A stretch of DNA of 64,000 bases, taken from a virus. The position numbers and the translations under genes were made by a program. Shown piece by piece: positions 1-64,000 of the stretch (position 1 is the stretch's first letter; every line of letters starts with the position of its first letter). Where the stretch lies: positions 1-64,000 of IMG/VR virus record IMGVR_UViG_3300025030_000093; one strand, written 5' to 3'. The notes beneath the pieces were generated by a model. The model had not been told where the DNA came from. It made no database searches and saw nothing but the letters and a program-made list of their open reading frames with translations.

Positions 1-108
1 GTTTCGACCGTGCCGCCAGACAAGACCGTTTTGACCGTGCCGCCAGACTCGACCGTTTCGACCGTGCCGCCAGACGCGACCCTTTTGACCGTGCCGCCAG
101 ACAAGAGT
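1..108. repeat. Four tandem 27-bp repeats
   Basis: Four adjacent 27-bp units (1-27, 28-54, 55-81, 82-108) share the core GACCGTGCCGCCAGAC and differ at a few bases. They lie inside the leftward gene at the window edge and encode a nine-residue unit of the form SGGTVxTVx. Because 27 is a multiple of three, unit gain or loss keeps the frame. There are no spacers, so this is a protein-coding repeat and not a CRISPR array. Confidence 0.9.
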
Positions 109-485
109 TGAACAATACCACCGAGCATAATTTCAATTTCAGCCCCGCCGCAAATGATGTGCTTTCCGCCCAATAGGATCGGGGCCTTACCTCCATTGAT
201 TATATTCCCGGCGGCGATCACTTTCAGCTTGGCCTCCCACTTGGCTTTGATTGAATCTTTCAGCCATGCCGGCGCTTCTTGGTCGATGCGCAGTTTATAC
301 TTCGATATATCCACCAGATCGGCTGTGTTTTCGGGTCGATATTCAATTCTACACCAGTTAGCTTCACGGCCCTCGGCTGGCTCCTTAAATCCACCGGCCA
401 AGAGCAAATACTCATGGCTGTCGGTATATTCGGAATGGTAAACGTCTCCATTTTTTCTACCGATTGCGGATAGATAGTTGCACAT
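1..485 (-). CDS. Repeat-containing protein of unknown function, C-terminus cut by window edge
   Basis: The ATG at 485 follows a strong ribosome site (AAAAGGAGGAAGC at 486-498). The frame stays open to base 1, so at least 161 residues are present and the C-terminus is missing. The N-terminal part begins MCNYLSAIGRKNGDV and contains a WCRIEY segment followed by a DLVDISKYKLRID segment. It resembles a phage family that I recall having a small globular head followed by short glycine-rich repeats. The repeats here are SGGTVxTVx, suggesting a beta-solenoid tail. Function is unknown. Confidence 0.8.
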   Translation of the reverse strand, partial: MCNYLSAIGRKNGDVYHSEYTDSHEYLLLAGGFKEPAEGREANWCRIEYRPENTADLVDISKYKLRIDQEAPAWLKDSIKAKWEAKLKVIAAGNIINGGKAPILLGGKHIICGGAEIEIMLGGIVQLLSGGTVKRVASGGTVETVESGGTVKTVLSGGTVE

Positions 486-507
486 TGCTTCCTCCTTTTG
501 AGATTGA

Positions 508-711
508 TTATTCTCCGAAAAGTTCTGCTACGGATTTATCCAGCACTTCGGCTATTAATACAAGCCGAGGGCGCGATAGTATCATGTTGCCCCTGATAAG
601 GCGGCTGATATAAGACTGTGGTATTTCTGTTTTATCGGCGAGTTCCTGCTGAGACATCTTGCGCTCGAACAGCGCCTTCTTTAACGCCAGATTATACTCG
701 ATAGCCTGCAT
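508..711 (-). CDS. XRE-family (Cro/CI-like) repressor
   Basis: This 67-residue protein is almost entirely a helix-turn-helix domain. Residues around 18-45 read MSQQELADKTEIPQSYISR, the standard XRE helix 2-turn-helix 3 pattern. I start at 711 because a CGGAGG site lies 8 bases upstream; an earlier ATG at 753 lacks one. It is transcribed away from the early operon, from the classic position of a phage repressor. It probably binds the palindromes at 763-771 and 824-832, but whether it acts as CI or Cro cannot be told from sequence. Confidence 0.85.
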   Translation of the reverse strand: MQAIEYNLALKKALFERKMSQQELADKTEIPQSYISRLIRGNMILSRPRLVLIAEVLDKSVAELFGE

Positions 712-741
712 TTCAAAATCCTCCGATTTTAAAGTTATGAC

Positions 742-770
742 AAAATAAATCAATAGAGCCTCGTTGTCAA
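742..770 (-). promoter_or_regulatory. Leftward sigma70-type promoter of the repressor gene
   Basis: On the minus strand TTGACA (765-770) is followed after 17 bases by TATTTT (742-747). This places a start site about 25-30 bases before the repressor ATG. The -35 is a perfect consensus and the -10 matches four of six bases. Confidence 0.65.
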
Positions 771-832
771 CAATAATCGTATTCCGCCAAAAAAGCGCCT
801 TATATCACCACTAAAAGAATTTTCTTGACAAC
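763..832. promoter_or_regulatory. Candidate operator pair between divergent promoters
   Basis: GTTGTCAAC at 763-771 is a perfect palindrome around its central base. CTTGACAAC at 824-832 matches the reverse complement at eight of nine bases. Each overlaps the -35 box of one of the two divergent promoters, so a bound dimer could shut both. Binding by the adjacent XRE protein is inference. Confidence 0.5.
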
Positions 833-853
833 GGGAAGTAGTTGTATTAATAT
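825..853 (+). promoter_or_regulatory. Rightward early promoter
   Basis: TTGACA (825-830), a 17-base spacer and TAATAT (848-853) form a good sigma70-type promoter reading into the early operon. The first ATG is at 880, giving a short leader with an AAAAGGAGG ribosome site at 865-872. Confidence 0.75.
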
Positions 854-879
854 GGGGCAAGCCAAAAGGAGGTCACACA

Positions 880-1023
880 ATGTCCGAGTCTGATTACGCC
901 GAGCAGGAAGAAGATCGCAAGCAGAAAAAAGCAAAACTGATTCAGGTATTAAAGAACTACAAGTGGGAGCTTTTAACATTAGAGGAACTTGAAGAAATCA
1001 TTTATTCGTATTTGATAGTATAG
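880..1023 (+). CDS. Small charged protein, first gene of the early operon
   Basis: This 47-residue protein is rich in Glu and Lys and is predicted largely helical. It starts at ATG 880 behind an AAAAGGAGG site and ends in TAG, which merges into the next ribosome site. I recognise no family. Its position directly after the early promoter would make it one of the first phage proteins made, so a regulatory or host-takeover role is possible but unproven. Confidence 0.75.
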   Translation: MSESDYAEQEEDRKQKKAKLIQVLKNYKWELLTLEELEEIIYSYLIV

Positions 1024-1032
1024 GAGGAATAA

Positions 1033-1233
1033 GTGCTCCGTCATATTAAATTAGACGATGGGGGCGCATGGACAGACGAAGGTGTGCTTTGTCCTAAGTG
1101 CGGATATGATTGGGGTCCGGGCGACTGGATCAAAAGCGAGACAATCGAATTTGAGTGTGATTGCGGAACAAAATTGAAACTCGAAGAATCGGAGATTGCA
1201 GTTCCGATTTACAGGCTGACCATAAGAGAATAA
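1033..1233 (+). CDS. Small zinc-ribbon protein
   Basis: A GTG start at 1033 follows TAGGAGGAATAA. The 66-residue product has a CPKC pair at residues 20-23 and a CDC pair near 43-45 spaced as a zinc ribbon (CPKCGYDW then CDCGTKL). Function is unknown. It is one of about ten very small zinc-ribbon proteins encoded in this window. Confidence 0.75.
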   Translation: MLRHIKLDDGGAWTDEGVLCPKCGYDWGPGDWIKSETIEFECDCGTKLKLEESEIAVPIYRLTIRE

Positions 1234-1242
1234 TACCGAGCA

Positions 1243-1339
1243 GGCCGGGCGGCGTGGCAACGATGATCCACGGCCCCGATTGCGAAGGGGCGACTGCGCG
1301 GATCGCAAAGTCAAGCTGGTTTGAATCCGGCCCCGGCCT
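1243..1339 (+). ncRNA. tRNA-Leu-like structured element A
   Basis: GGCCGGG (1243-1249) pairs perfectly with CCCGGCC (1332-1338). A T-arm-like hairpin (stem GCTGG/CCGGC, loop TTTGAAT, 1315-1331) precedes the 3' strand. CGTGG/CCACG (1253-1257/1268-1272) sits in the D-arm position and GCCCC/GGGGC (1273-1277/1287-1291) in the anticodon-arm position, with a nine-base loop. A hairpin at 1292-1312 resembles the long variable arm of class II tRNAs. The nine-base loop and missing D-loop GG argue against a normal decoding tRNA. It shares both ends with elements B and C. Confidence 0.6.
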
Positions 1340-1362
1340 CTCGGTAAATTAAAGGAGGAAAA

Positions 1363-1773
1363 ATGAAGGTCAAAGCGGTAACTAAAGAAGATTGGAGCGC
1401 GTGGGATAAGATAGCCAAGTTTCAAGATAAGATTCTGACATTCAAAGATGTCCCGGCGATCCGCGAGTATGGTCTATATATGATAGAGCGGATACGGGAT
1501 TATGAAAAGGGTGTCGTGGATATAGTAAGGGTGGACAGAAGTGAAATATCCTTCATTGTCCAGCGGCTTGAAGAACTCAGATGTGATATTGCCGACAAGC
1601 TCAGGAAGATTATAAAACAGCAATATAAGACCGGCGCTATTGGGGTTTACTGGCAGAAGAAAGAAGTTATTCCTTTTGTCTCGATTGATAACCTTGAGGC
1701 CACTACATTTTTCACGCCGGAAGATGTTAATATAGTCAGGGGAGGAGAAGTTAATGCTGACAGCAAAACTTAA
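1363..1773 (+). CDS. Hypothetical protein upstream of the recombinase pair
   Basis: This 136-residue protein follows a strong AAAGGAGG site. It is charged, with a helical centre (about 50-90) and a C-terminal beta-like part ending NIVRGGEVNADSKT. Its last 20 bases overlap the start of the exonuclease gene, so the two are translationally coupled. I recognise no domain. Its position suggests an accessory role in recombination, which is inference only. Confidence 0.7.
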   Translation: MKVKAVTKEDWSAWDKIAKFQDKILTFKDVPAIREYGLYMIERIRDYEKGVVDIVRVDRSEISFIVQRLEELRCDIADKLRKIIKQQYKTGAIGVYWQKKEVIPFVSIDNLEATTFFTPEDVNIVRGGEVNADSKT

Positions 1774-2704
1774 AGAATTAAGGAAGGGCCATATCGGCGC
1801 GTCTGAAGTTCCCGCTCTGTTCGGAGAGCATATCAAGCTCACGGGGACGGACTTGTGGTTAAAGGCCGCTTTCGGCACTGATGATGTAGAACTAACATCT
1901 TCTGCCATTAGAATTGGGGAAGATTTTGAAAAACCGTTGCTTGGGTGGGCGGCAAAAGAACTGAATGTAGAGATTTCGGTTGAGCCTGACGATCTGTTTG
2001 CGGTTTGCGAGGAGCACCCGATTCTCGCCGCCACTTTAGACGCAAAAATCAAGCCATTTCCATCCAAAGAAGCCATTGAGGCGAAAACATCGAGCATGGA
2101 CGGTGATAGCGGCGGCAAGGATAATGAGTGGGGAGAGCCAGGAACCGATCAGATTCCTAATCGAGTGATTCTTCAATGCCAAAGCCAAATTCTTTGTCAT
2201 GGATTAGATCGAGTGTACGTCTCGGCGCTTTTAGGCAGAATGGGTCTGAGAAGGGAACTTTATAAAATTGAACGCAATGACGCTATAATCTCAGCGATTA
2301 TCCAAAGGGCGGAGGAATTTTGGGAGAAATATATCATCACCAAGCTTCAACCGCCAGAAAGCCTTTACGGCCTTGGGTGTATTGATGTCATCAAAAGGAT
2401 TCAGAGACAGCCTGCCACCTGGGCGGAGATCGACGAAGCTCTAATCTTCGATTGGGACGCCAAGCGCAAGGCAAGGTTGGAAGCAGAACACGCAGAGGAT
2501 GACGCCCTTGAGCGTATGTTGACGCCCCTGAAAGACGCGGAGGGCGTTCACCTGTCCGATGGCCGGACGCTGGAATACTTGCCGACAACCAAGAGTATCC
2601 TCGACCAGAAGAAGTTCAAAGCGGAACAGCCTGAACTCTATGAGGCGTTTTTAAAGCCCTCTATTTCACGCACACCCAGATTGAAAGGGACTATCAATGA
2701 GTGA
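1754..2704 (+). CDS. YqaJ/RecE-like viral exonuclease
   Basis: This 316-residue protein has the signature of the YqaJ/lambda-exonuclease nuclease fold. It shows GASEVPALFG at 15-24, the metal-binding aspartate in LAATLDAK (D96), the ExK pair E109/K111, and a glutamine-rich helix QCQSQ at 140-144. Such enzymes digest one strand of double-stranded ends and hand the 3' overhang to an annealase. The next gene, overlapping by 8 bases, is that RecT partner. The start ATG at 1754 lies within the end of the upstream gene. Confidence 0.88.
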   Translation: MLTAKLKELRKGHIGASEVPALFGEHIKLTGTDLWLKAAFGTDDVELTSSAIRIGEDFEKPLLGWAAKELNVEISVEPDDLFAVCEEHPILAATLDAKIKPFPSKEAIEAKTSSMDGDSGGKDNEWGEPGTDQIPNRVILQCQSQILCHGLDRVYVSALLGRMGLRRELYKIERNDAIISAIIQRAEEFWEKYIITKLQPPESLYGLGCIDVIKRIQRQPATWAEIDEALIFDWDAKRKARLEAEHAEDDALERMLTPLKDAEGVHLSDGRTLEYLPTTKSILDQKKFKAEQPELYEAFLKPSISRTPRLKGTINE

Positions 2705-3737
2705 AGAACAGCAGGAATCCACAGAGGTAGCAACGCACACCCCGGCATCGACACAGACAATTCAAACTTATGCTGGTCGGGGATTAAACCTGACCACCTT
2801 TGATGAAATGTGGAGATTTGCCAAGGCCGTTGCCGCATCGGGTCTTGCGCCGAAGGATATGCAGAAGCCTGAGACGCTTTTAGTGGCAATCGAAATGGGA
2901 CTTGAAGTTGGCTTGACGCCGATGCAGGCTATCCAGAATATCGCCGTGATTAATGGACGCCCCGGCTTGTGGGGTGATGCAATCCCCGGCCTTGTGCGCA
3001 GCAGCGGCCACCAAGAGTATTATAAGCAGGAGAAGATTGGTACACCCAGCACAGATGGTTATGGTTATAAGGTTACGAGCAAGCGCAAGGGCGACCCGAA
3101 TCCAATCGAGACAACTTTCACGGTGGCCGATGCTAAGAAAGCAAGCTTATGGACCAAGGCCGGACCGTGGACATTCTATCCTGATAGAATGCTACTTAAT
3201 CGCGCAAGAGCCTTCAATGCCCGCGATAACTTTCCCGATGTACTCAAGGGCATGCGGACGGCGGAAGAAATCATGGATACCGATTTTGAGGTATTAGATT
3301 CTACGCCTCTTGCCGATGGCGACAAGACGAACCGGCTGGCGGAGAAACTGACGAAGAAAGAAGAAGTCGAAAAGGTTATTGAGGTTATGGAAGAAGCAGC
3401 ATACCCGCCCATTTCTGACACGGCGGCCTTTGTCGAACAGGTCGAGAAAGCCACGCAAGAGCGTATTCTTAACGGTCCTCCGCTTGTTGACGGTGATGTG
3501 ATAAAAGCCGAACCGCACCAGTCGCCGCAGGAGTCACCGCAGGAGTCACGGCCAAACGATACTTTACCTACCGGCCAAGTGAAAGCGGGGAAGGCGAGTT
3601 ACATTCTCAAAAAGCTGGAACTCCGAGAAATATCTATGCCGGACTTGCGGCGTGTAACCAAGGAACTCGGTATCAAGTTCGGCATCCCGCAGAACCTCAC
3701 CGAGGAAGAAGCCGGTAGGATATTGGAGAAGTTATAA
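2697..3737 (+). CDS. recT: RecT-family single-strand annealing protein
   Basis: This 346-residue protein contains the RecT core. Around residues 60-100 it has AIEMGLEVGLTPMQAIQNI followed by NGRPGLWGDA, and later a positively charged VRSSGH and KVTSKRKGDP region. The family forms rings or filaments on single-stranded DNA and anneals complementary strands. Residues beyond about 200 are acidic and low in complexity, with QSPQESPQES repeats, and end in a small helical domain that may bind partners such as SSB. It overlaps the exonuclease gene by 8 bases. Confidence 0.88.
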   Translation: MSEEQQESTEVATHTPASTQTIQTYAGRGLNLTTFDEMWRFAKAVAASGLAPKDMQKPETLLVAIEMGLEVGLTPMQAIQNIAVINGRPGLWGDAIPGLVRSSGHQEYYKQEKIGTPSTDGYGYKVTSKRKGDPNPIETTFTVADAKKASLWTKAGPWTFYPDRMLLNRARAFNARDNFPDVLKGMRTAEEIMDTDFEVLDSTPLADGDKTNRLAEKLTKKEEVEKVIEVMEEAAYPPISDTAAFVEQVEKATQERILNGPPLVDGDVIKAEPHQSPQESPQESRPNDTLPTGQVKAGKASYILKKLELREISMPDLRRVTKELGIKFGIPQNLTEEEAGRILEKL

Positions 3738-3758
3738 ACAATCCAGAAGGAGGCTGTA

Positions 3759-3926
3759 ATGCCAGAGACAAAAGCAGTAATAGATGTGTGGATTCCCGTC
3801 GTGGGCGCGCAAGAACAGATGAAAAAAGTGGTGCGTATTTATGATTTAGACACAACGCTCAGAACTGTTTTGGAAAATCTGCCATTGGATGCAGATGATA
3901 TTAGGCTTGAGTTTGCAAACGAATAG
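3759..3926 (+). CDS. Small acidic hypothetical protein
   Basis: An ATG at 3759 follows CCAGAAGGAGG. The 55-residue product begins MPETKAVIDVWIPVVG and ends in an acidic stretch. No family is recognised. It is the last gene before the noncoding structured region at 3927. Confidence 0.65.
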   Translation: MPETKAVIDVWIPVVGAQEQMKKVVRIYDLDTTLRTVLENLPLDADDIRLEFANE

Positions 3927-3928
3927 AA

Positions 3929-4106
3929 CTTTGCGGGCTGTCTAATGCGGCCTTTGGGTGATACGGCAGCGGCCAACTACCATTAGGCCAATACGGAGTA
4001 GATGGGGAATAGCTAACTCACCGAAAAGTATTGGAAGATAAAGTAGCGGCAACCGTATGGGAAGTCTGGTAAGGTGGGAAAATCCAGCGCAAAGTTATGA
4101 CAACAA
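3929..4106 (+). ncRNA. Structured noncoding RNA region (5' half)
   Basis: No convincing gene lies here. Two long imperfect hairpins are adjacent. In the first, CTAATG (3942-3947) pairs with CATTAG (3981-3986), with GGCC/GGCC nested inside. In the second, CCAATAC (3988-3994) pairs with GTATTGG (4028-4034), enclosing GAGTAG/CTAACTC. A smaller CTGG/CCAG hairpin covers 4066-4087. TTGCGG at 3931-3936 could pair with CCGCAA at 4190-4195 inside element B, which would make a pseudoknot. It may form one RNA with element B. I recognise no known RNA family. Confidence 0.5.
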
Positions 4107-4242
4107 GGGCCGGGCGGCTGACTGCCATAGGCCGTAAGGCGGAGGGCATGTTCATGTCTATGGGTTTGGCGGACAGCAGAGAATCAATGCCGCAAGGTGA
4201 GTCTGCTTATGCTAAGAGCCGGTTCGAGTCCGGCCCCGGCCC
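4107..4242 (+). ncRNA. Expanded tRNA-Leu-like element B
   Basis: GGGCCGGG (4107-4114) pairs with CCCGGCCC (4235-4242). A canonical T-arm, GCCGG-TTCGAGT-CCGGC (4218-4234), is the one typical of bacterial tRNA-Leu. Two further stems complete a four-way junction: CCATAG/CTATGG (4125-4130/4158-4163, with an inner GCC-GTAA-GGC hairpin) and AGCAGA/TCTGCT (4175-4180/4202-4207). At 136 nt it is far longer than a tRNA and no seven-base anticodon loop is seen. A short reading frame at 4154-4249 behind GGAGGG is a weaker alternative. Confidence 0.6.
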
Positions 4243-4253
4243 TGTCTAAAATT

Positions 4254-4325
4254 GCGGACCTTGGTGTAATGGCTGCGCGACCGGGGATGGCCCGGAGGGA
4301 GTCGGATAGCCACCGACAGGCCCGT
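4254..4325 (+). ncRNA. tRNA-shaped element D lacking decoding bases
   Basis: The stretch folds as a 71-72 nt cloverleaf. The acceptor is CGGACCT/AGGCCCG (4255-4261/4318-4324, one A-C mismatch), U8 is present, the D-arm is GTG-TAATGGCTG-CGC, the anticodon-position stem is CCGGG/CCCGG (4281-4295), the variable loop has five bases, and the T-position stem is GTCGG/CCGAC with a seven-base loop (4301-4317). The T-loop reads ATAGCCA in place of TTCRANY and the anticodon loop lacks U33. It is either a decayed tRNA or a tRNA mimic. Confidence 0.5.
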
Positions 4326-4350
4326 ACAAAATCTTGAAAGAAGATGAATA

Positions 4351-4539
4351 ATGACCGAGCCTCAGTATTGTTCCGAACCGGACTGCGAAGTTGATTCTTT
4401 ACTTGATGCAGGTTACTACTGTTCCGTCTGCAAACGCTGGATTTGCGAGAAGCATTACAAAGAGAAACACCAGCATTGCCGGGGCTGCGCTACGGACTTG
4501 CCACCGGAAGCCGTTGATCCACGCGATACAAGAATATAG
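4351..4539 (+). CDS. Small double zinc-finger protein
   Basis: This 62-residue protein is packed with metal ligands. It has CSEPDC near 7-12, CSVCKRWICEKH near 24-35, a histidine pair in KHQHC, and CRGC near 43-46. The C-x2-C...C-x2-H...H-x-H-C-x2-C order resembles B-box or AN1-type cross-brace fingers. It starts after the RNA region and ends two bases before element C. Function is unknown. Confidence 0.75.
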   Translation: MTEPQYCSEPDCEVDSLLDAGYYCSVCKRWICEKHYKEKHQHCRGCATDLPPEAVDPRDTRI

Positions 4540-4629
4540 GGCCGGGTGGCGCAAGCCGGGGTCTGGGACGAGAGACCTGCGTTCGAGAAGCGGTCGCCCG
4601 CCGGGATGTAAACCAACCGGCCCCGGCCT
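4540..4629 (+). ncRNA. tRNA-Leu-like structured element C
   Basis: GGCCGGG (4540-4546) pairs with CCCGGCC (4622-4628). The flanks GGCCGGGTGGC and CCGGCCCCGGCC match elements A and B. Inside are GGC-GCAA-GCC (4548-4557), a perfect GGTCT/AGACC stem with an eight-base loop (4560-4577), and GCCGG/CCGGC with a twelve-base loop (4600-4621). The oversized T-position loop makes a functional tRNA unlikely. TTTT follows directly, so it may also slow transcription. Confidence 0.5.
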
Positions 4630-4648
4630 TTTAAAATCCGGAGGAAAG

Positions 4649-4828
4649 ATGAAGATTTACGAAGGACCAGGAAAGTCAAGAGAGGCGTGGAGCCGGGGAC
4701 GCGGACGAAAACTTGTGATAAATATAATTCAGGGCGGGGCAGAACTACCCATATTTATTTCTCCACGCAACGCCAAGCGTGTGATAGACGAGATTCGCAA
4801 GGCGATCAAGGAAAGTGAGGGAAAATGA
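4649..4828 (+). CDS. Small basic hypothetical protein
   Basis: The ATG at 4649 follows GGAGGAAAG directly downstream of element C. The 59-residue product is basic (SREAWSRGRGRK) and ends in a helix (RNAKRVIDEIRKAIKES). Its stop overlaps the next ATG. Earlier in-frame ATGs lie within element C and lack a ribosome site. No family is recognised. Confidence 0.7.
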   Translation: MKIYEGPGKSREAWSRGRGRKLVINIIQGGAELPIFISPRNAKRVIDEIRKAIKESEGK

Positions 4829-5088
4829 TCTTCGACTGGACTGATCCCGAAAAAAGGATACTGGATGAAATTGCCGATCCCGCAATGGGGGAGGAAGATA
4901 TTATCTTCGACTACGCCGCCCTGATCGTCTTAACTGGCTATGGCAAGCCCGATCCCCGCATTGATACTGCCAAGATCAACGCGGCAATCGTCAATCGCTG
5001 GTCCAAAACGGCGCGTGATCGGATCAAAAAGGCGGCCTGGAAAAAAGTGGAAGCGGCGTGGGCAAACGAAAGAGAGGGGGGAGAATGA
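4825..5088 (+). CDS. Hypothetical protein
   Basis: This 87-residue protein is joined to both neighbours by ATGA overlaps. It is acidic in the first half (DPAMGEEDIIFDYAAL) and basic and tryptophan-rich in the second (RWSKTARDRIKKAAWKK). No domain is recognised. Confidence 0.7.
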   Translation: MIFDWTDPEKRILDEIADPAMGEEDIIFDYAALIVLTGYGKPDPRIDTAKINAAIVNRWSKTARDRIKKAAWKKVEAAWANEREGGE

Positions 5089-5276
5089 AGGCAGAATATC
5101 CCGATGGTGAAAAGACAAAGGGAATCAGCACTGGATCGAGCAAGGGTTGGTACACCAAGGACTTATTCTTTCTTGAGTGCTGGTGTGATGGTTTTTACGG
5201 CCAGACTACTTTCGACCGCGCAGCGGCGAGGAAACTCCAAGAAGAACTTCGCCTGTTCTGCAAGGGGGAGGAATGA
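5085..5276 (+). CDS. Small hypothetical protein
   Basis: I place the start at ATG 5085, which overlaps the previous stop and has GGGGGAG upstream. The 63-residue product contains an aromatic patch (WYTKDLFFLECWCDGFYG) and a C-terminal helix. No family is recognised. Confidence 0.65.
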   Translation: MKAEYPDGEKTKGISTGSSKGWYTKDLFFLECWCDGFYGQTTFDRAAARKLQEELRLFCKGEE

Positions 5277-5698
5277 TGGACCTCGAAACGTTTTGGAAGG
5301 GCCTCGGCGCGGAAATAGCCACAAGTCCAATAGAAAAAATTCCGGGCGGTATATTGGCATTGTGGACAGTGCAAGGCAACTACATCGGCTTTGTTCGCAT
5401 CCTGCCCAATGGAGAACATGATTGCTATTTATTCGATCCCTACGATGCCGAGCGGGTCCCGCTGGAAGTGCTGTGGAAAGGACTGGAAAAGAAAATGGCG
5501 GAACGAGCGGCAAGAGGCAATTATGAACCTCGAATGAAAGAAGCCGAGGCCGTGGTTATTTTACGCTACAATCCCCTGTACGGCTATCAAGTGTGTACGG
5601 GCAACTTTAATCTGATAACCGATTATATTTATAGCCTTGATCCCCGCGCTTGTATTATCTCCGCCATCGAGCGGCTTATCGAGGAGGCCGAGAAATGA
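5273..5698 (+). CDS. Hypothetical protein, paralogue of the gene at 15178
   Basis: This 141-residue protein starts MMDLETFWKGLGAEI, with either of two adjacent ATGs possible behind GGGGGAGG. Its N-terminus and its C-terminal pattern (Y-x-L-x-x-x-A-x-I-x-A) resemble the protein at 15178-15546, which begins MNLEKFWVAAGAV. The family appears confined to phages and its function is unknown to me. Confidence 0.7.
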   Translation: MMDLETFWKGLGAEIATSPIEKIPGGILALWTVQGNYIGFVRILPNGEHDCYLFDPYDAERVPLEVLWKGLEKKMAERAARGNYEPRMKEAEAVVILRYNPLYGYQVCTGNFNLITDYIYSLDPRACIISAIERLIEEAEK

Positions 5699-5904
5699 CT
5701 GACAAATCGCGGGTGAATCCTCTCGTTGCTGAGATCAGAAGTCGTGGTTTGTATTGGGGCGAAGTTGTAGAAAGGCCGGGTGGTGAACAAATACTAAAGG
5801 CTGAAATGGCCGAGCTTTTGCGACAACACGGCCTTGAACTTTTGTGGATTATCAAGAATTGGGCGGACATGAAACATGAGGAGGCCGAGAATGAAAGCAA
5901 GTGA
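5695..5904 (+). CDS. Hypothetical protein
   Basis: The ATG at 5695 overlaps the previous stop and follows GAGGAGGCC. The 69-residue product is mainly helical and ends KHEEAENESK. Its coding end overlaps the next gene by 14 bases. No family is recognised. Confidence 0.65.
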   Translation: MTDKSRVNPLVAEIRSRGLYWGEVVERPGGEQILKAEMAELLRQHGLELLWIIKNWADMKHEEAENESK

Positions 5905-6265
5905 GTTTCTCGCACTTTGTGAAGACAACTGGGAGGTGGCAAACTGCGAAGTGCAGGCCGCTATGGGACATACTTATTCTGAAGGGCTTTATATTGATAG
6001 CCCCGAAGAAAAACGCCGCGCCGATGCTGTCCTTGAGCGCGAGGTCGAGGACGCGCTGTTCAAACTCGCGGATGAAAAGGATTTAGGCTTGACCGGGTTT
6101 CGTGACCAAGAGTATAAGGATGTCAATGGAAAATGGACATGCTTTATTCGGTTCCAACTTGCACTTAGGGCGCGAGATGGGGATACAATAATGATGGTAT
6201 TTGCCAGCAATAAGTCTTGGCTCATGGCCGCCGCGCTGGTCGAACTAACCACGGAGAGAAAATGA
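5891..6265 (+). CDS. Hypothetical protein
   Basis: The ATG at 5891 is preceded by GAGGAGG. The 124-residue product has a helical N-terminal half and a beta-like WTCFIRFQLALRAR segment near residue 82. Its stop overlaps the next start. No family is recognised. Confidence 0.65.
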   Translation: MKASEFLALCEDNWEVANCEVQAAMGHTYSEGLYIDSPEEKRRADAVLEREVEDALFKLADEKDLGLTGFRDQEYKDVNGKWTCFIRFQLALRARDGDTIMMVFASNKSWLMAAALVELTTERK

Positions 6266-6477
6266 TTATTACTACTCCCGGCAAATATCGCCTGCTTGCT
6301 CCGTTATTTACGCGGAACACAATCAGTTGCGGCACTATACCAGCAGGCCAAATTATAGAAATTACACAAGTGGATTCGTGCCTGCATAAAGCTATTGGCC
6401 CTAAATTACTTGGCTGGTGCTATTGGGATATAGACGCTGAATCAGTGCCGAAGGAGGCTTCCGATGGAACTGCTTGA
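6262..6477 (+). CDS. Small beta-rich hypothetical protein
   Basis: The ATG at 6262 overlaps the previous stop. The 71-residue product (GKYRLLAPLF, TIPAGQIIEITQVD) looks like a small beta-barrel. The final coding bases overlap the next gene by 14 bases and carry its GGAGG site. Confidence 0.65.
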   Translation: MIITTPGKYRLLAPLFTRNTISCGTIPAGQIIEITQVDSCLHKAIGPKLLGWCYWDIDAESVPKEASDGTA

Positions 6478-7114
6478 CCTGACAAAGCTGACGGAAAGGC
6501 TTGAGCGAATACAAAATTATTATCCGCCTGAAACTGCCGTACTGAAGCGATATGTAATAGATGTATCCGATCTTCTTGCCGAGGACGTGGCGCTGCGGAA
6601 AGAGAACGAAAGACTCCGGGCCAAGCTCGAAAAGGCCATAGTAGAAATTAAAACAGTCCGCCCTCTTATGGTGCGGACATTTCGGATGCTCTTGTACTGG
6701 CATGAGGAGTTTGGCAACCGCCGTACAGACGATGACGAACAAAGTTTATTGTTAGACCAGATGGAGAAGGCCATGACAGGGCCGAAAGAGGAATATAACC
6801 GTGGCGTTGATACGGCCTATCACGCCAATGACGCCTTAATTACTTCGCTCAAGGCCAAACTTGAGAAGGTACGGACTGGTTTAGAAATAATAGTAAACAA
6901 GAGGCAGCCGGTGGACAACCTGATGGGCGACAAAGATATTGCTGCCATCCTGCTCGCCGATCTTGATTCAGCCGCAGATACGCCCTTTGATACTTTGATG
7001 GATAAGCTCCGCGAAACCAAGATTCAGTCTATCGGCCAAGCCGAGGCGAACATGGCAAATGACTCTGACTTAGCCGGAGAAGTGGAGCATTTTAATGATG
7101 AGTTTGAACGCTAA
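6464..7114 (+). CDS. Coiled-coil hypothetical protein
   Basis: This 216-residue protein has two predicted coiled-coil stretches, roughly 45-75 (ALRKENERLRAKLEKAIVEI) and 125-145. It ends in an acidic tail. The start ATG at 6464 follows CGAAGGAGG. A structural or scaffold-like accessory role is possible; no family is recognised. Confidence 0.7.
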   Translation: MELLDLTKLTERLERIQNYYPPETAVLKRYVIDVSDLLAEDVALRKENERLRAKLEKAIVEIKTVRPLMVRTFRMLLYWHEEFGNRRTDDDEQSLLLDQMEKAMTGPKEEYNRGVDTAYHANDALITSLKAKLEKVRTGLEIIVNKRQPVDNLMGDKDIAAILLADLDSAADTPFDTLMDKLRETKIQSIGQAEANMANDSDLAGEVEHFNDEFER

Positions 7115-7135
7115 CAGGAGAAGTGGAGGCGAAAG

Positions 7136-7396
7136 ATGTCGGAGCGTGAACTTAAATCGCCACGCTGGACCGGAGCGTATTCAGGCAGCATTGAACGAAT
7201 AACCCAAAAGGAAATGGATAGACTCGAATCCTCCAACTCTACACTTATGGAAACGGCTCAAGCTTTTTGCCTGAAGTTTCTGGCCTATGTCAAGTCCAAC
7301 GAGGGCGACCGGATACCGGCTTACTATCATACTGAGTTTACAGCACTGAGAAACCTGGTCTTGCCCGAAAAAGAAGTGGAGGAGAAAGATGCGTGA
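7136..7396 (+). CDS. Helical hypothetical protein
   Basis: The start at 7136 follows GGAGGCGAAAG. The 86-residue product is helical and charged and ends in a KEVEEKDA tail. It overlaps the next gene by 8 bases. No family is recognised. Confidence 0.65.
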   Translation: MSERELKSPRWTGAYSGSIERITQKEMDRLESSNSTLMETAQAFCLKFLAYVKSNEGDRIPAYYHTEFTALRNLVLPEKEVEEKDA

Positions 7397-7721
7397 TAGT
7401 GATGCCGGGCGTAGGCAGGAACTTGCCATAGAGAATGCCGCGCTCAAGGCCACCAACCTTGAATTAGAGCAGCAAGTAGCACACTGGAAAGCATCTTACT
7501 ACCCACTCAAGGAAGATTTTGAGGGTCTGCGGAAAAATGTAGCGGGCCTCGTAACTGATGGTGTCTTGTCTGATCTTAAACTCAAGGCCGAGGTCGAGAA
7601 GCTGGAGAAGGTGCTGGATAAGATATTAAAGGTTGCCGTCCTATACTATCCAGATTATACGCCCCTACGGAAGCAGTTTGACGAGATAATCAGCATCGCC
7701 CGCCAAGCGCGGAAGGAGTGA
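7389..7721 (+). CDS. Coiled-coil hypothetical protein
   Basis: This 110-residue protein has a heptad-like N-terminal region (AIENAALKATNLELEQQVAH) and a second helix near KAEVEKLEKVLDKILK. The start follows GAGGAGAAAG. It shares style with the proteins at 6464 and 7726. Function is unknown. Confidence 0.65.
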   Translation: MRDSDAGRRQELAIENAALKATNLELEQQVAHWKASYYPLKEDFEGLRKNVAGLVTDGVLSDLKLKAEVEKLEKVLDKILKVAVLYYPDYTPLRKQFDEIISIARQARKE

Positions 7722-7725
7722 AAGA

Positions 7726-7884
7726 ATGACAAAACTTGAAGAATTACAGGCTGAGTTCAAACTAATTAAGGCGGAGCTTTCTGCTGCACAACGGGCACTA
7801 AATGAATTGGAAATAGATAGAAACGCCTTTAAAAGCGTTGCGGTTTCGCTATCAAAGGCCCTCGAAAGATACCATAAGGAGTGA
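7726..7884 (+). CDS. Short coiled-coil protein
   Basis: An ATG at 7726 follows GGAAGGAGTG. The 52 residues form one long predicted coiled coil (MTKLEELQAEFKLIKAEL). The end lies two bases before the next start. Function is unknown. Confidence 0.65.
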   Translation: MTKLEELQAEFKLIKAELSAAQRALNELEIDRNAFKSVAVSLSKALERYHKE

Positions 7885-7887
7885 AAG

Positions 7888-8046
7888 ATGAAAGTAAGCA
7901 TCCACGCTATTGCACCAGCTATAATTCTTGCGGCGTTAGTCGGCGGCCCGTTTCTTATCAAGGCATACCTCATGTATATTTCTTGGCTTTTTGAGGAGGC
8001 TTGTCCATTTACTACTTTGTGGCCTTCGTGGCCTTTTACATGGTAA
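7888..8046 (+). CDS. Small membrane protein
   Basis: This 52-residue protein has one hydrophobic segment at residues 8-25 (APAIILAALVGGPFLIK) and an aromatic C-terminus (LWPSWPFTW). The start follows AAGGAGTG. One of several single-pass peptides in the operon; role unknown. Confidence 0.6.
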   Translation: MKVSIHAIAPAIILAALVGGPFLIKAYLMYISWLFEEACPFTTLWPSWPFTW

Positions 8047-8057
8047 AGGAGCATCCA

Positions 8058-8420
8058 ATGACCACTGAACAGATAGCCGAGGCGCTGGGGCTAAAAGAGG
8101 TTGAGTACCAACCATCTGATCAGGCGGGAAGTAATGTCTATGAGAAGCTATGGGTCAACGCTGATGAATCGTACTGCTACGGGAGTCTCGGCGAAGTAGA
8201 GAAGTGGCTTGCCTCTCCCGATGGAGAAAAGGCCGTCCGGGACAAAGTGCGGGAACTGTGGTGTGAGGGTTACAGGTGCATTGATTTAGTTCTGCGCGAC
8301 AACGGACAGGTTTTAGGCTTGCTCGACGAAATGGGCGAGCGTCGCAACTTTATTGACGCTGTCGAGTCCTCCGCGTGGCTTGCCGCGCTGGAATTTTTAT
8401 GGGAAAGGAAAGAGAAATGA
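8058..8420 (+). CDS. Hypothetical protein
   Basis: I start at ATG 8058, which has AAAGGAG seven bases upstream. The 120-residue product begins MTTEQIAEALGLKEVEY, like a small helical recognition motif. It has a conserved-looking YCYGSLGEVEKWLASPDG segment. No family is recognised. Confidence 0.65.
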   Translation: MTTEQIAEALGLKEVEYQPSDQAGSNVYEKLWVNADESYCYGSLGEVEKWLASPDGEKAVRDKVRELWCEGYRCIDLVLRDNGQVLGLLDEMGERRNFIDAVESSAWLAALEFLWERKEK

Positions 8421-8620
8421 GCGACAATCTGGTGTCTGGACTACACGATCAAATTTGTCGCGCAAAAGAGATACTTCCGCATTATGAGGCGGTTCCAGCA
8501 GGAGCCTTTGGCGCAATAATGATCCGAGCCGCAATTCAACAAGGGGAAAGCGCCTTATCCGGTGGGAATATTGAAGAAATGATTAGGGCGCACAAATTAC
8601 TTGAGGGGATTGCAGAATGA
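8417..8620 (+). CDS. Helical hypothetical protein
   Basis: An ATGA overlap links it to the previous gene. The 67-residue product is helical, with a HDQICRAKEIL start and an IRAHKLLEGIAE end. No family is recognised. Confidence 0.6.
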   Translation: MSDNLVSGLHDQICRAKEILPHYEAVPAGAFGAIMIRAAIQQGESALSGGNIEEMIRAHKLLEGIAE

Positions 8621-8688
8621 AACGCTTACTACTTCTACTACTTCTCCTGCCGGTGCTGTCATTACCGGCGCGACGTGGGGCACGATAA
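8617..8688 (+). pseudogene. Truncated signal-peptide gene fragment
   Basis: The reading frame gives only 23 residues, MKRLLLLLLLLPVLSLPARR and a little more. This is a signal peptide with no mature protein. It begins within the previous stop codon. It shares a 26-bp identical stretch with the signal-peptide region of the gene at 9042, so it is probably the remnant of a recombination between related secreted-protein genes. It could instead be a small hydrophobic peptide. Confidence 0.55.
8633..8658. repeat. 26-bp direct repeat, copy 1
   Basis: The sequence TTCTACTACTTCTCCTGCCG and its next six bases are identical at 8633-8658 and 9055-9080. Both copies encode signal-peptide cores. Confidence 0.85.
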
Positions 8689-8706
8689 AGAAGGAAAAGC
8701 GTCCAG

Positions 8707-9045
8707 GTGCGATTTAATATCAAAAATACAATAATAGATTTAGCTCTAATAGTTTGGTTATCATCCGGTGTGCTTGTCGGGATTGCGGCCCTTGCCGTTA
8801 TATTTAATAGCCACGAGAACTGTGTTGAAGATAACCGTAACTACTTGCAACAACGAGGATTCTATTATATCTTAACGGACTCGACTCAACAGTTCTATGT
8901 ATTAAACGATCACAACTATCTTTATTTATACAGAGATACGACAGCCTATCATAACTATTTAAGGAAACAAGAACTTATAGAACGCGAAAAGCTGTTGTAC
9001 CTAAAACACTTACTACTTGGCAATAACAAAGGAGGGATAAAATGA
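8707..9045 (+). CDS. Single-pass membrane protein
   Basis: A GTG start at 8707 gives 112 residues. The transmembrane helix is at about 11-35 (LALIVWLSSGVLVGIAALAV). A periplasmic-type region with many Tyr and Asn follows (NYLQQRGFYYILTDSTQQFY). The ribosome site is weak. It overlaps the next gene by 4 bases. It may act at the envelope, but I recognise no family. Confidence 0.6.
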   Translation: MRFNIKNTIIDLALIVWLSSGVLVGIAALAVIFNSHENCVEDNRNYLQQRGFYYILTDSTQQFYVLNDHNYLYLYRDTTAYHNYLRKQELIEREKLLYLKHLLLGNNKGGIK

Positions 9046-9788
9046 AGCTCATCTTTCTACTACTTCTCCTGCCGGTGCTGGCCGGAGCACAGGTTGATTC
9101 TTCAAATGGATATTGGAGGTTTATCCCATACCAAGCGAGAGGAGGGGGGCCGCTTTCTCGCTACTCTTTCGGGCATTGTGAGTGGGTTCCCGCTGTCATG
9201 TCCCGGCACAAGGCGGAAAAAGAATGGCAGGCGATATACGATTTCTGTGTGGCGGCCTTCGACCACGATCTTGCGACCATATTTGGCAAAACCTACATAG
9301 TCAACTTGGATTGTTTTGCCGATCATCAAACCATACTGTGCCCGATTTGTAGAAAAGATTGGTACAAGGGAAGTAATACTCTTATTCTCAAACATAAGGG
9401 CAAAATCATCGACCGCATTAAAGCCGTTAAGTTATTTCCACCGCGCGGAATTTTTCAATGGTACGCCCTGCCCTCGCATCGTGGGGACGGCCCCGTAACG
9501 CATGAGCACGGCAAGCACTCGTGCGTCCTCTATTTTGATGGTCTAACAATAAAAGAACAGTCCAGGCAGCAGGCAACTATGCCAGTGATGCCGACAAAAT
9601 GGTCAGTGGAGGGCAAGATATTTGCACTTCAGGCCCGCCTTGACTCCCTTGAGGCGAAGTTGTCCAGGGTGCATATCGACTCGGTTATGGTTGCAGGTGA
9701 GTGGAGTTTCACGCCTAGACGGGTAGATCAGTATTGGATTCCACCGCACTGGAAGCAGATAATCTCATTCGACCCGGAGGGGGAATGA
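9042..9788 (+). CDS. Secreted hypothetical protein
   Basis: This 248-residue protein has a clear signal peptide, MKLIFLLLLLPVLAGAQ, with likely cleavage before QVDSS. Cysteines in LCPICRKDW suggest one metal site or disulphide. A short coiled segment (KIFALQARLDSLEAKL) lies near residue 195. The start follows AAAGGAGGG. It could modify the cell surface, for example in superinfection exclusion, but this is speculation. Confidence 0.65.
   Translation: MKLIFLLLLLPVLAGAQVDSSNGYWRFIPYQARGGGPLSRYSFGHCEWVPAVMSRHKAEKEWQAIYDFCVAAFDHDLATIFGKTYIVNLDCFADHQTILCPICRKDWYKGSNTLILKHKGKIIDRIKAVKLFPPRGIFQWYALPSHRGDGPVTHEHGKHSCVLYFDGLTIKEQSRQQATMPVMPTKWSVEGKIFALQARLDSLEAKLSRVHIDSVMVAGEWSFTPRRVDQYWIPPHWKQIISFDPEGE
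9055..9080. repeat. 26-bp direct repeat, copy 2
   Basis: Identical to 8633-8658, within the signal-peptide codons of the gene at 9042. Confidence 0.85.
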
Positions 9789-9877
9789 CAAAGCGTGGGC
9801 ATATCTTACCCGGTGAGTATCCGGGCTTAGTGCATCCGCCATACTCTACTGAAAGAGCGCCTGGCAATCTCTTTTAA
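9785..9877 (+). CDS. Thirty-residue peptide
   Basis: An ATGA overlap follows GGAGGGGGA. The product begins MTKRGHILPGEYPGLVHPPY and is proline- and glycine-rich. It is probably real because of the strong ribosome site, but no function can be given. Confidence 0.5.
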   Translation: MTKRGHILPGEYPGLVHPPYSTERAPGNLF

Positions 9878-9886
9878 GGAGGCCCC

Positions 9887-10216
9887 ATGCAAGCCTTGAC
9901 GCAGGAACAAGCCGAACGCGCCGCGAAATGCTGCGGTCCGCAGTGGGTGTCAGAAGTTGCCGTGATGTCTTTTACGCAGAGAACCGATCCCGACTTCTGG
10001 TTTCCGAGATTGTGGCAAGAATTAAGAATACGCTGCCCGAAGTTCAATATGATTGGCGACTCAAATGAACCCCGATTTGAATTTCATTTAGGAAGTAGAA
10101 TTGTTTGGAATGATGATATGTTTCTCGCCCTGCTGGAGGCAATCGAGGCGCTGGAGGGGGAGAAAGATGAAGCCCTACGGCGAGTTAATCTCTTTTCTCT
10201 GGACAACTCCAATTAG
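9887..10216 (+). CDS. Hypothetical protein
   Basis: The ATG at 9887 follows AAGGAGGCCCC. The 109-residue product has a helical start (TQEQAERAAKCCG), a tryptophan-rich centre (DFWFPRLWQEL) and a helical end. It overlaps the next gene by 50 bases. No family is recognised. Confidence 0.65.
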   Translation: MQALTQEQAERAAKCCGPQWVSEVAVMSFTQRTDPDFWFPRLWQELRIRCPKFNMIGDSNEPRFEFHLGSRIVWNDDMFLALLEAIEALEGEKDEALRRVNLFSLDNSN

Positions 10217-10286
10217 GTATTTATTCTACTGGATTGCCGCAGTCGCCATTGGTCTTGTGATTATATTTTTTTCGCTGGCGAACTAA
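10167..10286 (+). CDS. Small membrane peptide
   Basis: The ATG at 10167 follows GGAGGGGGAG. The 39 residues include one transmembrane helix (YLFYWIAAVAIGLVIIFFSL). It overlaps the end of the previous gene in another frame. Role unknown. Confidence 0.55.
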   Translation: MKPYGELISFLWTTPIRYLFYWIAAVAIGLVIIFFSLAN

Positions 10287-10305
10287 TATCCGAGGAGAAT
10301 TTAAA

Positions 10306-10350
10306 ATGCGCGGAAAGATTGACATCCCCGAAAATAGAAAGGGGAGATAG
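10306..10350 (+). CDS. Fourteen-residue leader peptide ahead of the HNH gene
   Basis: The frame MRGKIDIPENRKGR follows CGAGGAG. Its TAG stop directly abuts the HNH ATG. It may couple translation into the endonuclease gene, or be incidental. Confidence 0.35.
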   Translation: MRGKIDIPENRKGR

Positions 10351-11145
10351 ATGAGGTTTATTGATTTAACAGGGCAACAATTCGGAAAATGGATGACCAT
10401 ACAGCAAGCACCGAACAAAGATGGGCGCACGACGTGGTTGTGCCGGTGCGAGTGTGGTACGGAGGCCATCATAAAGTCTTTCATACTACGCGGGGGTGAG
10501 TCAACCCATTGCACTGACTGTAATGGCCCGTGCAGGACAATTGATTTAATGGGACAGAGATTTGGAAAGTGGCTTGTAATCGCTGGGCCTTATCACAAAG
10601 GACGCCATGCTGGCTGGTTATGCCGCTGCGAATGCGGGGCAGAGGCGATATTGGGTGGAGCTTGTCTTCGACGAGGTGGCTCAAAGCAATGTCGTTCTTG
10701 TGCATCAAAGGGACATGGGTTATCACGAACTATAATTTACCATAGATGGGAATCCATGATGGGCAGGTGCTACGGCGATAAGCGCTCATTCTATAAAAAT
10801 TATGGTGGGCGTGGAATTAAAGTTTGCGATGAATGGCATAACCCCGTGGCGTTTGTCGAATGGGCTTTAGCAAACGGCTACGAAGAAAATCTGTCTCTTG
10901 ATCGTATTGACAACGACGGCGATTATTGTCCTGAGAACTGCCGATGGGCAACGTTAAAACAACAGGCGAGAAATAAAAGAACGTCTCGATTGATTGATAT
11001 TGATGGTACTATAAAGACATTGAGCGAATGGTCTGAAGCGGCGGGTTTGTGTAGAGAAACAATTAGGTATCGCTATCTGCGCGGCTGGCCGAAGAATCAG
11101 TTGTTATGTGCACCCCCAAGCCATAGCAATCGAGTTTGTCCCTAA
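10351..11145 (+). CDS. HNH homing-type endonuclease with duplicated zinc ribbon
   Basis: This 264-residue protein has two N-terminal copies of a treble-ligand module. Each copy has FGKW, then LCRCECG, then a distal CxxC (CTDC or CRSC), at about 1-55 and 65-115. The nuclease core spans about 120-210, with RWESMMGRC, YGGRGIKVCDEW and SLDRIDNDGDYCPENCRW. The C-terminal part (TLSEWSEAAGLCRETIRYR) looks like a NUMOD-type DNA-binding helix-turn-helix. Such free-standing genes are mobile in phages. A GGGGAG site precedes the ATG. Confidence 0.85.
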   Translation: MRFIDLTGQQFGKWMTIQQAPNKDGRTTWLCRCECGTEAIIKSFILRGGESTHCTDCNGPCRTIDLMGQRFGKWLVIAGPYHKGRHAGWLCRCECGAEAILGGACLRRGGSKQCRSCASKGHGLSRTIIYHRWESMMGRCYGDKRSFYKNYGGRGIKVCDEWHNPVAFVEWALANGYEENLSLDRIDNDGDYCPENCRWATLKQQARNKRTSRLIDIDGTIKTLSEWSEAAGLCRETIRYRYLRGWPKNQLLCAPPSHSNRVCP

Positions 11146-11205
11146 CGCACTCCGAAGGGCGGTGCATGAGTTGGATTTGAAGCATAGGAGAAATGGGAAG
11201 GCCGA

Positions 11206-11499
11206 ATGACCTGTATCTTCTGCGGCGGCATCGAACACGCTTGGAACTTCTTTCGTAAGAAGCGTTCACCTTGCCGGGTAGGAGATAACGCGGTCAGTAT
11301 AGTATGCTCTACCTGTGTCCAGCGGTTACTGCGGGGCAAGAAAGAGACACTACAAAAAGCACTCGACAAAGCAACGGAACTTGACCGGCCAGATCAGGTG
11401 AAAGCGTTAAAGCATCTGGTGTTCGAGAATATATCTACTACGCTTTCTACGGAAGGCGTACGCGAACGAAAAGTAAGTCTGCGGCACAAAGGCGGCTGA
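11206..11499 (+). CDS. Zinc-finger hypothetical protein
   Basis: This 97-residue protein has CIFC at 3-6 and CSTC at 34-37, a likely zinc site, followed by a charged helical C-terminus. The start follows GGAAGG. No family is recognised. Confidence 0.65.
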   Translation: MTCIFCGGIEHAWNFFRKKRSPCRVGDNAVSIVCSTCVQRLLRGKKETLQKALDKATELDRPDQVKALKHLVFENISTTLSTEGVRERKVSLRHKGG

Positions 11500-11557
11500 A
11501 AATAGATCGTTGATTGTAGAGCACCGTAGGCGTCCAGTTACAACAAGGAGGAGAACA

Positions 11558-11704
11558 ATGCGGCTTTTGCTTGATATATTAGAAGTACTTTTCTATTGGG
11601 TGATGATACTGGTCGCATATACTATATGTGCAATTCTTGTGGTAGTTGTTGGGCTATTCTGGCTTGCGAATGGACCGAGATTGGGCATAGAAAACAACGC
11701 ATAA
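11558..11704 (+). CDS. Small membrane protein
   Basis: I start at ATG 11558, which has AAGGAGGAG upstream; an in-frame ATG at 11510 has none. The 48 residues are mostly one long hydrophobic segment (VMILVAYTICAILVVVVGLF). Role unknown. Confidence 0.6.
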   Translation: MRLLLDILEVLFYWVMILVAYTICAILVVVVGLFWLANGPRLGIENNA

Positions 11705-11715
11705 AGGAGCGTGAA

Positions 11716-11907
11716 ATGGCTCTTAATTTAAGAAAATATAAAGATTCACCGCCGGAACTTCTGCGCGAGATCGAAAAATTGCGGGACGAAAACGATCATT
11801 TGTATTATTTGCTGAACGAATGGATGGCAGAACATGACAATTACGATTGGCTTTCAGATGAGACTCGCAAGGTACTGGATATAGCAGATAACCCGGAGGG
11901 GAAATGA
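11716..11907 (+). CDS. Helical hypothetical protein
   Basis: The ATG at 11716 follows AAAGGAGCG. The 63-residue product is a charged helix (LLREIEKLRDENDHLYYLL) with a short acidic tail. It overlaps the next gene by 4 bases. Confidence 0.65.
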   Translation: MALNLRKYKDSPPELLREIEKLRDENDHLYYLLNEWMAEHDNYDWLSDETRKVLDIADNPEGK

Positions 11908-12302
11908 CCTTTTATCTTGCAAGTAGGTATGATAACAAGTTCTTTTTGCGCGGAGTGCGGGATAAACTTAGTGCAATGGGCCATGAAGTATTCAGTAATT
12001 GGATCGACGAAAAGGAGCCGCCGAATATACAATTAGATGAAGTGCCGGTTGAGAAACTACAAGAATACGCCTTACAGGACATAACAGAGATCGAGGAGGT
12101 TGATGCTTTTGTCCACTTTCAATCTATGAACCGTCCGAATATTCGCGGCGGGGCCTTAGTTGAGTTCGGCATGGCTTACATTTGGGGATTGGAAATGATT
12201 ATCGTTGGCGACCGGGTGAATATATTTGACTTCCTGCCAGCGGTAACTTGTTTTCCGACGGTTGAAGAATTTCTAACTTGGGCGGAAAAGGAGAGCGCAT
12301 GA
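11904..12302 (+). CDS. Nucleoside 2-deoxyribosyltransferase-like protein
   Basis: This 132-residue protein matches the fold of nucleoside 2-deoxyribosyltransferases. It opens with a YLASRYD strand and has an ALQDITEIEEVDAFV helix-strand with aspartates at 59 and 67. It then has RGGALVEFGMA, in which E87 fits the catalytic glutamate, and a final strand GLEMIIVG. These enzymes move deoxyribose between bases, and phages use relatives in nucleotide salvage or DNA modification. ATGA overlaps link it to both neighbours. Substrate is unknown. Confidence 0.75.
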   Translation: MTFYLASRYDNKFFLRGVRDKLSAMGHEVFSNWIDEKEPPNIQLDEVPVEKLQEYALQDITEIEEVDAFVHFQSMNRPNIRGGALVEFGMAYIWGLEMIIVGDRVNIFDFLPAVTCFPTVEEFLTWAEKESA

Positions 12303-12616
12303 ATCTCTTTGATATTATAGAGTTATGTGGAAGGAATAAGTCTGGGGGATTTTTGGGCATTGGATGGGAACGTGAGGGCGTATGGCTGACCGAGAATAAA
12401 CGCTTTTATGAAGATCGTTGCCATCGTCCTTACGAAAAGATAGTTGTTTCCCATTCCCTGAAAGATGCCTTGATGGATTATATTGACTCCAAGCTCCAAT
12501 ACTGCCGGAAGGTATATGCAGAAGCCGGTACAACGCGAGTTCGTATGCGCGAAGATGAGGCACTATTTTTAGAGGCCCGCGCTGAATTAGATAAAATTGC
12601 GGAAAAGGAGAAATGA
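12299..12616 (+). CDS. Hypothetical protein
   Basis: The start at 12299 overlaps the previous stop and follows AAGGAGAG. The 105-residue product has a Gly/Trp-rich centre (GGFLGIGWEREGVWLTE) and a charged C-terminal helix. No family is recognised. Confidence 0.65.
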   Translation: MNLFDIIELCGRNKSGGFLGIGWEREGVWLTENKRFYEDRCHRPYEKIVVSHSLKDALMDYIDSKLQYCRKVYAEAGTTRVRMREDEALFLEARAELDKIAEKEK

Positions 12617-12617
12617 A

Positions 12618-12791
12618 ATGGAACTTAAAAGTCCAACTAAGTTGACAAATGACGAATGGAGAAACGCCGAGGGATTACAAAAGTTACTATGTATGCTGTT
12701 CGTGTTTGGCTCACCTATACTTATCGCGTGTATTGTGCTTGGCGTAATGTATTGTACCTATCTATTGGGACAGTGGGCGAAAACCTTATGA
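12618..12791 (+). CDS. Small membrane protein
   Basis: The ATG at 12618 follows AAGGAGAAATGAA. The 57-residue product has a hydrophobic segment at about 27-50 (LLCMLFVFGSPILIACIVLG). It overlaps the next gene by 4 bases. Role unknown. Confidence 0.55.
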   Translation: MELKSPTKLTNDEWRNAEGLQKLLCMLFVFGSPILIACIVLGVMYCTYLLGQWAKTL

Positions 12792-12967
12792 CCTTTCCTG
12801 CTGGCTGGCCGTGTAGCTCAGAGACATGGAGAAAGCAGATGAAGGAACTCCGGGAACGGCCACTTGAATTATATTGGTACGAAGGCTATCTTTATATTAA
12901 CGGCTCCTTGCATGGTTACGGCATGGAGAGGACAAGGCATAGGCCAAGAATAGGAGAGAAAAAATGA
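12788..12967 (+). CDS. Small hypothetical protein
   Basis: The 59-residue product is rich in Trp, Tyr and Arg (LYWYEGYLYINGSLHGYG). The ATG overlaps the previous stop; no strong ribosome site is seen, so translational coupling is likely. It overlaps the next gene by 4 bases. Confidence 0.55.
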   Translation: MTFPAGWPCSSETWRKQMKELRERPLELYWYEGYLYINGSLHGYGMERTRHRPRIGEKK

Positions 12968-13203
12968 ACTTTCCTTTGCCGGAAGCATTAAAGGAGTTAA
13001 GGAGAGCAACTAATGGCAATTTCAGTATTAATTCCCGGCAAGAGGTAGTTGGCGGCGAAACCATCACTATACGCGCAGGCGAAGTTGGCGAAACTCAGCG
13101 AAGTTTACAATATATATGTCGAGACAATAACGATATGAATTTTGATCCGTGGCTATGGGAACTTCAGGGCGCTTTAAACGCTATCCTGAAAGGACAAGGC
13201 TAA
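12964..13203 (+). CDS. Hypothetical protein
   Basis: This 79-residue protein starts MNFPLPEALKELRRA behind a GGAGAG site. It has a beta-like centre (GGETITIRAG) and ends one base before the next ATG. No family is recognised. Confidence 0.6.
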   Translation: MNFPLPEALKELRRATNGNFSINSRQEVVGGETITIRAGEVGETQRSLQYICRDNNDMNFDPWLWELQGALNAILKGQG

Positions 13204-13503
13204 ATGAGTCTCTTTGATAAGATTCTCATGCGCACATTGCGGAAAGAAGGAGAAAGAAGAATGAATCAAGAGGAATTTAATGAACGATCAAACATGCTGG
13301 ATAGAATAGTGCAACTGAAGGCTGAATTAGAAATGGCGGAACTTGTCGAACGGCGATTGCGAACATCATGGGAAGAAGAATGCGCCAAGTTAATAAAGCT
13401 TCAAAAGGCATGGGATCGCCTAATTCATGTTATAGAATCCAAGCCATTGATACAGACTGAAATCGCTAATGCGTTGGAGAAAGAAGGAGTAGAAAATGAA
13501 TAG
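13204..13503 (+). CDS. Coiled-coil hypothetical protein
   Basis: The product is 99 residues from ATG 13204. A second ATG at 13261 (MNQEEFNERSN) has a better GAAGGAG site and would give 80 residues; I cannot decide between them. The body is a long charged helix. It overlaps the next gene by 8 bases. Confidence 0.6.
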   Translation: MSLFDKILMRTLRKEGERRMNQEEFNERSNMLDRIVQLKAELEMAELVERRLRTSWEEECAKLIKLQKAWDRLIHVIESKPLIQTEIANALEKEGVENE

Positions 13504-13699
13504 AGCAGAAGAACGGCAAGCGATGCTGGATGAGATTGAAGCCCTGAAACTATCAAAAGAGTCCATACGATTAGACCTCAATCTCGCAAGAGCCTATTTA
13601 TCCTGTGCGGTCAATAGCCTCGACTGGGACGGCTGGGAACGGAACAAGGGAAAAGTTTCACTGTTCTTAGCGACACTGAAGGAAGTATATGATGATTGA
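13496..13699 (+). CDS. Helical hypothetical protein
   Basis: The start at 13496 follows GAAGGAG. The 67-residue product is helical (MLDEIEALKLSKESIRLDLN). It resembles the preceding protein in style. Function is unknown. Confidence 0.6.
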   Translation: MNRAEERQAMLDEIEALKLSKESIRLDLNLARAYLSCAVNSLDWDGWERNKGKVSLFLATLKEVYDD

Positions 13700-13725
13700 T
13701 TTCATAATTCCCATAGGGAGTAGAC

Positions 13726-14250
13726 ATGGCAAAGATTCTTGCGATTGACCCCGGTTCGGAGCAAAGCGCCTACGTAATGTGGGATACAGAGCGCCATGAC
13801 TTTGTTATTGACGGCGGTATAGGCGATGAAGCGGGTCTGCCTATTGACGAAAAGGCTATTTTGCCCAATGAAGAAATGCACAATGTCGTTAGTCGGGCTA
13901 TAATCAATATTGGCATTGAGTTAATTGCTATTGAAATGATTCAATCTTACGGTCATGCAGTTGGCCGTTCAACATTTCAAACTATCCTTTTTATCGGTAG
14001 CATAATGCAAGCTGCCGGATACGAAATGGCCGTTGTTCCCACTGTAATTCCTGTCAGGCTTTACGCCCGCACGACAATCAAAGGAGCTTTGGGTGGGTGT
14101 AAAACTGATGCAGATGTACGACAAGCAATCAGGCAGAGATATGGCGAGGCCCGCAAAGGGGAGAAACTTGAAGGTGTTGTGAAGGATATTTGGTCAGCAT
14201 TGGCTCTTGCTATTGTTTTGGAGGAAAACGACAAACTTAAAACATGGTAA
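13726..14250 (+). CDS. RuvC-like Holliday-junction resolvase
   Basis: This 174-residue protein has the RNase H-type RuvC fold with its carboxylates in place. D8 lies in the first strand (ILAIDPGS), E70 in LIAIEM, and D154 in VKDIWSALALA. The usual fourth acidic residue may be D130 or E141. Phage members cut branched DNA before packaging. It fits the recombination genes of the same operon. The ATG follows a modest AGGGAG site. Confidence 0.82.
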   Translation: MAKILAIDPGSEQSAYVMWDTERHDFVIDGGIGDEAGLPIDEKAILPNEEMHNVVSRAIINIGIELIAIEMIQSYGHAVGRSTFQTILFIGSIMQAAGYEMAVVPTVIPVRLYARTTIKGALGGCKTDADVRQAIRQRYGEARKGEKLEGVVKDIWSALALAIVLEENDKLKTW

Positions 14251-14271
14251 ACGGCGAGAAGAACTATATCC

Positions 14272-14409
14272 ATGTTCAGATATTGTCGGTATAACTCCAC
14301 GTTACTTCGGGGCGTGGACGCGGCGGTACTGGCTGAATCTCCACTACCGTACCGAAGTTACGGCATTCGGCCAGCCGCCGGCTTTTATCAAGAAAGGGTT
14401 ACAAAATGA
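14272..14409 (+). CDS. Doubtful small ORF between resolvase and next gene
   Basis: An ATG frame of 45 residues (MFRYCRYNSTLLRG) ends in an ATGA overlap with the following gene. There is no good ribosome site. A second open frame through the same bases is equally arginine- and tyrosine-rich. Either may be real, or the 155-base gap may be noncoding. Confidence 0.3.
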   Translation: MFRYCRYNSTLLRGVDAAVLAESPLPYRSYGIRPAAGFYQERVTK

Positions 14410-14771
14410 AATGGCTTTTAGGTGAAACGCTTTTGCCTTTAGAATTTTCTCGGCGCGGCCTGCGCTTTCTATGGCAACGACTATGTCGCGGATGGGATGA
14501 TACTGTATTGTGGGATTTATATGCTCAACATACAGCATACATCTTACCACGATTAAGGGCCTTTCGAGATCATCATGCTGGTTATCCGGGTTCACTTACA
14601 GATAAGCAATGGCAGAAAATCTTAGATAACATAGTCGATGCGTTCGAGTTAATCGCAATCCGGGATGCTTGGGAATGGGGAAACGATAAAGGGCGGATAG
14701 AGAAAAACGAAAAGAAGATTAAAAAAGGCTTGCGATTATTTGCTAAATGGTATCTTTATTTGTGGGATTAG
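14406..14771 (+). CDS. Conserved phage hypothetical protein
   Basis: This 121-residue protein is rich in Trp, Arg and Leu (FLWQRLCRGWDDTVLWDL). It contains ILPRLRAFRDHHAGYPGS and a KILDNIVDAFELI helix. I recall this pattern from many phage genomes, but without known function. The start follows AAGGG. Confidence 0.7.
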   Translation: MKWLLGETLLPLEFSRRGLRFLWQRLCRGWDDTVLWDLYAQHTAYILPRLRAFRDHHAGYPGSLTDKQWQKILDNIVDAFELIAIRDAWEWGNDKGRIEKNEKKIKKGLRLFAKWYLYLWD

Positions 14772-14787
14772 CGAGAAAGGAGAACTG

Positions 14788-15168
14788 ATGTCGGGTTTTT
14801 GCCAGGTAGAAATAACGGGCTATGCGGGTAAAGACGCAGAGCTAAAGACTACCGCAGGCGGCAAGCAGCTATGTATATGGTCTGTGGCTTGTGGTAAGGA
14901 CAAGTTTACGCAGTGGCATAATCTGCAAGCATGGGGCGAAATGGCACAATTAGCATCTACTTTAAAGAAAGGAGATAAATTTAAAGCAGTAGGTACCATT
15001 CAATATAATAAATATAAGGATAAGACATATACTAATATAGTGATATTTGAGCTAGAATTAGGGGCCTCGGTTACAAAGAAAGTAGGAGATACAGTTATAA
15101 TTGCCGGAGAAACATACGAAGTAGTTAACGATGCGCCGCCAGCCGACGATAAAGACCTGCCATTCTGA
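14788..15168 (+). CDS. ssb: Single-stranded DNA-binding protein (first copy)
   Basis: This 126-residue protein has an OB-fold of the bacterial SSB type: VEITGYAGKDAELKTTAGGK, then WHNLQAWGEMAQ, then KGDKFKAVGTIQ. It ends in the acidic tail DDKDLPF, which recruits partner proteins in SSBs. I start at ATG 14788 behind AAAGGAG rather than at an earlier ATG. A second SSB lies at 18267. Confidence 0.85.
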   Translation: MSGFCQVEITGYAGKDAELKTTAGGKQLCIWSVACGKDKFTQWHNLQAWGEMAQLASTLKKGDKFKAVGTIQYNKYKDKTYTNIVIFELELGASVTKKVGDTVIIAGETYEVVNDAPPADDKDLPF

Positions 15169-15177
15169 GGAGGAAAG

Positions 15178-15546
15178 ATGAATCTTGAAAAGTTTTGGGT
15201 AGCCGCCGGAGCCGTTCAGTCGATAAATAAAGACGATCATTATGTAATCATGGCCTTGCCGAACGGAACGGAAGTAGCCGTTGAAAATATGATCGCTGGA
15301 GAGACGGAAAGATGGATATGGTACGAACCTATTGATATGCCAATAACATTTTTGATAAAACTCATGGAGCAATGGAGCGGTAAAGAGGGCTATGATAGTA
15401 CCTTCTATGCGTGTGGCGTGAACCGAGAGAACCGTAGCCCAACGTATCGCATTGAGTGGTTCGAGCCGGATATTCGCGTCGAGGCATATCCCCTGAAGAA
15501 AGCAATCATCCTTGCGCTTTGCCAACGCTTTGGTGTGGAGGTTTAA
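15178..15546 (+). CDS. Hypothetical protein, paralogue of the gene at 5273
   Basis: The 122-residue product starts MNLEKFWVAAGAVQS behind GGAGG. Its ends resemble the protein at 5273. It has a YRIEWFEPDIRVEAYPLKKA segment near the C-terminus. Function is unknown. Confidence 0.7.
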   Translation: MNLEKFWVAAGAVQSINKDDHYVIMALPNGTEVAVENMIAGETERWIWYEPIDMPITFLIKLMEQWSGKEGYDSTFYACGVNRENRSPTYRIEWFEPDIRVEAYPLKKAIILALCQRFGVEV

Positions 15547-15906
15547 ATGAAAAAGGAAAAACCTACAGAGGAACAGCGTAAAAAGGCTATTAAGTTTTTG
15601 CGGGACGCCGCACCTATTGCAGCAAAGCGCCTTGCGCCGGTATATGAGGCTTTGAATTGGCAATGGCGCGATATAGGGATACCGGGAGAAAGAGAAATTT
15701 TAGAAAGCATTCACGACTCAATCAATTCCTTTGATCGTCCTGATATTATCGCTTGTTCCAGTGGCGGAATAAGAGTACGGATCGGCATGGATGAGGACAA
15801 CATGTATTGTGAAGCGGGCATTGAATTTACTTATTACTTACAGTCTAATGACATAGATGATGCGGAAGGAAGCGCCAAGCAAATAGAAAGGGAGATAGCA
15901 AAATGA
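15547..15906 (+). CDS. Hypothetical protein
   Basis: The start follows GGAGGTTTAA and abuts the previous stop. The 119-residue product has a basic N-terminal helix and a beta-rich C-terminal half (GGIRVRIGMDEDNMYCEAG). It overlaps the next gene by 4 bases. No family is recognised. Confidence 0.65.
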   Translation: MKKEKPTEEQRKKAIKFLRDAAPIAAKRLAPVYEALNWQWRDIGIPGEREILESIHDSINSFDRPDIIACSSGGIRVRIGMDEDNMYCEAGIEFTYYLQSNDIDDAEGSAKQIEREIAK

Positions 15907-16901
15907 AAGTCTATAATCCGAACGCGAGTTGCCCGAAGTGCGGACACAAAACTGCCACTACTCACTATCTTGGAGGATATTTAACAAGGAAATGTCCGCG
16001 TTGTGATTACAGCTGGGAAGAACTGCCGCTGGATTATCAATTCAAGTCTGACGCAGAAAGCATCGAGGCCCACAAGGATATTCCGATTCCGACAACGCCC
16101 CTGCCGGAGTTTATCTGTACGCTAAAGGCTATGGAAGCTGAACCCGAACACACCGCTCCACCTGCCGCAAAGTGCTGGTGCGGCCTGGAACTGAAAGCGG
16201 TCGGTATGCCGGACTTTATTGGAGATGACCGCCCTTGCACCCTTCATTACGAATGTTCTGAGCATGGAACCAACTATCAGCGCAAGCCGTATGCCGGTAT
16301 CGCTATATCAGGCAAGGCGCGGTCAGGCAAGTCAACATTGGCTGATATGCTGGTGAACAAGCTCGGCGCTCCGTGGCATGTTGAGTCGTTAAGCGACGCC
16401 GTGCTGGAAGAATTTGCGAAAGAGAAGTGGCAGGTAGAATACGCGGAACATGGCCTTGGCCCTCTGATTATCGGTATCAATGCCAACAAAGAATTATTCC
16501 GGCCTGAGTTGATCGAACTCGGCCAGCGCCGCCGCGCAGAGGACCCGGACTACTGGATAAAGCGGCTATCTTGCAATCCGAATGCAATAATACCGAATTG
16601 CAGGTTCGTAAACGAGTACAATCACTTCATATCTAAAAACTTTTACATGGTGCGCGTAGATGCAACGCCCGAAGTCCGTGAAGCAAGAGGCTGCCCCGAC
16701 TTGGATGATCCGAGCGAGACAGATTTAGACTCGATAAAAGCGTGGAATTGGGACTATGTAGTCCTGAATAATACAAGCCTGAACAACCTCAACTATCAAG
16801 CTGATCACATTGCTGAAATCGTCCTAGAGGGCATGAGGCCGGATTGCCAGTGCGGTTGCGATTGTAAAACTAAACAAGGAGAGGATAGTGGTAGCGATTA
16901 A
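15903..16901 (+). CDS. Zinc-ribbon plus P-loop kinase (deoxynucleotide monophosphate kinase-like)
   Basis: This 332-residue protein begins with a zinc ribbon (C10, C13, C31, C34). A second cysteine cluster lies at 91-118. From about 130 it is a P-loop kinase: the Walker A motif GKARSGKS is at 137-144, followed by an LGQRRRAEDPDYWIKR lid-like segment. The layout resembles T4 gene 1-type dNMP kinases. It would phosphorylate nucleotides for phage DNA synthesis, but the fused zinc ribbons are unusual and the substrate is not proven. It overlaps the next gene by 14 bases. Confidence 0.7.
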   Translation: MKVYNPNASCPKCGHKTATTHYLGGYLTRKCPRCDYSWEELPLDYQFKSDAESIEAHKDIPIPTTPLPEFICTLKAMEAEPEHTAPPAAKCWCGLELKAVGMPDFIGDDRPCTLHYECSEHGTNYQRKPYAGIAISGKARSGKSTLADMLVNKLGAPWHVESLSDAVLEEFAKEKWQVEYAEHGLGPLIIGINANKELFRPELIELGQRRRAEDPDYWIKRLSCNPNAIIPNCRFVNEYNHFISKNFYMVRVDATPEVREARGCPDLDDPSETDLDSIKAWNWDYVVLNNTSLNNLNYQADHIAEIVLEGMRPDCQCGCDCKTKQGEDSGSD

Positions 16902-17778
16902 GAAGGAACGCTTTAAGTATATCAATAATGCAGTGGTTGTGTCAGACTTACACTGTGGTTGTCGGATGGGTTTATATCCCTGCGATACATGGGAAGATTT
17001 GATAATGGATGGTGGGGCTACGCATAAGCCCTCTAAATTTCAAGTTGAGGTATTTGCTGTATGGAAAAAGTTTTGGGATGATTGGGTTTCAGAGGCCACA
17101 CGCAAAGAGGATTACGTCTTGGTTGTCAATGGTGACGGCGTAGACGGCAGACATCACAATTCGGTCACTCAGATTAGTCAAAATATGTCCGACCAGAAGA
17201 AAATTGCCGAGGCAGTCTTGGGGCCAATCCTTGCGAAGCCCAAGTGTAAGGCGTTATATTGGATTCGTGGGACTGAGGCTCATGTCGGCCCAAGTGCAGA
17301 ACACGAGGAAGATTTGGCTAAATCCCTTGGAGCGATTAAGAACGAGGAAGGACAGCATTCATCATATACTATGTATTTGCGGCTCGGTGGTGAAAAGGGT
17401 TGCCTGATTCATTTCGCCCACCATATCGCCGGAACGGGGAGAACACATTACGAATCAAGCGCGGTCATGGGAGAGATTGGAGATATGTATGTGGAGGCTG
17501 GGAGATGGGGCAATTCTGCGGTGGATATTTTAGTCCGAAGTCATCGTCATAGGTATATTGAAGTGAGAGTGCCGAGCCGACATGGCTATACCATAGGTTG
17601 CGTTACGCCGGGATTCCAAGGACCAACGCCATTTTCCAGGAAAATTGCCGGGGGAAGGCAATCTGAGCCGCAGGTAGGAGGAATAGTTATTCGGCAAGGT
17701 GATATGGATTCGTACACTCGCTCATTTGTTGTTGGTATGCCACGCGCACCTGAAATTATAGCAAAGGACAGGGTATAG
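16888..17778 (+). CDS. Calcineurin-like metallophosphoesterase
   Basis: This 296-residue protein carries the metallophosphoesterase motifs in order: SDLHCG (D20, H22), VVNGDGVDG, WIRGTEAHVG in the position of GNHE, LIHFAHH, and RSHRHRY in the position of GHxH. The family hydrolyses phosphate mono- or diesters using two metals; phage members process nucleic acids or nucleotides. The GTG start at 16888 follows AAGGAGAGG. Confidence 0.78.
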   Translation: MVAIKKERFKYINNAVVVSDLHCGCRMGLYPCDTWEDLIMDGGATHKPSKFQVEVFAVWKKFWDDWVSEATRKEDYVLVVNGDGVDGRHHNSVTQISQNMSDQKKIAEAVLGPILAKPKCKALYWIRGTEAHVGPSAEHEEDLAKSLGAIKNEEGQHSSYTMYLRLGGEKGCLIHFAHHIAGTGRTHYESSAVMGEIGDMYVEAGRWGNSAVDILVRSHRHRYIEVRVPSRHGYTIGCVTPGFQGPTPFSRKIAGGRQSEPQVGGIVIRQGDMDSYTRSFVVGMPRAPEIIAKDRV

Positions 17779-17787
17779 GAGTCCATA

Positions 17788-18060
17788 ATGGAGATAACAT
17801 CAGAAGCACTTAAAGAGGCTTACGCGGAAATCGAGGCTTTACGCATAGAGCGACACACCCTGAAGTTCGTCTTTTCGGATGAACTGTTTGAGTTTATCAC
17901 TAAGGCGTTGGGTGATCCTAAGTCACGGACTCCCGATAGATTGAGCTACAATGATGTGGCGGAATTATTGACGCGCAAAGGTTGGTGGAGGGGAACGGGC
18001 AATGCCCTATCTCAAGCGTACCTGAAAGACAAACGCAACAGGAGCAAGGATGATAGATAG
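17788..18060 (+). CDS. Hypothetical protein with helical N-terminus
   Basis: The ATG follows AGGAGTCC. The 90-residue product has a helical start (SEALKEAYAEIEALRIER) and a basic end. The segment YNDVAELLTRKGWW could be a small DNA-binding helix pair, as in recombinase or MerR-like folds. Function is unknown. Confidence 0.6.
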   Translation: MEITSEALKEAYAEIEALRIERHTLKFVFSDELFEFITKALGDPKSRTPDRLSYNDVAELLTRKGWWRGTGNALSQAYLKDKRNRSKDDR

Positions 18061-18241
18061 TAATTTTTTGCTTCTCGAATTTCTTTTAACCATTTCCAGC
18101 AACGCCTATTATCATCCACGGTTTGTTCTGCCGGTATTCGCCGTGGACACGATGTATAACCGCGTATCGAACCTTGTCTTGGATGTAAATAGCCCTCATT
18201 TGTTTCATGGGAAGAACTTTAGCATATCAGTAGTCAAGTAA
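18050..18241 (+). CDS. Possible small hydrophobic protein
   Basis: The ATG at 18050 has CAGGAG upstream and overlaps the previous stop, which supports translation. The 63 residues (FLLLEFLLTISSNAYYHPRF) are hydrophobic but not a clear membrane helix. A competing minus-strand frame covers the same bases, so confidence is low. Confidence 0.4.
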   Translation: MIDSNFLLLEFLLTISSNAYYHPRFVLPVFAVDTMYNRVSNLVLDVNSPHLFHGKNFSISVVK

Positions 18242-18266
18242 TCCTTGACAGCTGGAGAAGGTGCTA

Positions 18267-18632
18267 ATGCCAAGTTATTGCCAAGTTCGTTTACTCGGAT
18301 ATGCGGCTAGAGACGCGGATATTAGAGTTACTCCCGGCGGCAAATCGTTGGCTCTCTGGTCAATGGCTGTTCCTTTAAGCGAAGTTGTACAATGGCACAG
18401 GTGTCAGGCATGGAATAAGATTGCCGAGATTGCGGCAAGAATCCACAAGGGTGACTTGGTGGAGGTCGAGGGCACGATCTATTACCAAGAATATAAAGGC
18501 AAGGAAATGACTTATATTGTTGCTTCTCGCGTATATTTGTTTGGCCGACGCGCCATAAAGGAGGACGAAGGGATACAAACAGAGTTATCGCCGGAGGAGT
18601 TGGCAGAGAGAGATAAAGATTTATCACCTTAA
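18267..18632 (+). CDS. Single-stranded DNA-binding protein (second copy)
   Basis: This 121-residue OB-fold protein resembles the SSB at 14788 (VRLLGYAARDADIRVTPGGK, WHRCQAWNKIAEIAARI, KGDLVEVEGTIYYQEYKGKE). The C-terminus is acidic but ends ERDKDLSP, lacking the terminal Pro-Phe of classic SSB tails. I use ATG 18267, seven bases after GGAGAAG; a GTG at 18261 is possible. Two diverged SSBs suggest separate partners. Confidence 0.8.
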   Translation: MPSYCQVRLLGYAARDADIRVTPGGKSLALWSMAVPLSEVVQWHRCQAWNKIAEIAARIHKGDLVEVEGTIYYQEYKGKEMTYIVASRVYLFGRRAIKEDEGIQTELSPEELAERDKDLSP

Positions 18633-18644
18633 AAGGAGGTTGCT

Positions 18645-19049
18645 GTGAAAAGATTCCTTTGGAGATTTTTCCAAAATGGGCTTGATGCTTTAATGATAGT
18701 ATTCAGTATGAGGGCCGCCAAGACGAAAACGCCGTGGGATGATGAGATTGTCCGGCTGGCGGAATCCATCGGTGATAAGTTCATCCCTGGTCAGGTCAGT
18801 GCGGATGGTAAAGCATGGATTGATCTGCCTGCGATTACATTGTCTGATAAGGGCAAAGTCGTTCGGGCCGTCGGGGCTATCGTGATGAAAGAACTTCTAC
18901 TCAATCAGGATTTCCGCCGCGAGGCTCGGCTGGATGACATGCAGGCCGACCGCTTGCTGATCGCTTCGCTAACCTTCCTGAAGCCCGAAGCGGTTGATAC
19001 GCCGGAGGAAATTCAGGCTATACTGGATACGATTAAACCAGAAATTTAG
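18645..19049 (+). CDS. Last gene of the early operon, hypothetical
   Basis: A GTG start follows AAAAGGAGG. The 134-residue product has a hydrophobic N-termin al helix (FFQNGLDALMIVFSM) and a helical soluble part. It precedes the terminator at 19064. No family is recognised. Confidence 0.65.
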   Translation: MKRFLWRFFQNGLDALMIVFSMRAAKTKTPWDDEIVRLAESIGDKFIPGQVSADGKAWIDLPAITLSDKGKVVRAVGAIVMKELLLNQDFRREARLDDMQADRLLIASLTFLKPEAVDTPEEIQAILDTIKPEI

Positions 19050-19063
19050 TTCCCACCAAGCAA

Positions 19064-19150
19064 AAGCGCCAGTCAAAACATCGGCTGGCGCTTCTTTATT
19101 TCCTGCGGATCGTGACCCGCAGGGGACTGAAAGTAACATACGCTTTCAGT
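19064..19150. terminator. Convergent terminator region with three hairpins
   Basis: AAGCGCCAG (19064-19072) pairs with CTGGCGCTT (19085-19093), followed by TTCTTTATTT on the plus strand and preceded by AAAA. That hairpin can therefore work in both directions. CCTGCGG/CCGCAGG (19102-19123) and ACTGAAAG/CTTTCAGT (19126-19150) follow. The cluster separates the rightward early operon from the leftward late block. Confidence 0.85.
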
Positions 19151-19155
19151 GGTGA

Positions 19156-19515
19156 TTAACTTCCGTTCTTAACAGCCGCCACTTCCGGGCGGTACGCCGG
19201 GGCACAGAACTTGTAGCCCTTCAAAATGGCGATCTGCTGATCTGGCGCATAGTCCAGCACGGCATGGTTTACGGTCGGCCAGAAGCCTAGGAGAATCGAA
19301 ACGATCATCCAGAATATTGTCGCGGCCTCCGTGTCGCCAACCGTCCGATCCTTCATGGAGAGGCGTACCTTGCCTAATATCGCAACCAGTCGCACAAATT
19401 TGGCGGTCCACGTCAGAAGATATGGACCAACGATCAATCCGATTATCTCCCAATGATCGACCAGCCAGACCGCGCCGTTCCAGGCTTGGAGTAGAATGCT
19501 TCCGATTTCATCCAC
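19156..19515 (-). CDS. Membrane protein at the end of the late block, possible holin
   Basis: This 119-residue protein has two hydrophobic segments, about 21-40 (HWEIIGLIVGPYLLTW) and 66-85 (TIFWMIVSILLGFWP), and a short C-terminal tail. Size and position among small membrane genes fit a holin or another lysis accessory protein. The start follows GGAGGTAAACG. Confidence 0.6.
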   Translation of the reverse strand: MDEIGSILLQAWNGAVWLVDHWEIIGLIVGPYLLTWTAKFVRLVAILGKVRLSMKDRTVGDTEAATIFWMIVSILLGFWPTVNHAVLDYAPDQQIAILKGYKFCAPAYRPEVAAVKNGS

Positions 19516-19517
19516 GT

Positions 19518-19796
19518 TTACCTCCGGTTAACAGGTCTTTCCCGCAGTAAAGTTTCAATATCCTGCAAGAGCACGTTGTTCTCGCGTTGCCGTTCCGCAA
19601 GGCTTTCCATCTGCGTTTCGATCTTGACAATGCGGGCGTTGAGGCCGGAATACGCCATATAGAATCCACCGCCAGAACCAAACGCCCCAAGCATTAGAGT
19701 AATTACCAGACCGATAAACAGCCGACAAGTGCTGTTACTTGCCCTTGTCTTGGCGAACTCCCATAGCTGGTCGTGTTCCCGCGTTTGTTCTGCCAT
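19518..19796 (-). CDS. Membrane-anchored coiled-coil protein, possible lysis accessory
   Basis: This 92-residue protein has a transmembrane helix at about 25-48 (RLFIGLVITLMLGAFG), followed by a coiled coil (IVKIETQMESLAERQ). This is the layout of an inner-membrane spanin or XhlA-like factor. It overlaps the upstream gene by 62 bases in another frame, an arrangement common among spanin pairs. Assignment is tentative. Confidence 0.55.
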   Translation of the reverse strand: MAEQTREHDQLWEFAKTRASNSTCRLFIGLVITLMLGAFGSGGGFYMAYSGLNARIVKIETQMESLAERQRENNVLLQDIETLLRERPVNRR

Positions 19797-20055
19797 GTAT
19801 GATTCTCGTTGTGTCAGTTATGGTTGAGTCGGCTAAACTTGGTAAACTGTCCCTTGTTATTTCTTTCTCTTGTATCAGCGCGGCCTTGATCGCACAGAGC
19901 CGCTTATACATATCCTGCTGTTGAGCGTCCATCTGCGCGATACTGCGAGTGATTGAGTCAATCTTCTGCGCCTTGGATATGGCTGTACTATCGGGGCCGC
20001 CGGGCCATGCTATCGGCAATACGATCAAGCCGTACATCATCAGCCGTTTAATCAT
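19735..20055 (-). CDS. Signal-anchored coiled-coil protein, possible spanin partner
   Basis: I start at 20055 (MIKRLMMYGLIVLPIAWPGG) behind GAAGGAAG. The 106-residue product has an N-terminal hydrophobic signal and then a helical region (IDSITRSIAQMDAQQQDMY). With the overlapping gene at 19518 it could form an inner- and outer-membrane spanin pair, but no lipobox cysteine is seen. Confidence 0.5.
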   Translation of the reverse strand: MIKRLMMYGLIVLPIAWPGGPDSTAISKAQKIDSITRSIAQMDAQQQDMYKRLCAIKAALIQEKEITRDSLPSLADSTITDTTRIIHGRTNAGTRPAMGVRQDKGK

Positions 20056-20306
20056 TTTACGATCTTCCTTCTTATGCTCGCACCGAGTATTGTTCCGCCA
20101 GTCCAGACAGTCCAGTCGATAGCAGACTTCAGCCACCAACGCTTATTATCTGTCGCCGGGTGCGGGTCGGTTGCTTCTTTACCGGCCATGACTACGGCGG
20201 TTGGCAGTATAGCTTTCTTACCACCCGCTAGACCGATACCAAGACCACCAGCCAGATGCAGCAAGTTACGTTTAACCAACCCTTTGACTGTGAGGAAAGG
20301 GTGCAT
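20052..20306 (-). CDS. Small membrane protein
   Basis: This 84-residue protein has a glycine-rich hydrophobic segment (LLHLAGGLGIGLAGG) and a second near 65-78 (IDWTVWTGGTILGAS). It overlaps the next gene by 4 bases and the previous by one. It may be part of the lysis group. No family is recognised. Confidence 0.55.
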   Translation of the reverse strand: MHPFLTVKGLVKRNLLHLAGGLGIGLAGGKKAILPTAVVMAGKEATDPHPATDNKRWWLKSAIDWTVWTGGTILGASIRRKIVK

Positions 20307-21919
20307 TATCGCCCAAACTTTCCGCCGAACCCTCCGCGCCGGATAAAGGTAGTATCGTAAATCGTAACTGTTCCGCCACCTGTAGCAGAAGTACTAAACG
20401 AGTCCAGCGCCCCATAGGACGTACCCGCAGCATTAATTCCGTAGGCTTTATATCTGTAAAGAGTATCAGGTATTAAGCTGTCGGCATACAAGGCATAATC
20501 TCCAGTGCCGAGCGAGCCTGATTCACTGACTGTAAGCGTATCGCCCGCCAGGGTTGCACCTTTAGGCCAGACCTTAAATCCTCTTGAGGTCAGGTTCTTT
20601 CCGCCCGTGGAGTCAACAGCGGCGTGGAGAAGGACGGCCAGAGTATCAATGCCGGTAGTTAATCCAGGCTGACTCGCGGCGTGGTAGTAGATAATAAAAT
20701 AAGGCTTTGTCGCGCTAGCGTTAGAATAAACAGAAGTCCCGGCCCATTCAGTAGAATCGCCTGAAATGTCGGTCGAGGACAGTATCATCATCCGCAAAGT
20801 TCGTAGGCCAACTTGAGCCGTAATCGAATCTTTACCGGCGATTGTGAATAAGGCACTAAACCAAGTGGCATTTTGGCCTGTAGGTACTTTTATTTGTGCG
20901 GTCAAATATGAAGGAGTATAGGCCGCGGTCGCATCCCAGCCCTGAATGTCGTTATACCAACCAGCGGCAAATGAACCGGAGAAATTGCCCGCAACTCCGT
21001 AGAACATGATAGAATCACCAGCGCCAGGGCCGGAACTATTATACCAGAAGAACCGAGTGCTATCTATAACGGAAGTGGCGGCATAACCTGATAAATCAAG
21101 CGAGATCGCGGAACGATAGTTTGATGCGTCAGAGCGGCCCACTATAAAGTTATTGACAGCCGAGCCTATACCATCACTCAGTGAGTCTCTAGCAAACTTC
21201 CAGTTAGTCCCCGTAGGCCCAAACTGCCCGCTTGTTCCCGCATCAGCCGTATCTTGAATCGAAGGATCAACCGTAACCGGAAACAGTGCTCCAAACGTAT
21301 TGAGCGTTACAATCAGCGAGTCTTGCTTATAACTTGCCGTCAGGTTGACAGGTTTCCCCGCTGCATCCAAAGCCGTGAAGGGCTGTATCTTCCGCTGGGC
21401 AATCCCATCAGGGTCTTTCAGGCCCCATGCCAGACGAGTAGGAGAAGTTTCGGAGAGAATATAGTCAGCCTTCAACCCATACGAATTGAAGTGAAAGTTA
21501 ATCCCAACTTGTTTAGAAGTGAAGCCAGGAGCTGCCTCAAGGACATGACCGTTCTTCTCATAGCGTATCCGCCCGGTACTATCGTACTCGAACACGGATG
21601 GACCTACATTCACACGCTTCTCGTACCCTGCTGTTTTCGCGGTACGCTCCGTTAGGTCGATCTTCTTCATCACTCCGGCGCTGTCGTAGTTCAGCCGCCC
21701 GCCAGAGGGCTGTGCAATCAGTATAAAATTCCCTTCGTCATACTTACCCTGCGCGAAGTGGAGGCTATCCTGAAAGACAAGGCCCTCGGATGTACGCTTA
21801 CTTACGCGCTCAACAGTATGGGCGGGCTGTACCATCGGAACAGTTCGCGTGACCTGCACCTTATCAGCGGCCCACAGCGAGAAGGGCAGAAGCAGCAATA
21901 CTAAGAGCTTATTACGCAT
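20306..21919 (-). CDS. Large secreted protein with C-terminal fibronectin-like module
   Basis: I start at 21919, behind GGGAGGGC, so the protein is 537 residues. It has a signal peptide (MRNKLLVLLLLPFSLWAA). The N-terminal half is beta-rich; its YDSTGRIRYEKNGHVLEA segment resembles a surface-repeat motif. The C-terminal region (SRGFKVWPKGATL, SLIPDTLYRYKAYGINAAG) looks like a fibronectin type III module. It lies in the tail gene cluster, so it may be a virion accessory or a surface protein made in lysogeny. Confidence 0.6.
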   Translation of the reverse strand: MRNKLLVLLLLPFSLWAADKVQVTRTVPMVQPAHTVERVSKRTSEGLVFQDSLHFAQGKYDEGNFILIAQPSGGRLNYDSAGVMKKIDLTERTAKTAGYEKRVNVGPSVFEYDSTGRIRYEKNGHVLEAAPGFTSKQVGINFHFNSYGLKADYILSETSPTRLAWGLKDPDGIAQRKIQPFTALDAAGKPVNLTASYKQDSLIVTLNTFGALFPVTVDPSIQDTADAGTSGQFGPTGTNWKFARDSLSDGIGSAVNNFIVGRSDASNYRSAISLDLSGYAATSVIDSTRFFWYNSSGPGAGDSIMFYGVAGNFSGSFAAGWYNDIQGWDATAAYTPSYLTAQIKVPTGQNATWFSALFTIAGKDSITAQVGLRTLRMMILSSTDISGDSTEWAGTSVYSNASATKPYFIIYYHAASQPGLTTGIDTLAVLLHAAVDSTGGKNLTSRGFKVWPKGATLAGDTLTVSESGSLGTGDYALYADSLIPDTLYRYKAYGINAAGTSYGALDSFSTSATGGGTVTIYDTTFIRRGGFGGKFGR

Positions 21920-21929
21920 TTGCCCTCCC

Positions 21930-23117
21930 TTAATCTCTAAAGAGTACATGGACGCGCTTCATAATAGCCTTCATCGCAGGACGCATACTCCACCAACTCA
22001 ACCGCACAGAGTCCGCAGGCACGAGAGTCAACTGGATAGCGTAGAGCGAATCGTGGAAAGCGATACTGTCGTTTACGATCAGATTCTTGCTGAATATAGA
22101 ACCCGGATACCAAAGCGTACTTCCTTTGGGCTTGACTTGAGCACCTACACCGATAATTGTTCCTGTACTAGTGACAGGCACAGCATCGAGAAACACGGTA
22201 ACGTAACCCATGCGTCCGGTGAAAGCCGCCGTAGTTTCCGTATCGGCCTTTGAAAAACTGGTGTCGTAACTGGCGATTGTCAGCGTGTCTATCGGATAGA
22301 TAGGCAGAACAGGGATTGAATCCTTGCCGCTTATTCGTACGATAGTCGTATCTAAAGGTGAAGGTCGATTGGTAATCGTGTCACCACGAGTGATTATATC
22401 TGATGTAACTACCGTGTCCAGCGGAGAAGTCCTGTTCGTGATCGTGTCGCCTCTGGTAATGATCGTACTTGTAACGACCGTATCTTCCGCTGTAATCTTC
22501 GCGGTTAAAGTATCCTGTTCACTCTGCCGAACGATAACGGTATCTATGGTAACAATCGAAATCGTATCAGCGGATGTTACGGCCAACGTGGCGTTCACAT
22601 CAATCTTACCGTCCGAGGTCGCGCTGGCGAACTCCTTATTCAACAGCCAGACCCGCACCGTATCATTGAGCGCCATCGAGTCCGCGTCATGGAAGGTATA
22701 ATCTATATACGGGAAAACATCGAGTACCTGTTCATTATGCCGTACCGTGATTGTAGTGTCCGGCCAAGTCCCGGTAGTGCCGTATCCAGACTGGTTACGC
22801 CGGAAGGTCACGCGATCTACGCCGATGACCGCCGTAGCTGTTTTAGTTCTCACGGATAATGTCCAGACTCGCGGTTGGCCCTTGGATAGTGAATCCAATG
22901 CAACCGAGTCCGCCTGTACTCCGCCGACCACGATTTTCCCGCGCCGGAGTTCCGTACGAACATGAGGCGGAACTTTGACCATCAGCCGAGGATCGCTCGT
23001 ATCCGGGTAGAGAATATCGTCAATCTTAAAGACTACCGGAGTAGGTGTAGTGGTCTGTCCGTAACCTAATGCGGCACAAGCCAATAGGCCGAATACTAAA
23101 AACTTCCAAACTTTCAT
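21930..23117 (-). CDS. Secreted beta-rich protein with internal repeats
   Basis: I start at 23117 behind AGGGGAGAAC, giving 395 residues with a clear signal peptide (MKVWKFLVFGLLACAALGYG). The centre carries two tandem 22-residue repeats (TIITRGDTITNR, then DIITRGDTITNR) coded at about 22349-22480, and related threonine-rich stretches. It precedes another secreted protein. The pair may be cell-surface or virion decoration proteins. Function is unknown. Confidence 0.6.
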   Translation of the reverse strand: MKVWKFLVFGLLACAALGYGQTTTPTPVVFKIDDILYPDTSDPRLMVKVPPHVRTELRRGKIVVGGVQADSVALDSLSKGQPRVWTLSVRTKTATAVIGVDRVTFRRNQSGYGTTGTWPDTTITVRHNEQVLDVFPYIDYTFHDADSMALNDTVRVWLLNKEFASATSDGKIDVNATLAVTSADTISIVTIDTVIVRQSEQDTLTAKITAEDTVVTSTIITRGDTITNRTSPLDTVVTSDIITRGDTITNRPSPLDTTIVRISGKDSIPVLPIYPIDTLTIASYDTSFSKADTETTAAFTGRMGYVTVFLDAVPVTSTGTIIGVGAQVKPKGSTLWYPGSIFSKNLIVNDSIAFHDSLYAIQLTLVPADSVRLSWWSMRPAMKAIMKRVHVLFRD

Positions 23118-23186
23118 TTTAGTTCTCCCCTTCTGGTTAATTGAGACTTGCTCTATATATTGCATGTTATCTCCCAAAAATCAAGA

Positions 23187-24011
23187 TCAGAAATCGGTGA
23201 TCTGCGCAGAGCCATTAGTCAGGAATGAACCAAGTAACCGTTTATATAGATAATCGGTTGGCAGAGTAGGCGATAGTGCAGCGGTAAATACAATATCCTC
23301 ATCAGCCCCCGCAGCTTTTGCGATAATAAAAACGTGATACCAATCATCATTTGCTATAGCTCCACTGTCCAATCCGCCATTGCCGGTCGCGGCAACCCAT
23401 GCCGTTAGTACTTTAGTCCACGCACCGGATAGAGCCATATCTACGGTATCGGTATCATCCCGCGTACACCCCTTGGCGATACCAAGTGTAGTCGCGCCGC
23501 CCCTACTAAGAGCTAAACCGCTACGATAATAAGTCGATGAACCATAAGCAATTGTTGCAAGATTAGTCAATAAACTGCCATCGGACGCAGGAAGTCTACC
23601 TGTAGTCGTAAATACAAGCACATTACCGGCTGTCGTGCCCGTATCTAGTGCTGCCGCCGTTCCAAGCCCCAGCGCACTTCTCGCATAGGCCGCGCTTGTA
23701 GCGTTAATCAGTCCCGCTCCCGTCCCGGTAATTGGCGGATACCAGCAGTAATCCAATGTAGCTATCACCACATCGGCAGAAGTCGCTAGTATGAACTTGT
23801 AAAGCCCCTGCACGAATATGGCGGCCCGGCCAGTCGAGTCTAATATCACCGGATTGGCATTGGGCGTCTGCATTTGTCCATCGGCCCACGTTGTTTTAGT
23901 ATTACTTGTTCCAGCTTCATAGGCATACAACTTGCCGCCATTGAGCACGGCCCCGGCACTATCGAAGAACTGTGAAGTTGGAATCTGAAGCGGTACAGCA
24001 TAATTAGCCAT
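23187..24011 (-). CDS. Tail fibre-like protein
   Basis: This 274-residue protein begins like many phage tail-fibre heads: QFFDSAGAVLNGGKLYAYE, then TTWADG, then NPVILDSTGRAAIF and GLYKFIL. The C-terminal part (DDWYHVFIIAKAAG) is a common fibre module that may bind receptors. It lies next to the giant ejection protein and starts five bases before that gene's stop in leftward order. Confidence 0.75.
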   Translation of the reverse strand: MANYAVPLQIPTSQFFDSAGAVLNGGKLYAYEAGTSNTKTTWADGQMQTPNANPVILDSTGRAAIFVQGLYKFILATSADVVIATLDYCWYPPITGTGAGLINATSAAYARSALGLGTAAALDTGTTAGNVLVFTTTGRLPASDGSLLTNLATIAYGSSTYYRSGLALSRGGATTLGIAKGCTRDDTDTVDMALSGAWTKVLTAWVAATGNGGLDSGAIANDDWYHVFIIAKAAGADEDIVFTAALSPTLPTDYLYKRLLGSFLTNGSAQITDF

Positions 24012-24013
24012 AG

Positions 24014-27000
24014 TTAGTGTCCCGTCCTTCCTGTTCTCCTGCGTCTCGGACTAAGCCGTCCGCGCGGAGGTTCCTGTTTCTTTTCGGCAATAGTGGGATT
24101 GATAGCGTAGTCGCTGTAGCCCATTAATTTGCGATAATCAATCTCACCGGTTTCGGCCATCTTGTATATGTTCTTGGCATAACGCGCAGGCCCAGCATAC
24201 GGAATACCTGCAACCTTGGATACAGCATCCGTCAACATATCTATAGTTTTAAGTATATCATCTTCACTGACATCATCTTGTCCACCCTGCCGGAAGATAC
24301 GCTCTATAACTCTCTTTGCATAGTCTATATTTTCAAAAACCGGATTGCCACCTATCCCATTGAAAGAGAAGAATCTGCCGCCGCGAGAAGCGGTAACAGC
24401 ACCTTTTACTGTAGGCTCTATTAAGTTGCCCCAAAACGGAATGCCGTTTAAACTGCCGGTAATCAGGGCCGACAACATACTTTCATCATCCCAATGGAAC
24501 GCCTTATCAACTAAGGCAAACAACACAGGCAGTACGGTATTAGCGATAGCAAAACGCTTTAGGTTCTCGGCCTTGCTTCCGCGTCCACGCTTCAAATTTG
24601 ACAAGGCGGAATAAGTCATATTGAAATAACTATTCGGCGCGGACTGGAACATCGTAAAGAGTCGCCAAAGCGGATGATCGCGCATAAGTGCGGGCATGTC
24701 GGGTATGGCCCCGGATTGCTGAGAGCGGCGCGTTGAGACTTCAAATTCATACATGGCGACTTCTTCCGCTTTTGCCGTAGCGGTCTTTATATCTACGTTC
24801 TTCGCCCGGAGCTCATTAAAGGTCTTATCGTAGTGATACTTATAAACAGGATAGCCGCCTAAAATGACAGCACCAGCATCACCAAGCATTGTGGCAAACA
24901 TCGCTTTTTGTTTCCAGTTCTTTGCCCCGCCTATCATCTGCGCTTCGGCCCGCTGGAAGTTCAGCATGACATCTCGATCCCAACCCAAACCATAACGGGC
25001 CTTCATTAACTCAGAATTTTTGAGAGTCCTGACCGCCTCCGCCGGATTAGCCATGACAGACCCTAATCCCTTGAACCATTGCGTCACAGGTATGTCCGCC
25101 GCGTAAGCCGGAAAAGAAACTAACTGCTTGGGAATCATCGTCAAGTTGTATCCCAAAACGGCTACAGAGAAGTTGCCCCGAAGTGTATTCAACCATTTAC
25201 CAACCTTGGCTGAATCCAGTCCACCACGCGCCATAGTATTGATCGTATCATCTATCTTGCTCATCATGGACGCACCAAAATTCTGCTTGATGGCGATCCG
25301 CATTTCTTCATTATTAAAAGTAGCCCGCAAATCACGAATGGTTGTGGCCCAAGCCTTGAAATGTTCCATCTCGACCATGTGGGCAATCAACATTTGGTTC
25401 AGGCCGGTATTTTTTATTTCGCGGGCATTCTTTGTGCGGCTCAATAAGTGTTTGCTGTGAATCCGCGAAAAGAAATTCTGATTCGACCGAAGCATCTGAT
25501 CGTTATAATCATCACCGCCCTTTTCATAAACAACCGACAATGGGGTATACATCGGATTGTAAGGCAAATCCACATAATACATTTCACGAAATACTTCATT
25601 CGCGCCGTGATAATATGTTGGATACCAGTCATATAGTTGCCATTCGGCCCACTTCTTCATCTGCGGCGTAATCCATGCTTCCAGTTTATCCATCGTGTCT
25701 TGCGTCCATCCCATACTTGCAAATTTATCGCGTAAAGTTAAGTCCTGCCATTCGGTCCACTTCTTAGCCGCTTGTTCCTGACTAAGTACAAGATGAATCG
25801 TTTTGCCCTTTTGAGTAATCGTAATGCCGGTATCTTCTGGCAGATTCATCTTTTCGGCCATTTTAACCATTTCTTTGGAATCGGTTGTCCCAAAAATCTC
25901 TTGAGCCTTGCCACTTATGATTAGAAAATTCTCACGCACGCCCCTTGTTTCGGCATTTATGGAATTATTAATCATCGGCGCAAATGCTCTATTAAAGAAG
26001 CCATGATATGCACGACTTGTTTTCTCGCCACGATCTAATTCATCAAATATATTTTCAAATCTAAGGCTTTCATACGCTATATCTGTAAAAAATCCAGGTT
26101 CTTTCAGTCCGCCGAGTTCGGCGATTTGCGCTTGAGATAGAGTACCCTTGCCCTCCGAAACCAGTGCAATTCCGCTTTCATTCAGTTTTTTAACCTTCTC
26201 AGTTCTTTCCGCGTTTTCCTTCATCCGCTCAGTGCGTCCGGTTTTGATAATATCTTCCAGCGCCGCCAGCGCCCCTAACATTTGCTTCTGATCTTTATCT
26301 TTGATATTACCAAAAGTTTTTAATAGATATATCGCTTCCTGATCTTTTTGATCTATGTCTGGTACGTTCTCCCGATTGGCGACAGTAGCATCATTCTGAA
26401 TGTCTATCTTCTTGTAAAGGTCATCGAGTTGAGATTGGACATCTTCTTCGCGTAAATCAACCATACCCCGCACTTTATCCAGCATACCGTATTCATCTGG
26501 CATTAAAGACGGCCCACTGATCTTGCCTTCTTTTGTTTTCGGCTTATACTTTGTCAGCAGATCATCGAACTTATTCCGCATCTGTTTCATCGAAACCGAG
26601 CGACTAATATCGTCTATCCGGTCAAAGGCAGACGCCACATCTTCCAGAGTTCTTGCCTTCGCCACAGCCGTCAGGAGCGCACTGTTCTGTTGGTAGGTTG
26701 CTTCAGTGCCTCTCGGTAAATTTCTACGGCCATAATCGAGAATCAACTGTTTTGTCGCCAGCATCGCCTGTTGCATATCGAACTGACCGAGACGATGACC
26801 TTTACTGAGTGCGTTGATTTCCCGCTTGATCTGCGTACTCATCCGCATACGAATCCAGGAGTCTTTGTCCTTCTCCGGTACGCCTTTCGCCATTGCGTCG
26901 ATCTTCTTCTGCAACCGGGCATCGGCGGACGGCTTTGTACTGAAAGGTACATTGGTCTGGATATGCAGGATATTATCCTCAATCTCCTGCGCCTTATCCA

Positions 27001-30000
27001 CAAGCCGCTGTTGGATAACTTCTGTCGGCTGACCGTAACGCACCTGCGGCAGTTCGCGCAGAGCCTTATAGACCTCGCTCAACTGATCTTTTAGGACACG
27101 GATATTCTGAGTGCGGAATGCCGGACCTTCACTACCCGATATGGCCTCATTCTTAGCCGTTGACCGGGCGTACTTGTAAGAGTCGCGGATTAATTGCTCG
27201 ATCTCTTTATCGTTGAAAGAGATACGATTCGCACCAAAGAGTCTGCGTAACGCCTGCTTGAACCAGAAGATAACGCGGTCCTTCAGACTGACCGGCAGAG
27301 AATCAAAGTTTTCTCTTTCCGCATGTTCGGCAAACCATTCTCGCGCTTCCATTTGCTGACTACGGCCACTTTCCTGCGAACGCTTCTTAAGAAGTGGCGA
27401 GATATATTTATCCCGCAGAAGATCATCTACAAACCGCGAGAAGCCATTTTCGCCAAGTAAGCCTTCTATGCCTGCATGGCCGACAATCTCATGGTGTGCT
27501 ACGACAATCGCCTCACGGACATCGTTAATACCACTGGAAATAAGATAAACGTTATGTGTGCCTGTGTCATCGTAGAGGCCGGATACAACATTGCCACGCG
27601 CACCTTCGTTCAGGGCGGCATTACGCAATCTACCTTCGGGTAGATCGTGCGGAGATTCTACCACGACAATCGGAACGCCGTATAGTGAACGCAGAGGCTT
27701 GATCGCTTCTTCCAGCGCGGATACTTCCATGCCGGGACCGCCAGCCGGACGGACGGCCTGATCGGCTTTCATTGATACGCCTCTTTGCCTTACCGCGTAT
27801 CCGCCTTTATGAGATACCACTTCGTACTCATTGTTTCCAAGTTCATTTGCCTTGCGCTGTGCCGCCTGTTGAGTCTTAAACGGATTGCCAGACTTCGGCA
27901 GAATAAGTTCAACGGGCTTTTTCTCGACATGAATATCCGGTTCCGCAGTCGGCGGCATTTTATTCTTTAATGCCTGTAACTGCGAATCATAATCGCCAAG
28001 CAGAATGAAGTCGGATTGATCTTTGGATGTAGAGAAACGGTCGTACTGTTCATCTACGCGCTTTTCGGCCCAATCTACAACGGACTTTTGTTCGTCAGGA
28101 TTCAGCTTATCGAAGTGCTTAAAGCCTGCGTCACGTTCAGGTACATCCTTACCGGAAAGTTCTTTAGCCCGATCTTCCGAGATACCAAAGAAGAAGTCGG
28201 AGGGATAGGTAGATACGACAGGCTGAGTTTCTGTACCCTTTTCGGGTACGATTGTACCCTCTTTGGGAACGATCTCCGCCGCCTTTTCTTGAACAGGAAC
28301 TTCGGCCTTTTCGGGAATGATTTCCGGCGCACCCGTCTCTTTGCCCGCCTCGCTAACGGGGGTAGGAATAGCCCCCTGGCCTTTGCTCTCAGGAATCGCT
28401 TCTGTATATAGGCTCGGCGACGTAGAAATGGCACTTTCAGGGGTAGTCTCTACCGCCTTTGCTGTTTCCGGTTTTGTTGGTTCTGCCACCGGTTGTTCCG
28501 TGCGTCCAAAATCAAGACTTATCGGTACGCTTCCGGGGATATACGATTGGGCGAACTTTAAATAATCCGCCTGCTGTTCTGGCGTCATGGACGGCCCGGC
28601 TTTTGTGCCCAAGAAGTCTATTCCGCGTCCGGGCGGCAATGCAAGTTGTTTTTGCTGTGACGGCTCAAGGCTATACACAGCCAGCATCATCTGCTGGGCG
28701 GGCGGCAACTGATCGAATCTGACATAGGACACCCTGCCATTCGCGCCGATCAACGGGAATGTCGCCGGTTGAGTACCGGAATATCTCCGAATGACTTGCT
28801 GTTGCATCGCAGGTAACTGCTCAAATGGAACTTGTTCAAGCATCCCTTCGGGAGAAAGCAAAGGATAGGTGTTGCTTTCCGCAGGTAAAACAGCCCCTTC
28901 CGGCCCTGTTTCTTTAGCTATTGCTGTGGCTTCTGCTTCAATGTCGGCCTGCGTCAGTTCGCCCTTTGCCAGATCGGCTTCCACTTCCGGCGTCAGTTCC
29001 TTGGTGAACGGTTGTTCGACGGGCATTACTTCCGCCGTCCCGCCGGTCATTCTTTGAACCGCCGCACCCTGCGCCTCTCTCTCTGCATTTTCCGCCAACC
29101 AAGCATTCCGTTCTTTTTCTATATCTCCCAAGAAAGGTTGTGCTTTCTGTTCCATCAGATAGCTCTTAGTGGCTTCTCGCGCCAATCCTTCGCTTCTACC
29201 AGTTAGGATGTCGAGGCTTGTCAATATCTGCGGCGGAACTTTAGCGCCTTCCTTGGCGAAACTCACGGCGATCTCAGTATGTAAATCTTTAATTGATTTC
29301 TTGGTAAAGCCTTCCTTGGCGAAATAGGTATTGACCGCCGTATCGAATAAGCGTATCAGTTTCTCTTCTTTCGGAATATCGGGATCATTCAGAATCTTCG
29401 CGGTTTCTACCGGATCGGTTCCAAGTAGATAGTTACCAAGCGGTATTCGTGCAAGCGAACCAACGGATACGATTCCGCCGGGAATCGCGGCCAAAGCCCA
29501 AAACGTTAATCCCATTCTAAGACCATGCAACGCAGCCTGAGAGCGTTCATCTATTCCGCCTTCAGTTCGTGCGGCCTCAACGGCGGTAAATACCGGAATA
29601 TCATTTAAGGCTTTGTTGGCCATATAACGCGCAGCGCGACCAAAAGGTGTGGCCGAAGGAATTTTAGATACTAGGTTTAATATCTGTTTTCCGGCTAGTG
29701 CTTTTGCTACGATCCCCCCGGCAGCCATCTCTCCAATAAATTCAGTCAGTTGTCCGGCTGTAGCGCCGACATAACCACCGAAGTCTTTCGGTTCGCCCAC
29801 GAAGTCATTGACTTTCTTTTTCCATTCTTCACGCGCATATTTATTAGCGGCCAAAGTTTCTTCAGAGAATTTCGGTAAGGGTTGCCCTGGAATCGCCACT
29901 TGTCTAGCGACTCTATCCATCAGATCGTCTATACTCAAACCCGTAGCCGTGGCGGCCTTCAAAAGTTGGCCCGGATATTGCTGAAGTAATCCGCCCTTCT

Positions 30001-30403
30001 CGAACATCTGCTGATCTTGTTCGGACATCCCTTCCGCGCCAGCCGGAGCCATTAAGGACATAGCACTCTTAGGTTTAGTAGGTTCTTGTACCGGCGGATT
30101 CAACCTCTCGCCCAATCTCCTGTCGATTTCCTCGGCCAGAATATCGTGATTCTGCGCCAGAATAGAAGATTGAGACTGAGGCCGGACAGACTGCGTACCA
30201 TTGCCGTTACTCGGAACCGTAGTATTCGCCAGTGTCGAATCAAATACAGGCCATTCGTCCATTTCGTAATATTGCGACATAGCGTCATAGACTCTTTTGC
30301 GCACGTCCGGGCCGGACATTGATTTTGCAAACGTGTCGTAATCCTCAGTCATGTCGTAGTGTTGCGACATAGTATCGTACAAGTTTTTAATAGTATCTGC
30401 CAT
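24014..30403 (-). CDS. Giant internal virion (ejection) protein, large polyvalent type
   Basis: This 2129-residue protein is the largest here. The N-terminus has two copies of a short motif (YDTMSQHYDM and YDAMSQYYEM). A proline-, glutamate- and glutamine-rich linker follows to about 800, then an NPFKTQQAAQRKANELG domain at about 840-875. Near residue 970 lies AHHEIVGHAGIEGLL, an HExxxH zincin-like motif. The C-terminal quarter is hydrophobic and helical (LTMIPKQLVSFPAYAADI, WRLFTMFQSAPNSYF), like LPD38-type ends of large polyvalent phage proteins. It probably rides in the head and enters the host with DNA. Confidence 0.75.
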   Translation of the reverse strand: MADTIKNLYDTMSQHYDMTEDYDTFAKSMSGPDVRKRVYDAMSQYYEMDEWPVFDSTLANTTVPSNGNGTQSVRPQSQSSILAQNHDILAEEIDRRLGERLNPPVQEPTKPKSAMSLMAPAGAEGMSEQDQQMFEKGGLLQQYPGQLLKAATATGLSIDDLMDRVARQVAIPGQPLPKFSEETLAANKYAREEWKKKVNDFVGEPKDFGGYVGATAGQLTEFIGEMAAGGIVAKALAGKQILNLVSKIPSATPFGRAARYMANKALNDIPVFTAVEAARTEGGIDERSQAALHGLRMGLTFWALAAIPGGIVSVGSLARIPLGNYLLGTDPVETAKILNDPDIPKEEKLIRLFDTAVNTYFAKEGFTKKSIKDLHTEIAVSFAKEGAKVPPQILTSLDILTGRSEGLAREATKSYLMEQKAQPFLGDIEKERNAWLAENAEREAQGAAVQRMTGGTAEVMPVEQPFTKELTPEVEADLAKGELTQADIEAEATAIAKETGPEGAVLPAESNTYPLLSPEGMLEQVPFEQLPAMQQQVIRRYSGTQPATFPLIGANGRVSYVRFDQLPPAQQMMLAVYSLEPSQQKQLALPPGRGIDFLGTKAGPSMTPEQQADYLKFAQSYIPGSVPISLDFGRTEQPVAEPTKPETAKAVETTPESAISTSPSLYTEAIPESKGQGAIPTPVSEAGKETGAPEIIPEKAEVPVQEKAAEIVPKEGTIVPEKGTETQPVVSTYPSDFFFGISEDRAKELSGKDVPERDAGFKHFDKLNPDEQKSVVDWAEKRVDEQYDRFSTSKDQSDFILLGDYDSQLQALKNKMPPTAEPDIHVEKKPVELILPKSGNPFKTQQAAQRKANELGNNEYEVVSHKGGYAVRQRGVSMKADQAVRPAGGPGMEVSALEEAIKPLRSLYGVPIVVVESPHDLPEGRLRNAALNEGARGNVVSGLYDDTGTHNVYLISSGINDVREAIVVAHHEIVGHAGIEGLLGENGFSRFVDDLLRDKYISPLLKKRSQESGRSQQMEAREWFAEHAERENFDSLPVSLKDRVIFWFKQALRRLFGANRISFNDKEIEQLIRDSYKYARSTAKNEAISGSEGPAFRTQNIRVLKDQLSEVYKALRELPQVRYGQPTEVIQQRLVDKAQEIEDNILHIQTNVPFSTKPSADARLQKKIDAMAKGVPEKDKDSWIRMRMSTQIKREINALSKGHRLGQFDMQQAMLATKQLILDYGRRNLPRGTEATYQQNSALLTAVAKARTLEDVASAFDRIDDISRSVSMKQMRNKFDDLLTKYKPKTKEGKISGPSLMPDEYGMLDKVRGMVDLREEDVQSQLDDLYKKIDIQNDATVANRENVPDIDQKDQEAIYLLKTFGNIKDKDQKQMLGALAALEDIIKTGRTERMKENAERTEKVKKLNESGIALVSEGKGTLSQAQIAELGGLKEPGFFTDIAYESLRFENIFDELDRGEKTSRAYHGFFNRAFAPMINNSINAETRGVRENFLIISGKAQEIFGTTDSKEMVKMAEKMNLPEDTGITITQKGKTIHLVLSQEQAAKKWTEWQDLTLRDKFASMGWTQDTMDKLEAWITPQMKKWAEWQLYDWYPTYYHGANEVFREMYYVDLPYNPMYTPLSVVYEKGGDDYNDQMLRSNQNFFSRIHSKHLLSRTKNAREIKNTGLNQMLIAHMVEMEHFKAWATTIRDLRATFNNEEMRIAIKQNFGASMMSKIDDTINTMARGGLDSAKVGKWLNTLRGNFSVAVLGYNLTMIPKQLVSFPAYAADIPVTQWFKGLGSVMANPAEAVRTLKNSELMKARYGLGWDRDVMLNFQRAEAQMIGGAKNWKQKAMFATMLGDAGAVILGGYPVYKYHYDKTFNELRAKNVDIKTATAKAEEVAMYEFEVSTRRSQQSGAIPDMPALMRDHPLWRLFTMFQSAPNSYFNMTYSALSNLKRGRGSKAENLKRFAIANTVLPVLFALVDKAFHWDDESMLSALITGSLNGIPFWGNLIEPTVKGAVTASRGGRFFSFNGIGGNPVFENIDYAKRVIERIFRQGGQDDVSEDDILKTIDMLTDAVSKVAGIPYAGPARYAKNIYKMAETGEIDYRKLMGYSDYAINPTIAEKKQEPPRGRLSPRRRRTGRTGH

Positions 30404-30405
30404 AG

Positions 30406-31308
30406 TTACGGTTGCTTCACACTGAATTTAGGTTTAGTACCAGTGGACCCAACATCAGTAGCCTTTGCTTGGGGATTTTTCATCCCTATACGATCCATGA
30501 GTATCCGCGCCCTTTTATTCACAGCATCTTCGATCCCTTTCTCATCAACCTTAGCCGGTCTATCAAAAACAAACCAACCTCTTGCTCCTGCATCATAAAA
30601 TGGCGAGCCGGGTATCCACGCGCCATCCTTATCCAGCGAACCAGTCACAACATCTTGCCAGGCCTGATCGTAAATCTTCAACCCAAGTTCCATTTCTTTG
30701 GTCCCAGCATTCCACTTCTGTTCCGCCAATTCGCGTGTAAGTGTCCTACCGTAGTCTGCCATCTTTTCTTGACTTGCTATCTGAGCTTGACTTCTTGTAT
30801 TCGCACCGGCTTCCCCAATCTTGGCTACAGCAAGTTGATTCGTGCCCTGCATACCAGTCTTAGTTAAGTCAATCTGACCTCTGTACTGCTCTATCGCCAT
30901 ATTGCCTTGCCGCGTTGCTTGCCCCGCCATATCAGTCAAGTCACCGATAATCTTCGCGTGTTTTACTGGATCACCGATTGCACTGCGCATCTCTTCTTGA
31001 AGTGATTGATAGAATGGATTATCCGCCGGAATACCAAGTTTGTCCATGTGTTTCAGAAAAGTTTGTGGACTCTGCGACACGGTTGCTAAGTTCCGCAAAT
31101 TATCCCATATTTTCACCTCTGCCATAGTTTGCTTCTGCATGGCATACAGTTCATCCTGCCGCTGCCATGTCTGCTTATCTCTGGCGAATCTTGCAGGTTG
31201 TTCCAGCGCGGTCTGTTCCTGTAAGCGGATACGGCCACCGGCCTCAAGCGCGGGGCCAACCACACCGCGAGTATCGAGTGCTCCCGCTACATCATAAATG
31301 CTTGGCAT
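30406..31308 (-). CDS. Helical internal virion protein
   Basis: This 300-residue protein is almost all helix, rich in Ala, Gln and Lys (AQIASQEKMADYGRTL). It sits between the giant ejection protein and the gp7-like protein, where short-tailed phages encode their ejected proteins. The C-terminal tail is basic (KPKFSVKQP). Role inferred from context. Confidence 0.6.
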   Translation of the reverse strand: MPSIYDVAGALDTRGVVGPALEAGGRIRLQEQTALEQPARFARDKQTWQRQDELYAMQKQTMAEVKIWDNLRNLATVSQSPQTFLKHMDKLGIPADNPFYQSLQEEMRSAIGDPVKHAKIIGDLTDMAGQATRQGNMAIEQYRGQIDLTKTGMQGTNQLAVAKIGEAGANTRSQAQIASQEKMADYGRTLTRELAEQKWNAGTKEMELGLKIYDQAWQDVVTGSLDKDGAWIPGSPFYDAGARGWFVFDRPAKVDEKGIEDAVNKRARILMDRIGMKNPQAKATDVGSTGTKPKFSVKQP

Positions 31309-31309
31309 A

Positions 31310-31984
31310 TTAGGACCCCGTTGCAGATTGTAGAATATTAGAAACGCCTGAATCTTGACCTTGGCCGCCTTGTTTTCTCAGAAAATCCAAATATTGCTCA
31401 GTTTGGTAATCCCTTAGTCCGCCGGTAAGACTGTTGGCGATACCGACGTAGCCGCTGGCCCGCGCTTGGCCGATGCTAGTCGTATAATCAGCCGAACCTG
31501 TCGCCCTGCCGACTTGTAGATTGGCCGCTTGAGTGTCCGCGCTGTAGCCTGTATCCATAAGACGGGCGACATTCCCTAAACGCACCTGATAGCGATTAAA
31601 GAAATCATTGTATCTGGTCGAAGCCAAGCCTTGCGAAAACTCGGATATGCGTTTCTGAAAAGCACCGCTACCTCTTATGCCGCCTGCACCAGCGGCCCGC
31701 TGACGGGCCTTAAGCCCTTGTTCAAGTTCAAAGTTGTATCCGGCGTCCTCGGTGATCGCTCCCGGTCCTGCGGCAAGCATCTGTTCGTATGTCGTTAAGG
31801 CGCGTTGACCGGCTTCGCGCCACGGAACGATTCCTTCCAACGCTTTGTCATATCCTTCGGTAAGCGTACCTCGCGCCCTTTTTAGTGATTTAGTTTGAGC
31901 GTTCGTGCCAAAGATACTACCGAGAATATTAGTGACGGCGCTGATACCGCTTTTAACGGCCATTACAGCCTGTGGAGCGGGCAT
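31310..31984 (-). CDS. DNA-transfer (P22 gp7-like) ejection protein
   Basis: This 224-residue protein shows the pattern of small ejection proteins. It has a glycine-rich hydrophobic N-terminus (GISAVTNILGSIFG), then YDKALEGIVPWREAG, EDAGYNFELEQGLKAR with RGSGAF, and YNDFFNRYQVRLGN. Such proteins leave the capsid with the genome to build a channel. The start follows TAAGGAAG. Confidence 0.72.
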   Translation of the reverse strand: MPAPQAVMAVKSGISAVTNILGSIFGTNAQTKSLKRARGTLTEGYDKALEGIVPWREAGQRALTTYEQMLAAGPGAITEDAGYNFELEQGLKARQRAAGAGGIRGSGAFQKRISEFSQGLASTRYNDFFNRYQVRLGNVARLMDTGYSADTQAANLQVGRATGSADYTTSIGQARASGYVGIANSLTGGLRDYQTEQYLDFLRKQGGQGQDSGVSNILQSATGS

Positions 31985-32038
31985 TGTTTCTTCCTTATCT
32001 TAAAGTTTCGTGTGAACTATTGATTTATATTCTGTCCG

Positions 32039-32058
32039 AAATCAAAGACCTTTGATTT
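32039..32058 (-). other. Intergenic hairpin
   Basis: AAATCAAA (32039-32046) and TTTGATTT (32051-32058) pair perfectly with a four-base loop between two late genes. No T-run follows on the minus strand, so it may stabilise or process mRNA rather than terminate. Confidence 0.5.
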
Positions 32059-32064
32059 ATCTGC

Positions 32065-32664
32065 TTAAATAAACCAACCGGAAATTACTATTAGTATAAT
32101 ATCGGTCGGAGCGGGCGCTCCATTTTGAGTACGATATTCAATGATCCTATTAACGTCACATGCGACAATGCCAGTAACATAATTAGCTGAACTGGCTACT
32201 GTAGTGATCGCATCTGATACATTTATAACATTGGCATTACCGTTTTTTCTATATTGTACGCCACTTAAGGCCGTCGTATGATTAATCGCTGTACGGATAA
32301 GAACGGCTTTTGCGCCTACTGGCACAATCGAACTTAGGTCCATATCATGCCAATTATCATCCAACGTCAGGTCGGCCTTTGCGAAATCATAAGCCGAAGG
32401 ATCGCCTCGATCAATAAGACCAAAATTAAAGGTTGTTGGCGTACTATCTGTGGCCTGTATTCTTTTATTGGTATCATCCCAATTAAGTCGCGCCTCCCCA
32501 GCGGCGGGCGTTGTTGATGTCGTAGAATCTATAAGGCCGTCCCATGACAATCCACTTTTAGCCGTACGCCATATCTTATCAAAAAAATTAAGCCAACTCT
32601 TAGATATTTTCGTACCTTCCAAGACATCCGCCGTATTAGGAGGAGGTGGAATTATAATCGCCAT
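32065..32664 (-). CDS. Fibre- or spike-like virion protein
   Basis: This 199-residue protein has a proline-rich start (AIIIPPPPNTADVLEG) and a Trp-rich helix (WLNFFDKIWRTAKSG). A beta-rich C-terminal half follows (VQYRKNGNANVINVSDA, DIILIVISGWFI) that resembles small receptor-binding tips. It starts within the stop codon of the gp10-like gene, suggesting co-translation with tail hub proteins. Confidence 0.55.
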   Translation of the reverse strand: MAIIIPPPPNTADVLEGTKISKSWLNFFDKIWRTAKSGLSWDGLIDSTTSTTPAAGEARLNWDDTNKRIQATDSTPTTFNFGLIDRGDPSAYDFAKADLTLDDNWHDMDLSSIVPVGAKAVLIRTAINHTTALSGVQYRKNGNANVINVSDAITTVASSANYVTGIVACDVNRIIEYRTQNGAPAPTDIILIVISGWFI

Positions 32665-34943
32665 CAGTCTATCCCCGCCTCTCCGCGTAAGTAAGCGCCT
32701 ACGATAACATCCTGGATCGGTTCACTGATCGTAGTTTTAAATACCCAATCCCTTGAGGTTCCAAGTTGACGCCAGACGGCGCGTTGCAAATATGTACCAA
32801 GTGGACCGATTGCCGACCATACTTCCCTACCATAAGTATTGCCGCCGTCACGGGAAATCTGTAACATGGCCTGCGGAGCACTACCTGTCCCGAAAGCGGT
32901 TCCGCCGCCGGTATTCAAGTCAAGCTCGAACTCATGCGCGAATCTGATTCTGTTTTCCTCTTTCGGCCCACGGAAAACACGGACGCGCCGGATTCTGTTG
33001 GTATCATCGGTATAAACCGTCTGGTCTATTTTGTAGATTTTATTGTTTATATAGTCGCCTACAATATCTTCGCCGTTGAATTGTGCGTAGCAGTTGCCCC
33101 TGAACCTGCCGTCATCTTGAGCGCCGTCAGACACAAAGGACTTCCATTCAACCCAAATGCCCGTAGAGAGATCGTACACGAAGGTCCTGTCCGCCGCCGG
33201 GAAATTGAGAACACACAGCGCATGATTGTTGAACATGAAACCAAAGCCTATGGCATCGGAATATGTAGAAAACTTCTCAATCTCTCTGGCTATATGGTTC
33301 GTAGAAACAATAGTCGCATCCGAACCCCTCGACATGCGGCTCGTCTTATCGTCCGCCAGCCACATTACGGCGTTGTCGATCAAAATTACCGAGCCAAACG
33401 CGCCAAGCCCAAGTTCTTTCAATGCCAGTGAAGTCCGCTGGAAGATTGGATCACTGCCACTGTCATAAAACTCCTCAATAGAATCACCCTTGAAGGCCCA
33501 CAATGTCTGGTAAGCCTCCACCATACGCTGGAGCGGGGAAGTCTTGGCTTCCGCCGTTGTAACATCCAACACATCCCAAGTCAGGCCGTCATTAGGCGAA
33601 CTGACATAGAACTCATGCGAATCGGGATCGTTGCTGATAAAGTATCCGTCTTGCGCGGCTACACTGCCGCCGCCATAGAAAGCATCTTCCGTCTCGCGTA
33701 TCATGGTGAAATCGCCGGTCGTTTCATCGTAGATATAGGCCACATGGCTTGTGCCGTCACAGATCATAAGCTGGAGATCACCGGACGCATTGAAATTGTG
33801 CGCCATCGTCACCGGGCCAGTAGTCGTCCCTAATTTATTACTACTCGTGGTAATAGTTGTCGCCGCATAAGTAGAATCCAGTTGTACCAGGTGTTCACCA
33901 TGCACGGCATACAGATAATCACCCATGATATGAAATCCGCGAATTTCATCCTGCGGGATCACCAGTTCCTTCAAAGATACGGTATCCAGCGTAGCGACAA
34001 AAGCTCCACTGCTGTTAAACTCAAAGTCGGTTCCTGAACCACATACTATATCCTGAGAATAAGTGCCGTTAGCATGAATTGCAGTACCGCTTGTTCCTCC
34101 TACTGTCGGAGTAAGGTATCCACCGCTGTAGCCTGAAACCACAAAGGTCAATCGGTAAGTCGCCCCTTCAGTCAACGCCCCGGCCATGTCAGCGGCGGCC
34201 TGAGAAATCGAATCCGTCTGCCCGGCGAGAATCCGCTTGACCGACATGTTTTGAATCTTGAACTTGGTGGTGGCAATGTTGGTGTTCTGATAAATTCCCA
34301 GCGCCAGCGCAAAAGCGGTAGTTGTGCCTATCGTGACGGCAGTAGTGATAGTTTCCGTGAACGTACCGTTGGCACTGCGGGCCGTGCCTACCATAATAAA
34401 GTTGCCGGGGAACGCCGCATCCGTTCCGCCAAGCTTGAAAATTATATCGGTACCAGCCCCGAATACCGTAGGCGGATTACCAACTGGATCGACAACTTGG
34501 AAGTAAACCTGATACGGCTCGCTTGCTTTAAGAGCAACCGCCAAGTCCGTATATGCCTGATAAACATAGCCGGAAGTACCGGCCAACCAAGCAAACTCTG
34601 CGGTATTACTCGCAACGGTAAAGTTTGAGTTATTTGCCGTCCATGTCGCGCCCACGCACTCCGTGCCTAAAGCGGCATTAGCGCAGACAATGTTGTTTGA
34701 CGAATAAGCCCACTTGTCGCCCAGCGTCCAACTTGTCGCCGCACCGGTGAAGGCTCCATTCGTCAGTATTTCATCACCCAATTCTTCAGTCGATAGATCG
34801 GCCTTCTCGATCAGTCCCGGACGGGACACAAGCGAGTTAAGTCCGCCAGCACCATCCACTTCCGCAATGTAATTAATACATTCCTGCGGATTGGCTTCTA
34901 CCGAAGGACCTTTGTATGCGCCGCCGAAGAATGGGAGTTGCAT
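32664..34943 (-). CDS. P22 gp10-like tail hub / packaged-DNA stabilisation protein with inserted domains
   Basis: This 759-residue protein begins with the family signature: QLPFFGGAYKGPSVEANPQ, then CINYIAE and SRPGLIEKAD. The rest is a series of beta blades (DYLYAVHGEHLVQLD, YFISNDPDSHEFYVS, LWAFKGDSIEEFYDSG). About 260 residues after the start look inserted. They contain NGAFTGAATSWTLGDKWA, which resembles a carbohydrate-binding jelly roll also seen in the adaptor at 34948. The protein closes the head-tail connector after packaging. Confidence 0.78.
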   Translation of the reverse strand: MQLPFFGGAYKGPSVEANPQECINYIAEVDGAGGLNSLVSRPGLIEKADLSTEELGDEILTNGAFTGAATSWTLGDKWAYSSNNIVCANAALGTECVGATWTANNSNFTVASNTAEFAWLAGTSGYVYQAYTDLAVALKASEPYQVYFQVVDPVGNPPTVFGAGTDIIFKLGGTDAAFPGNFIMVGTARSANGTFTETITTAVTIGTTTAFALALGIYQNTNIATTKFKIQNMSVKRILAGQTDSISQAAADMAGALTEGATYRLTFVVSGYSGGYLTPTVGGTSGTAIHANGTYSQDIVCGSGTDFEFNSSGAFVATLDTVSLKELVIPQDEIRGFHIMGDYLYAVHGEHLVQLDSTYAATTITTSSNKLGTTTGPVTMAHNFNASGDLQLMICDGTSHVAYIYDETTGDFTMIRETEDAFYGGGSVAAQDGYFISNDPDSHEFYVSSPNDGLTWDVLDVTTAEAKTSPLQRMVEAYQTLWAFKGDSIEEFYDSGSDPIFQRTSLALKELGLGAFGSVILIDNAVMWLADDKTSRMSRGSDATIVSTNHIAREIEKFSTYSDAIGFGFMFNNHALCVLNFPAADRTFVYDLSTGIWVEWKSFVSDGAQDDGRFRGNCYAQFNGEDIVGDYINNKIYKIDQTVYTDDTNRIRRVRVFRGPKEENRIRFAHEFELDLNTGGGTAFGTGSAPQAMLQISRDGGNTYGREVWSAIGPLGTYLQRAVWRQLGTSRDWVFKTTISEPIQDVIVGAYLRGEAGID

Positions 34944-34947
34944 AACC

Positions 34948-36798
34948 TTAGTTCCTGTTTATAGCCGGTTGCTGGTTTACTGTTGGAAGCGGCCAGTTAA
35001 GTATTGTCGGCTTTGGAAGCCGCGTGTTACTAAAACGAATCGCGTCAAGATATTCCTTGGAACGCAAATAAACAAAAGGCGATACTTCTTTGCCGTAGTC
35101 GGGCGTTAGTTCGACCGCCAAGCCCCAGCGCATTGCCATAATATACGCGCCGGGAAGATTAATCTCCGTGTCAATATCATCCGTTCCGATCTCGACAAAC
35201 GGGAGCCAACAGTCGAGAAAGAGTCTGTAGTCTATCGGAGCCAGCGTATCGTAAGGCAGATTAATCACACTGACGTTATCAAGACTGGCCTCGAAATCAG
35301 AAGAAGCATCTAAGTCGAAGTCCGTTCCCGCGCCGCAGGTAATATAAGTCGAATAAGAACCATTCGCGCTGATAGCCGAGCCATTGGCGTTTCCAAGCGC
35401 AGGCGTACAACTTCCGCCCGTATATCCAGTTACATCATAAGTTACATGGTATGTGTCGCCAGTTACTAAAGCAACGGCCAGATCAGCCGTGAGTTGAGAA
35501 GCGGAACTACCGACCAACTGACCAGAAATCATAACGGTATCTATTAAGGCTCCGGGGTAATTTAGCGTTCCGATAACGCCGTTAAAGACTATCTGGAGTT
35601 TGTCGTCACTTGATCCAGCTACGATGCTCTGACTTACATCGATGTAATTGGGGCTGCTAACATCCTCTGGCAGAGGGCCTACAATTGTCCCGGCAGTGCC
35701 ACCTAAAGACGGGGTACATGTCAAGTTCCCATAGGAGGACAAGTGTCCGATCTTGTATGCCCTGAAAGTAACTGTATATGTATCACCCGGTATCAGATTT
35801 AAGTTTGGCGATTTCGCCGTAAACGTAGAATTACCGGCATCATGCCTAAGAGTACCACCGTAAAGGCCTGACCAGTAAAAAGCCCCCGGTACATCACTTG
35901 TCCAACTTTCGTTTGTCGTGGTAAAAGCGTAAGACGGCAGAACGCTGGCGATGTGGGTTAATACACCACCGGAAATTGACCAATCATTGCCCAGCGTCCA
36001 TCCGGTACTCGAATCAAACGCGCCGTTAGTGATATGCTCCAATTCGGTATTGACTGTCAGCGCAATACCCGTACTCGGAACAGGATGGACATAGACCTCG
36101 CTTGACGGATAACTCTGACGATAATAGAACTTGGTCGATACACCAGCCTCATCCTTGTCGCGTATCTCCGTATAGCGGTCGTGCGTTACCGGAAACAGCG
36201 GCGAATCGTTGCCACTGGAGTCCCTGATAAAAGAGTCCACTATCTGTATCGGTCTGCGACAACTCAATATCCAATCCGTACCGACAACTATACTGCCGGT
36301 AGCCGCGCCGGATATCGCTACCTGCGTAACCGTTTTGAATTGCTTATAACCCCGTACCGTAGTAGTATTCGGCCCGGTTATCGCTTCACTCGTTGCATCG
36401 CCGTAGGCGTTCGTGCCTGTAATGGTGAAGGTCCGGGCCGAATCATTAGCCGTAGAGGTAATAATAATATGCCTCGGTACATCCAGAGTAGCCACTCCGC
36501 TTGTCGCCAAGGCTCCGTTGATCGTCAGATCGCCCGCACCGCTGGGAGTCTGAGTCAGGCATATTCCGTTCGCGTCGAGTTCCGCCCCGTTGTTGATCGT
36601 ATAATTAGGGACGCCCGCAAACAGATCAAGTTCCGTCTGCGTAATATCGAAGGGCATAAGTTCTTCGGCGCTCCACAGGGCAAGCATATCGTTCAATATC
36701 TCGCGTGCGTTCTCGAACATATCTCCGGTCGGAGCCTCGCCCGTCTTGATTGCGCCGATAATCCGCAAGGCGCTCAAGATGACTTGTCTGGCGGTCAT
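34948..36798 (-). CDS. P22 gp4-like head-tail adaptor, paralogue 1, with inserted beta domains
   Basis: This 616-residue protein starts with the gp4-type helical bundle (VILSALRIIGAIKTGE, LNDMLALWSAEELMPFD). A beta domain (GDLTINGALA, PRHIIITS, TVRGYKQFKTVTQVA) follows at about 80-165. A jelly-roll-like insert (NGAFDSSTGWTLGNDWS) lies at about 255-500. The adaptor fold then resumes (DTEINLPGAYIMAMRWGLA). It is far longer than the usual 160-200 residues of gp4. Two further paralogues follow upstream in the operon. Confidence 0.75.
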   Translation of the reverse strand: MTARQVILSALRIIGAIKTGEAPTGDMFENAREILNDMLALWSAEELMPFDITQTELDLFAGVPNYTINNGAELDANGICLTQTPSGAGDLTINGALATSGVATLDVPRHIIITSTANDSARTFTITGTNAYGDATSEAITGPNTTTVRGYKQFKTVTQVAISGAATGSIVVGTDWILSCRRPIQIVDSFIRDSSGNDSPLFPVTHDRYTEIRDKDEAGVSTKFYYRQSYPSSEVYVHPVPSTGIALTVNTELEHITNGAFDSSTGWTLGNDWSISGGVLTHIASVLPSYAFTTTNESWTSDVPGAFYWSGLYGGTLRHDAGNSTFTAKSPNLNLIPGDTYTVTFRAYKIGHLSSYGNLTCTPSLGGTAGTIVGPLPEDVSSPNYIDVSQSIVAGSSDDKLQIVFNGVIGTLNYPGALIDTVMISGQLVGSSASQLTADLAVALVTGDTYHVTYDVTGYTGGSCTPALGNANGSAISANGSYSTYITCGAGTDFDLDASSDFEASLDNVSVINLPYDTLAPIDYRLFLDCWLPFVEIGTDDIDTEINLPGAYIMAMRWGLAVELTPDYGKEVSPFVYLRSKEYLDAIRFSNTRLPKPTILNWPLPTVNQQPAINRN

Positions 36799-36807
36799 TG
36801 TCCGGCC

Positions 36808-37869
36808 TTAACTTTTATTGATTCCCGGTTGCCCCATTACAGTAGAGACGGGTGTAGTCAACATCGTCGGTTTCGGCAGGCGCGTGTTGACCATCTTTAC
36901 CGCTTCCTTGGTTTCCATCGCCCGCTGAATGACCGTCTTATTCAGTTCGGCGTCTTTGCCGTACTCCGGTGCAAGCTCCGCCGCCAAGTTCCATCTCATC
37001 GGCAACATATATGCCTGCGGAAGATTGATGTCCGTGTCGATAGTCGCGGAAGTGATCGTCTTAAACGGTTGCCACATATCAAAATACAACGTCATTCCGC
37101 TAGCCGATGGAATCTTGTAAAGGAAAATTTCGCCGGTCGGATAGGTCCGGTCGTAATACAGCGAAGTGATTTCTGTAGCAACGGTGGTCGTGGCATCCTT
37201 ATCCGTCCATGTATTATAACGTTCCCGCGTAGCCGGATAACAAGGATAGTCATCGAAAGAAGCATTGCGCACAAAGGCCGAAACAATCATAATCGGCCTG
37301 CGGGTATTGATAATATCATCCGCGCCTACCTCAGCATTGCCGCTTGTGGCGGCACTGGAAGCTACCTGCGTTACCGTCTTAAACGCTTTTCTGCCGTAAG
37401 TTGTAACTGTGCTCGCGCCCATGTAAATGATTTCACTAACAGAGTCGCCATGAGTATTGGTTCCGGTAACAGTCATATAGACTGCGGTGTTGGCCCCGTT
37501 GCTGTAAAGAATTACATGGCGCGGCACATCCATCGTGGCAACTCCCTCAGATACCGTAACCGAACCGCTGCCAACGCCGTTAATCGTCAGGTTGGTTGCG
37601 CTGCCTACGGGTTGAGAAACGCAGATACCGTCCCGGTCGGCGGCATTAGCACTCTCTCCGATGGTATAGTTGGTCTTATTGGCGGTTAAGGCGACATTAT
37701 GCTCCACATAATCAAATGGCAGAAGTTCCTCAATGCTCCATGAATCCAGCATGAGATTCAACAGTTCCAGTGCATCGTTGTGTTGGTCGCTCGAAGGCGT
37801 ACCATCCACACCCAAAGCATTGATAGCCCTTAGAGATGACCTGATTAAATTACGCGGCGTCATGGCCAT
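36808..37869 (-). CDS. P22 gp4-like head-tail adaptor, paralogue 2
   Basis: The 353-residue protein starts (NLIRSSLRAINALG, LNLMLDSWSIEELLPFD) and ends (DTDINLPQAYMLPMRWNLAA, NTRLPKPTM) almost like paralogue 1. It has the beta domain (NLTINGVGSG, PRHVILYS) but not the jelly-roll insert. The ATG at 37869 follows AAGGAG. Twelve copies normally sit under the portal; here different paralogues may mix or stack. Confidence 0.75.
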   Translation of the reverse strand: MAMTPRNLIRSSLRAINALGVDGTPSSDQHNDALELLNLMLDSWSIEELLPFDYVEHNVALTANKTNYTIGESANAADRDGICVSQPVGSATNLTINGVGSGSVTVSEGVATMDVPRHVILYSNGANTAVYMTVTGTNTHGDSVSEIIYMGASTVTTYGRKAFKTVTQVASSAATSGNAEVGADDIINTRRPIMIVSAFVRNASFDDYPCYPATRERYNTWTDKDATTTVATEITSLYYDRTYPTGEIFLYKIPSASGMTLYFDMWQPFKTITSATIDTDINLPQAYMLPMRWNLAAELAPEYGKDAELNKTVIQRAMETKEAVKMVNTRLPKPTMLTTPVSTVMGQPGINKS

Positions 37870-38829
37870 TTAACGTACTCCTTCCAGCCCGAAGGCGGAA
37901 ATGAATTGAATTGGCGCGGCTGCTGTATCGTAGCCGAACAGTTTGTCTCTATATTCTCTCGCTTTTTCCTGAACGACAAGGTATTGTCGCGGGTCTATTT
38001 TCGTCATGTATTGCGGCCCCATGTAATCGGCCAGTCCGTAACGCAGGGCGTTAAACCATTCCTGCGGGAAGGGCGGACTGTCCGTACCGGCGGTGAACAC
38101 TTCGATAGGCTGCATGACCGTGAATTTCAGGCGGTATTCCACGTCGCTCGGCGGTTGCCAGACATACAGTTTGCCGTTGGTCAACTGCGGATCGTAGTAA
38201 ACGAAGTTCGGTGTACCTTCATCGGTTTTGTCGTTCACCGCGAAATATTCATCCCGCCCGCGAATCTCGATCTGTAATTCCGTATCGTCATCCTGCACAA
38301 ACCGCACACTTTCGAGATAGAGCGGACGGGATACTTTAGTGGTGTAGGTGAATACGAAAGCGCCATCGTTCACGGCGTCAGTTAATACATCAGCCAAGGT
38401 AACGGTTGTTCCAGCCGGTGAACCGCTTACGGTCGTGAATTGGAAATCACCGGAATCCAATTCAACGCCGATATAATCACTGGCCGTAATGCCGGTTGCG
38501 GAAGTGACAACGATTGTAGCCGAACCACTGGCAACGTCACCATTTACGGTAGTCTCATCGGCTGACAGCGTACAATGATCGCCGGTCGGCCCGATATTAT
38601 AAGAGGCCGTGCCCTTCTGCATATACAAAGTAGCATCAGCCTTGAGCCATAATCCAACGCCGTCCGCCTGCCAGTCCATTATCATATCATTCAGATCATC
38701 GGCGGCATTGACAATCATTTCCGGGTGCGGAACCGTCCCGCCCGCGTCAATCAATCCAAGCAGCCGGTAAGCACCCTTGATAATATCATCCCTCGTCCGC
38801 GTTACCGTCCGAGTTCCACTGGTCGCCAC
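37870..38829 (-). CDS. P22 gp4-like head-tail adaptor, paralogue 3
   Basis: This 319-residue protein is the most diverged of the three (IIKGAYRLLGLIDAGG, LNDMIMDWQADG). It carries a different inserted beta segment (TTVNGDVASGSATIVVTS). The C-terminal part (PPFPQEWFNALRYGLADYMG) keeps the adaptor pattern. A GTG start at 38829 follows AAGGAG. It abuts paralogue 2, so the trio is probably one translational unit. Confidence 0.72.
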   Translation of the reverse strand: MATSGTRTVTRTRDDIIKGAYRLLGLIDAGGTVPHPEMIVNAADDLNDMIMDWQADGVGLWLKADATLYMQKGTASYNIGPTGDHCTLSADETTVNGDVASGSATIVVTSATGITASDYIGVELDSGDFQFTTVSGSPAGTTVTLADVLTDAVNDGAFVFTYTTKVSRPLYLESVRFVQDDDTELQIEIRGRDEYFAVNDKTDEGTPNFVYYDPQLTNGKLYVWQPPSDVEYRLKFTVMQPIEVFTAGTDSPPFPQEWFNALRYGLADYMGPQYMTKIDPRQYLVVQEKAREYRDKLFGYDTAAAPIQFISAFGLEGVR

Positions 38830-38938
38830 GCTTGGTTAGCTCCTTGATAGACTTTTTAATTTCATCGTTAAGCTGGTGCATCTGTTGCACCAAATTGTCT
38901 GCTTTTTCATGCGCTGTTTGCTTTTCTTTTTCGTTCAC
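38786..38938 (-). CDS. Small charged protein overlapping the adaptor start
   Basis: A GTG frame of 50 residues (VNEKEKQTAHEKADNLVQQM) forms a short coiled coil. It overlaps the third adaptor gene by 44 bases and carries that gene's ribosome site. A weak GAGGT lies upstream. Function is unknown. Confidence 0.45.
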   Translation of the reverse strand: MNEKEKQTAHEKADNLVQQMHQLNDEIKKSIKELTKRGDQWNSDGNADEG

Positions 38939-38946
38939 TCAAGCGA

Positions 38947-39111
38947 TTACCTCGCCGTCTTTTTGCGTTTCTTTTTCTTGTAGGTACGAAACATTCCGTA
39001 TGCGCGTCCGACCGCCGCCGCTTGACTAAGATCGGGATGTTCCTGTTTGATGATCGGGATAGCCCGGCTGACATAATCCTTGATACTTTCGCCCTTCTTT
39101 GGATAAGGCAT
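38947..39111 (-). CDS. Small basic head-associated protein
   Basis: The ATG at 39111 follows AAGGAAGG. The 54-residue product (ESIKDYVSRAIPIIKQEHPD, then QAAAVGRAYG) ends in a strongly basic tail (YKKKKRKK). Short proteins of this pattern occur among phage head genes and may bind DNA. Confidence 0.65.
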   Translation of the reverse strand: MPYPKKGESIKDYVSRAIPIIKQEHPDLSQAAAVGRAYGMFRTYKKKKRKKTAR

Positions 39112-39120
39112 AGCCCTTCC

Positions 39121-39408
39121 TTAAAAGCCCTTTGGATAGTCACTACCACTGACGGCTGTATCGGTGTTGTCATCAAAATGAAACGTATCCGCTGGCTCAA
39201 TGCGCGTTTCCCTTGGCCTGCTGATGTCAGCGCGGCCCGTTACATCCAACTGCGGATGTCGCGGGTCCCAACAATGTTCACATACTAACAAAGAAGGCAA
39301 ATGTCCGTCATGCCGAAGTTCGTACAAATAGAACTTGAGTCCACAGCGGTCGCAAATCGCTAACGATGTGCCTGACACATACGGAAACTTTGAGCGCGAA
39401 ATGGACAT
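39121..39408 (-). CDS. Zinc-ribbon structural-region protein
   Basis: This 95-residue protein has CDRC at 19-22 and CEHC near 43-46, followed by DPRHPQ. The pattern is common in phage head-tail regions. The start follows AAGGAAC, just downstream of the terminator at 39423. Function is unknown. Confidence 0.68.
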   Translation of the reverse strand: MSISRSKFPYVSGTSLAICDRCGLKFYLYELRHDGHLPSLLVCEHCWDPRHPQLDVTGRADISRPRETRIEPADTFHFDDNTDTAVSGSDYPKGF

Positions 39409-39422
39409 ACTGTTCCTTGAAT

Positions 39423-39447
39423 AAAAAAGTAGGGAGCCGAAGCTCCC
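39423..39447 (-). terminator. Rho-independent terminator with UUCG loop
   Basis: On the minus strand GGGAGC-TTCG-GCTCCC (39447-39432) is followed by TACTTTTTTATT. The exceptionally stable UUCG loop and six-base T-run make it a strong terminator after the 412-residue repeat protein. Confidence 0.88.
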
Positions 39448-39462
39448 ATACCTTAAAATCCG

Positions 39463-40701
39463 CTAACTCGATGAAGTCACTACCTGCATATCCAGTGTGC
39501 CGCGCACGAAACTCCGCAACATCAGCCGCACGGCGCATACCGGACTGGTTATCGCTTCAGCCTGATTCGCGCTTGCCCAATCCGCCGGATAGATATAGGA
39601 CGCCGTGTATTCATCCATAGAGCCGTCCAGTACATAGTCTCTGGTATAGGCAAAGCGGTGTTCCAGATTAGCGTCAACCGAACGCTCGACACGAATGCCT
39701 ATCGTAAGCGCATAAATATCGGTCGGAATCAACTGGCTTTCGCATTCGTCCGCCGAACCGACCGTAACATTGCCAGCCAGAGCCGCAGAAGCGCGTACAG
39801 TATGCACGACTGAAAAATTCTTGGTCCCCTTGACGGTCGTGGTATTAGGCCCTGTAATCACTTCCGTCAACACCAGGCCCTTGCGATCATAGCCACCGAC
39901 AGTAAACGTCTTGGTTGATTCATCACCAGCCGCCGTAATCGAAACGTGTCGCGCCTGAACAGAACAACCAGCACCGTTAAATACCAAGCTACCAGCGGCG
40001 GATAACGACTGCGATTCGCAGATGAAATCCAGATCGCCAGCCACACCGACCGTTACCGTACTGGCTGTCGCGCCATCAGTAGCAACGTCTATCACCTCAG
40101 AGAACAGAACCGTACCCGAAGATGTCCCGATAGCCGTGCCGGTAATGGCGTCAGATACCTCAAGGCCATCCGCGTCGCGGCCATAGGCCGTAAACGTCAC
40201 CAATGAATCATCACCAGCCGATACGACTCTCAGGGTACGCGCCTGAACGATTGTCGCCGTACCGTACATCTTGCAACTGCGACAAGCCACGCCGCTATGC
40301 GCGAATCCGTTGGCCGCTGCCAATGTTTCCGAAGTAGCAAAACAATCATCGTCAGCCGCAGTACCGACGGTAACGTTACCCGCCGTCGCTCCGCTTGACA
40401 CAACCCTTGTGATCGTTTTGAACGACTGAGACGTATCCACGGTAGTCGCATTAGCGCCGGTAACTGTTTCTTCAATCGAACCGCCATCCGCAGCCATGCC
40501 ATATACCGTGAAGATAATACCTGAATCGTCAGCGGCAGATGTTATGCGAACTGCGGCGGCAGTACCGAGATAGGCTACCGTATCCGCCTTATACAAAGCA
40601 CCGTTGATAATCAAATCAGCCGCACCAGCAACCGTCTGTGACGCACAGATGCCATTCGGGTCTGCTACCGTCATTCTGAGGGAAATCTCTTTCGGTCTCA
40701 T
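39463..40701 (-). CDS. Virion protein built of repeated beta domains
   Basis: This 412-residue protein is made mainly of three to four copies of one beta domain. Each copy has a cysteine-containing segment (GICASQ, FICESQ), then an NGA strand, TSAADDSGIIFTVYG, a TVTGANATTV loop and KTITRVVSSGATAGNVTVG. The same domain occurs once in each of the adaptors at 34948 and 36808. The C-terminal 90 residues differ (YALTIGIRVERSVDANLEH). A terminator follows. It may be a head or tail decoration protein. Confidence 0.65.
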   Translation of the reverse strand: MRPKEISLRMTVADPNGICASQTVAGAADLIINGALYKADTVAYLGTAAAVRITSAADDSGIIFTVYGMAADGGSIEETVTGANATTVDTSQSFKTITRVVSSGATAGNVTVGTAADDDCFATSETLAAANGFAHSGVACRSCKMYGTATIVQARTLRVVSAGDDSLVTFTAYGRDADGLEVSDAITGTAIGTSSGTVLFSEVIDVATDGATASTVTVGVAGDLDFICESQSLSAAGSLVFNGAGCSVQARHVSITAAGDESTKTFTVGGYDRKGLVLTEVITGPNTTTVKGTKNFSVVHTVRASAALAGNVTVGSADECESQLIPTDIYALTIGIRVERSVDANLEHRFAYTRDYVLDGSMDEYTASYIYPADWASANQAEAITSPVCAVRLMLRSFVRGTLDMQVVTSSS

Positions 40702-40750
40702 TCAGTTTCCCCCTTTCCTTAATTCCATTGTCCCTCCAGAGATAAAGTTA

Positions 40751-40780
40751 AGATAGAGGCCACAAAACGTGACCTCTATC
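40751..40780 (-). terminator. Terminator after the beta-helix protein
   Basis: On the minus strand GATAGAGG and CCTCTATC frame CAC/GTG with a five-base loop. The one mismatch on the plus strand becomes a G-U pair in the leftward RNA, showing which strand is used. A T-rich tail (TTAACTTTATC) follows. Confidence 0.7.
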
Positions 40781-40795
40781 CATTGAACAATGGGA

Positions 40796-41704
40796 TTACG
40801 GAATGGCCGCAGCAGCAGGATCAAGTTCGCCACTCGAACCAGCGGTATTGCCGCCATAGTTCTCCAGCCAGAATAATGCCTCGCCAAGATAGACCGGAGC
40901 ATCGTTCTTAGCATAACTACACATGTTTTTAACCATGTGCCCGGTGCTGGAAGCATGAACTTCGATGCAGTATCCAGCCGCAGTCGTATCCTGATTGAGT
41001 ACGGTATTGCCCTCAATCAAGACATTGGTCGCAATGCCCGCATCGTGGTCAATCGTGGAATCGGATGAATCTACATCTATGTGGTTATTCAGCAGACGCA
41101 GATCACTAGTCGTCCCGGCAAACAAAATCGAATTGGTCATGGAACCAGCGATCAGTCCGATGAAATCGCAGTTCTTGATTGTTAGGCCAAGAACCGTAGT
41201 CGCTACTGAAACATGAATCAGCCATTCCTTGGCATTGGTTGTGTCCCGACACTGGACACCATCCAACGTAAGGCCGTCAGCCGCCGCATCCACCAGAATA
41301 GCCTGCGTTCCGCCGCCGGTATAATTGCAGGTCATCCTGACATTCTTGATATAAGCATTGGCCGCCGTGACGCTCAGTGTACCAGCCGCAGCGGTAGTGC
41401 TGAAGGTCGGAATCCGAGTACCTGAACCAAGGCCGACTATTGTAACGCCAGCCTTATCGACAAGAAATTCAGTGGCCGCCGCAACATTCTCGGCGTGTCC
41501 GGGCATAAGCAAGATTACATCATTCTTGTTGTCCGTACAAAGCCCCATAGCCTTGTCTATCGTAGCCAGCGGCTTACTCGAACTTTTGCCGGTATTGCCA
41601 TCGGAACCGTTGTTTGAATCGACAAAGAAAACAGTTCCCACAACCCCAAAGGGGAGAGGGATACCCATACTTTCAATGCCATTGGGAAATCTGGTAAGAG
41701 TCAT
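40796..41704 (-). CDS. Right-handed beta-helix (pectate-lyase-like) virion protein
   Basis: I start at 41704 behind AAGGAGTAG. The 302-residue protein begins with a FFVDSNNGSDGNTG motif. It continues with the rung pattern of parallel beta-helices (AAADGLTLDGVQCRD, TVLGLTIKNCDF, DLRLLNNHID, NVLIEGNTVLNQ). Such proteins are tailspike or head-spike enzymes, or inert decorations. No catalytic residues can be assigned. It sits directly after the capsid gene. Confidence 0.7.
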   Translation of the reverse strand: MTLTRFPNGIESMGIPLPFGVVGTVFFVDSNNGSDGNTGKSSSKPLATIDKAMGLCTDNKNDVILLMPGHAENVAAATEFLVDKAGVTIVGLGSGTRIPTFSTTAAAGTLSVTAANAYIKNVRMTCNYTGGGTQAILVDAAADGLTLDGVQCRDTTNAKEWLIHVSVATTVLGLTIKNCDFIGLIAGSMTNSILFAGTTSDLRLLNNHIDVDSSDSTIDHDAGIATNVLIEGNTVLNQDTTAAGYCIEVHASSTGHMVKNMCSYAKNDAPVYLGEALFWLENYGGNTAGSSGELDPAAAAIP

Positions 41705-41825
41705 TACTACTCCTTGCAAGAGGCCATCCCATAGGGACAGCAGCCATTTCTCAGACTGCCAGCTTTGCGAAAGGATTGGTATTATGATCCGCTATCGGAT
41801 TCTGGAAGGACAATCAGATGAGACA

Positions 41826-41912
41826 GGAGAGGGTTTTAAAGTCCTCTCCTCTCCCATCCCATTAAAGAACTACTTTAATCTACAACTACAACTCATTAAA
41901 TATCAATGAGTT
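41826..41912 (-). other. Two hairpins after the capsid gene
   Basis: AACTCATT/AATGAGTT (41890-41897/41905-41912) spans the capsid stop codon. GGAGAGG/CCTCTCC (41826-41832/41843-41849) follows in the leftward direction. Neither has a T-run. They may protect the abundant capsid mRNA from 3' decay. Confidence 0.5.
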
Positions 41913-42825
41913 AACCGCCGGTCGACCCGAAGATACCCCGCGGGTCGGCCCACCCGGCACTGAAACGCATACGGTTTTTGAACTTTGCATTGTCCGTACC
42001 GAAGTCGTTCTCCTTCGCTCCGCCGAACTCATCGGCGTCACGCTGAACGTAGATCAGGCCGTAAGGTACGTTGGTCTGCAAGAACCAAGCATCACTGTCA
42101 GTCAGATACTTCCACACGACAAAGCCGTCGGGAATTGCATTCTGCGCCCGCAGGGCATTGATCGCGTTGTTGGCCGTATCGTTCTGGTTGGTGCTCTTGA
42201 GAATGCGCGGGGCCTCGAACTGATTTGCGTTTGCCACAATCAGCTTACGGGCCTGAGCCTGAATCTTGATACCCCGGTCGTTCGCGTAGTCACCAATATT
42301 GACACAAGCCTGTTCAAGAGAAGTCTCTGACAGGTCGGCATCGACAGTCAGTTTGTTGCTGTAGGTCCCGCCACTCTTATTGACGTGCGAGACTGAAAGC
42401 AGAACAACACCATCACCGCCGGTATAACCGGAGGTCGTAGCCCGATTCAGGACGTTGGCAAGCACCGTCTCGCGGGAAGCGACACCGGCAAAGGCCAGTG
42501 ACACGGCTTGCTGCTTCATAATGTTGTACTGCTCGTCATCGTTCATTTCGCGGGTTACAATGAATCCGCTCTGATACACGACGTGGGTGAAACGACTGAC
42601 GAACCCCTGCTGCATCGTATCGAAGGACATTTCTCCGCCTTCGGTTTTGACGGGGTAGAGGCCGTAGCCAGTTACGCCGACAAATTCCTCAAAATTCTTG
42701 TCGGATGTTTCATTCTGGAAGATGGTTTTGCCAACTTCCGCATCTTTGGGATACGCTTCGCCATACCAGGCTTTAATTCCCGGCTCCAGCGATTTGCCCC
42801 AATTGCTTGTAGTCTGAACAGCCAT
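41911..42825 (-). CDS. Major capsid protein
   Basis: This 304-residue protein fits an HK97-fold capsid protein. It has an N-terminal arm (GIKAWYGEAYPKDAEVGKTI), a segment VSRFTHVVYQSGFIVTREMND, a central domain with QARKLIVANANQFEAPRIL, and the closing strand FKNRMRFSAGWADPRGIFG. It is flanked by the head stabilisation protein and scaffold genes. The start follows AAAGGAGATTAACC. Confidence 0.82.
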   Translation of the reverse strand: MAVQTTSNWGKSLEPGIKAWYGEAYPKDAEVGKTIFQNETSDKNFEEFVGVTGYGLYPVKTEGGEMSFDTMQQGFVSRFTHVVYQSGFIVTREMNDDEQYNIMKQQAVSLAFAGVASRETVLANVLNRATTSGYTGGDGVVLLSVSHVNKSGGTYSNKLTVDADLSETSLEQACVNIGDYANDRGIKIQAQARKLIVANANQFEAPRILKSTNQNDTANNAINALRAQNAIPDGFVVWKYLTDSDAWFLQTNVPYGLIYVQRDADEFGGAKENDFGTDNAKFKNRMRFSAGWADPRGIFGSTGG

Positions 42826-42850
42826 TGGTTAATCTCCTTTGGGCCGTGAA

Positions 42851-43435
42851 TTAGTTATGGACGCCTGTGAAGTTACCCTCAGCCGCATTACCAGCACCGT
42901 AAGCATGCAGGTTATAACGAACTTCGAGCTTCGCATTCGCGCCTAGCGCGTTATCTTCTCTGTTAAGCAGACGGTAAATCTGGAATATCAGCGTTTCGGT
43001 CGTGTCGATAGTGCTCTGGTCGATTTCCTGACCCGAAGCGCCGCTGGTCGTGCTGGTCCCAGCATCGGTCAGACTGGCGTTAGCGCCGATGTCGCCATCC
43101 TCAAACGTACCGGAACTCTGTGCAAGCAGAATCAGGTCGGGAGAATCAGCGATATAGACATAACCGCTGGTCGAAGCCGGAAGATACAGACGGTTCGGCG
43201 CATCGGGATCGTACTTAAAAGCTACGACCGGGCCGACCGGAATCGTCGAGGCAGTAGCTAGGTAGACTTCGGGCACTTTGACAGAGGCGGTATTAGCCAC
43301 CAGTGACATCATGCACCCTACGCCTACAGCGGCTACGCTGTTAGACGAATCAATGTAATACTCGTTGATGAGAATAGGCCCGCCGCTCAGTCGCCTGAGA
43401 GGCATAAACCCATTAACAATATCCGAATTTGCCAC
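42851..43435 (-). CDS. Head decoration or stabilisation protein
   Basis: This 194-residue protein is beta-rich (RRLSGGPILINEYYIDS, PVGPVVAFKYDPD) with a flexible Ser/Thr/Gly centre and a YRLLNREDN motif. Its position next to the capsid gene is typical for a capsid cement or fibre protein. Confidence 0.62.
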   Translation of the reverse strand: MANSDIVNGFMPLRRLSGGPILINEYYIDSSNSVAAVGVGCMMSLVANTASVKVPEVYLATASTIPVGPVVAFKYDPDAPNRLYLPASTSGYVYIADSPDLILLAQSSGTFEDGDIGANASLTDAGTSTTSGASGQEIDQSTIDTTETLIFQIYRLLNREDNALGANAKLEVRYNLHAYGAGNAAEGNFTGVHN

Positions 43436-43468
43436 TTTTAAAGCTCCAATGATTAAACAAAACGAAAG

Positions 43469-44110
43469 TTATCTGGAAAGTACCTGTGGGGTAGTGACAT
43501 TAACCGTCATGCCAGTACCCTGAATACCCGGCACTTCTGCCGATCTCCGCATCTGTTTGTCGATTACATCCAGTTTCGCATTGTAGGCGGCCTTATCCTC
43601 ATCGTGCAATACCTTCTCGATAACCATAAGATAAAGTTTGCCGCCGTTGCCTGCTGGCATTTCAACGAACGATCCTAATGATCCGGGTCGATTAACGTCG
43701 CCAGAAACAGGCGTATGCGTAGCATCGTTGGTAACAAAATCCCAGCCTTTATCCGCTCTTTCGCGGAGTCTCTTGCCGCCAAGTTCGGGATTGTCCAATA
43801 CCCACCGCCCGACATAACCCGGCGGTATGCGGGCATCCAGCGGACTACGCGCTCCAACCTCGGCCCTTTTCTTGCGCTTTTCGGCCAGTCTATCCGGCCT
43901 GCTCTGTACTGCGGTTGCACCCTCTGAGTGCGACTCTTGTTCTGTTATAGCCTGTACTTTCATTTCTCTCAATGCAAATCCACCCATGTAAGGGATAACT
44001 TCAGTTGTAATACCTGAGTCTTTCATAATTTCGTCGGCTCTGGTTTTCGCGGCGAAATCAGTCTTGAAAGGCGTACTCTTTTGGGTTAAGTGAATCCTGG
44101 CCTCTGCCAT
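43469..44110 (-). CDS. Head-region protein with a small polyvalent-type domain
   Basis: The 213-residue protein begins with TPFKTDFAAKTRADEIM and GGFALRE, matching a module inside the 2129-residue ejection protein (NPFKTQQAAQRKANELG, GGYAVRQ). A basic linker and a PPGYVGRWVLDNPELGGKRL segment follow. Proteins like this lie between scaffold and capsid genes in other phages. Function is unknown. Confidence 0.6.
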   Translation of the reverse strand: MAEARIHLTQKSTPFKTDFAAKTRADEIMKDSGITTEVIPYMGGFALREMKVQAITEQESHSEGATAVQSRPDRLAEKRKKRAEVGARSPLDARIPPGYVGRWVLDNPELGGKRLRERADKGWDFVTNDATHTPVSGDVNRPGSLGSFVEMPAGNGGKLYLMVIEKVLHDEDKAAYNAKLDVIDKQMRRSAEVPGIQGTGMTVNVTTPQVLSR

Positions 44111-44112
44111 TG

Positions 44113-45114
44113 TTAGCTCTCCTGTTGATAAAGTAAATCGACATACGCTTGGTTGTCCTTAAAAGCGCCGCGAACTACAAACGCTTTGCACTTTTGCTTT
44201 TCATCATCGCTTAAATCATTGAACGTCTTTTTCTTACTACCTCCCGGCGTACCGCCTCCGACTGCGGAAAATTCGCGCTGTTGCTTAGGCGGAGCAAACT
44301 GCTTCTCCGCATTCGTGCGATATTCGGTAACGCCTTTGTCTACTTCTGCTAATATCTGTTCCCAAGTCCAATCGGTATGTTCCTTACCCAATTCGGTGGA
44401 GCGTGTATCCGCGAATAGTGTCATTGCAGCGTATAACGGATTCTTCAGATCACCGTACCAAGAATCATTCTTACCTAACCAACGTTGAACGGTCGGTGAA
44501 TTTGCGCCGGTAGCCGGACCCTCCGAAGTGGACTCTTGCCCTTCTCCTGATTCTTCAACTTCTTCCGCCTTTAATTCTCCGGTCAGGGCCACGATCTTCT
44601 TGTTAATATCAAGAACGGCAACCTTGTCGCCCTCACCGGCAGCCGCCGCCAAATTCCCTTCCAGTTCCTTCAGTAGATTTTCCCGCGCATTCTTCTCGGC
44701 CTCTTTCACGCGCCTGTCCGCCGCCTCCTGTCGCTCGTGCATTGCGCGAACCGTCTTGGCCGTTTCGTCCACTTGCTTCTGTAGTTCCTTGTCGCGCTTC
44801 CGGTAGGCGTCCGAAATGCCTTTCTGGTTCTTCACAAAGGTTTTCGGATCGACCCACTGCTTACCCTTATTTTCGGAGTCGGCCTCAAATTCTTCCTTGG
44901 GCCGCCAGCCCCAATCGAGGGCTATTTCCTCAACGTCACTCGGTGTTGCTTTTACTTCTTTCTGCTGTTCTTCTTCATGTGCGGCATTTTCATCTTTTTT
45001 GCCGCCTTCATCGCCGGACTCTTGCACTTTACCGCCATCTTTCGCAGCCTCCTCGATTTCTTTCTTCAGCGCCTCTTTGGCTTGCTCTTTAGTTGTCGTT
45101 CCGATCTCAGCCAC
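44113..45114 (-). CDS. Scaffold protein
   Basis: This 333-residue protein has the features of a scaffold. It is highly charged, with a Glu- and Lys-rich N-terminus, then a DWGWRPKEEFE segment. A long coiled coil (RKRDKELQKQVDETAK onward, about 100-170) and a compact basic C-terminus (KKKTFNDLSDDEKQK) follow. It is coupled to GroES upstream by an 8-base overlap. Confidence 0.75.
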   Translation of the reverse strand: MAEIGTTTKEQAKEALKKEIEEAAKDGGKVQESGDEGGKKDENAAHEEEQQKEVKATPSDVEEIALDWGWRPKEEFEADSENKGKQWVDPKTFVKNQKGISDAYRKRDKELQKQVDETAKTVRAMHERQEAADRRVKEAEKNARENLLKELEGNLAAAAGEGDKVAVLDINKKIVALTGELKAEEVEESGEGQESTSEGPATGANSPTVQRWLGKNDSWYGDLKNPLYAAMTLFADTRSTELGKEHTDWTWEQILAEVDKGVTEYRTNAEKQFAPPKQQREFSAVGGGTPGGSKKKTFNDLSDDEKQKCKAFVVRGAFKDNQAYVDLLYQQES

Positions 45115-45475
45115 TTACGGCCTCCTCGCCTGCCGTGAACTCCGTACCTTCTTCGGCGTCACGCCAGACCATGTTTATATCCTGATCGTTGATTACACGA
45201 AAACCTACTCCGTTTTCGTCTTTGAAGGTTAATCCTGCGTACTGGTTATAAAGAATCTTATCACCACGCTTGAGTCCAAGTTCCTTCATCGTCTTGCCGT
45301 CAAAGTGCATCCCCGCCGTCGGACCCCAATCAACTAACTCGCCCCGGTTCCATGCGTACTGCTGAACATCAGTTACCGATTCGGGAATCTCGATATGGCT
45401 GTACCTTTTTTTCAGATCATCCTGTAAATCCATCGGCTTAACTAAAACACGATGGCCTATCGGAACCCACGGCAT
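45107..45475 (-). CDS. Phage GroES-like co-chaperonin
   Basis: The 122-residue product starts PWVPIGHRVLVKPM, the first strands of Cpn10. It continues with RGELVDWGPTAGM, LKRGDKILYNQYAGLTF and FRVINDQDINMVW, the closing strands of the GroES barrel. I start at 45475 behind AAAGGAGG. Phage GroES proteins cap host GroEL to fold the capsid protein, which fits its place as the first gene of the head operon. Confidence 0.82.
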   Translation of the reverse strand: MPWVPIGHRVLVKPMDLQDDLKKRYSHIEIPESVTDVQQYAWNRGELVDWGPTAGMHFDGKTMKELGLKRGDKILYNQYAGLTFKDENGVGFRVINDQDINMVWRDAEEGTEFTAGEEAVSG

Positions 45476-45500
45476 ACAACCCTCCTTTGAAGGCACTGGT

Positions 45501-45538
45501 AAAACAAAAAGGCCCGAACTGAATTAACAGTCCGGGCC
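45501..45538 (-). terminator. Terminator directly upstream of GroES
   Basis: On the minus strand GGCCCGGACTG pairs with CAGTTCGGGCC around a six-base loop, followed by TTTTTGTTTT (45510-45501). A plus-strand mismatch (A45517/C45532) becomes a G-U pair in leftward RNA. The T-run ends only 26 bases before the GroES start codon. Confidence 0.88.
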
Positions 45539-45594
45539 GTAGAGTAATCCGCCGAAGCGAATCTATACAGTAACCGTATATTTTGGTTGCGGGA

Positions 45595-45710
45595 GTCGGT
45601 ATCGCGCCGACCAGAACGGGCTTATGGGACCCGTCGGGACACTTGTCCGTCCCGCCTTATTTTTAATTTACGCCAAGCCTACGATGTGGGTCGCGCCCCT
45701 CGGCTTGGCG
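45595..45710 (-). ncRNA. Cluster of four GC-rich hairpins, candidate structured RNA
   Basis: The 319 bases between 45476 and 45794 hold no gene. They contain, besides the terminator, GTCGG-N7-CCGAC (45595-45611), ACGGG-N9-CCCGT (45616-45634), CGGGAC-N8-GTCCCG (45635-45654, followed by CCTTATTTTT on the plus strand) and the 9-bp CGCCAAGCC/GGCTTGGCG (45671-45710). Stems two and three abut. The transcribed strand is uncertain; the plus-strand T-run could make the third stem a terminator. Confidence 0.5.
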
Positions 45711-45794
45711 CACGAACGGAGGTGCTTATGAGCTAATGCACTTCAATCCATAATACACTGGGACGTAAAAGTCAAGATGTAGGCAATATTATTT

Positions 45795-45986
45795 TTAATC
45801 TTCCATAACAAACTTCAGTCCATTCGGCAAAATCTTTGTACTCTCCGGCTGAAGAACATTAAATTGCGGTACACCGAATCCGCCCTGATTCATGTGAATG
45901 TCGAGCATAATGTGGGCCGTGCAACGCTGTTGCTTCTTCTCATCCAGATACGCGTCGATCAAGGCCATGACTTCGTTCTTAGTCAT
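45795..45986 (-). CDS. Small hypothetical protein
   Basis: This 63-residue protein starts MTKNEVMALIDAYLDEKKQ and has a HIMLDIHMNQGGFGVPQF segment. It is the last gene of the accessory set before the hairpin cluster. No family is recognised. Confidence 0.6.
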   Translation of the reverse strand: MTKNEVMALIDAYLDEKKQQRCTAHIMLDIHMNQGGFGVPQFNVLQPESTKILPNGLKFVMED

Positions 45987-46238
45987 TTAAGCGGCGTCCC
46001 TTTTTGCCAAGCACCATGCACCGTATATCAAGCAGAACAGTGTAAATATTCCAAGATAAAAGATCAATTTGGGTACGTCCCCACTTTTAGTTTTAGAACA
46101 TACCGCATTCGACCATTCAGGCAAGGTTGTATAGTCAAGAGGATATTGTTCGGTTATCGGCGCGTCGGTTAGCGACCAACGCGGAACACCATAACCATCA
46201 GTATAAATCTCGGAACAAGTAGTAGCTGTGGCTGTCAT
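45987..46238 (-). CDS. Protein with C-terminal membrane anchor
   Basis: This 83-residue protein ends in one hydrophobic helix (LIFYLGIFTLFCLIYGAW). The N-terminal part contains two cysteines and many Tyr and Thr. It overlaps the upstream gene by 4 bases. Role unknown. Confidence 0.58.
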   Translation of the reverse strand: MTATATTCSEIYTDGYGVPRWSLTDAPITEQYPLDYTTLPEWSNAVCSKTKSGDVPKLIFYLGIFTLFCLIYGAWCLAKRDAA

Positions 46239-46486
46239 TTCAGGTATCTCAGTTTCTTGACGGCCACAAGAGGTATGTCGGTAACACCATCTACCATTAA
46301 TCCTGACGGTTGCTTATAGTAAGTCGCCAGAATACGAATAGCCTTTTTACTTTTCTCATACAAAAATCCAATAGAACGGCATAGTATCGGGTCGGAATCC
46401 GGCAGTTCATCTTCTCGCTTCCAACCCGACGTAACGACAGAGGACGAATCTATCCACTCGACATACACCGACCTATACTTTTTCAT
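46235..46486 (-). CDS. Small conserved phage protein
   Basis: I start at 46486 behind GGAGGG. The 83-residue product has the pattern VYVEWIDSSSVVTSGW, then LCRSIGFLYEKSKKAI and IPLVAVKKLRYL. I recall similar single-domain proteins in many phages, with no known role. Confidence 0.65.
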   Translation of the reverse strand: MKKYRSVYVEWIDSSSVVTSGWKREDELPDSDPILCRSIGFLYEKSKKAIRILATYYKQPSGLMVDGVTDIPLVAVKKLRYLK

Positions 46487-46872
46487 TTTCCCTCCATTGG
46501 CGCTTCGTGTAATCCTAATCGTTGCGCTTTCCTCATAACTTTTCTTCCCCAATCCATGCAATTTTTCTGACGCGCCGTTTTCGCGTATTGCCCCGGTTCA
46601 AAACAATTCAAAAGCGCGAATAACACTTTGTATAGTTCAAAAGAAATGCCGTGGTTTTCTTTGCGCCCCTTAATATCCCATTCAGCCGTTAAGTCGGTTT
46701 CTTGCCCCAAGAATGTACAATCCTTCTTAACTTGTAAATCCCGGCTACCAATCTTCAGTATTATTCCACCATCTTCCAAAACTCTCGACCGCACAAAGCC
46801 CAACGGCATGAACGGTGAAGTAAAGCAATTATTAATCGAGTTGACGAGATTTGTTGCTTCTTTCTTAGTCAT
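46483..46872 (-). CDS. Hypothetical protein
   Basis: I start at 46872 (MTKKEATNLVNSINN) because GGAGGC lies just upstream. The 129-residue product has a beta-rich first half (DGGIILKIGSRDLQV) and a helical end. No family is recognised. Confidence 0.6.
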   Translation of the reverse strand: MTKKEATNLVNSINNCFTSPFMPLGFVRSRVLEDGGIILKIGSRDLQVKKDCTFLGQETDLTAEWDIKGRKENHGISFELYKVLFALLNCFEPGQYAKTARQKNCMDWGRKVMRKAQRLGLHEAPMEGK

Positions 46873-46899
46873 TTCTGCCTCCATAAGCATCATAGAGAG

Positions 46900-47100
46900 T
46901 TAATGAGACCCGGAATAATCTTCCTGAACGACAAAGTTTACTGTTTCTGTTATATAACCACAGCCGCATTCCACAGACAACGGGAAACGCTTGTTCTTTG
47001 GGACTTCTATTACCATCCATTGCCTACATCCAGAGCATTGCAAAACAATCGCGGCTCCCTTTGTGGATATAGCCGTTGGCAAATAAGTATCACCCTTCAT
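46900..47100 (-). CDS. Zinc-ribbon protein
   Basis: The ATG at 47100 overlaps the previous stop. The 66-residue product has CSGC and CGCG pairs typical of a zinc ribbon (VLQCSGCRQW, VECGCGYI). Function is unknown. Confidence 0.6.
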   Translation of the reverse strand: MKGDTYLPTAISTKGAAIVLQCSGCRQWMVIEVPKNKRFPLSVECGCGYITETVNFVVQEDYSGSH

Positions 47101-47264
47101 TTCTTGGCAAGCTCCCTCCATATATCGGCGTGTCGTTTAAGAAACCTATGAATCCATTTTTGCTTCCAAGGCCAAATCACAGGGTCGCGTCGATCAAACC
47201 AAGCTTCAGTAGTTAATTGCTCAAGGATTTCATTGTGTATTTGCTTGGATGAAGGCGCAACCAT
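47097..47264 (-). CDS. Small basic hypothetical protein
   Basis: The ATG at 47264 follows CAGGAGAG. The 55 residues are rich in Trp, His and Arg (AWFDRRDPVIWPWKQKW). It is linked to the next gene by an ATGA overlap. No family is recognised. Confidence 0.55.
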   Translation of the reverse strand: MVAPSSKQIHNEILEQLTTEAWFDRRDPVIWPWKQKWIHRFLKRHADIWRELAKK

Positions 47265-47383
47265 TATTTGCTCTCCTGAATAAAATTATTACCGGGGAAT
47301 CGGTCAATGCCATCCATATTAATTACGTTTGTGGTCGGCCCGGCCCCGCCATGAACTAAGACTACTCCGGCACACGTTGCCAC
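47264..47383 (-). CDS. Possible small protein with GTG start
   Basis: A GTG frame of 39 residues (CAGVVLVHGGAGPTTNVI) ends in a TAATG overlap with the next start. No good ribosome site is seen before the GTG. The operon-like fit and regular composition make it plausible. Confidence 0.4.
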   Translation of the reverse strand: MATCAGVVLVHGGAGPTTNVINMDGIDRFPGNNFIQESK

Positions 47384-47415
47384 TCTATTTTGAATTGATG
47401 TCGCCTATCCCCGGC

Positions 47416-47688
47416 TTATTCGCTTTCCTGTTCGGTGGATTCTTGTTCAGGTTTCGGAACAATCTTCTCTAATGCAAAAGTTAATGCCTTAATGTATCCA
47501 ACCGCATGAGCTAATTTAGCTTGCGTCTCATGTGCATTTTCGTAGCACAAAGCAGCACCTCCACCATTTCTATCCTTGGCTTGCGCCTTCTGTTCCTCCA
47601 GTTGCCGGAAGAACTCCCGCGTTGGCTCCATTTGCTTCCATGCCGCCCATGCTTCCGGCGGCAACGGCGGCCTCTGCTGACTCTCCAT
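47416..47688 (-). CDS. Helical protein overlapping the portal gene
   Basis: This 90-residue protein starts at 47688 behind AGGAGGG and overlaps the last 119 bases of the portal gene in another frame. It has a proline-rich start (RPPLPPEAWAAWKQME), a helical body and an acidic tail. A small head protein is possible. Confidence 0.6.
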   Translation of the reverse strand: MESQQRPPLPPEAWAAWKQMEPTREFFRQLEEQKAQAKDRNGGGAALCYENAHETQAKLAHAVGYIKALTFALEKIVPKPEQESTEQESE

Positions 47689-49789
47689 TTAACCCTCCTG
47701 TGGGTTTCTGTGATGATGCTGACGCGGCGGAAGATTGTTCGCCTTGCGCCTGAATGTTCATACGTTCAAGATCGAGTTTTACCTGTGAAATTAAATGATC
47801 CGCAAATGCCTTGTATTCCGCAAGTTGAGAACCAGCTTCCTTGGCCTCGGCGTTTGCCAGTTTGTAAATCGCATCGGCCTTGATCTGCAATATCTCGGCT
47901 TGTAACTTGGCCTCGATAGCGTCTATCTCCCTTTCCTTGACCGCTATTTCAGCCTGCTTCAATGCCATTTCGCCCTGTTTCAGTTGCACATCCGCTGGCG
48001 GCTGTTTCATTTCCTCATCGGAAGGCAGATAATCCTCGGAGTCCTCAATTTGTAAAGCATCGAGATACAACTTACCAGCCTTACGCATACGAGGATTTGA
48101 GATCGGAATTTGCAGAAAATCAAGTACCGCCTGCGCCTTCATAAGCCGCTGGGCGTCTGTCGCCTCTCGCGGATCGGCTACCGGCACAACATCCAGATCG
48201 TCGTCCTGATAATCCGCCTTGGCGACCTGATAAGCCTCATCATCCAGCATCCGGTTGTAATCCATATCTTCAAGGTATCGCCGGTTCAAGCGGTGAATCT
48301 TGCGGTATTCGTTTTTGAGGGAGTTGAACAGGCGTTCACGCACGGCGGTAAAGAACTTCGTCGCCTGTTCGATCAAGGCCAGTGTGGTCGTAGCTGGCTG
48401 ATCGGCTTGTTTGACATCACCAGACAAGACATCCACGGACTGTCCAAGGCGCTGACTGGATTCAATAATCAGTCCAAGTAATTCAAAAAGCGCGGGACTT
48501 GGCCCCTGGAAATTGAACGGAATAAACTTGCCGCGCAGATCATTACCACTGCCTTTATCGCGGGCTTGGAGCCATGTGCCCGGTTCAAGAACGAACTTAC
48601 CGGATTTGCGATTTGCCCCGAATATCTCAAGGTCATCTGATACCAGTCCGCCGCCTGCGTTCTGCAATGTTGCGGCGTCGAGCATCTGATTGATAATCGA
48701 ATTAACAACCTTGTTCGAGTGCCCCAAGAGACGGCCAAGGCCAATACCGTAAAAAGAACCATCTATGGAAGGCATGAAAAAGAATTTCGTGTAGTAACAT
48801 TCGGCGTCGATATATGTTACTTCGTTCTTTTTGTTCCACGCGATTGCTTCTTCTTCCCAGCGGGCGGTAATACGAAGAACCTTATTGGTCTTTTTATGCA
48901 CGAAGATATTTACCGGCTCCGCGTAGCCATCATCGTCCAAATCGTAACACCGGCTCTGTTCGAGAATCAGATATGGATTCTGACTATCCGTTCCACCGCC
49001 GGTCTTAGAATCGGCTTCACCTTCGCCTAAATCGACTTTCAGGAACTCACCAGTCCGTTGCTTAGTCGCCAGTTCATTCGGTGTAAGCTCGTATTCGTGG
49101 GTAATTCGCTTGGCAGTGTCGAGCGTTTTAGTCCAGTAATGCACCGTTACGTCGCTGGCCCGCAGGAACACTGACTCCGGTTTACCTTTCTCGACACACC
49201 AATAGGTTTTCTTAAAGCCAACGCCTGCCACAGCGTAATAGTGCAATAGAGAATCCATGTCCTCATACCAGCCGTCCATCTGTTCGGCAAGCTGGAAAGA
49301 CATGTGATCGCTGATACGGTCGGCCCGCTCAACTTTTTCATTTGTTTTCTTGCCTACAACCTTGGCTTTGACTACCATACCTTCGCGTACAACCGTCGGC
49401 AATGTACGGGAGGCAAACTGCACAGCACCCATCGAGACAAGCGGATAGACGATATTAGCCGCTTCGGCATGCGGGAAGGACTTCTTCTTGGCAATCATTG
49501 AAGCAAGTTGCATTGCTTCTTCATTCTGTTTGTCCCATTCCTCGCGGGACTTCTTATCCAGGTCGTATTCCGATACCACAAGCTGACCGAGCGTATCCAG
49601 AGTACCTTGCTCTATATCGTCAGCGATATTCTTCTTAGTCGTCCAATCCTTGAGTTTCTGGATATTCTTCGGCACAGAAGGCTGGAAGGATTGTTCCTGC
49701 GCCATCGGCATGGCCATCTGTGGTTCAGCGGCCATCATAGGCGCTTCAGGCTGCACCATAGGTTGTCCCATATTTCTTACGTCTATCAT
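47570..49789 (-). CDS. Portal protein
   Basis: This 739-residue protein has the features of a P22-type portal. A methionine- and proline-rich start is followed by the wing core (MSFQLAEQMDGWYEDMDSLL, then GFKKTYWC). Next come the clip and stem (YGIGLGRLLGHSNKVVNSI, ALFELLGLIIESSQRLGQS), a glutamine-rich coiled-coil barrel (LKQGEMALKQAEIAVKEREI) and a Gly/Ala tail. I use ATG 49789, nine bases after AGGA; a TTG two codons earlier is possible. It ends in TAG. Confidence 0.85.
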   Translation of the reverse strand: MIDVRNMGQPMVQPEAPMMAAEPQMAMPMAQEQSFQPSVPKNIQKLKDWTTKKNIADDIEQGTLDTLGQLVVSEYDLDKKSREEWDKQNEEAMQLASMIAKKKSFPHAEAANIVYPLVSMGAVQFASRTLPTVVREGMVVKAKVVGKKTNEKVERADRISDHMSFQLAEQMDGWYEDMDSLLHYYAVAGVGFKKTYWCVEKGKPESVFLRASDVTVHYWTKTLDTAKRITHEYELTPNELATKQRTGEFLKVDLGEGEADSKTGGGTDSQNPYLILEQSRCYDLDDDGYAEPVNIFVHKKTNKVLRITARWEEEAIAWNKKNEVTYIDAECYYTKFFFMPSIDGSFYGIGLGRLLGHSNKVVNSIINQMLDAATLQNAGGGLVSDDLEIFGANRKSGKFVLEPGTWLQARDKGSGNDLRGKFIPFNFQGPSPALFELLGLIIESSQRLGQSVDVLSGDVKQADQPATTTLALIEQATKFFTAVRERLFNSLKNEYRKIHRLNRRYLEDMDYNRMLDDEAYQVAKADYQDDDLDVVPVADPREATDAQRLMKAQAVLDFLQIPISNPRMRKAGKLYLDALQIEDSEDYLPSDEEMKQPPADVQLKQGEMALKQAEIAVKEREIDAIEAKLQAEILQIKADAIYKLANAEAKEAGSQLAEYKAFADHLISQVKLDLERMNIQAQGEQSSAASASSQKPTGGLNGESAEAAVAAGSMGGMEANGANAGVLPATGGTEGASQG

Positions 49790-49839
49790 ATTCAACTATC
49801 CTGTTTTTCGATAAGAGGCGGTCTATCCGCGAAACTGAT

Positions 49840-50088
49840 TTAATATCCTGTATCTGGCATAATATTATTTTTTCTTGCGCCTAATATTTCATGTAAAGCT
49901 TCTACTTCTGGTTGCATAAACAAGTCGTGTCCCTTTGCAGCATAAATCAATTTGTAGGATGCCCCACATTGACATATTCCATCTTTACCATTGGCCTCCT
50001 CGATGGGGCAAGAGAGTCCCACTCGAAACGTTACAATATTGCGGCAACCAGTACATTGAGACGCTAACGTATATAAATATTCTTCCAT
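49840..50088 (-). CDS. Zinc-ribbon protein inserted between terminase and portal
   Basis: The ATG at 50088 follows AGGATATTGAA. The 82-residue product has CTGC and CQCG pairs (residues about 12-15 and 38-41). Its last residues, DTGY, repeat the last residues of the terminase because a 15-bp direct repeat flanks the gene. That suggests it was added between two pre-existing genes. Confidence 0.62.
   Translation of the reverse strand: MEEYLYTLASQCTGCRNIVTFRVGLSCPIEEANGKDGICQCGASYKLIYAAKGHDLFMQPEVEALHEILGARKNNIMPDTGY
49842..49856. repeat. 15-bp direct repeat, copy 1
   Basis: AATATCCTGTATCTG occurs here and at 50092-50106, at the two ends of the small zinc-ribbon gene. It covers the shared DTGY codons and the AGGA of each ribosome site. 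Confidence 0.8.
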
Positions 50089-50089
50089 T

Positions 50090-51565
50090 TCAATATCCTG
50101 TATCTGAATCCGGCGCTTTATGTTGCTGTTCCAAAGAAAAAGAATCTTCATCGCTTTCCAGTCTTGCGCCAAGCCTTTCGGCAAAAGTAATCGCAAGAGC
50201 ATCCGCGCAGTCGGGACTACTCAAACCACGGGATTTCATGTCCTCTTTCCGTTCAAGTTGTATTTGCTCTCTTTTGTTATATCCATATTCCGGGCCAAGT
50301 AAATCGTTTATCAACTCCTGATCGTTTGGTATATCTGCATTTGCCAGCCATTCTTTCATCAGGTCCCACATTTCGGCGCGTTTATTCGCATACTTTCTTG
50401 TGTCTGAAGCGCGAACGCCATTCTGCACACCAATCCATCTATGCCCAAGTTGGTGTCCACGGTCTAATACGCCAGCGCCAAGGCCGTCCTCATCCACGAA
50501 TACAATGTCCGCCCGCCATTTGTTCTCTACCGCCACAAGGCGGCTTGCTACTTGCATCGTATCTAACTCACGGTACTTCTCGGTATGGATAATCTTTAAA
50601 CCGCGTCGTACCTGCATTACTGTTTGATCGTCACCGAAACGCGCCACGTCACAGCCAACACAGATCGGGCTGTACGCCATTTCCCGCAAATCGTACTCAC
50701 GCCCAACGGCGGCATTTACAAGATCATTACCGATAAACTGCGTAGAAGCAGCGCGAGGAAATTGCCCAAGACCATGAACGCGCACAAAGTCGCTATCTTC
50801 ACCGTAATCCTCTACCCACTGCTTGAACTTCGTTAAGTTGCGACTCGACATCTTACAGGTGCGTATGTCCAACTGAAAACGATGCCAACGGTGCATGAGT
50901 CTGCCGAAGCATTCACGGAAACGACCCACGTTGCGCGTCGGGTTTCCCAAGACTATCCAAATACTGTTAGGTTCTGTAAAAGCACCTTCGCTTGCTTCCC
51001 AAATAGTGTCCGCTATAGAACTGCCTTCATCAAAAATAAACAGTGTTGCCTGCCCGTGGGTTCCAGCGAAAGCCTCTGGCTTCTGTTCGTTCCACGGGAT
51101 AGCCGAAGCGTACCATGTTTTCTGTTCATTCTGCCGGTAATACTTGGTAGCCGTCCAGACAAACCAATGGCCGTTCAGCGCCCTGGTTTGCCACAGCGCC
51201 ACTTCACGCCATGTCTTTGTATCTAACTGTGTGGCAGTATTGGCCGTAACTACGATACGCGGATTCTTAAAGCAACTATTAAACCAATGTACCAACCATG
51301 CGGCCAGAGCACCCTTGCCAACGCCGTTACCACTGGCGACAGCTATCTGCAAAGATTCTGTCTTGTATTTGCCGGACGCATAATAATCCTCGATAACCGC
51401 CATTACATCGTCTTGCCACTTATCAGGTCCGGCTTCATTCGCCAGTTCCGTTCCCGGAGCACCCCACGGATAAATGACACGCACAAAGGAACGCGGTTTC
51501 TGGCGATACTCCACACAGATTTGAGCCAAGCGTTCATCGAGCGTCAGGTTAGGATCAAACGTCAT
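50090..51565 (-). CDS. Terminase large subunit
   Basis: This 491-residue protein is the packaging motor. Walker A is ASGNGVGKG (77-85), Walker B is LFIFDEG (175-181), and a GNPTRN motif near 207 serves coupling. The RNase H-type nuclease has D306 in GCDVARFGDD, D358 and D360 in VFVDEDG, and D454 in SPDCADAL. It cuts and drives DNA into the head through the portal, encoded just downstream. The start overlaps a small zinc-ribbon gene. Confidence 0.92.
   Translation of the reverse strand: MTFDPNLTLDERLAQICVEYRQKPRSFVRVIYPWGAPGTELANEAGPDKWQDDVMAVIEDYYASGKYKTESLQIAVASGNGVGKGALAAWLVHWFNSCFKNPRIVVTANTATQLDTKTWREVALWQTRALNGHWFVWTATKYYRQNEQKTWYASAIPWNEQKPEAFAGTHGQATLFIFDEGSSIADTIWEASEGAFTEPNSIWIVLGNPTRNVGRFRECFGRLMHRWHRFQLDIRTCKMSSRNLTKFKQWVEDYGEDSDFVRVHGLGQFPRAASTQFIGNDLVNAAVGREYDLREMAYSPICVGCDVARFGDDQTVMQVRRGLKIIHTEKYRELDTMQVASRLVAVENKWRADIVFVDEDGLGAGVLDRGHQLGHRWIGVQNGVRASDTRKYANKRAEMWDLMKEWLANADIPNDQELINDLLGPEYGYNKREQIQLERKEDMKSRGLSSPDCADALAITFAERLGARLESDEDSFSLEQQHKAPDSDTGY
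50092..50106. repeat. 15-bp direct repeat, copy 2
   Basis: Identical to 49842-49856; it covers the last codons of the terminase gene. Confidence 0.8.
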
Positions 51566-51696
51566 TCAGCTTCTGCTTTCTCCCAAAACTCGACCACATA
51601 TTCAGTGCCGCAAACAGAACATTCGATCATTTCTGGCAGTATATCGCCCTCAAAAAAGAAGCCTGGATTTTCATAACCGCAATTTGGACAGGCCAT
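51562..51696 (-). CDS. Zinc-ribbon micro-protein
   Basis: The ATG at 51696 follows AAGGAGG. The 44-residue product is a bare zinc ribbon (CPNC at 3-6, CSVC at 26-29) with an acidic stretch. Its stop overlaps the terminase start. It may help assemble the terminase, by position only. Confidence 0.65.
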   Translation of the reverse strand: MACPNCGYENPGFFFEGDILPEMIECSVCGTEYVVEFWEKAEAE

Positions 51697-51713
51697 TAAA
51701 TGGCCTCCTTGTA

Positions 51714-52208
51714 TTAAGATATACATTCACTCCATTTGGGTGATAGTTTATATTTTACCGTATTGGAATATGTTACATTCGGCGGTGACCAATCAGGAAT
51801 AGACCTTGCCTTGCTAATCAGTAATCGCATATAAAACTGCTTTTCTTTATCCGTCTGTTCTATATATGGCTCAAATCGCCAATGGAGCCTAAGTGGTCCA
51901 CATTCCGCTCCTTGTGTATGCCTGGCTTTTTCTACCTCGCATAAAAATCGTATTAGATTCTTAAATCGCGCCTCTACGCCACTATAAAAGTTCTTATAGG
52001 GCGGCCTACATCCAAAACCATAGGCAACATAAGGCTCGCCAGTATCAGCCCAAGCAAAATTTGTATTCTCGCCCACTACTCCAACATAATCTTCAGCCCA
52101 CTCTTTGAGCCTGCGACAAAACGCTTCGTCGTTTTCAAAATTCGGTAACTTTAGTTGCGAGAAAAGAGGCAAAGCAAAGACACTGGCAAATAAACTACGC
52201 CTATTCAT
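51714..52208 (-). CDS. Putatively exported protein with Tat-like start
   Basis: This 164-residue protein begins MNRRSLFASVFALPLFSQ, a twin-arginine start followed by a short hydrophobic stretch. The mature part has cysteines (FCRRLKEW, GFGCRPPYKN, FLCEVEK). Finding an exported protein between the two terminase subunits is odd. No family is recognised. Confidence 0.55.
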   Translation of the reverse strand: MNRRSLFASVFALPLFSQLKLPNFENDEAFCRRLKEWAEDYVGVVGENTNFAWADTGEPYVAYGFGCRPPYKNFYSGVEARFKNLIRFLCEVEKARHTQGAECGPLRLHWRFEPYIEQTDKEKQFYMRLLISKARSIPDWSPPNVTYSNTVKYKLSPKWSECIS

Positions 52209-52209
52209 A

Positions 52210-52815
52210 TTATCCTTCTTTCTCTATCGGCGGCGGGACAAGACTTATAACGCCACTGTGGGCCGCTTCCTGTGCCTGCCGCTCTTTTTCCCGTTTCTCC
52301 GCGTCATCCAGTAACTTAGACGCCTCACCGTTGACATGCAAGGTCTGTTCGTATCTGTGTTTCCATTCGTCCCGGCGGCGGTTCGTTAACCATGCCATAG
52401 CCGCTGCCGTATCGGGCGGAACACTGCGCTTGACGCGGCAGACTTCTACACGGTGCTCCCCGAAAGCTTTCTTTAAATCATTCAGCGTGAGATTGATACC
52501 AGCCGCAGTTGCTTTAGACATCAGTTTCTTAGCAATAAACTCCACCGCCGGTTTCTCGGTAATCTCTTCGTATTCGTATCCGCAAGCCCTCTTGTAAAGA
52601 CCGGCCTGCACCTTCATGTCCGCAAGCTCTTTGGCGGAGTTCATCGCTTCCAATAGGTCGGGGTGAATCTGCCTGTGCTTACTGAGAGTAGATGCAGAGA
52701 TACCCAATTTGGAAGCAATTTCTACATCCGTTGCGCCTTGGCCGCACCACTTGGCTATTGTGTCTAAGTGTGGTTTAATATGCGTATTATATCTGTCTTT
52801 ACGATCAAAAGTCAT
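52210..52815 (-). CDS. Terminase small subunit
   Basis: This 201-residue protein has an N-terminal helix-turn-helix (AKWCGQGATDVEIASKLGIS). A helical oligomerisation region and the pattern NLTLNDLKKAFGEH follow, with TAAAMAWLTNRRRDEWKHRY near 140-160, which is typical of TerS. It recognises phage DNA and loads the large subunit. The start follows GGAGAGG. Confidence 0.82.
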   Translation of the reverse strand: MTFDRKDRYNTHIKPHLDTIAKWCGQGATDVEIASKLGISASTLSKHRQIHPDLLEAMNSAKELADMKVQAGLYKRACGYEYEEITEKPAVEFIAKKLMSKATAAGINLTLNDLKKAFGEHRVEVCRVKRSVPPDTAAAMAWLTNRRRDEWKHRYEQTLHVNGEASKLLDDAEKREKERQAQEAAHSGVISLVPPPIEKEG

Positions 52816-52823
52816 TTCCTCTC

Positions 52824-52994
52824 CTATGCCAATAAGTCTTTGATATTATCAGCCATTGCCCGGCTGATTTCAGGATCAAGTTCAATAGTCTGCTCGTTGA
52901 GCCTGTTGGAAAATTCATTAAGAATTTTCAACTTTTCTTCGTCGGATAATTGCGGTCCGTTAATGGCGTTCTTTATGTTTTGAGAAAAGGTCAT
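52824..52994 (-). CDS. Small helical protein before TerS
   Basis: The ATG at 52994 overlaps the upstream stop. The 56-residue product is helical and acidic (LSDEEKLKILNEFSNRLNEQ). It ends just before the TerS ribosome site. No family is recognised. Confidence 0.6.
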   Translation of the reverse strand: MTFSQNIKNAINGPQLSDEEKLKILNEFSNRLNEQTIELDPEISRAMADNIKDLLA

Positions 52995-54007
52995 TGTTTT
53001 CTCTCCCTTGTCAATCCAGCAGGCGTACCGATCCAGATAGTCATAAGACTGTCCAGACCGGAAGTATGACGTTCAACATATATGGCATGGATGAAGTTAT
53101 TCGGCAGGCTGTCATTGGTACTCTCGGAAGTGAATGCGGCACAATATCCGGTCGGCAATCTATAACTGACAACGCCGGAATCCGTGGCAAAGAAGGTCAA
53201 GTGACTGCCGTTGGATTTCCATTTGCTGCACGATATGTCATAAACGGTTCTTCCGCCGTAAGCATCCAGCGAGTCGGATATATCTGTCCAAAGTGTGTCC
53301 TGATCGAACCTTACCGCGCCTTGTGGCCCGCCAAACCAGACATCGTTGCTGTCATCCACGGCGATAGCGTAAACGCGGTTACTTGGCAAACCATCGGCTG
53401 TGGTATAGTTAAACCACGCACCCGGCCCCATATAAACCGTTGCACCACTATCCGTGCCAAACCAGAGATTGCCGGATGAATCGCGGGCCATTGAGAATAC
53501 CGTTGTCCCCGGCAACGAGTCCGTGAAGTTATTAAATACCAGTGTGTCGGGATCAAAGAAATACAATCCAGCGCCAGTCCCGTAAGTTCCGAAATAGACA
53601 TTTCCAAGAGTATCCGGCATGACGCGCCAGACATTGTTCGATACCAAGCCGCTGTCGGTGTTGAGTAATCTTATAGTACCAAGTGATAGACCTGCGCCAG
53701 TTGCCAACCATGTCGCGCTATTAACGGGCGACCACGCGAGGTCCCGCACATCATTGCGGGTATTAGGTGCAATCGAACTATCGGCGGTTAATATGATCGT
53801 GAATGTACTATCGGTTTCGGGTGAGGCATAACCAGAAGCCAGCGCCACCCATAGATTGTTGGCAACATCTGTCGTTATCGCACGCACCGGATTCTGCTTG
53901 AGCGAATCCTGTATAGTCAGGAAAGTAAACGTCCGCCAAGTAGCGGTTGTTATCTGTGACCACAAAAGAACCGGAATAAGCAAACACAACGCAAATAGTT
54001 TCTTCAA
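52991..54007 (-). CDS. Secreted Reg_prop-type beta-propeller protein
   Basis: This 338-residue protein has a signal peptide (MKKLFALCLLIPVLLWSQ). Blades repeat the two-component-regulator propeller motif: LVSNNVWRVMPDTLGNVYFG, then TVFSMARDSSGNLWFGTDSG, then LPSNRVYAIAVDDSNDVWFG. In bacteria such blades form periplasmic sensor domains of hybrid kinases. Here they stand alone, followed by no kinase. A role in surface binding or host sensing is possible. Confidence 0.75.
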   Translation of the reverse strand: MKKLFALCLLIPVLLWSQITTATWRTFTFLTIQDSLKQNPVRAITTDVANNLWVALASGYASPETDSTFTIILTADSSIAPNTRNDVRDLAWSPVNSATWLATGAGLSLGTIRLLNTDSGLVSNNVWRVMPDTLGNVYFGTYGTGAGLYFFDPDTLVFNNFTDSLPGTTVFSMARDSSGNLWFGTDSGATVYMGPGAWFNYTTADGLPSNRVYAIAVDDSNDVWFGGPQGAVRFDQDTLWTDISDSLDAYGGRTVYDISCSKWKSNGSHLTFFATDSGVVSYRLPTGYCAAFTSESTNDSLPNNFIHAIYVERHTSGLDSLMTIWIGTPAGLTRERKQ

Positions 54008-54399
54008 TTTACAAACCGCTCCCTGTTTTCAATATACGGCGCGACATTCTCCCGCAGAAACTCGACAATATCAAAAGCCTTTCCCTTCGGCGCTCCTAGT
54101 CTTTCAACGCACAGGTCGGCAATAGTCTGGATTTGCGTAACAAGGTTGTCTATATTCTCAGGAACACCGATAATAGAAAACTCTGGATTGACAAAAGAAG
54201 GTATATCGCCAGAAAGAATGATAACTTCGTTCTGTTCGTACATGATACTGATGGTTCCGGTGCGTGAATCAACGAAAACCTTCTTGATATATTTATCAGC
54301 GCCGCCCTGTACGCCCTTTTCGACCGTCATAAGATTGCGTCCGGTAGAAAACAGGCCGAGAAGGATAGCCGGATTAACGCGAAGGATGTATTTTTTCAT
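54004..54399 (-). CDS. Hypothetical protein
   Basis: The 131-residue product has a beta-rich middle (FVDSRTGTISIMYEQNEVII) and a helical end. It overlaps the next gene by 4 bases. An ATG at 54429 would add ten residues; neither start has a strong ribosome site. No family is recognised. Confidence 0.55.
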   Translation of the reverse strand: MKKYILRVNPAILLGLFSTGRNLMTVEKGVQGGADKYIKKVFVDSRTGTISIMYEQNEVIILSGDIPSFVNPEFSIIGVPENIDNLVTQIQTIADLCVERLGAPKGKAFDIVEFLRENVAPYIENRERFVN

Positions 54400-54406
54400 A
54401 AGGGGA

Positions 54407-54664
54407 TTATCCCTTTTCGGCAGAATCATCTTCTACCGTCTCAATAAACGCCTGAAATTTGCCGTCCTTTACGGCCTGCCTTATTTCCGCCACGCCCTTA
54501 ATAAAACGATTGACCGGCTGCCAATCTAAAGCCTTCCCGCAAGCAAAACACTCTTGGGGTGGCAAGCGCGACTCTATTGGCACTTCAAACTTAGCCCCAC
54601 AAATGCAAGCTATTTTAACATAACTTATTTCTTTTAAATCAGTTACATAGACTTTCTTGGTCAT
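54407..54664 (-). CDS. Zinc-ribbon protein
   Basis: I start at 54664 behind AGAGGG. The 85-residue product has CIC and CFAC pairs (IACICGAKF, QECFACGKA), then a helical tail with a WQPVNRFIKGVAEIRQ segment. Function is unknown. Confidence 0.62.
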   Translation of the reverse strand: MTKKVYVTDLKEISYVKIACICGAKFEVPIESRLPPQECFACGKALDWQPVNRFIKGVAEIRQAVKDGKFQAFIETVEDDSAEKG

Positions 54665-54687
54665 TTTCCCTCTCATAGGCGGTAAGG

Positions 54688-54754
54688 GGAGGGTGCCGGT
54701 GCCTGCATTGGGCTTTGGTTCCGATAGCAGAGGGTTCGACTCCCTCCCGCTCCA
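54688..54754 (+). tRNA. Degenerate tRNA-Gln(UUG)-like gene
   Basis: A perfect T-arm, GAGGG-TTCGACT-CCCTC (54730-54746), and an anticodon arm with loop CTTTGGT (54713-54719) give anticodon TTG. The D-arm is short (TGC/GCA around CGGTGCCT). The acceptor GGAGGGT/CCGCTCC has two mismatches. CCA is not encoded. It is probably a decaying tRNA-Gln. It lies on the plus strand inside a leftward gene block. Confidence 0.5.
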
Positions 54755-54769
54755 CCGTTTTAAGACAAT

Positions 54770-54840
54770 GACCCGGTCATCTAATGGCAGGACGCGCGAC
54801 TTTAAATCGTGATACGGGGGTTAGAGCCCCCTCCGGGCCA
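54770..54840 (+). tRNA. tRNA-Gln-like gene with UUA (ochre suppressor) anticodon
   Basis: The 71-nt cloverleaf has acceptor GACCCGG/CCGGGCC (one A-C mismatch), U8, D-arm ATC-TAATGGCAG-GAC, anticodon arm CGCGA-CTTTAAA-TCGTG, a four-base variable loop and T-stem GGGGG/CCCCT. With U33 at 54801 the anticodon is TTA, which pairs with the stop codon UAA. The D-loop and loop context resemble bacterial tRNA-Gln (CTTTGGA). The T-loop reads TTAGAGC, losing C56, so function is uncertain. Confidence 0.65.
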
Positions 54841-54860
54841 CTAATTAAAATAGATCAAAA

Positions 54861-55091
54861 CTATTCTGGAATTGGACCTTCCATAAAGGTTAAAAATATT
54901 GAACCATCTGGATATCGAAGATGGCTAAACGCATTGATTCTCGCATTGGCTACGTTCTTCGTAACATAAGCAATATCAAATGAATATAGATCAAATTCAT
55001 GGTCATATATAGCAACACTTAAATCCCCATATTTTGATTTTATATCCTCAAGATCGTGAATTAGCTCGGAAATCTTCAATGGATAACCCAT
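54861..55091 (-). CDS. Small conserved hypothetical protein
   Basis: I start at 55091 (MGYPLKISELIHDLEDIKSK). The 76-residue product continues with KYGDLSVAIYDHEFDLYSF, a pattern I recall from many phage-encoded small proteins. Its start closely follows the upstream stop. Function is unknown. Confidence 0.62.
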   Translation of the reverse strand: MGYPLKISELIHDLEDIKSKYGDLSVAIYDHEFDLYSFDIAYVTKNVANARINAFSHLRYPDGSIFLTFMEGPIPE

Positions 55092-55092
55092 T

Positions 55093-55326
55093 TCATAATT
55101 CCATCCCTTCCTGTGGATATACGCCAAGCTCCGGGTCCGTTCCATACTTATCCGCATAGGCGACAATGATTCTTGAGAGATTTAGCAGGATTTTTGTCTG
55201 TAATTCAATCAGATCGTCCCGCAGATCGCGTTCAAATCCGCGAACTTGATACGTTTCCATCAGTTCGGTGTGTCTTTTCAGGTCAATATCGCCTGCCGCC
55301 AAGAACATTTGCGCCTCAATTCTCAT
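55093..55326 (-). CDS. Helical hypothetical protein
   Basis: This 77-residue protein is helical (RDDLIELQTKILLNLSRII) with a short Pro/Gly tail. No family is recognised. Confidence 0.55.
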   Translation of the reverse strand: MRIEAQMFLAAGDIDLKRHTELMETYQVRGFERDLRDDLIELQTKILLNLSRIIVAYADKYGTDPELGVYPQEGMEL

Positions 55327-55371
55327 TCACCATAACAAATTTGCAGTGAAAATGCAAGACGTACGACAAAA

Positions 55372-55803
55372 TTATGCTTTTAGCGTCTTTCGGAACGCAT
55401 CGAGATCAAATTTAAGGCCCGGACAGGTCTTATGCAGATTATAGTCGCGGTGTCCTTTGACATTCGCCACCGGGATATTGAATATGTCCATGAGCGACTT
55501 GACCAGCCGGGCCAGTAAGGCTAATTTTTCAGGAGAAGGAGCCTCCAAATCATAATTACCGACAACACAAATGCCGATTGACTTGATATTCATGCCCTCT
55601 GTGGGACAATGAGCGCCCTGTTCAGTCAGCATACGGCCCACAAGGATTTGCAAAGTGCCTTCAATATCTTCCATGCCGTATTGATAGCCGATATCATTCC
55701 AGCCGTTAGTCTTTGTATGGTAATCTTTTATGTCATCCCACGATAAAGTCTTGCCGTCCGCCGTCTGGCTGTGGTGAATCAGGACATGGGTAATCTGTCT
55801 CAT
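55372..55803 (-). CDS. N-acetylmuramoyl-L-alanine amidase (endolysin)
   Basis: This 143-residue protein is an Amidase_2 enzyme like T7 lysozyme. Zinc ligands H10, H118 and C127 lie in HVLIHHS, KGHRDYN and HKTCPG. Y40 in NDIGYQYG matches the catalytic tyrosine. It cleaves between muramic acid and L-alanine in peptidoglycan at lysis. It has no signal peptide, so it needs a holin; candidates lie far away at 19156-20306. Confidence 0.88.
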   Translation of the reverse strand: MRQITHVLIHHSQTADGKTLSWDDIKDYHTKTNGWNDIGYQYGMEDIEGTLQILVGRMLTEQGAHCPTEGMNIKSIGICVVGNYDLEAPSPEKLALLARLVKSLMDIFNIPVANVKGHRDYNLHKTCPGLKFDLDAFRKTLKA

Positions 55804-55859
55804 TTGATCTTCTTTCTATCAATCGTGCAGCGCAGCATTGCATTAATCCTTTTCAGGCG

Positions 55860-56075
55860 TCATTTGCACCACGGAGCAACAAGCCGCCAAATTAACTCAA
55901 GCGGAATAAAAATGATAGGCCAAAAACATATAATCCCAAGAGTAGAGAAGAAAATCTCCCATCCTTTTTCTCCTTCGGTCTTAAAGTCATCCCAAAGCTC
56001 CACAGAACACCAAAACGATGTTGCCAGCAGTACCCATATAAGACATAGTTCATAGATCGCCAAATGGGAAAACAT
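55860..56075 (-). CDS. Small two-helix membrane protein, possible holin
   Basis: The ATG at 56075 follows AAGGAGG. The 71-residue product has hydrophobic segments at 3-22 (IYELCLIWVLLATSF) and 45-62 (STLGIICFWPIIFIPL). Being next to the amidase makes a holin role plausible. Confidence 0.6.
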   Translation of the reverse strand: MFSHLAIYELCLIWVLLATSFWCSVELWDDFKTEGEKGWEIFFSTLGIICFWPIIFIPLELIWRLVAPWCK

Positions 56076-56094
56076 ATTAATCCTCCTTACCATG

Positions 56095-56457
56095 TTATGC
56101 TTTGACTTTTTTGCAAGCACCCGTAATCTTCGGATAACGCTTTGATTCTATTGCGGCTTCTTTATAATCTTTACTTAAAAAGGTACAAGACGAAACATAA
56201 GTCGAATCCGCCTGTACCAACACGGCATCACAATGAATGACATAACCATTCAGCCCTGTATGTTTTCCGGTAGGGTTATTCTCTGGAATAACCAGCACCT
56301 TGACGCTCTCTGGTAATATGCGGACTTGACTGACTTCCTTGAGACCAATCCTAGTTTCGCGCCGAAGCCTCATAATCTGATATTCGAGATAGCCGCTTGT
56401 CGCCGAAGCAACACCAACCGCTATTATTAGGCAAATCCATATCCAAGCAGACTCCAT
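56095..56457 (-). CDS. Membrane-anchored hypothetical protein
   Basis: I start at 56457 behind GGGAGAGG. The 120-residue product has one N-terminal transmembrane helix (WIWICLIIAVGVASATSG) and an extracytoplasmic part with three cysteines (IHCDAV, SSCTF, TGACK). It sits in the lysis group and could be spanin-like. No family is recognised. Confidence 0.55.
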   Translation of the reverse strand: MESAWIWICLIIAVGVASATSGYLEYQIMRLRRETRIGLKEVSQVRILPESVKVLVIPENNPTGKHTGLNGYVIHCDAVLVQADSTYVSSCTFLSKDYKEAAIESKRYPKITGACKKVKA

Positions 56458-56496
56458 TCTTTCATCCTCTCCCATGCGGGAGAACTAAGATACACA

Positions 56497-56574
56497 CTAA
56501 AACAGTGAATGCCTCTGTAACGTCTCACTGTTAATTAGTGCAAATAAGAGCGCCGCAAATATCGTAGGGGACAT
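56497..56574 (-). CDS. Twenty-five-residue hydrophobic peptide
   Basis: The ATG at 56574 follows a strong TTAGGAGG. The peptide begins MSPTIFAALLFALINSETLQ, a minimal hydrophobic helix. The ribosome site argues that it is made. Confidence 0.5.
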   Translation of the reverse strand: MSPTIFAALLFALINSETLQRHSLF

Positions 56575-56626
56575 TAAACCTCCTAAAAAGTTGCCCAAAA
56601 TTATACACAAAATATTTTTACAGAAA

Positions 56627-56896
56627 CTAAATGCAATACTCGTAAACTCCCGGCAGGTAGTCCATCCCTAAGAGACGCTTGACAAACCAAGCCTTTATGC
56701 CGTCATAATCCTCAGTCATAAATAAGTTCCTTAACTCATCGTCAACTATCGGCTCTACATACACCCGCTGGCTGTACGCCGCCCAACTCCTAAACGCAGG
56801 AGCGAAAAGCTTTATTAGCTGTTCGTCAGAAATAACACGAGGCGCAGGTTTGCCAAAAAAGAATTTCCAAATTTCGTATGGCAGATCGTTAAACAT
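56627..56896 (-). CDS. Hypothetical protein
   Basis: This 89-residue protein is aromatic-rich (YEIWKFFFGKPAP, FRSWAAYSQRVYVEP). It starts in a TAATG overlap with the upstream gene. No family is recognised. Confidence 0.58.
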   Translation of the reverse strand: MFNDLPYEIWKFFFGKPAPRVISDEQLIKLFAPAFRSWAAYSQRVYVEPIVDDELRNLFMTEDYDGIKAWFVKRLLGMDYLPGVYEYCI

Positions 56897-57105
56897 TACT
56901 GATCCGGATTTTGGATAATGAAAGTACCCCCATAACTTCCAGTTTGCACTTTGCCGGTTTTATTAGCTTGCGCCTTGAGCGCATCACTAACTTCGCGCAG
57001 TCCTGAAGTTTTTATATACTCCTCGACGGTCTTTTTAAAGTAGGCTTCACAAGTTGGCTCTAACGCATGCACTAACTTGTTTAATTTTGATATACCAAGG
57101 GACAT
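56896..57105 (-). CDS. First clear gene of the leftward late block, hypothetical
   Basis: The ATG at 57105 follows TAGGAGGATAG. The 69-residue product is helical at first (KLNKLVHALEPTCEAYFKK), then has a short beta end (QTGSYGGTFIIQN). No family is recognised. Confidence 0.62.
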   Translation of the reverse strand: MSLGISKLNKLVHALEPTCEAYFKKTVEEYIKTSGLREVSDALKAQANKTGKVQTGSYGGTFIIQNPDQ

Positions 57106-57114
57106 TCTATCCTC

Positions 57115-57345
57115 CTACGGTAAAATAAAAAAGAAAATCAAAACAGTAGCGACATTTCGACAAAGGGTTGGGTCCCTCCGCGCCTTGCCACAGCACCGCG
57201 CCCCCCCGGTGGCCTCGGCCTGTCCGGGAAAAGGAGTCTCTTTTAGTTTTTCGGGAGTTTCCGGCACGGCTTCCAGCTTGATTAGGTGAACTAACGCAGG
57301 TTTATTTGACGTGGACAATATAAGCATAAAGGGCTTAAAATGCAA
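57115..57345 (-). CDS. Doubtful ORF upstream of the late block
   Basis: A TTG frame of 76 residues (LIKLEAVPETPEKLKE) ends in a TAG that overlaps the next ribosome site, as in an operon. There is no ribosome site before either TTG 57345 or ATG 57327. A run of seven G on the coding strand makes a frame change possible. It may be partly real. Confidence 0.35.
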   Translation of the reverse strand: MHFKPFMLILSTSNKPALVHLIKLEAVPETPEKLKETPFPGQAEATGGARCCGKARRDPTLCRNVATVLIFFFILP

Positions 57346-57435
57346 GATACTTGATAAAGGCGGCTATACATGAACAATCTAAGCCCCTAGGAGGCGCAAG
57401 GCAGCACGATCCGGGCGCAAGGCTTGTGCAGACAC

Positions 57436-57527
57436 CTTGCCTTATTATCAAACTTGCCTATATATTCTCAAAGTACAAGGTATTGTCAAGCTTGGCTATC
57501 AAGCTCTTATCTTGCCTTTTGCCTTAT
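57436..57527. promoter_or_regulatory. Repeated CTTGCCTTAT boxes in the divergent control region
   Basis: The 578 bases between 57106 and 57683 hold little coding evidence. CTTGCCTTAT occurs at 57436-57445, CTTGCCTTTT at 57511-57520 and TTTGCCTTAT at 57518-57527. The same box recurs at 59014-59023 (inverted) and 59411-59420, each next to a perfect TATAAT. It is probably an operator or activator site of the second rightward operon. Confidence 0.5.
57459..57489 (-). promoter_or_regulatory. Possible leftward late promoter
   Basis: On the minus strand TTGACA (57484-57489) is followed by TATATA (57459-57464) after 19 bases, slightly long. It would transcribe the late block starting at 57105. Confidence 0.4.
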
Positions 57528-57619
57528 CTTTTGCATATTACAACACACCAGCTATTAAGTTATTAGAGACACAAAAGACTAAAGGCAGTACATATAAGGG
57601 GATAGCCAAGATACAAGTG

Positions 57620-57636
57620 TTGGCATGATATATGCA
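57620..57636 (+). promoter_or_regulatory. -24/-12-like promoter or palindromic operator, copy 1
   Basis: TTGGCATGATATATGCA has GG and GC dinucleotides spaced as in sigma54 promoters (TGGCAC-N5-TTGCA, two differences). It also reads as an imperfect palindrome, TTGgCAT-N5-ATGC-AA. It lies 48 bases before the first gene of the second operon. Confidence 0.5.
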
Positions 57637-57683
57637 ATATACAAGTTAGATATTTTACCCTAACTTTTATCCGGAGGCCCGCA

Positions 57684-57863
57684 ATGGTACTACTTGACCG
57701 CGAGACGGCTAATCTGCTCCATGTTGCCCAGGCTATCCTAGCCCGTTTGGAGCTTGAGGCTCAAGAATCAAATAACGGTCAATTTACCTGCGCCGCGTTA
57801 TTGCCGGATTTGCGGCGGGCGATTGCCAATTTTGTCAACGTGGATCAAATAGCCGTCAAATAA
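57684..57863 (+). CDS. Small helical protein, first gene of the second operon
   Basis: The ATG at 57684 follows CCGGAGG. The 59-residue product is helical (AQAILARLELEAQESN). No family is recognised. Confidence 0.65.
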   Translation: MVLLDRETANLLHVAQAILARLELEAQESNNGQFTCAALLPDLRRAIANFVNVDQIAVK

Positions 57864-57884
57864 GCCTTGTAACATACAACCATT

Positions 57885-57899
57885 AAGAAAGTCAACCTA
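57885..57899. repeat. 15-bp direct repeat upstream of a gene, copy 1
   Basis: AAGAAAGTCAACCTA occurs at 57885-57899 and 59530-59544. Each copy lies 17-22 bases before a start codon, in the mRNA leader. Confidence 0.8.
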
Positions 57900-57920
57900 T
57901 CACTTAGCAGGAGCGGAAAA

Positions 57921-58106
57921 ATGACCAATTATCCTTTATCGGCGACAAGGCACTCGTACCTTAAGCTAGGGCGTGTTGACAATCGCACCTGGAGTTTTTT
58001 CGATTGTTCGACCGCTGACCCGGCGCGAGTTGGCCCGTATTACGGGACCAAGCTGGAGGCCATAGCAGACGCTGACCGCTATTTCGCGGAATACGGCGAC
58101 AACTAA
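57921..58106 (+). CDS. Small hypothetical protein
   Basis: The ATG follows AGGAGCGG. The 61-residue product (YLKLGRVDNRTWSFFDCSTA) ends in a short helix. No family is recognised. Confidence 0.62.
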   Translation: MTNYPLSATRHSYLKLGRVDNRTWSFFDCSTADPARVGPYYGTKLEAIADADRYFAEYGDN

Positions 58107-58168
58107 TCCTGCTGTAGCACAATTTGTAAGGAGCCGCATAAATCTTGATATTTAACAAGGGGCTGAAC

Positions 58169-58378
58169 GTGGACAACAAGGATAAATCCTTTGTCGCAGG
58201 ATACAAGGCCGTCAAAAACGGCCTGATTGACCGGGAATTAACAGCGCGGGAGATAGCAACGTATTATCGCGAACACGATGAAAGCACTTTTTACAACGGC
58301 ATGATAGACGCGCTGAACAATGACAGCTACCGGTACAATCTGATAATTCACAAGTGGCAAACGCAATTAGCGTTATAA
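58169..58378 (+). CDS. Small hypothetical protein
   Basis: I start at GTG 58169, seven bases after AAGGGG; a TTG at 58145 with AAGGAG is possible. The 69-residue product is helical (KSFVAGYKAVKNGLIDRELT). No family is recognised. Confidence 0.55.
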   Translation: MDNKDKSFVAGYKAVKNGLIDRELTAREIATYYREHDESTFYNGMIDALNNDSYRYNLIIHKWQTQLAL

Positions 58379-58405
58379 CTCTTTTCCTTTATAGCAGTTC
58401 CTGGG

Positions 58406-58425
58406 TTATCCACCGGTTATCCACA
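58406..58425 (+). promoter_or_regulatory. Tandem DnaA boxes, candidate replication origin
   Basis: TTATCCACC (58406-58414) and TTATCCACA (58417-58425) match the bacterial DnaA box at eight and nine of nine positions. They are 11 bases apart, about one helical turn. An AT-rich stretch lies near 58918-59150. Confidence 0.6.
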
Positions 58426-58435
58426 AGGGGAGAAA

Positions 58436-58684
58436 ATGAAACGCATAACAAGGTTTTCTGGTTCAAAAACTCAAGAGGCCGCTTTATATTTTTACGAAGA
58501 ACCGTTTTACGATAAGTCCATTTGTCGCCATTATCCGGCGGATTATGTCGGTAAGTTTGACGGTACAGTAGCGGCTTGTGCAAAATTCCTGCGGGATTGC
58601 AGGCGCAGTTGTAGACGGGCAGGCGGCAATATTACCAGGGACCCGGAGCAACTCCAAACTATAATCATCCACCGGAACAAATAG
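58436..58684 (+). CDS. Small basic cysteine-containing protein
   Basis: The ATG at 58436 follows AAGGGGAG. The 82-residue product has a basic helix with cysteines (AACAKFLRDCRRSCRRAGG). It may bind nucleic acid. It starts ten bases after the DnaA boxes. Confidence 0.6.
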   Translation: MKRITRFSGSKTQEAALYFYEEPFYDKSICRHYPADYVGKFDGTVAACAKFLRDCRRSCRRAGGNITRDPEQLQTIIIHRNK

Positions 58685-58707
58685 CTAATTTGGACAATCG
58701 CTATCCG

Positions 58708-58725
58708 AATTGTCGCAAGACAATT
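58708..58725. promoter_or_regulatory. Inverted repeat, candidate operator
   Basis: AATTGTC-GCAA-GACAATT is a perfect seven-base inverted repeat. A related half site CCGACAAT lies at 58760-58768, and the larger palindrome at 63745-63780 uses the same core. Confidence 0.5.
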
Positions 58726-58788
58726 AAGAATGACTCCTATTTGTAACGTCAAGTCATTGACCGACAATCTCTAACATAGAGGAATAAC

Positions 58789-58917
58789 ATGGAAAACAAA
58801 ATTGAAAAAGCGTTAAAATGGCTCAAACAAGCTCAGTCCTGCCAGGATCGAGACGCCAAAGACATTTGTATTGAAGCTGCCGTTAACCAATTACTTGAGA
58901 TCGAATACCTTGAATAG
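58789..58917 (+). CDS. Small helical protein
   Basis: The ATG follows AGAGGAATAAC. The 42-residue product is one charged helix (MENKIEKALKWLKQAQS). No family is recognised. Confidence 0.58.
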   Translation: MENKIEKALKWLKQAQSCQDRDAKDICIEAAVNQLLEIEYLE

Positions 58918-59005
58918 CGATACACTGAGATATAATGCGATATGTTGCAAGGTGCGATTTTGATTGACGGCGGATGACAGATAAGAATAGTTCTTAATTA
59001 GACCA

Positions 59006-59033
59006 TTTCAACCATAAGGCAAGGCTTTATAAT
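59006..59033 (+). promoter_or_regulatory. Promoter with operator box
   Basis: A perfect TATAAT (59028-59033) follows a weak -35 (TTTCAA, 59006-59011) after 16 bases. An inverted CTTGCCTTAT box (59014-59023) occupies the spacer. Confidence 0.5.
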
Positions 59034-59159
59034 ACATAAAAGCATTTCTTTACAGCTTTTAATACTTTACTTACTAGTCTTTAATATATTTGAGTACAGA
59101 AAGACAAGTACAGTATTAAATAGGGTTCTTTATTTAAAATACTAACCCGGAGGCAGGAA

Positions 59160-59378
59160 ATGTCTAATACAGATTTGCAGGCAGCGGCTTGCGATAAGCT
59201 CAAGGGGTGGACTGTTATTGTTTCAGGCCGTGAACTGTATTTTAAAAGAAATGTAATGCTCGGTGATTTTTCCGTAAGCACGGAATACGTCAAGGTGCGT
59301 CTCAACGGTACAATTATTTATCTTCCCGATTGGCAATTTGATTCAGACGGCTTTCCTGTTTTACCGAAAAACTTTTAG
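59160..59378 (+). CDS. Small hypothetical protein
   Basis: The ATG follows CCGGAGGC. The 72-residue product is beta-rich (VIVSGRELYFKRNVMLGDF). No family is recognised. Confidence 0.62.
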   Translation: MSNTDLQAAACDKLKGWTVIVSGRELYFKRNVMLGDFSVSTEYVKVRLNGTIIYLPDWQFDSDGFPVLPKNF

Positions 59379-59410
59379 CTAAACCTTGCATTTCGCCTTG
59401 TTTCTTGCAC

Positions 59411-59423
59411 TTTGCCTTATAAT
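59411..59423 (+). promoter_or_regulatory. TATAAT element fused to a TTTGCCTTAT box
   Basis: The box TTTGCCTTAT (59411-59420) runs into a perfect TATAAT (59418-59423). Downstream, TAGTCTTTAATA and AAGACAAGTACA repeat motifs found near 59080 and 59110. It lies in the 182-base leader before the frameshift gene. Confidence 0.45.
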
Positions 59424-59493
59424 ATATATAGTCTTTAATACAGGAGAAAAAGACAAGTACAAGAGATATATAAAGATACAAAGGCTTTGTATG

Positions 59494-59510
59494 TTGGCAT
59501 ACTTAATGCA
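59494..59510 (+). promoter_or_regulatory. -24/-12-like promoter or palindromic operator, copy 2
   Basis: TTGGCATACTTAATGCA matches copy 1 at 57620 with the same GG-GC spacing and again lies about 50 bases before a start codon. Confidence 0.5.
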
Positions 59511-59529
59511 ATAGGATATTTACAGCAGC

Positions 59530-59544
59530 AAGAAAGTCAACCTA
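59530..59544. repeat. 15-bp direct repeat upstream of a gene, copy 2
   Basis: Identical to 57885-57899 and again in the leader of a gene. Confidence 0.8.
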
Positions 59545-59560
59545 AACCCCGGAGAAGACA

Positions 59561-60057
59561 ATGGACAGCATAGAAACAATCGAAGTTGACGGCTTGACCG
59601 TCAAGATTTACCAGGACGAAGATATTGAAAGTCCCCGCAAGGAATGTGATAATTTCGGCAAAATGGCTTGCTGGCACTCCCGCTACAACCTAGGCGACGA
59701 ACAGCCAAGCGAAAATCCGCCGGCCCCTTTTCGTGTCCCTGGGACAGCGGGCAAGTGGGCTTTATCTATGCCACGCCCGAAATGATCCGAAAAGAGTACA
59801 GCGTCAAGCGGATAACAAAGGCTATCCGCGAAAACGCCGGTCATGTACTCGAACAGGAAGTCTCAACATACGATCAATACCTGACCGGGGATGTTTACGG
59901 TTATGCCGTCGAGGACGAAAAGGGAGAAGACCTCGATTCGTGCTGGGGATTTTACGGCATGGATTATTGTATCGCACAGGCAACAGAACAAGCCAAATGG
60001 TACGCCGACAACCGCGTCAACGGGGCAATGATTGACGATTTACAGCTTGCCGTTTGA
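59561..60057 (+). CDS. Conserved protein split by a candidate -1 frameshift
   Basis: The zero-frame part starts at 59561 (MDSIETIEVDGLTVKIYQDE, then SPRKECDNFGKMACWHSRY). It matches the start of a protein family I recall from phages and mobile elements. The family's conserved middle and end (PFSCPWDSGQVGFIY, STYDQYLTGDVYGY, DSCWGFYG) continue in the -1 frame to 60057. At 59725-59731 the sequence C-CCT-TTT is a perfect X-XXY-YYZ slippery heptamer. A short TGTCC/GGACA hairpin begins three bases later. The joined product would be about 165 residues. A linker of the family seems missing, so a deletion-caused frameshift is the alternative. Read in zero frame only, the protein stops at 59785. Confidence 0.6.
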
Positions 60058-60069
60058 CCCTTACACCTA

Positions 60070-60100
60070 ACCGGGGCCGGGTCCGTACGACCGGCCCGGT
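60070..60100 (+). other. Strong intergenic hairpin
   Basis: ACCGGGGCCGG pairs with CCGGCCCGGT with one bulge and a ten-base loop, between two genes. No T-run follows. It may regulate translation or protect the mRNA. Confidence 0.5.
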
Positions 60101-60121
60101 AACTTAAAAGGAACGCCAATC

Positions 60122-60544
60122 ATGGATCGTCAACGGACCTGCAAGCAGCGTGTCCGCGCTCATTGTAAGTCAAGGCTCGCGGACTTGCGCCGGATGCTCA
60201 AGGCAATGGCAAGCGATAACGATAACAAGCGGGATGCGGCTCTTGAGGAGTTTTCCGAATACGGCCTTTGCTTTGATTATGTAAAGGCAGAAACCGACTA
60301 TAACCCGGATAAAGAGGGATATTTCCGCTATCAAATCTCCTATGGCGGGCCGTCCGATGAGTTCCGCTTTTTTACCGGTCCGGACTTCCGGCCTTACAAA
60401 ATCGAATACTGGTTCCTCGATTGGTTTGATGGTGCGTCGATCACACTGTCCGGCGCGGGTCTTGAATTACTGGAAAGAGTGTTTGATGACTTTAAAGATT
60501 GCGGAACCGTTGAAAACGCCTATCAAGAGGCAATTAAAGCCTAG
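60122..60544 (+). CDS. Conserved mobile-element hypothetical protein
   Basis: This 140-residue protein has a helical start (KSRLADLRRMLKAMAS). A striking conserved core follows: FRYQISYGGPSDEFRFF, then IEYWFLDWFDGA. I recall this core in plasmid and phage proteins of unknown function. The start follows AAGGAACG. Confidence 0.68.
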   Translation: MDRQRTCKQRVRAHCKSRLADLRRMLKAMASDNDNKRDAALEEFSEYGLCFDYVKAETDYNPDKEGYFRYQISYGGPSDEFRFFTGPDFRPYKIEYWFLDWFDGASITLSGAGLELLERVFDDFKDCGTVENAYQEAIKA

Positions 60545-60583
60545 CTTCCGGCAGCGTCAACACCGGCAACATGGAGGTAAGTA

Positions 60584-60796
60584 ATGGCAGCCTTGACGAT
60601 TCACAACTTCAAGCAGAAGATGGAAGAAAAATGCGCTAAACGTGGTATCTATGAGAATTTTGGGCAAAAAGAGATTAGAGACCTGAAAGACAGATACCAT
60701 TACGATTGTTACTCGCTTAATCCGGCGGTCAAGGAAATGGCCCGGCTGATTGACAAACTCAATGACTGGTGCATGGACTATACCGGGAGGGCTTAA
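60584..60796 (+). CDS. Small helical protein
   Basis: The ATG follows GGAGGTAAG. The 70-residue product is charged and helical (FKQKMEEKCAKRGIYENFG). No family is recognised. Confidence 0.62.
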   Translation: MAALTIHNFKQKMEEKCAKRGIYENFGQKEIRDLKDRYHYDCYSLNPAVKEMARLIDKLNDWCMDYTGRA

Positions 60797-60798
60797 CT

Positions 60799-60882
60799 AT
60801 GCACTTTTACCTTGAGCTTGCCTGGTGGCTCTTAATGCTGTCAGTCCCGTTGATCGTTCACTATGGAGGCAAGATAAAATGA
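60799..60882 (+). CDS. Twenty-seven-residue membrane peptide
   Basis: The ATG follows GGGAGGGC two bases after the previous stop. The peptide (LELAWWLLMLSVPLIVHY) is one hydrophobic helix with a basic tail. It overlaps the next gene by 4 bases. Confidence 0.5.
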   Translation: MHFYLELAWWLLMLSVPLIVHYGGKIK

Positions 60883-61118
60883 CTCGCAAGCAATTACGAA
60901 ATAGATTCAACTTTCTCAAAAAAGGCTTATCACAAAATCTGGCCGTAACGCTGGAAAAGGCGCTCAAGTCCGGGGCTTTAGACTTATCGAAATATGATGA
61001 TGACTTTGAGCTTCCGAAGATTATCGTTACCGCTGCACTCCGCCGGGAAGCCTATCAATGGGCACCGCTGACGGAGGACGGTAAAGCCGAAGTCCGCAAC
61101 CTCGAACTTTTTATTTAA
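60879..61118 (+). CDS. Small hypothetical protein
   Basis: I start at 60879 behind TGGAGGC. The 79-residue product is basic at first (MTRKQLRNRFNFLKKGLSQ). No family is recognised. Confidence 0.6.
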   Translation: MTRKQLRNRFNFLKKGLSQNLAVTLEKALKSGALDLSKYDDDFELPKIIVTAALRREAYQWAPLTEDGKAEVRNLELFI

Positions 61119-61130
61119 GGAGTCTCGACA

Positions 61131-61238
61131 ATGACCCTATCCCAGCTACTATACTTTATCGAGCTTGCCTCCAAGTGGGGCAAGTACCGGCTTGCAATCA
61201 AGCTGGCCGGAAAAGCAATTAAACTGACTAACCTTTAA
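61131..61238 (+). CDS. Thirty-five-residue amphipathic peptide
   Basis: The ATG follows AAGGAGTC. The peptide (FIELASKWGKYRLAIKLAG) is amphipathic and basic. Function is unknown. Confidence 0.5.
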   Translation: MTLSQLLYFIELASKWGKYRLAIKLAGKAIKLTNL

Positions 61239-61250
61239 AGGAGCCTTCCT

Positions 61251-61445
61251 ATGATTAAAGTCTCAGGATGCCGCGAATGTTATTTTTTTAATTACAACGA
61301 ATGGGGGCCAAGTGCCTGTAACTTGAACCTCGAAGATGAAACCTTGACCGACCAAGTGGACAAACACACGGAAGATGATGGCCCACTTCCAGCTTCTTGT
61401 CCGCTCCGCAAGGGGCCGATAACCGTACAGCTAAAGGAGAAGTAA
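61251..61445 (+). CDS. Cysteine-rich small protein
   Basis: The ATG follows AAAGGAGCC. The 64-residue product has CREC, a later GPSACNL and a closing ASCPLRKG. This is a pattern I recall from small four-cysteine proteins in phages and plasmids that probably bind a metal. Confidence 0.65.
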   Translation: MIKVSGCRECYFFNYNEWGPSACNLNLEDETLTDQVDKHTEDDGPLPASCPLRKGPITVQLKEK

Positions 61446-61446
61446 A

Positions 61447-61659
61447 ATGTTATCAGAACTTAAAAATATTCTGTACTTCCGGGTTTTGTCTACTACGGCC
61501 AGCGAAAAAGGGTTCGAGGCAATCCAAGTTACCGAGGAAGTAAATGGATATGCCGTATGGTATTTAATTAAAGAAGATTGTAAAATAATGAAATTTTTTC
61601 CAGCCTTAATCAGCGCAAGGGAGGACGCGCTTGAATATGGCGTTGCGATAACCAAATGA
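61447..61659 (+). CDS. Small hypothetical protein
   Basis: The ATG follows AAGGAGAAG. The 70-residue product is mixed alpha-beta (NGYAVWYLIKEDCKIMKFF). It overlaps the next gene by 4 bases. Confidence 0.6.
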   Translation: MLSELKNILYFRVLSTTASEKGFEAIQVTEEVNGYAVWYLIKEDCKIMKFFPALISAREDALEYGVAITK

Positions 61660-61856
61660 CCCCTACCCGCAAACAGCTTGACCGTTTAGCCCCTGCTATG
61701 CGCGGCGGTATGCGGATAAGCCGTACCGCACCAGCGGGCGTTGACGCAAGGCGGGGCGACCTTGTCATGGTGTCGCAAGGCCAGTTTTTCAGCCTCTTTA
61801 TCGTTATCGACCGGGCGGGTCAAGTCCGGCAAAGGAAAGCGATTTTTAAATCCTAA
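61656..61856 (+). CDS. Small basic beta-rich protein
   Basis: The 66-residue product has a basic start (MTPTRKQLDRLAPAMRGGMR) and a beta end (RRGDLVMVSQGQFFSLFIV). It starts by overlap with the previous stop. Confidence 0.55.
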   Translation: MTPTRKQLDRLAPAMRGGMRISRTAPAGVDARRGDLVMVSQGQFFSLFIVIDRAGQVRQRKAIFKS

Positions 61857-61870
61857 ACAACGGAGGCTTA

Positions 61871-61963
61871 ATGTCCCGACTATATGACGCTGTAATATTT
61901 TTCTTTCTTCTTATCGTTTCAATCTGGCTGTGGTGGCAACTTAAAAAGGCGGAGAAACCATAA
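61871..61963 (+). CDS. Thirty-residue membrane peptide
   Basis: The ATG follows CGGAGGC. The peptide (AVIFFFLLIVSIWLWWQL) is a single hydrophobic helix. It ends in a TAATG overlap with the next gene. Confidence 0.52.
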   Translation: MSRLYDAVIFFFLLIVSIWLWWQLKKAEKP

Positions 61964-62202
61964 TGAAATTCAACATTGAAATTGACCTGCCGCACCCGGA
62001 CGAATTTACTTTAGATGCGGCGATATTCGACCTGCCACAAGAAACAAGCTATGGCGATCCCAATGAAGGCAGTGTTGACTTTGAAAGCCTAGAAGGCGGC
62101 AACCCGACTGACTTGCCCGATGAAGCAATCGCTTACAGCTACAAAATTACACCAAGCCCCGGACATATAAACCAGTTGAGAACCCCGATTAAGGAGTCCT
62201 AA
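61963..62202 (+). CDS. Acidic hypothetical protein
   Basis: The 79-residue product is strongly acidic (DLPHPDEFTLDAAIFDLP). It starts and ends in one-base overlaps with its neighbours. An acidic DNA mimic is conceivable but not shown. Confidence 0.58.
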   Translation: MKFNIEIDLPHPDEFTLDAAIFDLPQETSYGDPNEGSVDFESLEGGNPTDLPDEAIAYSYKITPSPGHINQLRTPIKES

Positions 62203-62381
62203 TGCGCCAATCCAGCGTCTTAACCTTGCCCGCCGTTGACCAGTTTATCGCGGATAACGGCAGCCGGATATTCAGAACCGAAGCAGAACAACAGCCGTCA
62301 TGTTCCTGGCTTGAGCTTGTACCAGACGTTAGTTCACCCGCGCCGGATGATGAAAATTCATGGCCGGGAATGGAGGCGTAA
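62202..62381 (+). CDS. Acidic hypothetical protein
   Basis: The ATG follows AAGGAGTCC. The 59-residue product has an acidic, proline-rich C-terminus (PDVSSPAPDDENSWPGMEA). No family is recognised. Confidence 0.55.
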   Translation: MRQSSVLTLPAVDQFIADNGSRIFRTEAEQQPSCSWLELVPDVSSPAPDDENSWPGMEA

Positions 62382-62382
62382 G

Positions 62383-62700
62383 ATGAACGGCTGGAAACGA
62401 AGTACAATAAGCCTGTCAATGGCGGACGGCACACAATCAACAGTACCCGCGCTGGTTAAAGGCGGCTTGGCTGTACACGGCAAGGAAGGTTGGTATAAAA
62501 TCAGCCACGCGCCCAGCGGTTTTTGCTTGGCAGATTACAAGAAAGAGCCATTAAGGCGGATGGAGGCCATTGATAGGGCGGAGCAACTTTTAGCGTTGGC
62601 GGACTGGAATAAAACCGCCGATGAGATAGTCAAGGCGCTTGAAGCCAATCACAATCAATTATACCATGAAGCCCTGCGTATTGTATGGGCCAAGTGGTAA
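62383..62700 (+). CDS. Hypothetical protein
   Basis: The ATG at 62383 follows TGGAGGC. The 105-residue product has a beta-rich first half (GGLAVHGKEGWYKISHAPSG) and a helical second half (MEAIDRAEQLLALADW). No family is recognised. Confidence 0.6.
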   Translation: MNGWKRSTISLSMADGTQSTVPALVKGGLAVHGKEGWYKISHAPSGFCLADYKKEPLRRMEAIDRAEQLLALADWNKTADEIVKALEANHNQLYHEALRIVWAKW

Positions 62701-62714
62701 ACGGGAGGAGCAAG

Positions 62715-62891
62715 ATGAGCTTACAAAAATACCTCAATGAAAAGATGGAGTACGGAGGAGAATTATGGCCGCGAGGTAAAGTCATTCAAGACTTAAAAAG
62801 AAAAGGGGCCACGCGAAAACAAATCGATATGTACCTGATTGGCGCAGAAAAAAGAAAACAAATCAGGGAGGCCGAATGTTCGAGCGAATAA
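62715..62891 (+). CDS. Small hypothetical protein
   Basis: I start at 62715 behind GGGAGGAG. The 58-residue product is basic and helical (VIQDLKRKGATRKQIDMYLI), like a small DNA-binding fold. It overlaps the next gene by 16 bases. Confidence 0.58.
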   Translation: MSLQKYLNEKMEYGGELWPRGKVIQDLKRKGATRKQIDMYLIGAEKRKQIREAECSSE

Positions 62892-62959
62892 TCCTGATCG
62901 GATTCTTACTGTTGTTAATCTGGTCTGCCGTCTGCGGCGTGTTCGATATTGACAAATAG
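62876..62959 (+). CDS. Twenty-seven-residue membrane peptide
   Basis: The ATG follows AGGGAGGCC. The peptide (IILIGFLLLLIWSAVCGVF) is one hydrophobic helix. Confidence 0.52.
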   Translation: MFERIILIGFLLLLIWSAVCGVFDIDK

Positions 62960-62967
62960 GAGGAAAA

Positions 62968-63147
62968 ATGAACGACGCTCAAAAAATAGCTGAGGGTAAA
63001 CTACTTGGCTTGGGCTATAAGCCATTCGATCAAGCGCAGTTTGATTATGAATGGCCTTATTATTATCGCAAAGGAGAAACCATTGTCCGTGTTGACGAAA
63101 ACGGCAAGGCAACGCCACTTCCACGCATTGAAAGGACTAAGCCATGA
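62968..63147 (+). CDS. Small hypothetical protein
   Basis: The ATG follows TAGGAGG. The 59-residue product (EGKLLGLGYKPFDQAQFD, then YYYRKGETIVRVDENG) looks like a small beta sheet. It overlaps the next gene by 4 bases. Confidence 0.6.
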   Translation: MNDAQKIAEGKLLGLGYKPFDQAQFDYEWPYYYRKGETIVRVDENGKATPLPRIERTKP

Positions 63148-63419
63148 AAACCTACACGGTGATCGACAATGAAACAGGCAGGACATTGACGGGCACGGCT
63201 ATAATTCTCGGATATTGGGATCGGGAAAGCATTGCAGAACGCTTAATGGACTACGAGGACACGGACGGGGGGCCGCAGCCAACACCGGAACTGATCGACA
63301 AGACTTGCGAAGCAGTGATACGGATTTACGAGCAGTTCGGCGACTTCCCGGACGCGAAGGAAATTATTGTCGAGTACAGACACTTGAGACGAATGAAGGC
63401 CGACGCGAAACCTTTCTGA
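63144..63419 (+). CDS. Hypothetical protein
   Basis: The 91-residue product begins with a strand (YTVIDNETGRTLTGTAIIL). A helical acidic part follows (ERLMDYEDTDGG, IDKTCEAVIRIYEQFGD). No family is recognised. Confidence 0.6.
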   Translation: MKTYTVIDNETGRTLTGTAIILGYWDRESIAERLMDYEDTDGGPQPTPELIDKTCEAVIRIYEQFGDFPDAKEIIVEYRHLRRMKADAKPF

Positions 63420-63448
63420 AGCCACTAAGCCACTAACAAGGAACAAAA

Positions 63449-63652
63449 ATGACTAAGCGAGATCGACTAAGAGCCGAAGCCCGCAAAGCCGCTACTTGGC
63501 GCGGGCATAAACTTTCCCCTTTTAATCTTGACGATTATGCCATTTGCCTCAATCCGGGCTGTACCGCCCAAGTAATGATCGAGACAAATCCGGCCCCAAA
63601 TAGCACCGATATTGCAGGCAGGGCCGTTGCCATGAACTGCCCATGTAGATAA
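63449..63652 (+). CDS. Last gene of the second operon, cysteine-containing
   Basis: The ATG follows AAGGAAC. The 67-residue product has CLNPGC and a terminal NCPCR, suggesting a metal site. A terminator follows at 63668. Confidence 0.6.
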   Translation: MTKRDRLRAEARKAATWRGHKLSPFNLDDYAICLNPGCTAQVMIETNPAPNSTDIAGRAVAMNCPCR

Positions 63653-63667
63653 TCATTCACCTGAACC

Positions 63668-63693
63668 AGCCCGGCCAGCAACCGGGCTTTTTT
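63668..63693 (+). terminator. Rho-independent terminator of the second operon
   Basis: AGCCCGG (63668-63674) pairs with CCGGGCT (63682-63688) around a seven-base loop and is followed by a T-run. Confidence 0.88.
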
Positions 63694-63744
63694 ATTGCCA
63701 GTCAGCGGCTAAACCAGTAAGAAATATTACCGTGTTTTTCTTAC

Positions 63745-63780
63745 AAATTGTCGGTACTTATTCACAACTGCCGACAATTT
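63745..63780. promoter_or_regulatory. Inverted repeat with a DnaA box in its loop
   Basis: AAATTGTCGG (63745-63754) and CCGACAATTT (63771-63780) are a perfect ten-base inverted repeat. The 16-base spacer holds TTATTCACA (63758-63766), a perfect DnaA box. The half site matches the inverted repeat at 58708. Confidence 0.65.
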
Positions 63781-63783
63781 GAA

Positions 63784-63876
63784 TCAGCGCGGTCGATTTT
63801 GACCATGCTTGTAGCCGCCCGCATAGCCGAGAACATAGATCGCCGCAACAAGGGCCAGTATTATTATAGTTTCCAT
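63784..63876 (-). CDS. Thirty-residue leftward membrane peptide
   Basis: The ATG at 63876 follows AGGGGCTG. The peptide (METIIILALVAAIYVLGYAG) is a glycine-containing hydrophobic helix with a basic tail. The remaining bases to 64000 show no feature I can support. Confidence 0.52.
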   Translation of the reverse strand: METIIILALVAAIYVLGYAGGYKHGQNRPR

Positions 63877-64000
63877 ATACTTACAGCCCCTTTGCTCATT
63901 ATTCTCAAACAGCCCAGCCATATCCCGCCAAGGGTAAGGGGGGCGTCGTAAACAAAACGCTATGTACATACGTCTCGGTTAGCGAGAAACCCTATGTTTG

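Follow-up and report, generated by a model that had tools for sequence, protein, structure and literature searches.

The window (the whole stretch of viral DNA analyzed here, 64,000 nt, positions 1 to 64,000 of IMG/VR record IMGVR_UViG_3300025030_000093) has a GC content of 48%. Three intergenic elements (E1, E2 and E3), all on the coding strand, were found in a tightly packed region together with two small ORFs and a tRNA-shaped element (E4). These and the other features referred to below are as follows.

1033..1233, + strand: small Cys-rich, zinc-ribbon-like ORF with CxxC and CxC pairs, just upstream of E1
1242..1339, + strand: E1, A-1:U73 plus a 7-bp acceptor stem GGCCGGG/CCCGGCC; CCA not encoded
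3927..4095, + strand: E0 (uncertain), directly after a stop codon; perfect 9-bp repeat AACTTTGCG/CGCAAAGTT with a 4-bp hairpin beside it
4107..4242, + strand: E2, G-1:C73 plus a 7-bp acceptor stem; unrelated interior of ~100 nt; CCA not encoded
4254..4325, + strand: E4, tRNA-shaped; acceptor CGGACCT/AGGCCCG, different from that of E1-E3, with one A-C mismatch
4351..4539, + strand: small Cys/His-rich ORF between E4 and E3
4539..4629, + strand: E3, G-1:U73 plus a 7-bp acceptor stem; unrelated interior
54686..54757, + strand: T1, degenerate tRNA, called tRNA-Gln (TTG) by ARAGORN; under the Rfam tRNA cut-off
54769..54840, + strand: T2, tRNA with loop CTTTAAA and anticodon UUA; T-1:A73 pairable

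The first-pass annotation had described three tRNA-Leu-like elements here, and their positions were confirmed to within one base. It was also right to place them beside small Cys-rich ORFs: E1 follows ORF 1033-1233, while E2 (with E4 between) and E3 flank ORF 4351-4539. E4 adjoins E2 in the gap between E2 and this ORF. The first base of E3 is the final base of the TAG stop of ORF 4351-4539, and E3 is followed by TTTT. Neither ORF has a Pfam match. Zinc-like genes make up 8 of the 104 genes found by a crude gene caller, which misses ORF 4351-4539; an association of the elements with zinc-finger genes is not claimed, being post hoc.

E1, E2 and E3 have in common the 5' sequence GGCCGGGYGGC (starting at 1243, 4108 and 4540, respectively) and the 3' 12-mer CCGGCCCCGGCC (ending at 1338, 4241 and 4628). 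The 12-mer has three plus-strand copies in the window, all in E1-E3. Every pair in the closing stems is intact, and their sequences are almost the same in the three elements. Position -1 is able to pair with position 73 in E1 (A-U), E2 (G-C) and E3 (G-U), which gives an acceptor branch of 8+5 bp and, with this pair counted, lengths of 98, 136 and 91 nt. The -1:73 pair can form in five of five sequences examined (E1, E2, E3, E4 and T2) versus two of five GTDB tRNA-Cys. Comparison of the three elements yields a common closing frame, and interiors that cannot be aligned with one another (local alignment p 0.47, 0.63 and 0.39).

The T-arm of E1 is GCTGG TTTGAAT CCGGC and carries U56; that of E2 is canonical (GCCGG TTCGAGT CCGGC). 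E3 has a T-stem like that of E2 (GCCGG/CCGGC), but its loop is 12 nt. Together with the GTDB frame matches described below and the common closing frame, these arms support the earlier suggestion of a tRNA-like family with shared closing stems. In agreement with the first reading, none of the predicted folds of E1-E3 contains a canonical anticodon arm (a 5-bp stem closing a 7-nt loop). E1 is predicted to fold into five arms in a class-II-like fashion, with a 9-nt loop GATTGCGAA on GCCCC/GGGGC at the anticodon position; the predicted folds of E2 and E3 show no anticodon-type loop. Folding free energies of E1, E2 and E3 are only modestly better than those of shuffles (z -1.8, -2.1 and -1.4), and for this reason the case rests on shared sequence and T-loops and not on stability. 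The interiors taken separately are no more stable than shuffles (z -0.45, -0.75 and -1.0).

ARAGORN, as had been proposed, was run and called none of E1-E3, and neither it nor Rfam gave a tRNA or RNA family match for them. The Rfam tRNA model left E1-E4 unmatched at E values up to 10; its RF00005 cut-off was passed by 54770-54840 alone. The best score against RF01852 (tRNA-Sec) was 14 bits (cut-off 47) for part of E2 only (4144-4242). A genome scan for generic 8+5 or 9+4 closing branches gave 53 matches versus a mean of 40, which is not above chance.

E4 has a D-loop AATGGCT, an anticodon-position loop GGATGGC lacking U33, and a T-arm GTCGG ATAGCCA CCGAC without T-loop consensus. Its cloverleaf score (18.0) is the highest in the window; the recognized tRNA at 54770 scores 17.5 and the best of three shuffles 17.0. 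Alignment of E4 with T2 is not significant (p 0.34) and a common origin is not claimed. T2 was not called by ARAGORN; its UUA anticodon would read the stop codon UAA. T1 is additionally matched by the two ends of the tmRNA model. A 9-bp inverted repeat of the E0 type occurs in 1.1% of 2000 shuffles, and the E0 fold is not stable versus shuffles (z -0.9). E0 was not counted as a family member, since matches to the generic descriptor of a 13-bp closing branch do not exceed chance.

A GTDB scan with the whole closing frame returned five stretches, and all five are canonical tRNA-Cys(GCA) with U73. These tRNAs have U73-CCA and the anticodon loop CTGCAAA. E1 and E3 carry U73, G2:C71 and C3:G70, all three of the listed acceptor determinants of bacterial cysteine tRNA. 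U73 alone is reported to confer cysteine identity on minihelices (PMC9976931). In E2, U73 is replaced by C73, and the bases of the bacterial histidine determinant (G-1:C73) are present. The label tRNA-Leu given to E1-E3 was rejected: the frame with G2:C71 is that of tRNA-Cys in 5/5 GTDB matches, and A73 of tRNA-Leu is missing (T73 in E1 and E3, C73 in E2). The claim of an exact tRNA-Leu T-arm holds for the T-arm region of E2, which is identical at 22 of 22 nt to that of an annotated phage tRNA-Leu; it does not extend to the rest of that tRNA, whose acceptor (GCCCGGG/CCCGGGC, A73) differs at pair 2:71 and base 73. The 7-nt GCA anticodon loop of tRNA-Cys is absent from E1-E3 by predicted folds and ARAGORN. 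Comparison of the interiors with tRNA-Cys gave p values of 0.034 (E1), 0.076 (E2) and 0.535 (E3), which were not taken as evidence given six comparisons.

The first-pass annotation had suggested that the elements may be a spreading family. Pattern scans of IMG/VR did not bear this out: they revealed no other genome in which the frame has similar surroundings. The decoy, regulatory-RNA and decayed-tRNA readings that it also raised may each apply. The T-arm plus acceptor pattern gave two stretches (L014 and L015) and the tRNA-Cys-like frame none. Six stretches matching the full frame with an interior of 66-96 were folded; none has a T-loop and they were taken as chance GC-rich matches. Nor was a second copy found among 80 loci around relatives of neighboring genes with a descriptor that covers 7-nt T-loops only, to which E3-like copies are invisible. 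These loci came from relatives of the gene beside YqaJ (14, after 3 in an earlier search) and of YqaJ (66), some from the same contigs. The gene at 2697-3737 is called RecT-like because it lies beside YqaJ; it has no Pfam match. Portal-like relatives gave two loci, both 100% identical fragments, and terminase-like relatives three, with no second copy in either set. The descriptor scan covered 94 sequences, leaving out the terminase-like and later loci and two pieces of the phage's own record (L001 and L002); 18 of its 26 rows overlap ARAGORN tRNAs, and E1 and E2 are two of the remaining eight.

Archaeal tRNA introns were considered because the terminase-like protein shares 50.5% identity with that of a virus assigned to Methanomicrobiales. 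They were set aside in view of an Amidase_2 gene, which points to a host with peptidoglycan and not to a tRNA-intron-splicing archaeon.

On the best reading, E1-E3 are nearest to published irregular allo-tRNAs and match neither allo-tRNA nor selC* tRNA-Cys. For the irregular allo-tRNA-like group (Mukai et al., 2017), a review (PMC7609411) records tRNAs in which a -1 pair and an added stem go with a polycistronic layout. Members of this group share with E1-E3 a tRNA acceptor arm and T arm supplemented by a base pair at -1 (pairable as A-U, G-C and G-U here), an extra junction stem (here in E1) and, in uncultured sequence, a tandem arrangement with further odd tRNAs. Being unfit for translation is another trait assigned to the group. 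Its reported branches are 8/4 or 9/4, whereas E1-E3 are 7/5 (8/5 with -1:73), E1 and E3 have Cys-type acceptor bases, and the E2 interior is much larger. Allo-tRNAs proper have a 12-bp branch (8/4 or 9/3), unlike the 5-bp T-stem and 7- or 8-bp acceptor of E1-E3; they also have a SerRS-type G73 and a long variable arm, whereas E1-E3 have U73, C73 and U73. selC* tRNA-Cys resembles the elements in its Cys identity bases, including U73, and its lengthened acceptor stem, but it has an 8/4 branch, a bulged A51a and a GCA/UCA anticodon (PMC7609411), none of which is found in E1-E3. Compared with tRNA-Cys, the acceptor/T frame is identical, with G2:C71, C3:G70 and U73 (E1, E3), but E1-E3 are 91-136 nt long and have neither a GCA loop nor an encoded CCA. 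The 8/5 branch, if -1:73 pairs, and the long variable-arm-like stem of E1 recall bacterial tRNA-Sec, but E1-E3 lack G73 and a UCA loop. Bacterial Y RNAs and the tRNA-like domains of tmRNA likewise combine acceptor and T arms but lack a normal anticodon arm; E1-E3 differ in that they have no Rfam match and no tag-coding region was recognized. The abstract of Mukai et al. 2017 reportedly mentions phages. Titles and abstract openings in the literature searched showed no comparable elements described from a phage.

We tentatively favor, with a probability of about 0.42, the reading that E1-E3 are irregular tRNA genes with a tRNA-Cys-type frame that are processed and act as mimics or decoys. They would have been built on a tRNA-Cys-type acceptor/T-arm frame with the D and anticodon regions replaced or lost. 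Transcribed inside an early mRNA, they would be excised by host RNase P and 3' tRNA-processing enzymes reading the acceptor and T stems, and the host would add CCA. The products may then work through the acceptor branch and not as decoding adaptors, with CysRS (E1, E3), possibly HisRS (E2), EF-Tu, RNase P or a host tRNA-targeting defense as candidate partners. In favor of mimics are the frame shared three times around interiors that do not align, its five GTDB matches to tRNA-Cys, the cysteine determinants of E1 and E3, the pairable -1:73 position, the lack of a standard anticodon arm in the predicted folds, the coding-strand location in a packed region, the tandem layout with tRNA-shaped E4 and the irregular tRNAs already recorded. 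Counting against them are the failure of the scans to find another phage that has the frame in similar surroundings, interiors not above shuffle stability and a generic closing branch not above chance. The T-loop loss in E3, U56 in E1 and the loss of U73 in E2 fit decay equally well.

Such decay, which would have begun with duplication of a single phage gene of tRNA-Cys type whose copies, now functionless, are degrading by mid-gene indels, is somewhat unlikely. T1 and E4 look likewise degenerate, the T-loops of E3 and E1 are damaged, and E1-E3 are not kept in the relatives' loci searched with the 7-nt T-loop descriptor. Decay does not readily account for perfectly paired, nearly identical closing stems around unalignable interiors, for three copies filling gaps of a compact early region, or for a -1:73 position that remains pairable by three kinds of pair. 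E1-E3 are intergenic on the coding strand, and the 3' ends of E1 and E3 lie ~10-20 nt upstream of the next ORF's ribosome-binding-site-like sequence, as might be expected of mRNA processing or stability elements, where RNase P and 3' enzymes would cut an early polycistronic mRNA and protect the pieces, and the released RNA would have no role. This is unlikely, as it leaves unexplained the Cys-type identity bases kept in E1 and E3 and the presence of E4 beside E2 in one gap.

Within the mimic reading, an anticodon-less set that uses a single acceptor frame for two synthetase codes (Cys in E1/E3, His in E2), charged or bound without decoding, is a rather improbable version; taken together, its options are a bait for host enzymes or tRNA-targeting defenses, or a sensor of Cys/His charging beside Cys/His-rich zinc-finger-like genes. 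It is very doubtful that E1-E3 are working non-standard decoding tRNAs, E1 through its five arms and a 9-nt-loop anticodon and E2/E3 after intron removal. TTGCGAA in E1 resembles CTGCAAA, the anticodon loop of the GTDB tRNA-Cys, and non-canonical tRNAs can be active (PMC7609411), but no predicted fold has the 7-nt loop on a 5-bp stem, the Rfam tRNA model misses E1-E4 and Amidase_2 points away from an intron-splicing host. Intergenic GC-rich inverted repeats without tRNA origin (terminators or protein-binding hairpins) would fit the GC-rich closing stems and the TTTT after E3 but are the most improbable, given the tRNA T-arms in E1 and E2, the tRNA-Cys frame and a terminator scan that missed all three but, with loops limited to 8, was blind to such long elements.

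If the copies are decaying, they show how far phage tRNA interiors can be scrambled while the ends persist. If E1-E3 are kept mimics, they would be an unusual phage case in which the tRNA acceptor branch is held and the decoding end discarded. As such they would allow a direct test of the partner (synthetases, EF-Tu, RNase P or tRNA-targeting defenses). Clusters of irregular tRNAs have been described from metatranscriptomes, and E1-E3 give a sequenced example whose genomic setting, a cluster of early phage genes, is known.

Three tRNA-like elements with common closing stems were located in the window, which covers all but 2.5 kb of a 66.5-kb IMG/VR virus record.

1242-1339, + strand: E1, intergenic
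4107-4242, + strand: E2, intergenic
4539-4629, + strand: E3, intergenic

The + strand region holding them looks like the early region of the phage. As described in the first-pass annotation, all three carry GGCCGGGYGGC at the 5' end and CCGGCCCCGGCC at the 3' end. Their 5' ends match each other at 10 or 11 of 11 positions, and they terminate in an identical 12-mer, which has exactly three copies on the + strand of the 64 kb, one in each element. The remaining 2.5 kb of the record contains no further copy of this frame (shared 5' and 3' ends). E1 and E2 carry a full T-arm with a seven-base T-loop (TTTGAAT and TTCGAGT, respectively), and E3 retains the T-stem with a T-loop of 12 bases. The predicted fold of E1 is a five-armed, class-II-like cloverleaf; no cloverleaf was found in the predicted folds of E2 or E3. 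ARAGORN, proposed earlier as a check, called a single tRNA in the window, at 54.7 kb, and none at E1-E3. Rfam at its cut-off recognized one tRNA, also at 54.7 kb and different from that of ARAGORN. At E values up to 10, Rfam left E1-E3 unmatched except for a weak tRNA-Sec match that covers part of E2 and, at 14 bits, lies well below the cut-off. Between E1 and E2 (1754-3737, +) lie a YqaJ-like exonuclease gene (Pfam) and an unassigned partner gene, taken for a RecT/Erf-like annealing protein. The window starts (1-102, +) with 27-bp tandem repeats, three overlapping 48-nt copies that are 92-94% alike.

E1-E3 had been read as tRNA-Leu-like from the T-arm. E2 matches a phage tRNA-Leu over 22 bases, but that tRNA has A73 and the acceptor GCCCGGG/CCCGGGC, whereas the acceptor of E1-E3 is GGCCGGG/CCCGGCC; the Leu assignment was dropped. 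A tRNA-Cys frame was expected beforehand from the acceptor and U73, and GTDB species genomes were then scanned for GGCCGGGYGGC-N34-64-CYGGTTYRANTCCGGCCCCGGCC. Five stretches were found, all called tRNA-Cys(GCA) by ARAGORN and each followed by TCCA. The bacterial Cys determinants given for the acceptor branch in PMC9976931 are U73, G2:C71 and C3:G70; according to this source, U73 is enough by itself to give minihelices cysteine identity. All three are present in E1 and E3. E2 has C73 together with G-1, both tabulated in the same source as bacterial tRNA-His determinants. It was concluded that the frame is very probably Cys-type.

Three other tRNA-like elements are found in the window.

4254-4325, + strand: E4, tRNA-shaped, between E2 and a small ORF at 4351; best-scoring cloverleaf of the window
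54686-54757, + strand: T1, degenerate tRNA with a poorly paired acceptor, yet a tRNA-Gln according to ARAGORN
54769-54840, + strand: T2, tRNA over the Rfam cut-off, loop CTTTAAA, anticodon UUA

The cloverleaf score of E4 is 18.0 (Rfam-recognized tRNA, 17.5; best of three shuffles, 17.0); E4 has neither U33 nor a consensus T-loop. T1, whose two ends also match tmRNA in Rfam (E 9.8e-5), lies upstream of a small CxC/CxxC ORF (54407-54676, -). The T2 anticodon is complementary to UAA, the stop codon of 48 of the 104 crude gene calls; T2 is either an ochre-suppressor-type tRNA or a decayed tRNA. A terminase-like protein (50090-51565, -) has its best match among 216 phage records in a virus assigned to Methanomicrobiales (BK063671.1), at 50.5% identity.

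Position -1 can pair with 73 in E1 (A-U), E2 (G-C) and E3 (G-U), and in E4 and T2, which are few cases; the small control, the five GTDB tRNA-Cys, allows it in two. Counting this pair, the branch of E1-E3 is 8+5 bp, as in bacterial tRNA-Sec; otherwise it is 7+5, as in standard tRNA. A generic scan for such branches in this genome gave 53 versus an average of 40 over 20 shuffles, not above chance, and therefore branch length alone proves nothing.

No second genome with E1-E3 emerged from IMG/VR frame scans or from 80 loci surrounding relatives of the 1754-3737 genes; only two contigs turned up, both small and with 100% identity to this phage. A scan for T-arm plus acceptor detected a 153-nt unlabelled tRNA-like stretch in a 130-kb viral contig (L014:6040-6192, -), within a cluster of 27 called tRNAs. 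It has the E1-E3 acceptor and T-stem followed by A73-CCA and includes an apparent tRNA 5' half; it may be an interrupted tRNA.

The acceptor/T branch is read by RNase P, 3' processing enzymes, the CCA enzyme and EF-Tu. According to PMC9976931, the synthetase for cysteine also reads it on minihelices. E1-E3 retain this branch and have no recognizable decoding loop, in agreement with the earlier remark that a normal anticodon loop is missing; they are most probably not standard decoders. The best reading is that E1-E3 are tRNA mimics acting through the acceptor/T branch. Presumed transcription and processing would cut them out of the early transcript, and the released RNAs might then act via this branch, with charging and a partner likewise presumed. 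We place a mimic or decoy role at a probability of about 0.3 to 0.4. Local alignment of the interiors with each other gave p values of 0.47, 0.63 and 0.39, and alignment of those of E1, E2 and E3 with the interior of one tRNA-Cys gave 0.034, 0.076 and 0.535. Such alike ends with unlike interiors are expected from selection on the acceptor/T branch. The main rival, that E1-E3 are decaying tRNA genes, also accounts for them, through recent copying and then mid-element insertion/deletion. On balance we lean towards E1-E3 being kept rather than decaying.

E1-E3 are similar in kind to the irregular allo-tRNA-like RNAs described in section 7 of the review by Krahn, Fischer and Soell (PMC7609411), which have a G-1 pair or an additional stem and whose polycistrons come from soil metatranscriptomes. 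That section reports no in vitro charging of them by E. coli enzymes and gives their role as not known. E1-E3 fall outside the definitions of allo-tRNA (8/4 or 9/3 branch, SerRS identity) and of selC* tRNA-Cys (8/4 with bulged A51a, GCA or UCA), and are therefore counted as a variant of a known RNA type.

Follow-up and report, generated by a model that had tools for sequence, protein, structure and literature searches.

What occupies the few long gaps without a plausible gene in an otherwise tightly packed phage early operon? The locus that raises this question lies at positions 3929–4345 of a 64,000-nt window (the whole stretch of DNA analysed, IMG/VR record IMGVR_UViG_3300025030_000093, positions 1 to 64,000), which covers most of a 66.5-kb virus record. 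The long rightward operon runs from 880 to 19049, with most genes overlapping or lying a few bases apart, and has a likely early promoter and a divergent repressor gene at its head (Table 1). In its first part, long gaps without a plausible gene are found only at 1234–1362, 3927–4350 and 4540–4648, and all three are occupied by the elements described here as A to E. More uncalled stretches, of 47–134 nt, appear downstream from about 10.2 kb and may contain small genes. No promoter-like or terminator-like site was detected on the coding strand from recT to the downstream elements, and no intrinsic-terminator-like site on that strand between 700 and 5200.

Table 1 Features of the early region of the window and the five candidate RNA elements.
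Feature	Position	Strand	Remarks
HTH repressor gene	508–753	minus	Divergent; faces the likely early promoter
Likely early promoter, TTGACA-17-TAATAT	825–853	+	Consensus match only; just 5' of the first rightward gene (880)
Element A	1236–1344	+	tRNA-like; acceptor 1242–1249/1332–1339, five more outer pairs beyond a bulged C
RecE-like (YqaJ) exonuclease gene	1754–2704	+	PF09588, 3.2e-8; phrog_434, 1.9e-37
RecT-like ssDNA annealing protein gene	2697–3737	+	phrog_561, 1.3e-50
55-aa ORF	3759–3926	+	Shine-Dalgarno present; stop codon directly 5' of element E
Element E	3927–4096	+	9-bp closing stem 3927–3935/4088–4096; begins one base after the upstream stop codon
Element B	4106–4243	+	tRNA-like; 9-bp acceptor-type stem 4106–4114/4235–4243, T-arm 4218–4234
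Element D	4254–4325	+	Degenerate 72-nt cloverleaf; acceptor GCGGACC/GGCCCGT with one A.C mismatch
62-aa ORF	4351–4539	+	Cys-rich; between elements D and C
Element C	4538–4630	+	Acceptor and T-stem sequences as in B; 12-nt T-loop 4605–4616

The original prediction placed here one structured noncoding RNA of about 400 nt. Its noncoding and structured character was supported: the only ORFs in the stretch are of 31–50 aa and match no PHROG family, the small ones over element B included, and the stems that had been drawn can be read in the bases, namely 3942–3947/3981–3986 (CTAATG/CATTAG), 3988–3994/4028–4034 (CCAATAC/GTATTGG), 4066–4069/4084–4087 (CTGG/CCAG), 4107–4114/4235–4242 (GGGCCGGG/CCCGGCCC), 4125–4130/4158–4163 (CCATAG/CTATGG), 4175–4180/4202–4207 (AGCAGA/TCTGCT) and 4218–4222/4230–4234 (GCCGG/CCGGC). 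A position directly downstream of the RecE/RecT-like genes also stands, but with the 55-aa ORF in between, and the cloverleaf can be drawn, but with a mismatched acceptor. The claim of one RNA was not supported. Each stem belongs to one of three closed elements arranged in tandem, and kindred elements recur separately in the two other gaps (A and C). A perfect 9-bp stem, AACTTTGCG/CGCAAAGTT, which had been overlooked, encloses the first 170 nt as a separate domain, so that the stretch is better read as E, B and D; because its bases (3927–3935/4088–4096) include those of a proposed pseudoknot between 3931–3936 and 4190–4195, the latter is unsupported. The folding energy of the whole 417 nt was unremarkable (z = -1.48; 8 of 100 shuffles as low), and a single 400-nt fold was rejected in favour of separate units. 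A likeness to large RNAs such as GOLLD or ROOL had been considered; in the Rfam search that had been suggested, covariance models including these two gave no match to A–E at curated or permissive thresholds. The stretch is best read as a row of three tandem small elements, E, B and D, between two early genes.

The outer sequence GGCCGGGYGGC...GCYGG-loop-CCGGC-CCCGGCC is common to A, B and C, while their middles differ, and each folds alone as an acceptor and T-arm around enlarged inner arms in both the minimum free energy (MFE) and the centroid structure. The original prediction had seen the four-way junction, the T-arm-like hairpin and the cloverleaf but missed this link to a tRNA scaffold. 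A strict acceptor plus T-arm scan of both strands of the 64 kb returned only A and B (shuffle mean 0.1), and a scan blind to T-loop sequence returned A, B and C and nothing else from the three gaps, a result equalled by 1 of 200 shuffles; the architecture of A, B and C is beyond chance. Element B fully shows an acceptor helix that runs on into a 5-bp T-arm with a TTCRA loop, and A does so with 4 of 5 loop consensus positions; in C the stems are present around a loop of 12 nt, and E and D conform only loosely. The acceptor stems of A and B are longer than 7 bp, and the T-loop is non-canonical in C, D and the allele of Salinibacter phage 3_13.

Element B has the clearest form: its T-arm, GCCGG-TTCGAGT-CCGGC, carries a canonical tRNA T-loop, the 9-bp helix runs straight into this hairpin, and larger arms (4125–4163 and 4175–4207 as first drawn) stand for the D/anticodon half. 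The acceptor and T-arm appear in both MFE and centroid, while the exact inner arms vary between drawings (z = -1.99; 6 of 200 shuffles). Element A fills the gap between genes 1033–1233 and 1363–1773, with a T-arm at 1315–1331 (loop TTTGAAT) and three inner hairpins, one of which could present TGC (z = -2.85; 3 of 200 shuffles). Element C begins inside the stop codon of gene 4351–4539, and about 9 nt separate its 3' end from the Shine-Dalgarno sequence of gene 4649–4828 (z = -1.66; 11 of 200 shuffles). Element E contains inner arms at 3942–3986 and 3988–4034 and a T-arm-like hairpin (4066–4087) lying flush against the closing stem's 3' strand; that stem is found in MFE and centroid, yet z is only -1.10. 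A 9-bp repeat within a 424-nt gap is not an uncommon chance event; E, which is plausible and the weakest of the larger elements, is favoured only by its start one position past the stop codon and by the abutting hairpin. Element D, with a D-loop-like CTTGGTGTAATGG and a T-stem at 4301–4317 around the non-canonical loop ATAGCCA, is a weak case of a tRNA-like element (z = -0.58; the cloverleaf is not the MFE).

Standard tools did not recover these elements. The RF00005 tRNA model gave no match between 1000 and 5000 even at E <= 10, ARAGORN called no tRNA or tmRNA for A–E, and an anticodon arm with a 7-nt loop is absent from B, C and E and possible only in A. BLASTN of the locus against a phage collection returned no match.

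Relatives were gathered by RecE/RecT homology alone, without use of the motif. Single-sequence queries with RecT or RecE found three RecT loci and no RecE loci; alignment queries found more, all distant, and no close homologue of A–E was obtained through either. A tRNA-like element lies directly 3' of recT in L122 (about 123 nt) and L121 (about 60 nt). Upstream of recE, L187 shows a class-II-type D-arm sequence and a T-arm flanking a replaced middle, along with an additional small multi-branch element, and L192 has a 41-nt mini-element (1632–1672) made of acceptor, TTGGTGTAT and T-arm. In L190, a 56-nt closed element (z = -3.5) stands just 5' of the ribosome-binding site of the recT-like gene. 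A 39-nt mini-element between phage genes of L005 (reverse strand) consists of acceptor, TGGTGTA and canonical T-arm; the TGGTGTA stretch of the L192 and L005 forms may act like a D-loop. Elements at the loci found through RecE/RecT are intergenic, each preceding a Shine-Dalgarno sequence. Most other RecE/RecT loci have no such element, which is therefore recurrent and not universal. Outside ARAGORN calls, the strict architecture occurred in 26 rows (~18 distinct) of the scanned loci versus 0–2 in shuffles; since these loci had been picked by a T-arm pattern, the count demonstrates that the architecture exists but is no measure of its frequency. L140, L050a and L004a reach the RF00005 gathering threshold.

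Several further arrangements came to light in these collections. A short viral contig (L050:214–734) carries three tandem tRNA-like elements of 103, 151 and 95 nt with differing acceptors before one gene. L004:1800–2073 holds two adjoining elements with the same acceptor and T-arm and different middles, one of which encodes CCA; the pair resembles A, B and C in its common scaffold and different middles. The gaps after recT in L129–L133 are GC-rich and structured, with GCATTGGC-like motifs before CAATACACRAAAGGAT...ATG, and are possibly another intergenic RNA type. The majority of database matches to the T-arm pattern proved to be ordinary tRNA-Leu or attachment-site fragments, which we excluded from the relatives. 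When the relatives' other intergenic gaps were scanned for closed multi-branch elements, most of what came back was AT-rich noise.

Cultured Salinibacter phages provide a natural exchange at one position. The locus is present in 186 of them. In 35, a 128-nt tRNA-like RNA (L140:2768–2895), annotated as 'tRNA-Ala' and scoring 43.2 bits with RF00005, lies upstream of a recT homologue; the other 151 have a different segment. Two aligned examples of this alternative (L141:214–282, about 70 nt) have no evident shared sequence with the former and again form an acceptor, GCAGGCG/CGCCTGC, and a T-stem, GCCGG/CCGGC; the folding energy lies in the ordinary range (z = -0.99). One flank matches exactly between the alleles and the other almost exactly. 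Judged by these predicted pairings, the swap preserves shape.

A known phage RNA has the same plan. T4 species 1 RNA (rnaC, NC_000866) is 139 nt long and annotated as a small, stable RNA, and we know of no role for it. Its T-arm, CCGGG-TTCGAAT-CCCGG, is continuous with the acceptor helix, and two long arms replace the D/anticodon half, so that, as in A, B and C, acceptor and T-arm close enlarged inner arms. In an alignment of rnaC from five phages, 95% of cells were paired and 11 pairs had changed on both sides, matched by 0 of 500 shuffles and by no slid control; for example, the acceptor reads CAGTCCG/CGGACTG in phiR1-RT (7/7 paired) and CGATTCG/CGTTTCG in T4 (5/7). The T4-like alignments are small (five rows each), with homologues chosen by us, and the rnaC matches listed were enterobacterial T4-like phages. 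A second RNA of 123–130 nt occurs in Enterobacter, Kosakonia and Klebsiella T4-like phages (L145:357–486; L329–L332), adjoining rnaC in Enterobacter phage Entb_45 and either unannotated or labelled 'tRNA-OTHER' in the records examined; around a nearly identical middle, GATTTGT/ACAAATC forms its acceptor in one group and TGTTCAG/CTGAACA does so in another. No sequence homology to rnaC was seen for the window region, which has no match in the phage collection. The T4 RNA differs further in its setting, a tRNA cluster instead of the gaps between protein genes in a recombination operon, in its unrelated middle and, in T4, in two T.T mismatches of the acceptor. A tRNA-like stable phage RNA thus has a precedent in T4 species 1 RNA, which the elements resemble; what is new is the location and the exchanged middles.

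The acceptor/T-arm half of tRNA is the main part recognised by RNase P and in CCA addition. As it is this half that the elements retain, the simplest account is excision by host tRNA-processing enzymes, and we consider it somewhat probable that the locus is a set of tandem tRNA-scaffolded RNAs with exchangeable middles, co-transcribed and excised in this way. Transcription would include each element in the polycistronic early message, where it follows a stop codon and precedes the next ribosome-binding site. Retention of the 'top half' of a tRNA (acceptor helix plus T-arm) would let the host enzymes recognise the element, with RNase P cutting the 5' end and RNase Z, or exonucleases together with CCA addition, producing the 3' end. 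An unrelated structured domain, or cargo, would take the place of the D/anticodon half. Excision would then yield stable RNAs like T4 species 1 RNA, each displaying its structured middle, and would also sever the early mRNA between genes. The positions and architecture of A, B and C, with a common outer scaffold and different middles, are read directly from the bases; their transcription, cleavage by RNase P and stability are what we infer. Bearing on the ends, CCA is encoded exactly one base past the acceptor in 6 of the 24 elements on our list (0.4 expected, P = 1.5e-6), a count that is evidence on ends and not on prevalence because the list was made by us, many entries coming from the T-arm pattern search. 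None of A–E encodes CCA, and nor does the phage's own ordinary tRNA at 54770.

Comparison of relatives suggests that the middle matters, being conserved in T4-like phages, and that it changes fast elsewhere, as in A, B and C and in the Salinibacter swap. Our guess is that the cargo acts on the RNA machinery of host or phage, as a regulator or a decoy. More tentatively still, phages may widely carry a natural tRNA-scaffold system for exchangeable RNA cargo, T4 species 1 RNA included, in which host enzymes would excise cargo from early mRNAs, forms would range from 40-nt minis to 200 nt, and cargo would turn over fast because of a role in phage–host conflict (decoys, regulators, anti-defence RNAs); we regard this broader proposal as possible and the narrower one for the window as distinctly the more probable.

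Mitochondrial transcripts are punctuated by tRNAs, and the elements might likewise be pure punctuation, folds that only cut or insulate the early mRNA between genes around a middle that is filler. Their span from stop codon to Shine-Dalgarno sequence in an otherwise overlapping operon, the minimal 39–41-nt versions in L192 and L005, and the Salinibacter swap, which suggests that any tRNA-like element suffices, all point this way. Large, elaborate middles would however be costly if 41 nt were enough, one cut does not need three tandem elements, and T4-like relatives conserve the middle while the acceptor drifts by compensatory change, so that we think this explanation rather unlikely. It is considerably less likely that the elements are decayed ordinary tRNA genes without current function. 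The degenerate cloverleaf of D and the D-arm-like remnants in L187, L004 and L145 would fit decay; against it speak the complete pairing of acceptor and T-stems in A, B and C, the compensatory change in relatives, repeated independent occurrence from different tRNA backgrounds, and persistence in compact genomes.

Irregular tRNAs that still work, allo-tRNA-like or with removable introns, charged and decoding, would account for the hairpin of A that could present TGC and for the relatives that score as tRNA with a long insert, and irregular tRNA polycistrons have been reported in soil metatranscriptomes (PMC7609411). B, C and E nevertheless have no consistent anticodon arm, the mini-elements are too small for one, no splice-site pattern is common to the middles, and in vitro charging of irregular ones by E. 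coli synthetases failed, according to a review (PMC7609411); we judge this very improbable. The ornate 400-nt RNA of the GOLLD/ROOL kind would explain many stems within one noncoding stretch, but not the closed tandem units or the tRNA-like unit that recurs alone as A and C, and with no Rfam family match and a pseudoknot that competes with a better stem its probability is slight. Least probable of all are inverted repeats acting on DNA or transcription, such as terminators, attenuators, and recombination or attachment sites: the repeats are strong and GC-rich, TTTTAAAA follows element C, phages use tRNA 3' ends as attachment sites and fragments of this kind were among the pattern matches, but the coding strand of this region is free of intrinsic-terminator-like sites, the full 5' acceptor partner is present, unlike in an attachment-site fragment, and the T-loop consensus is retained in A and B.

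The proposal of tRNA-scaffolded cargo can be set beside several known systems. Phages P1 and P7 encode the C4 antisense RNA (RF01695), which RNase P cuts from an operon transcript and which acts in trans; A–E differ in lacking an Rfam match, and a search for C4-style targeting gave a few 13–14-nt complements, among which no start-site-directed antisense stretch stood out. tmRNA also has tRNA-like ends and a replaced anticodon domain, whereas A–E contain no tag reading frame, receive no ARAGORN tmRNA call and are far shorter. Irregular tRNA polycistrons, known mostly from environmental sequence and with no known role, and allo-tRNAs (Mukai 2017, via review PMC7609411) resemble A–E as tandem irregular tRNA-like genes with extra arms. 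Allo-tRNAs keep an anticodon arm and have 8/4 or 9/3 acceptor/T stems, whereas the T-stems of A, B and C are of 5 bp, with B at 9 + 5 and A at 8 + 5 (plus outer pairs) and no clear anticodon arm in either. In an engineered tRNA scaffold, RNA inserted at the anticodon stem gave a processed, stable RNA in E. coli (PMC3753655). The likeness lies in a retained acceptor and T-arm with foreign RNA in place of the anticodon part; that scaffold is artificial and keeps a full D-arm, of which A–E have a remnant at most. We found no publication describing a group of tRNA-scaffolded phage RNAs, subscription literature aside.

Should the proposal be correct, it would define an overlooked group of phage RNAs, recognisable by an acceptor helix and T-arm around a non-tRNA middle and often missed by standard tRNA and RNA-family tools, that connects environmental phages, cultured Salinibacter phages and T4. 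The purpose of T4 species 1 RNA would become testable by comparison and middle swaps, phages would have reached the same tRNA-scaffold trick as RNA engineers, and a new route to regulatory or anti-defence RNAs would open.

Elsewhere in the window, a tandem array of a 27-bp unit, GTTTCGACCGTGCCGCCAGACAAGACC (3.9 copies), occupies positions 1–106 at its start. The terminase large subunit (50090–51565, minus strand) shares 50% identity with its counterpart in Caudoviricetes sp. vir555 (BK063671), whose recorded host is Methanomicrobiales. ARAGORN called a 'tRNA-Gln' at 54681–54756, with a poor acceptor stem and no clear CCA, that may be an irregular element, and adjoining it at 54770–54840 is an ordinary tRNA without encoded CCA.
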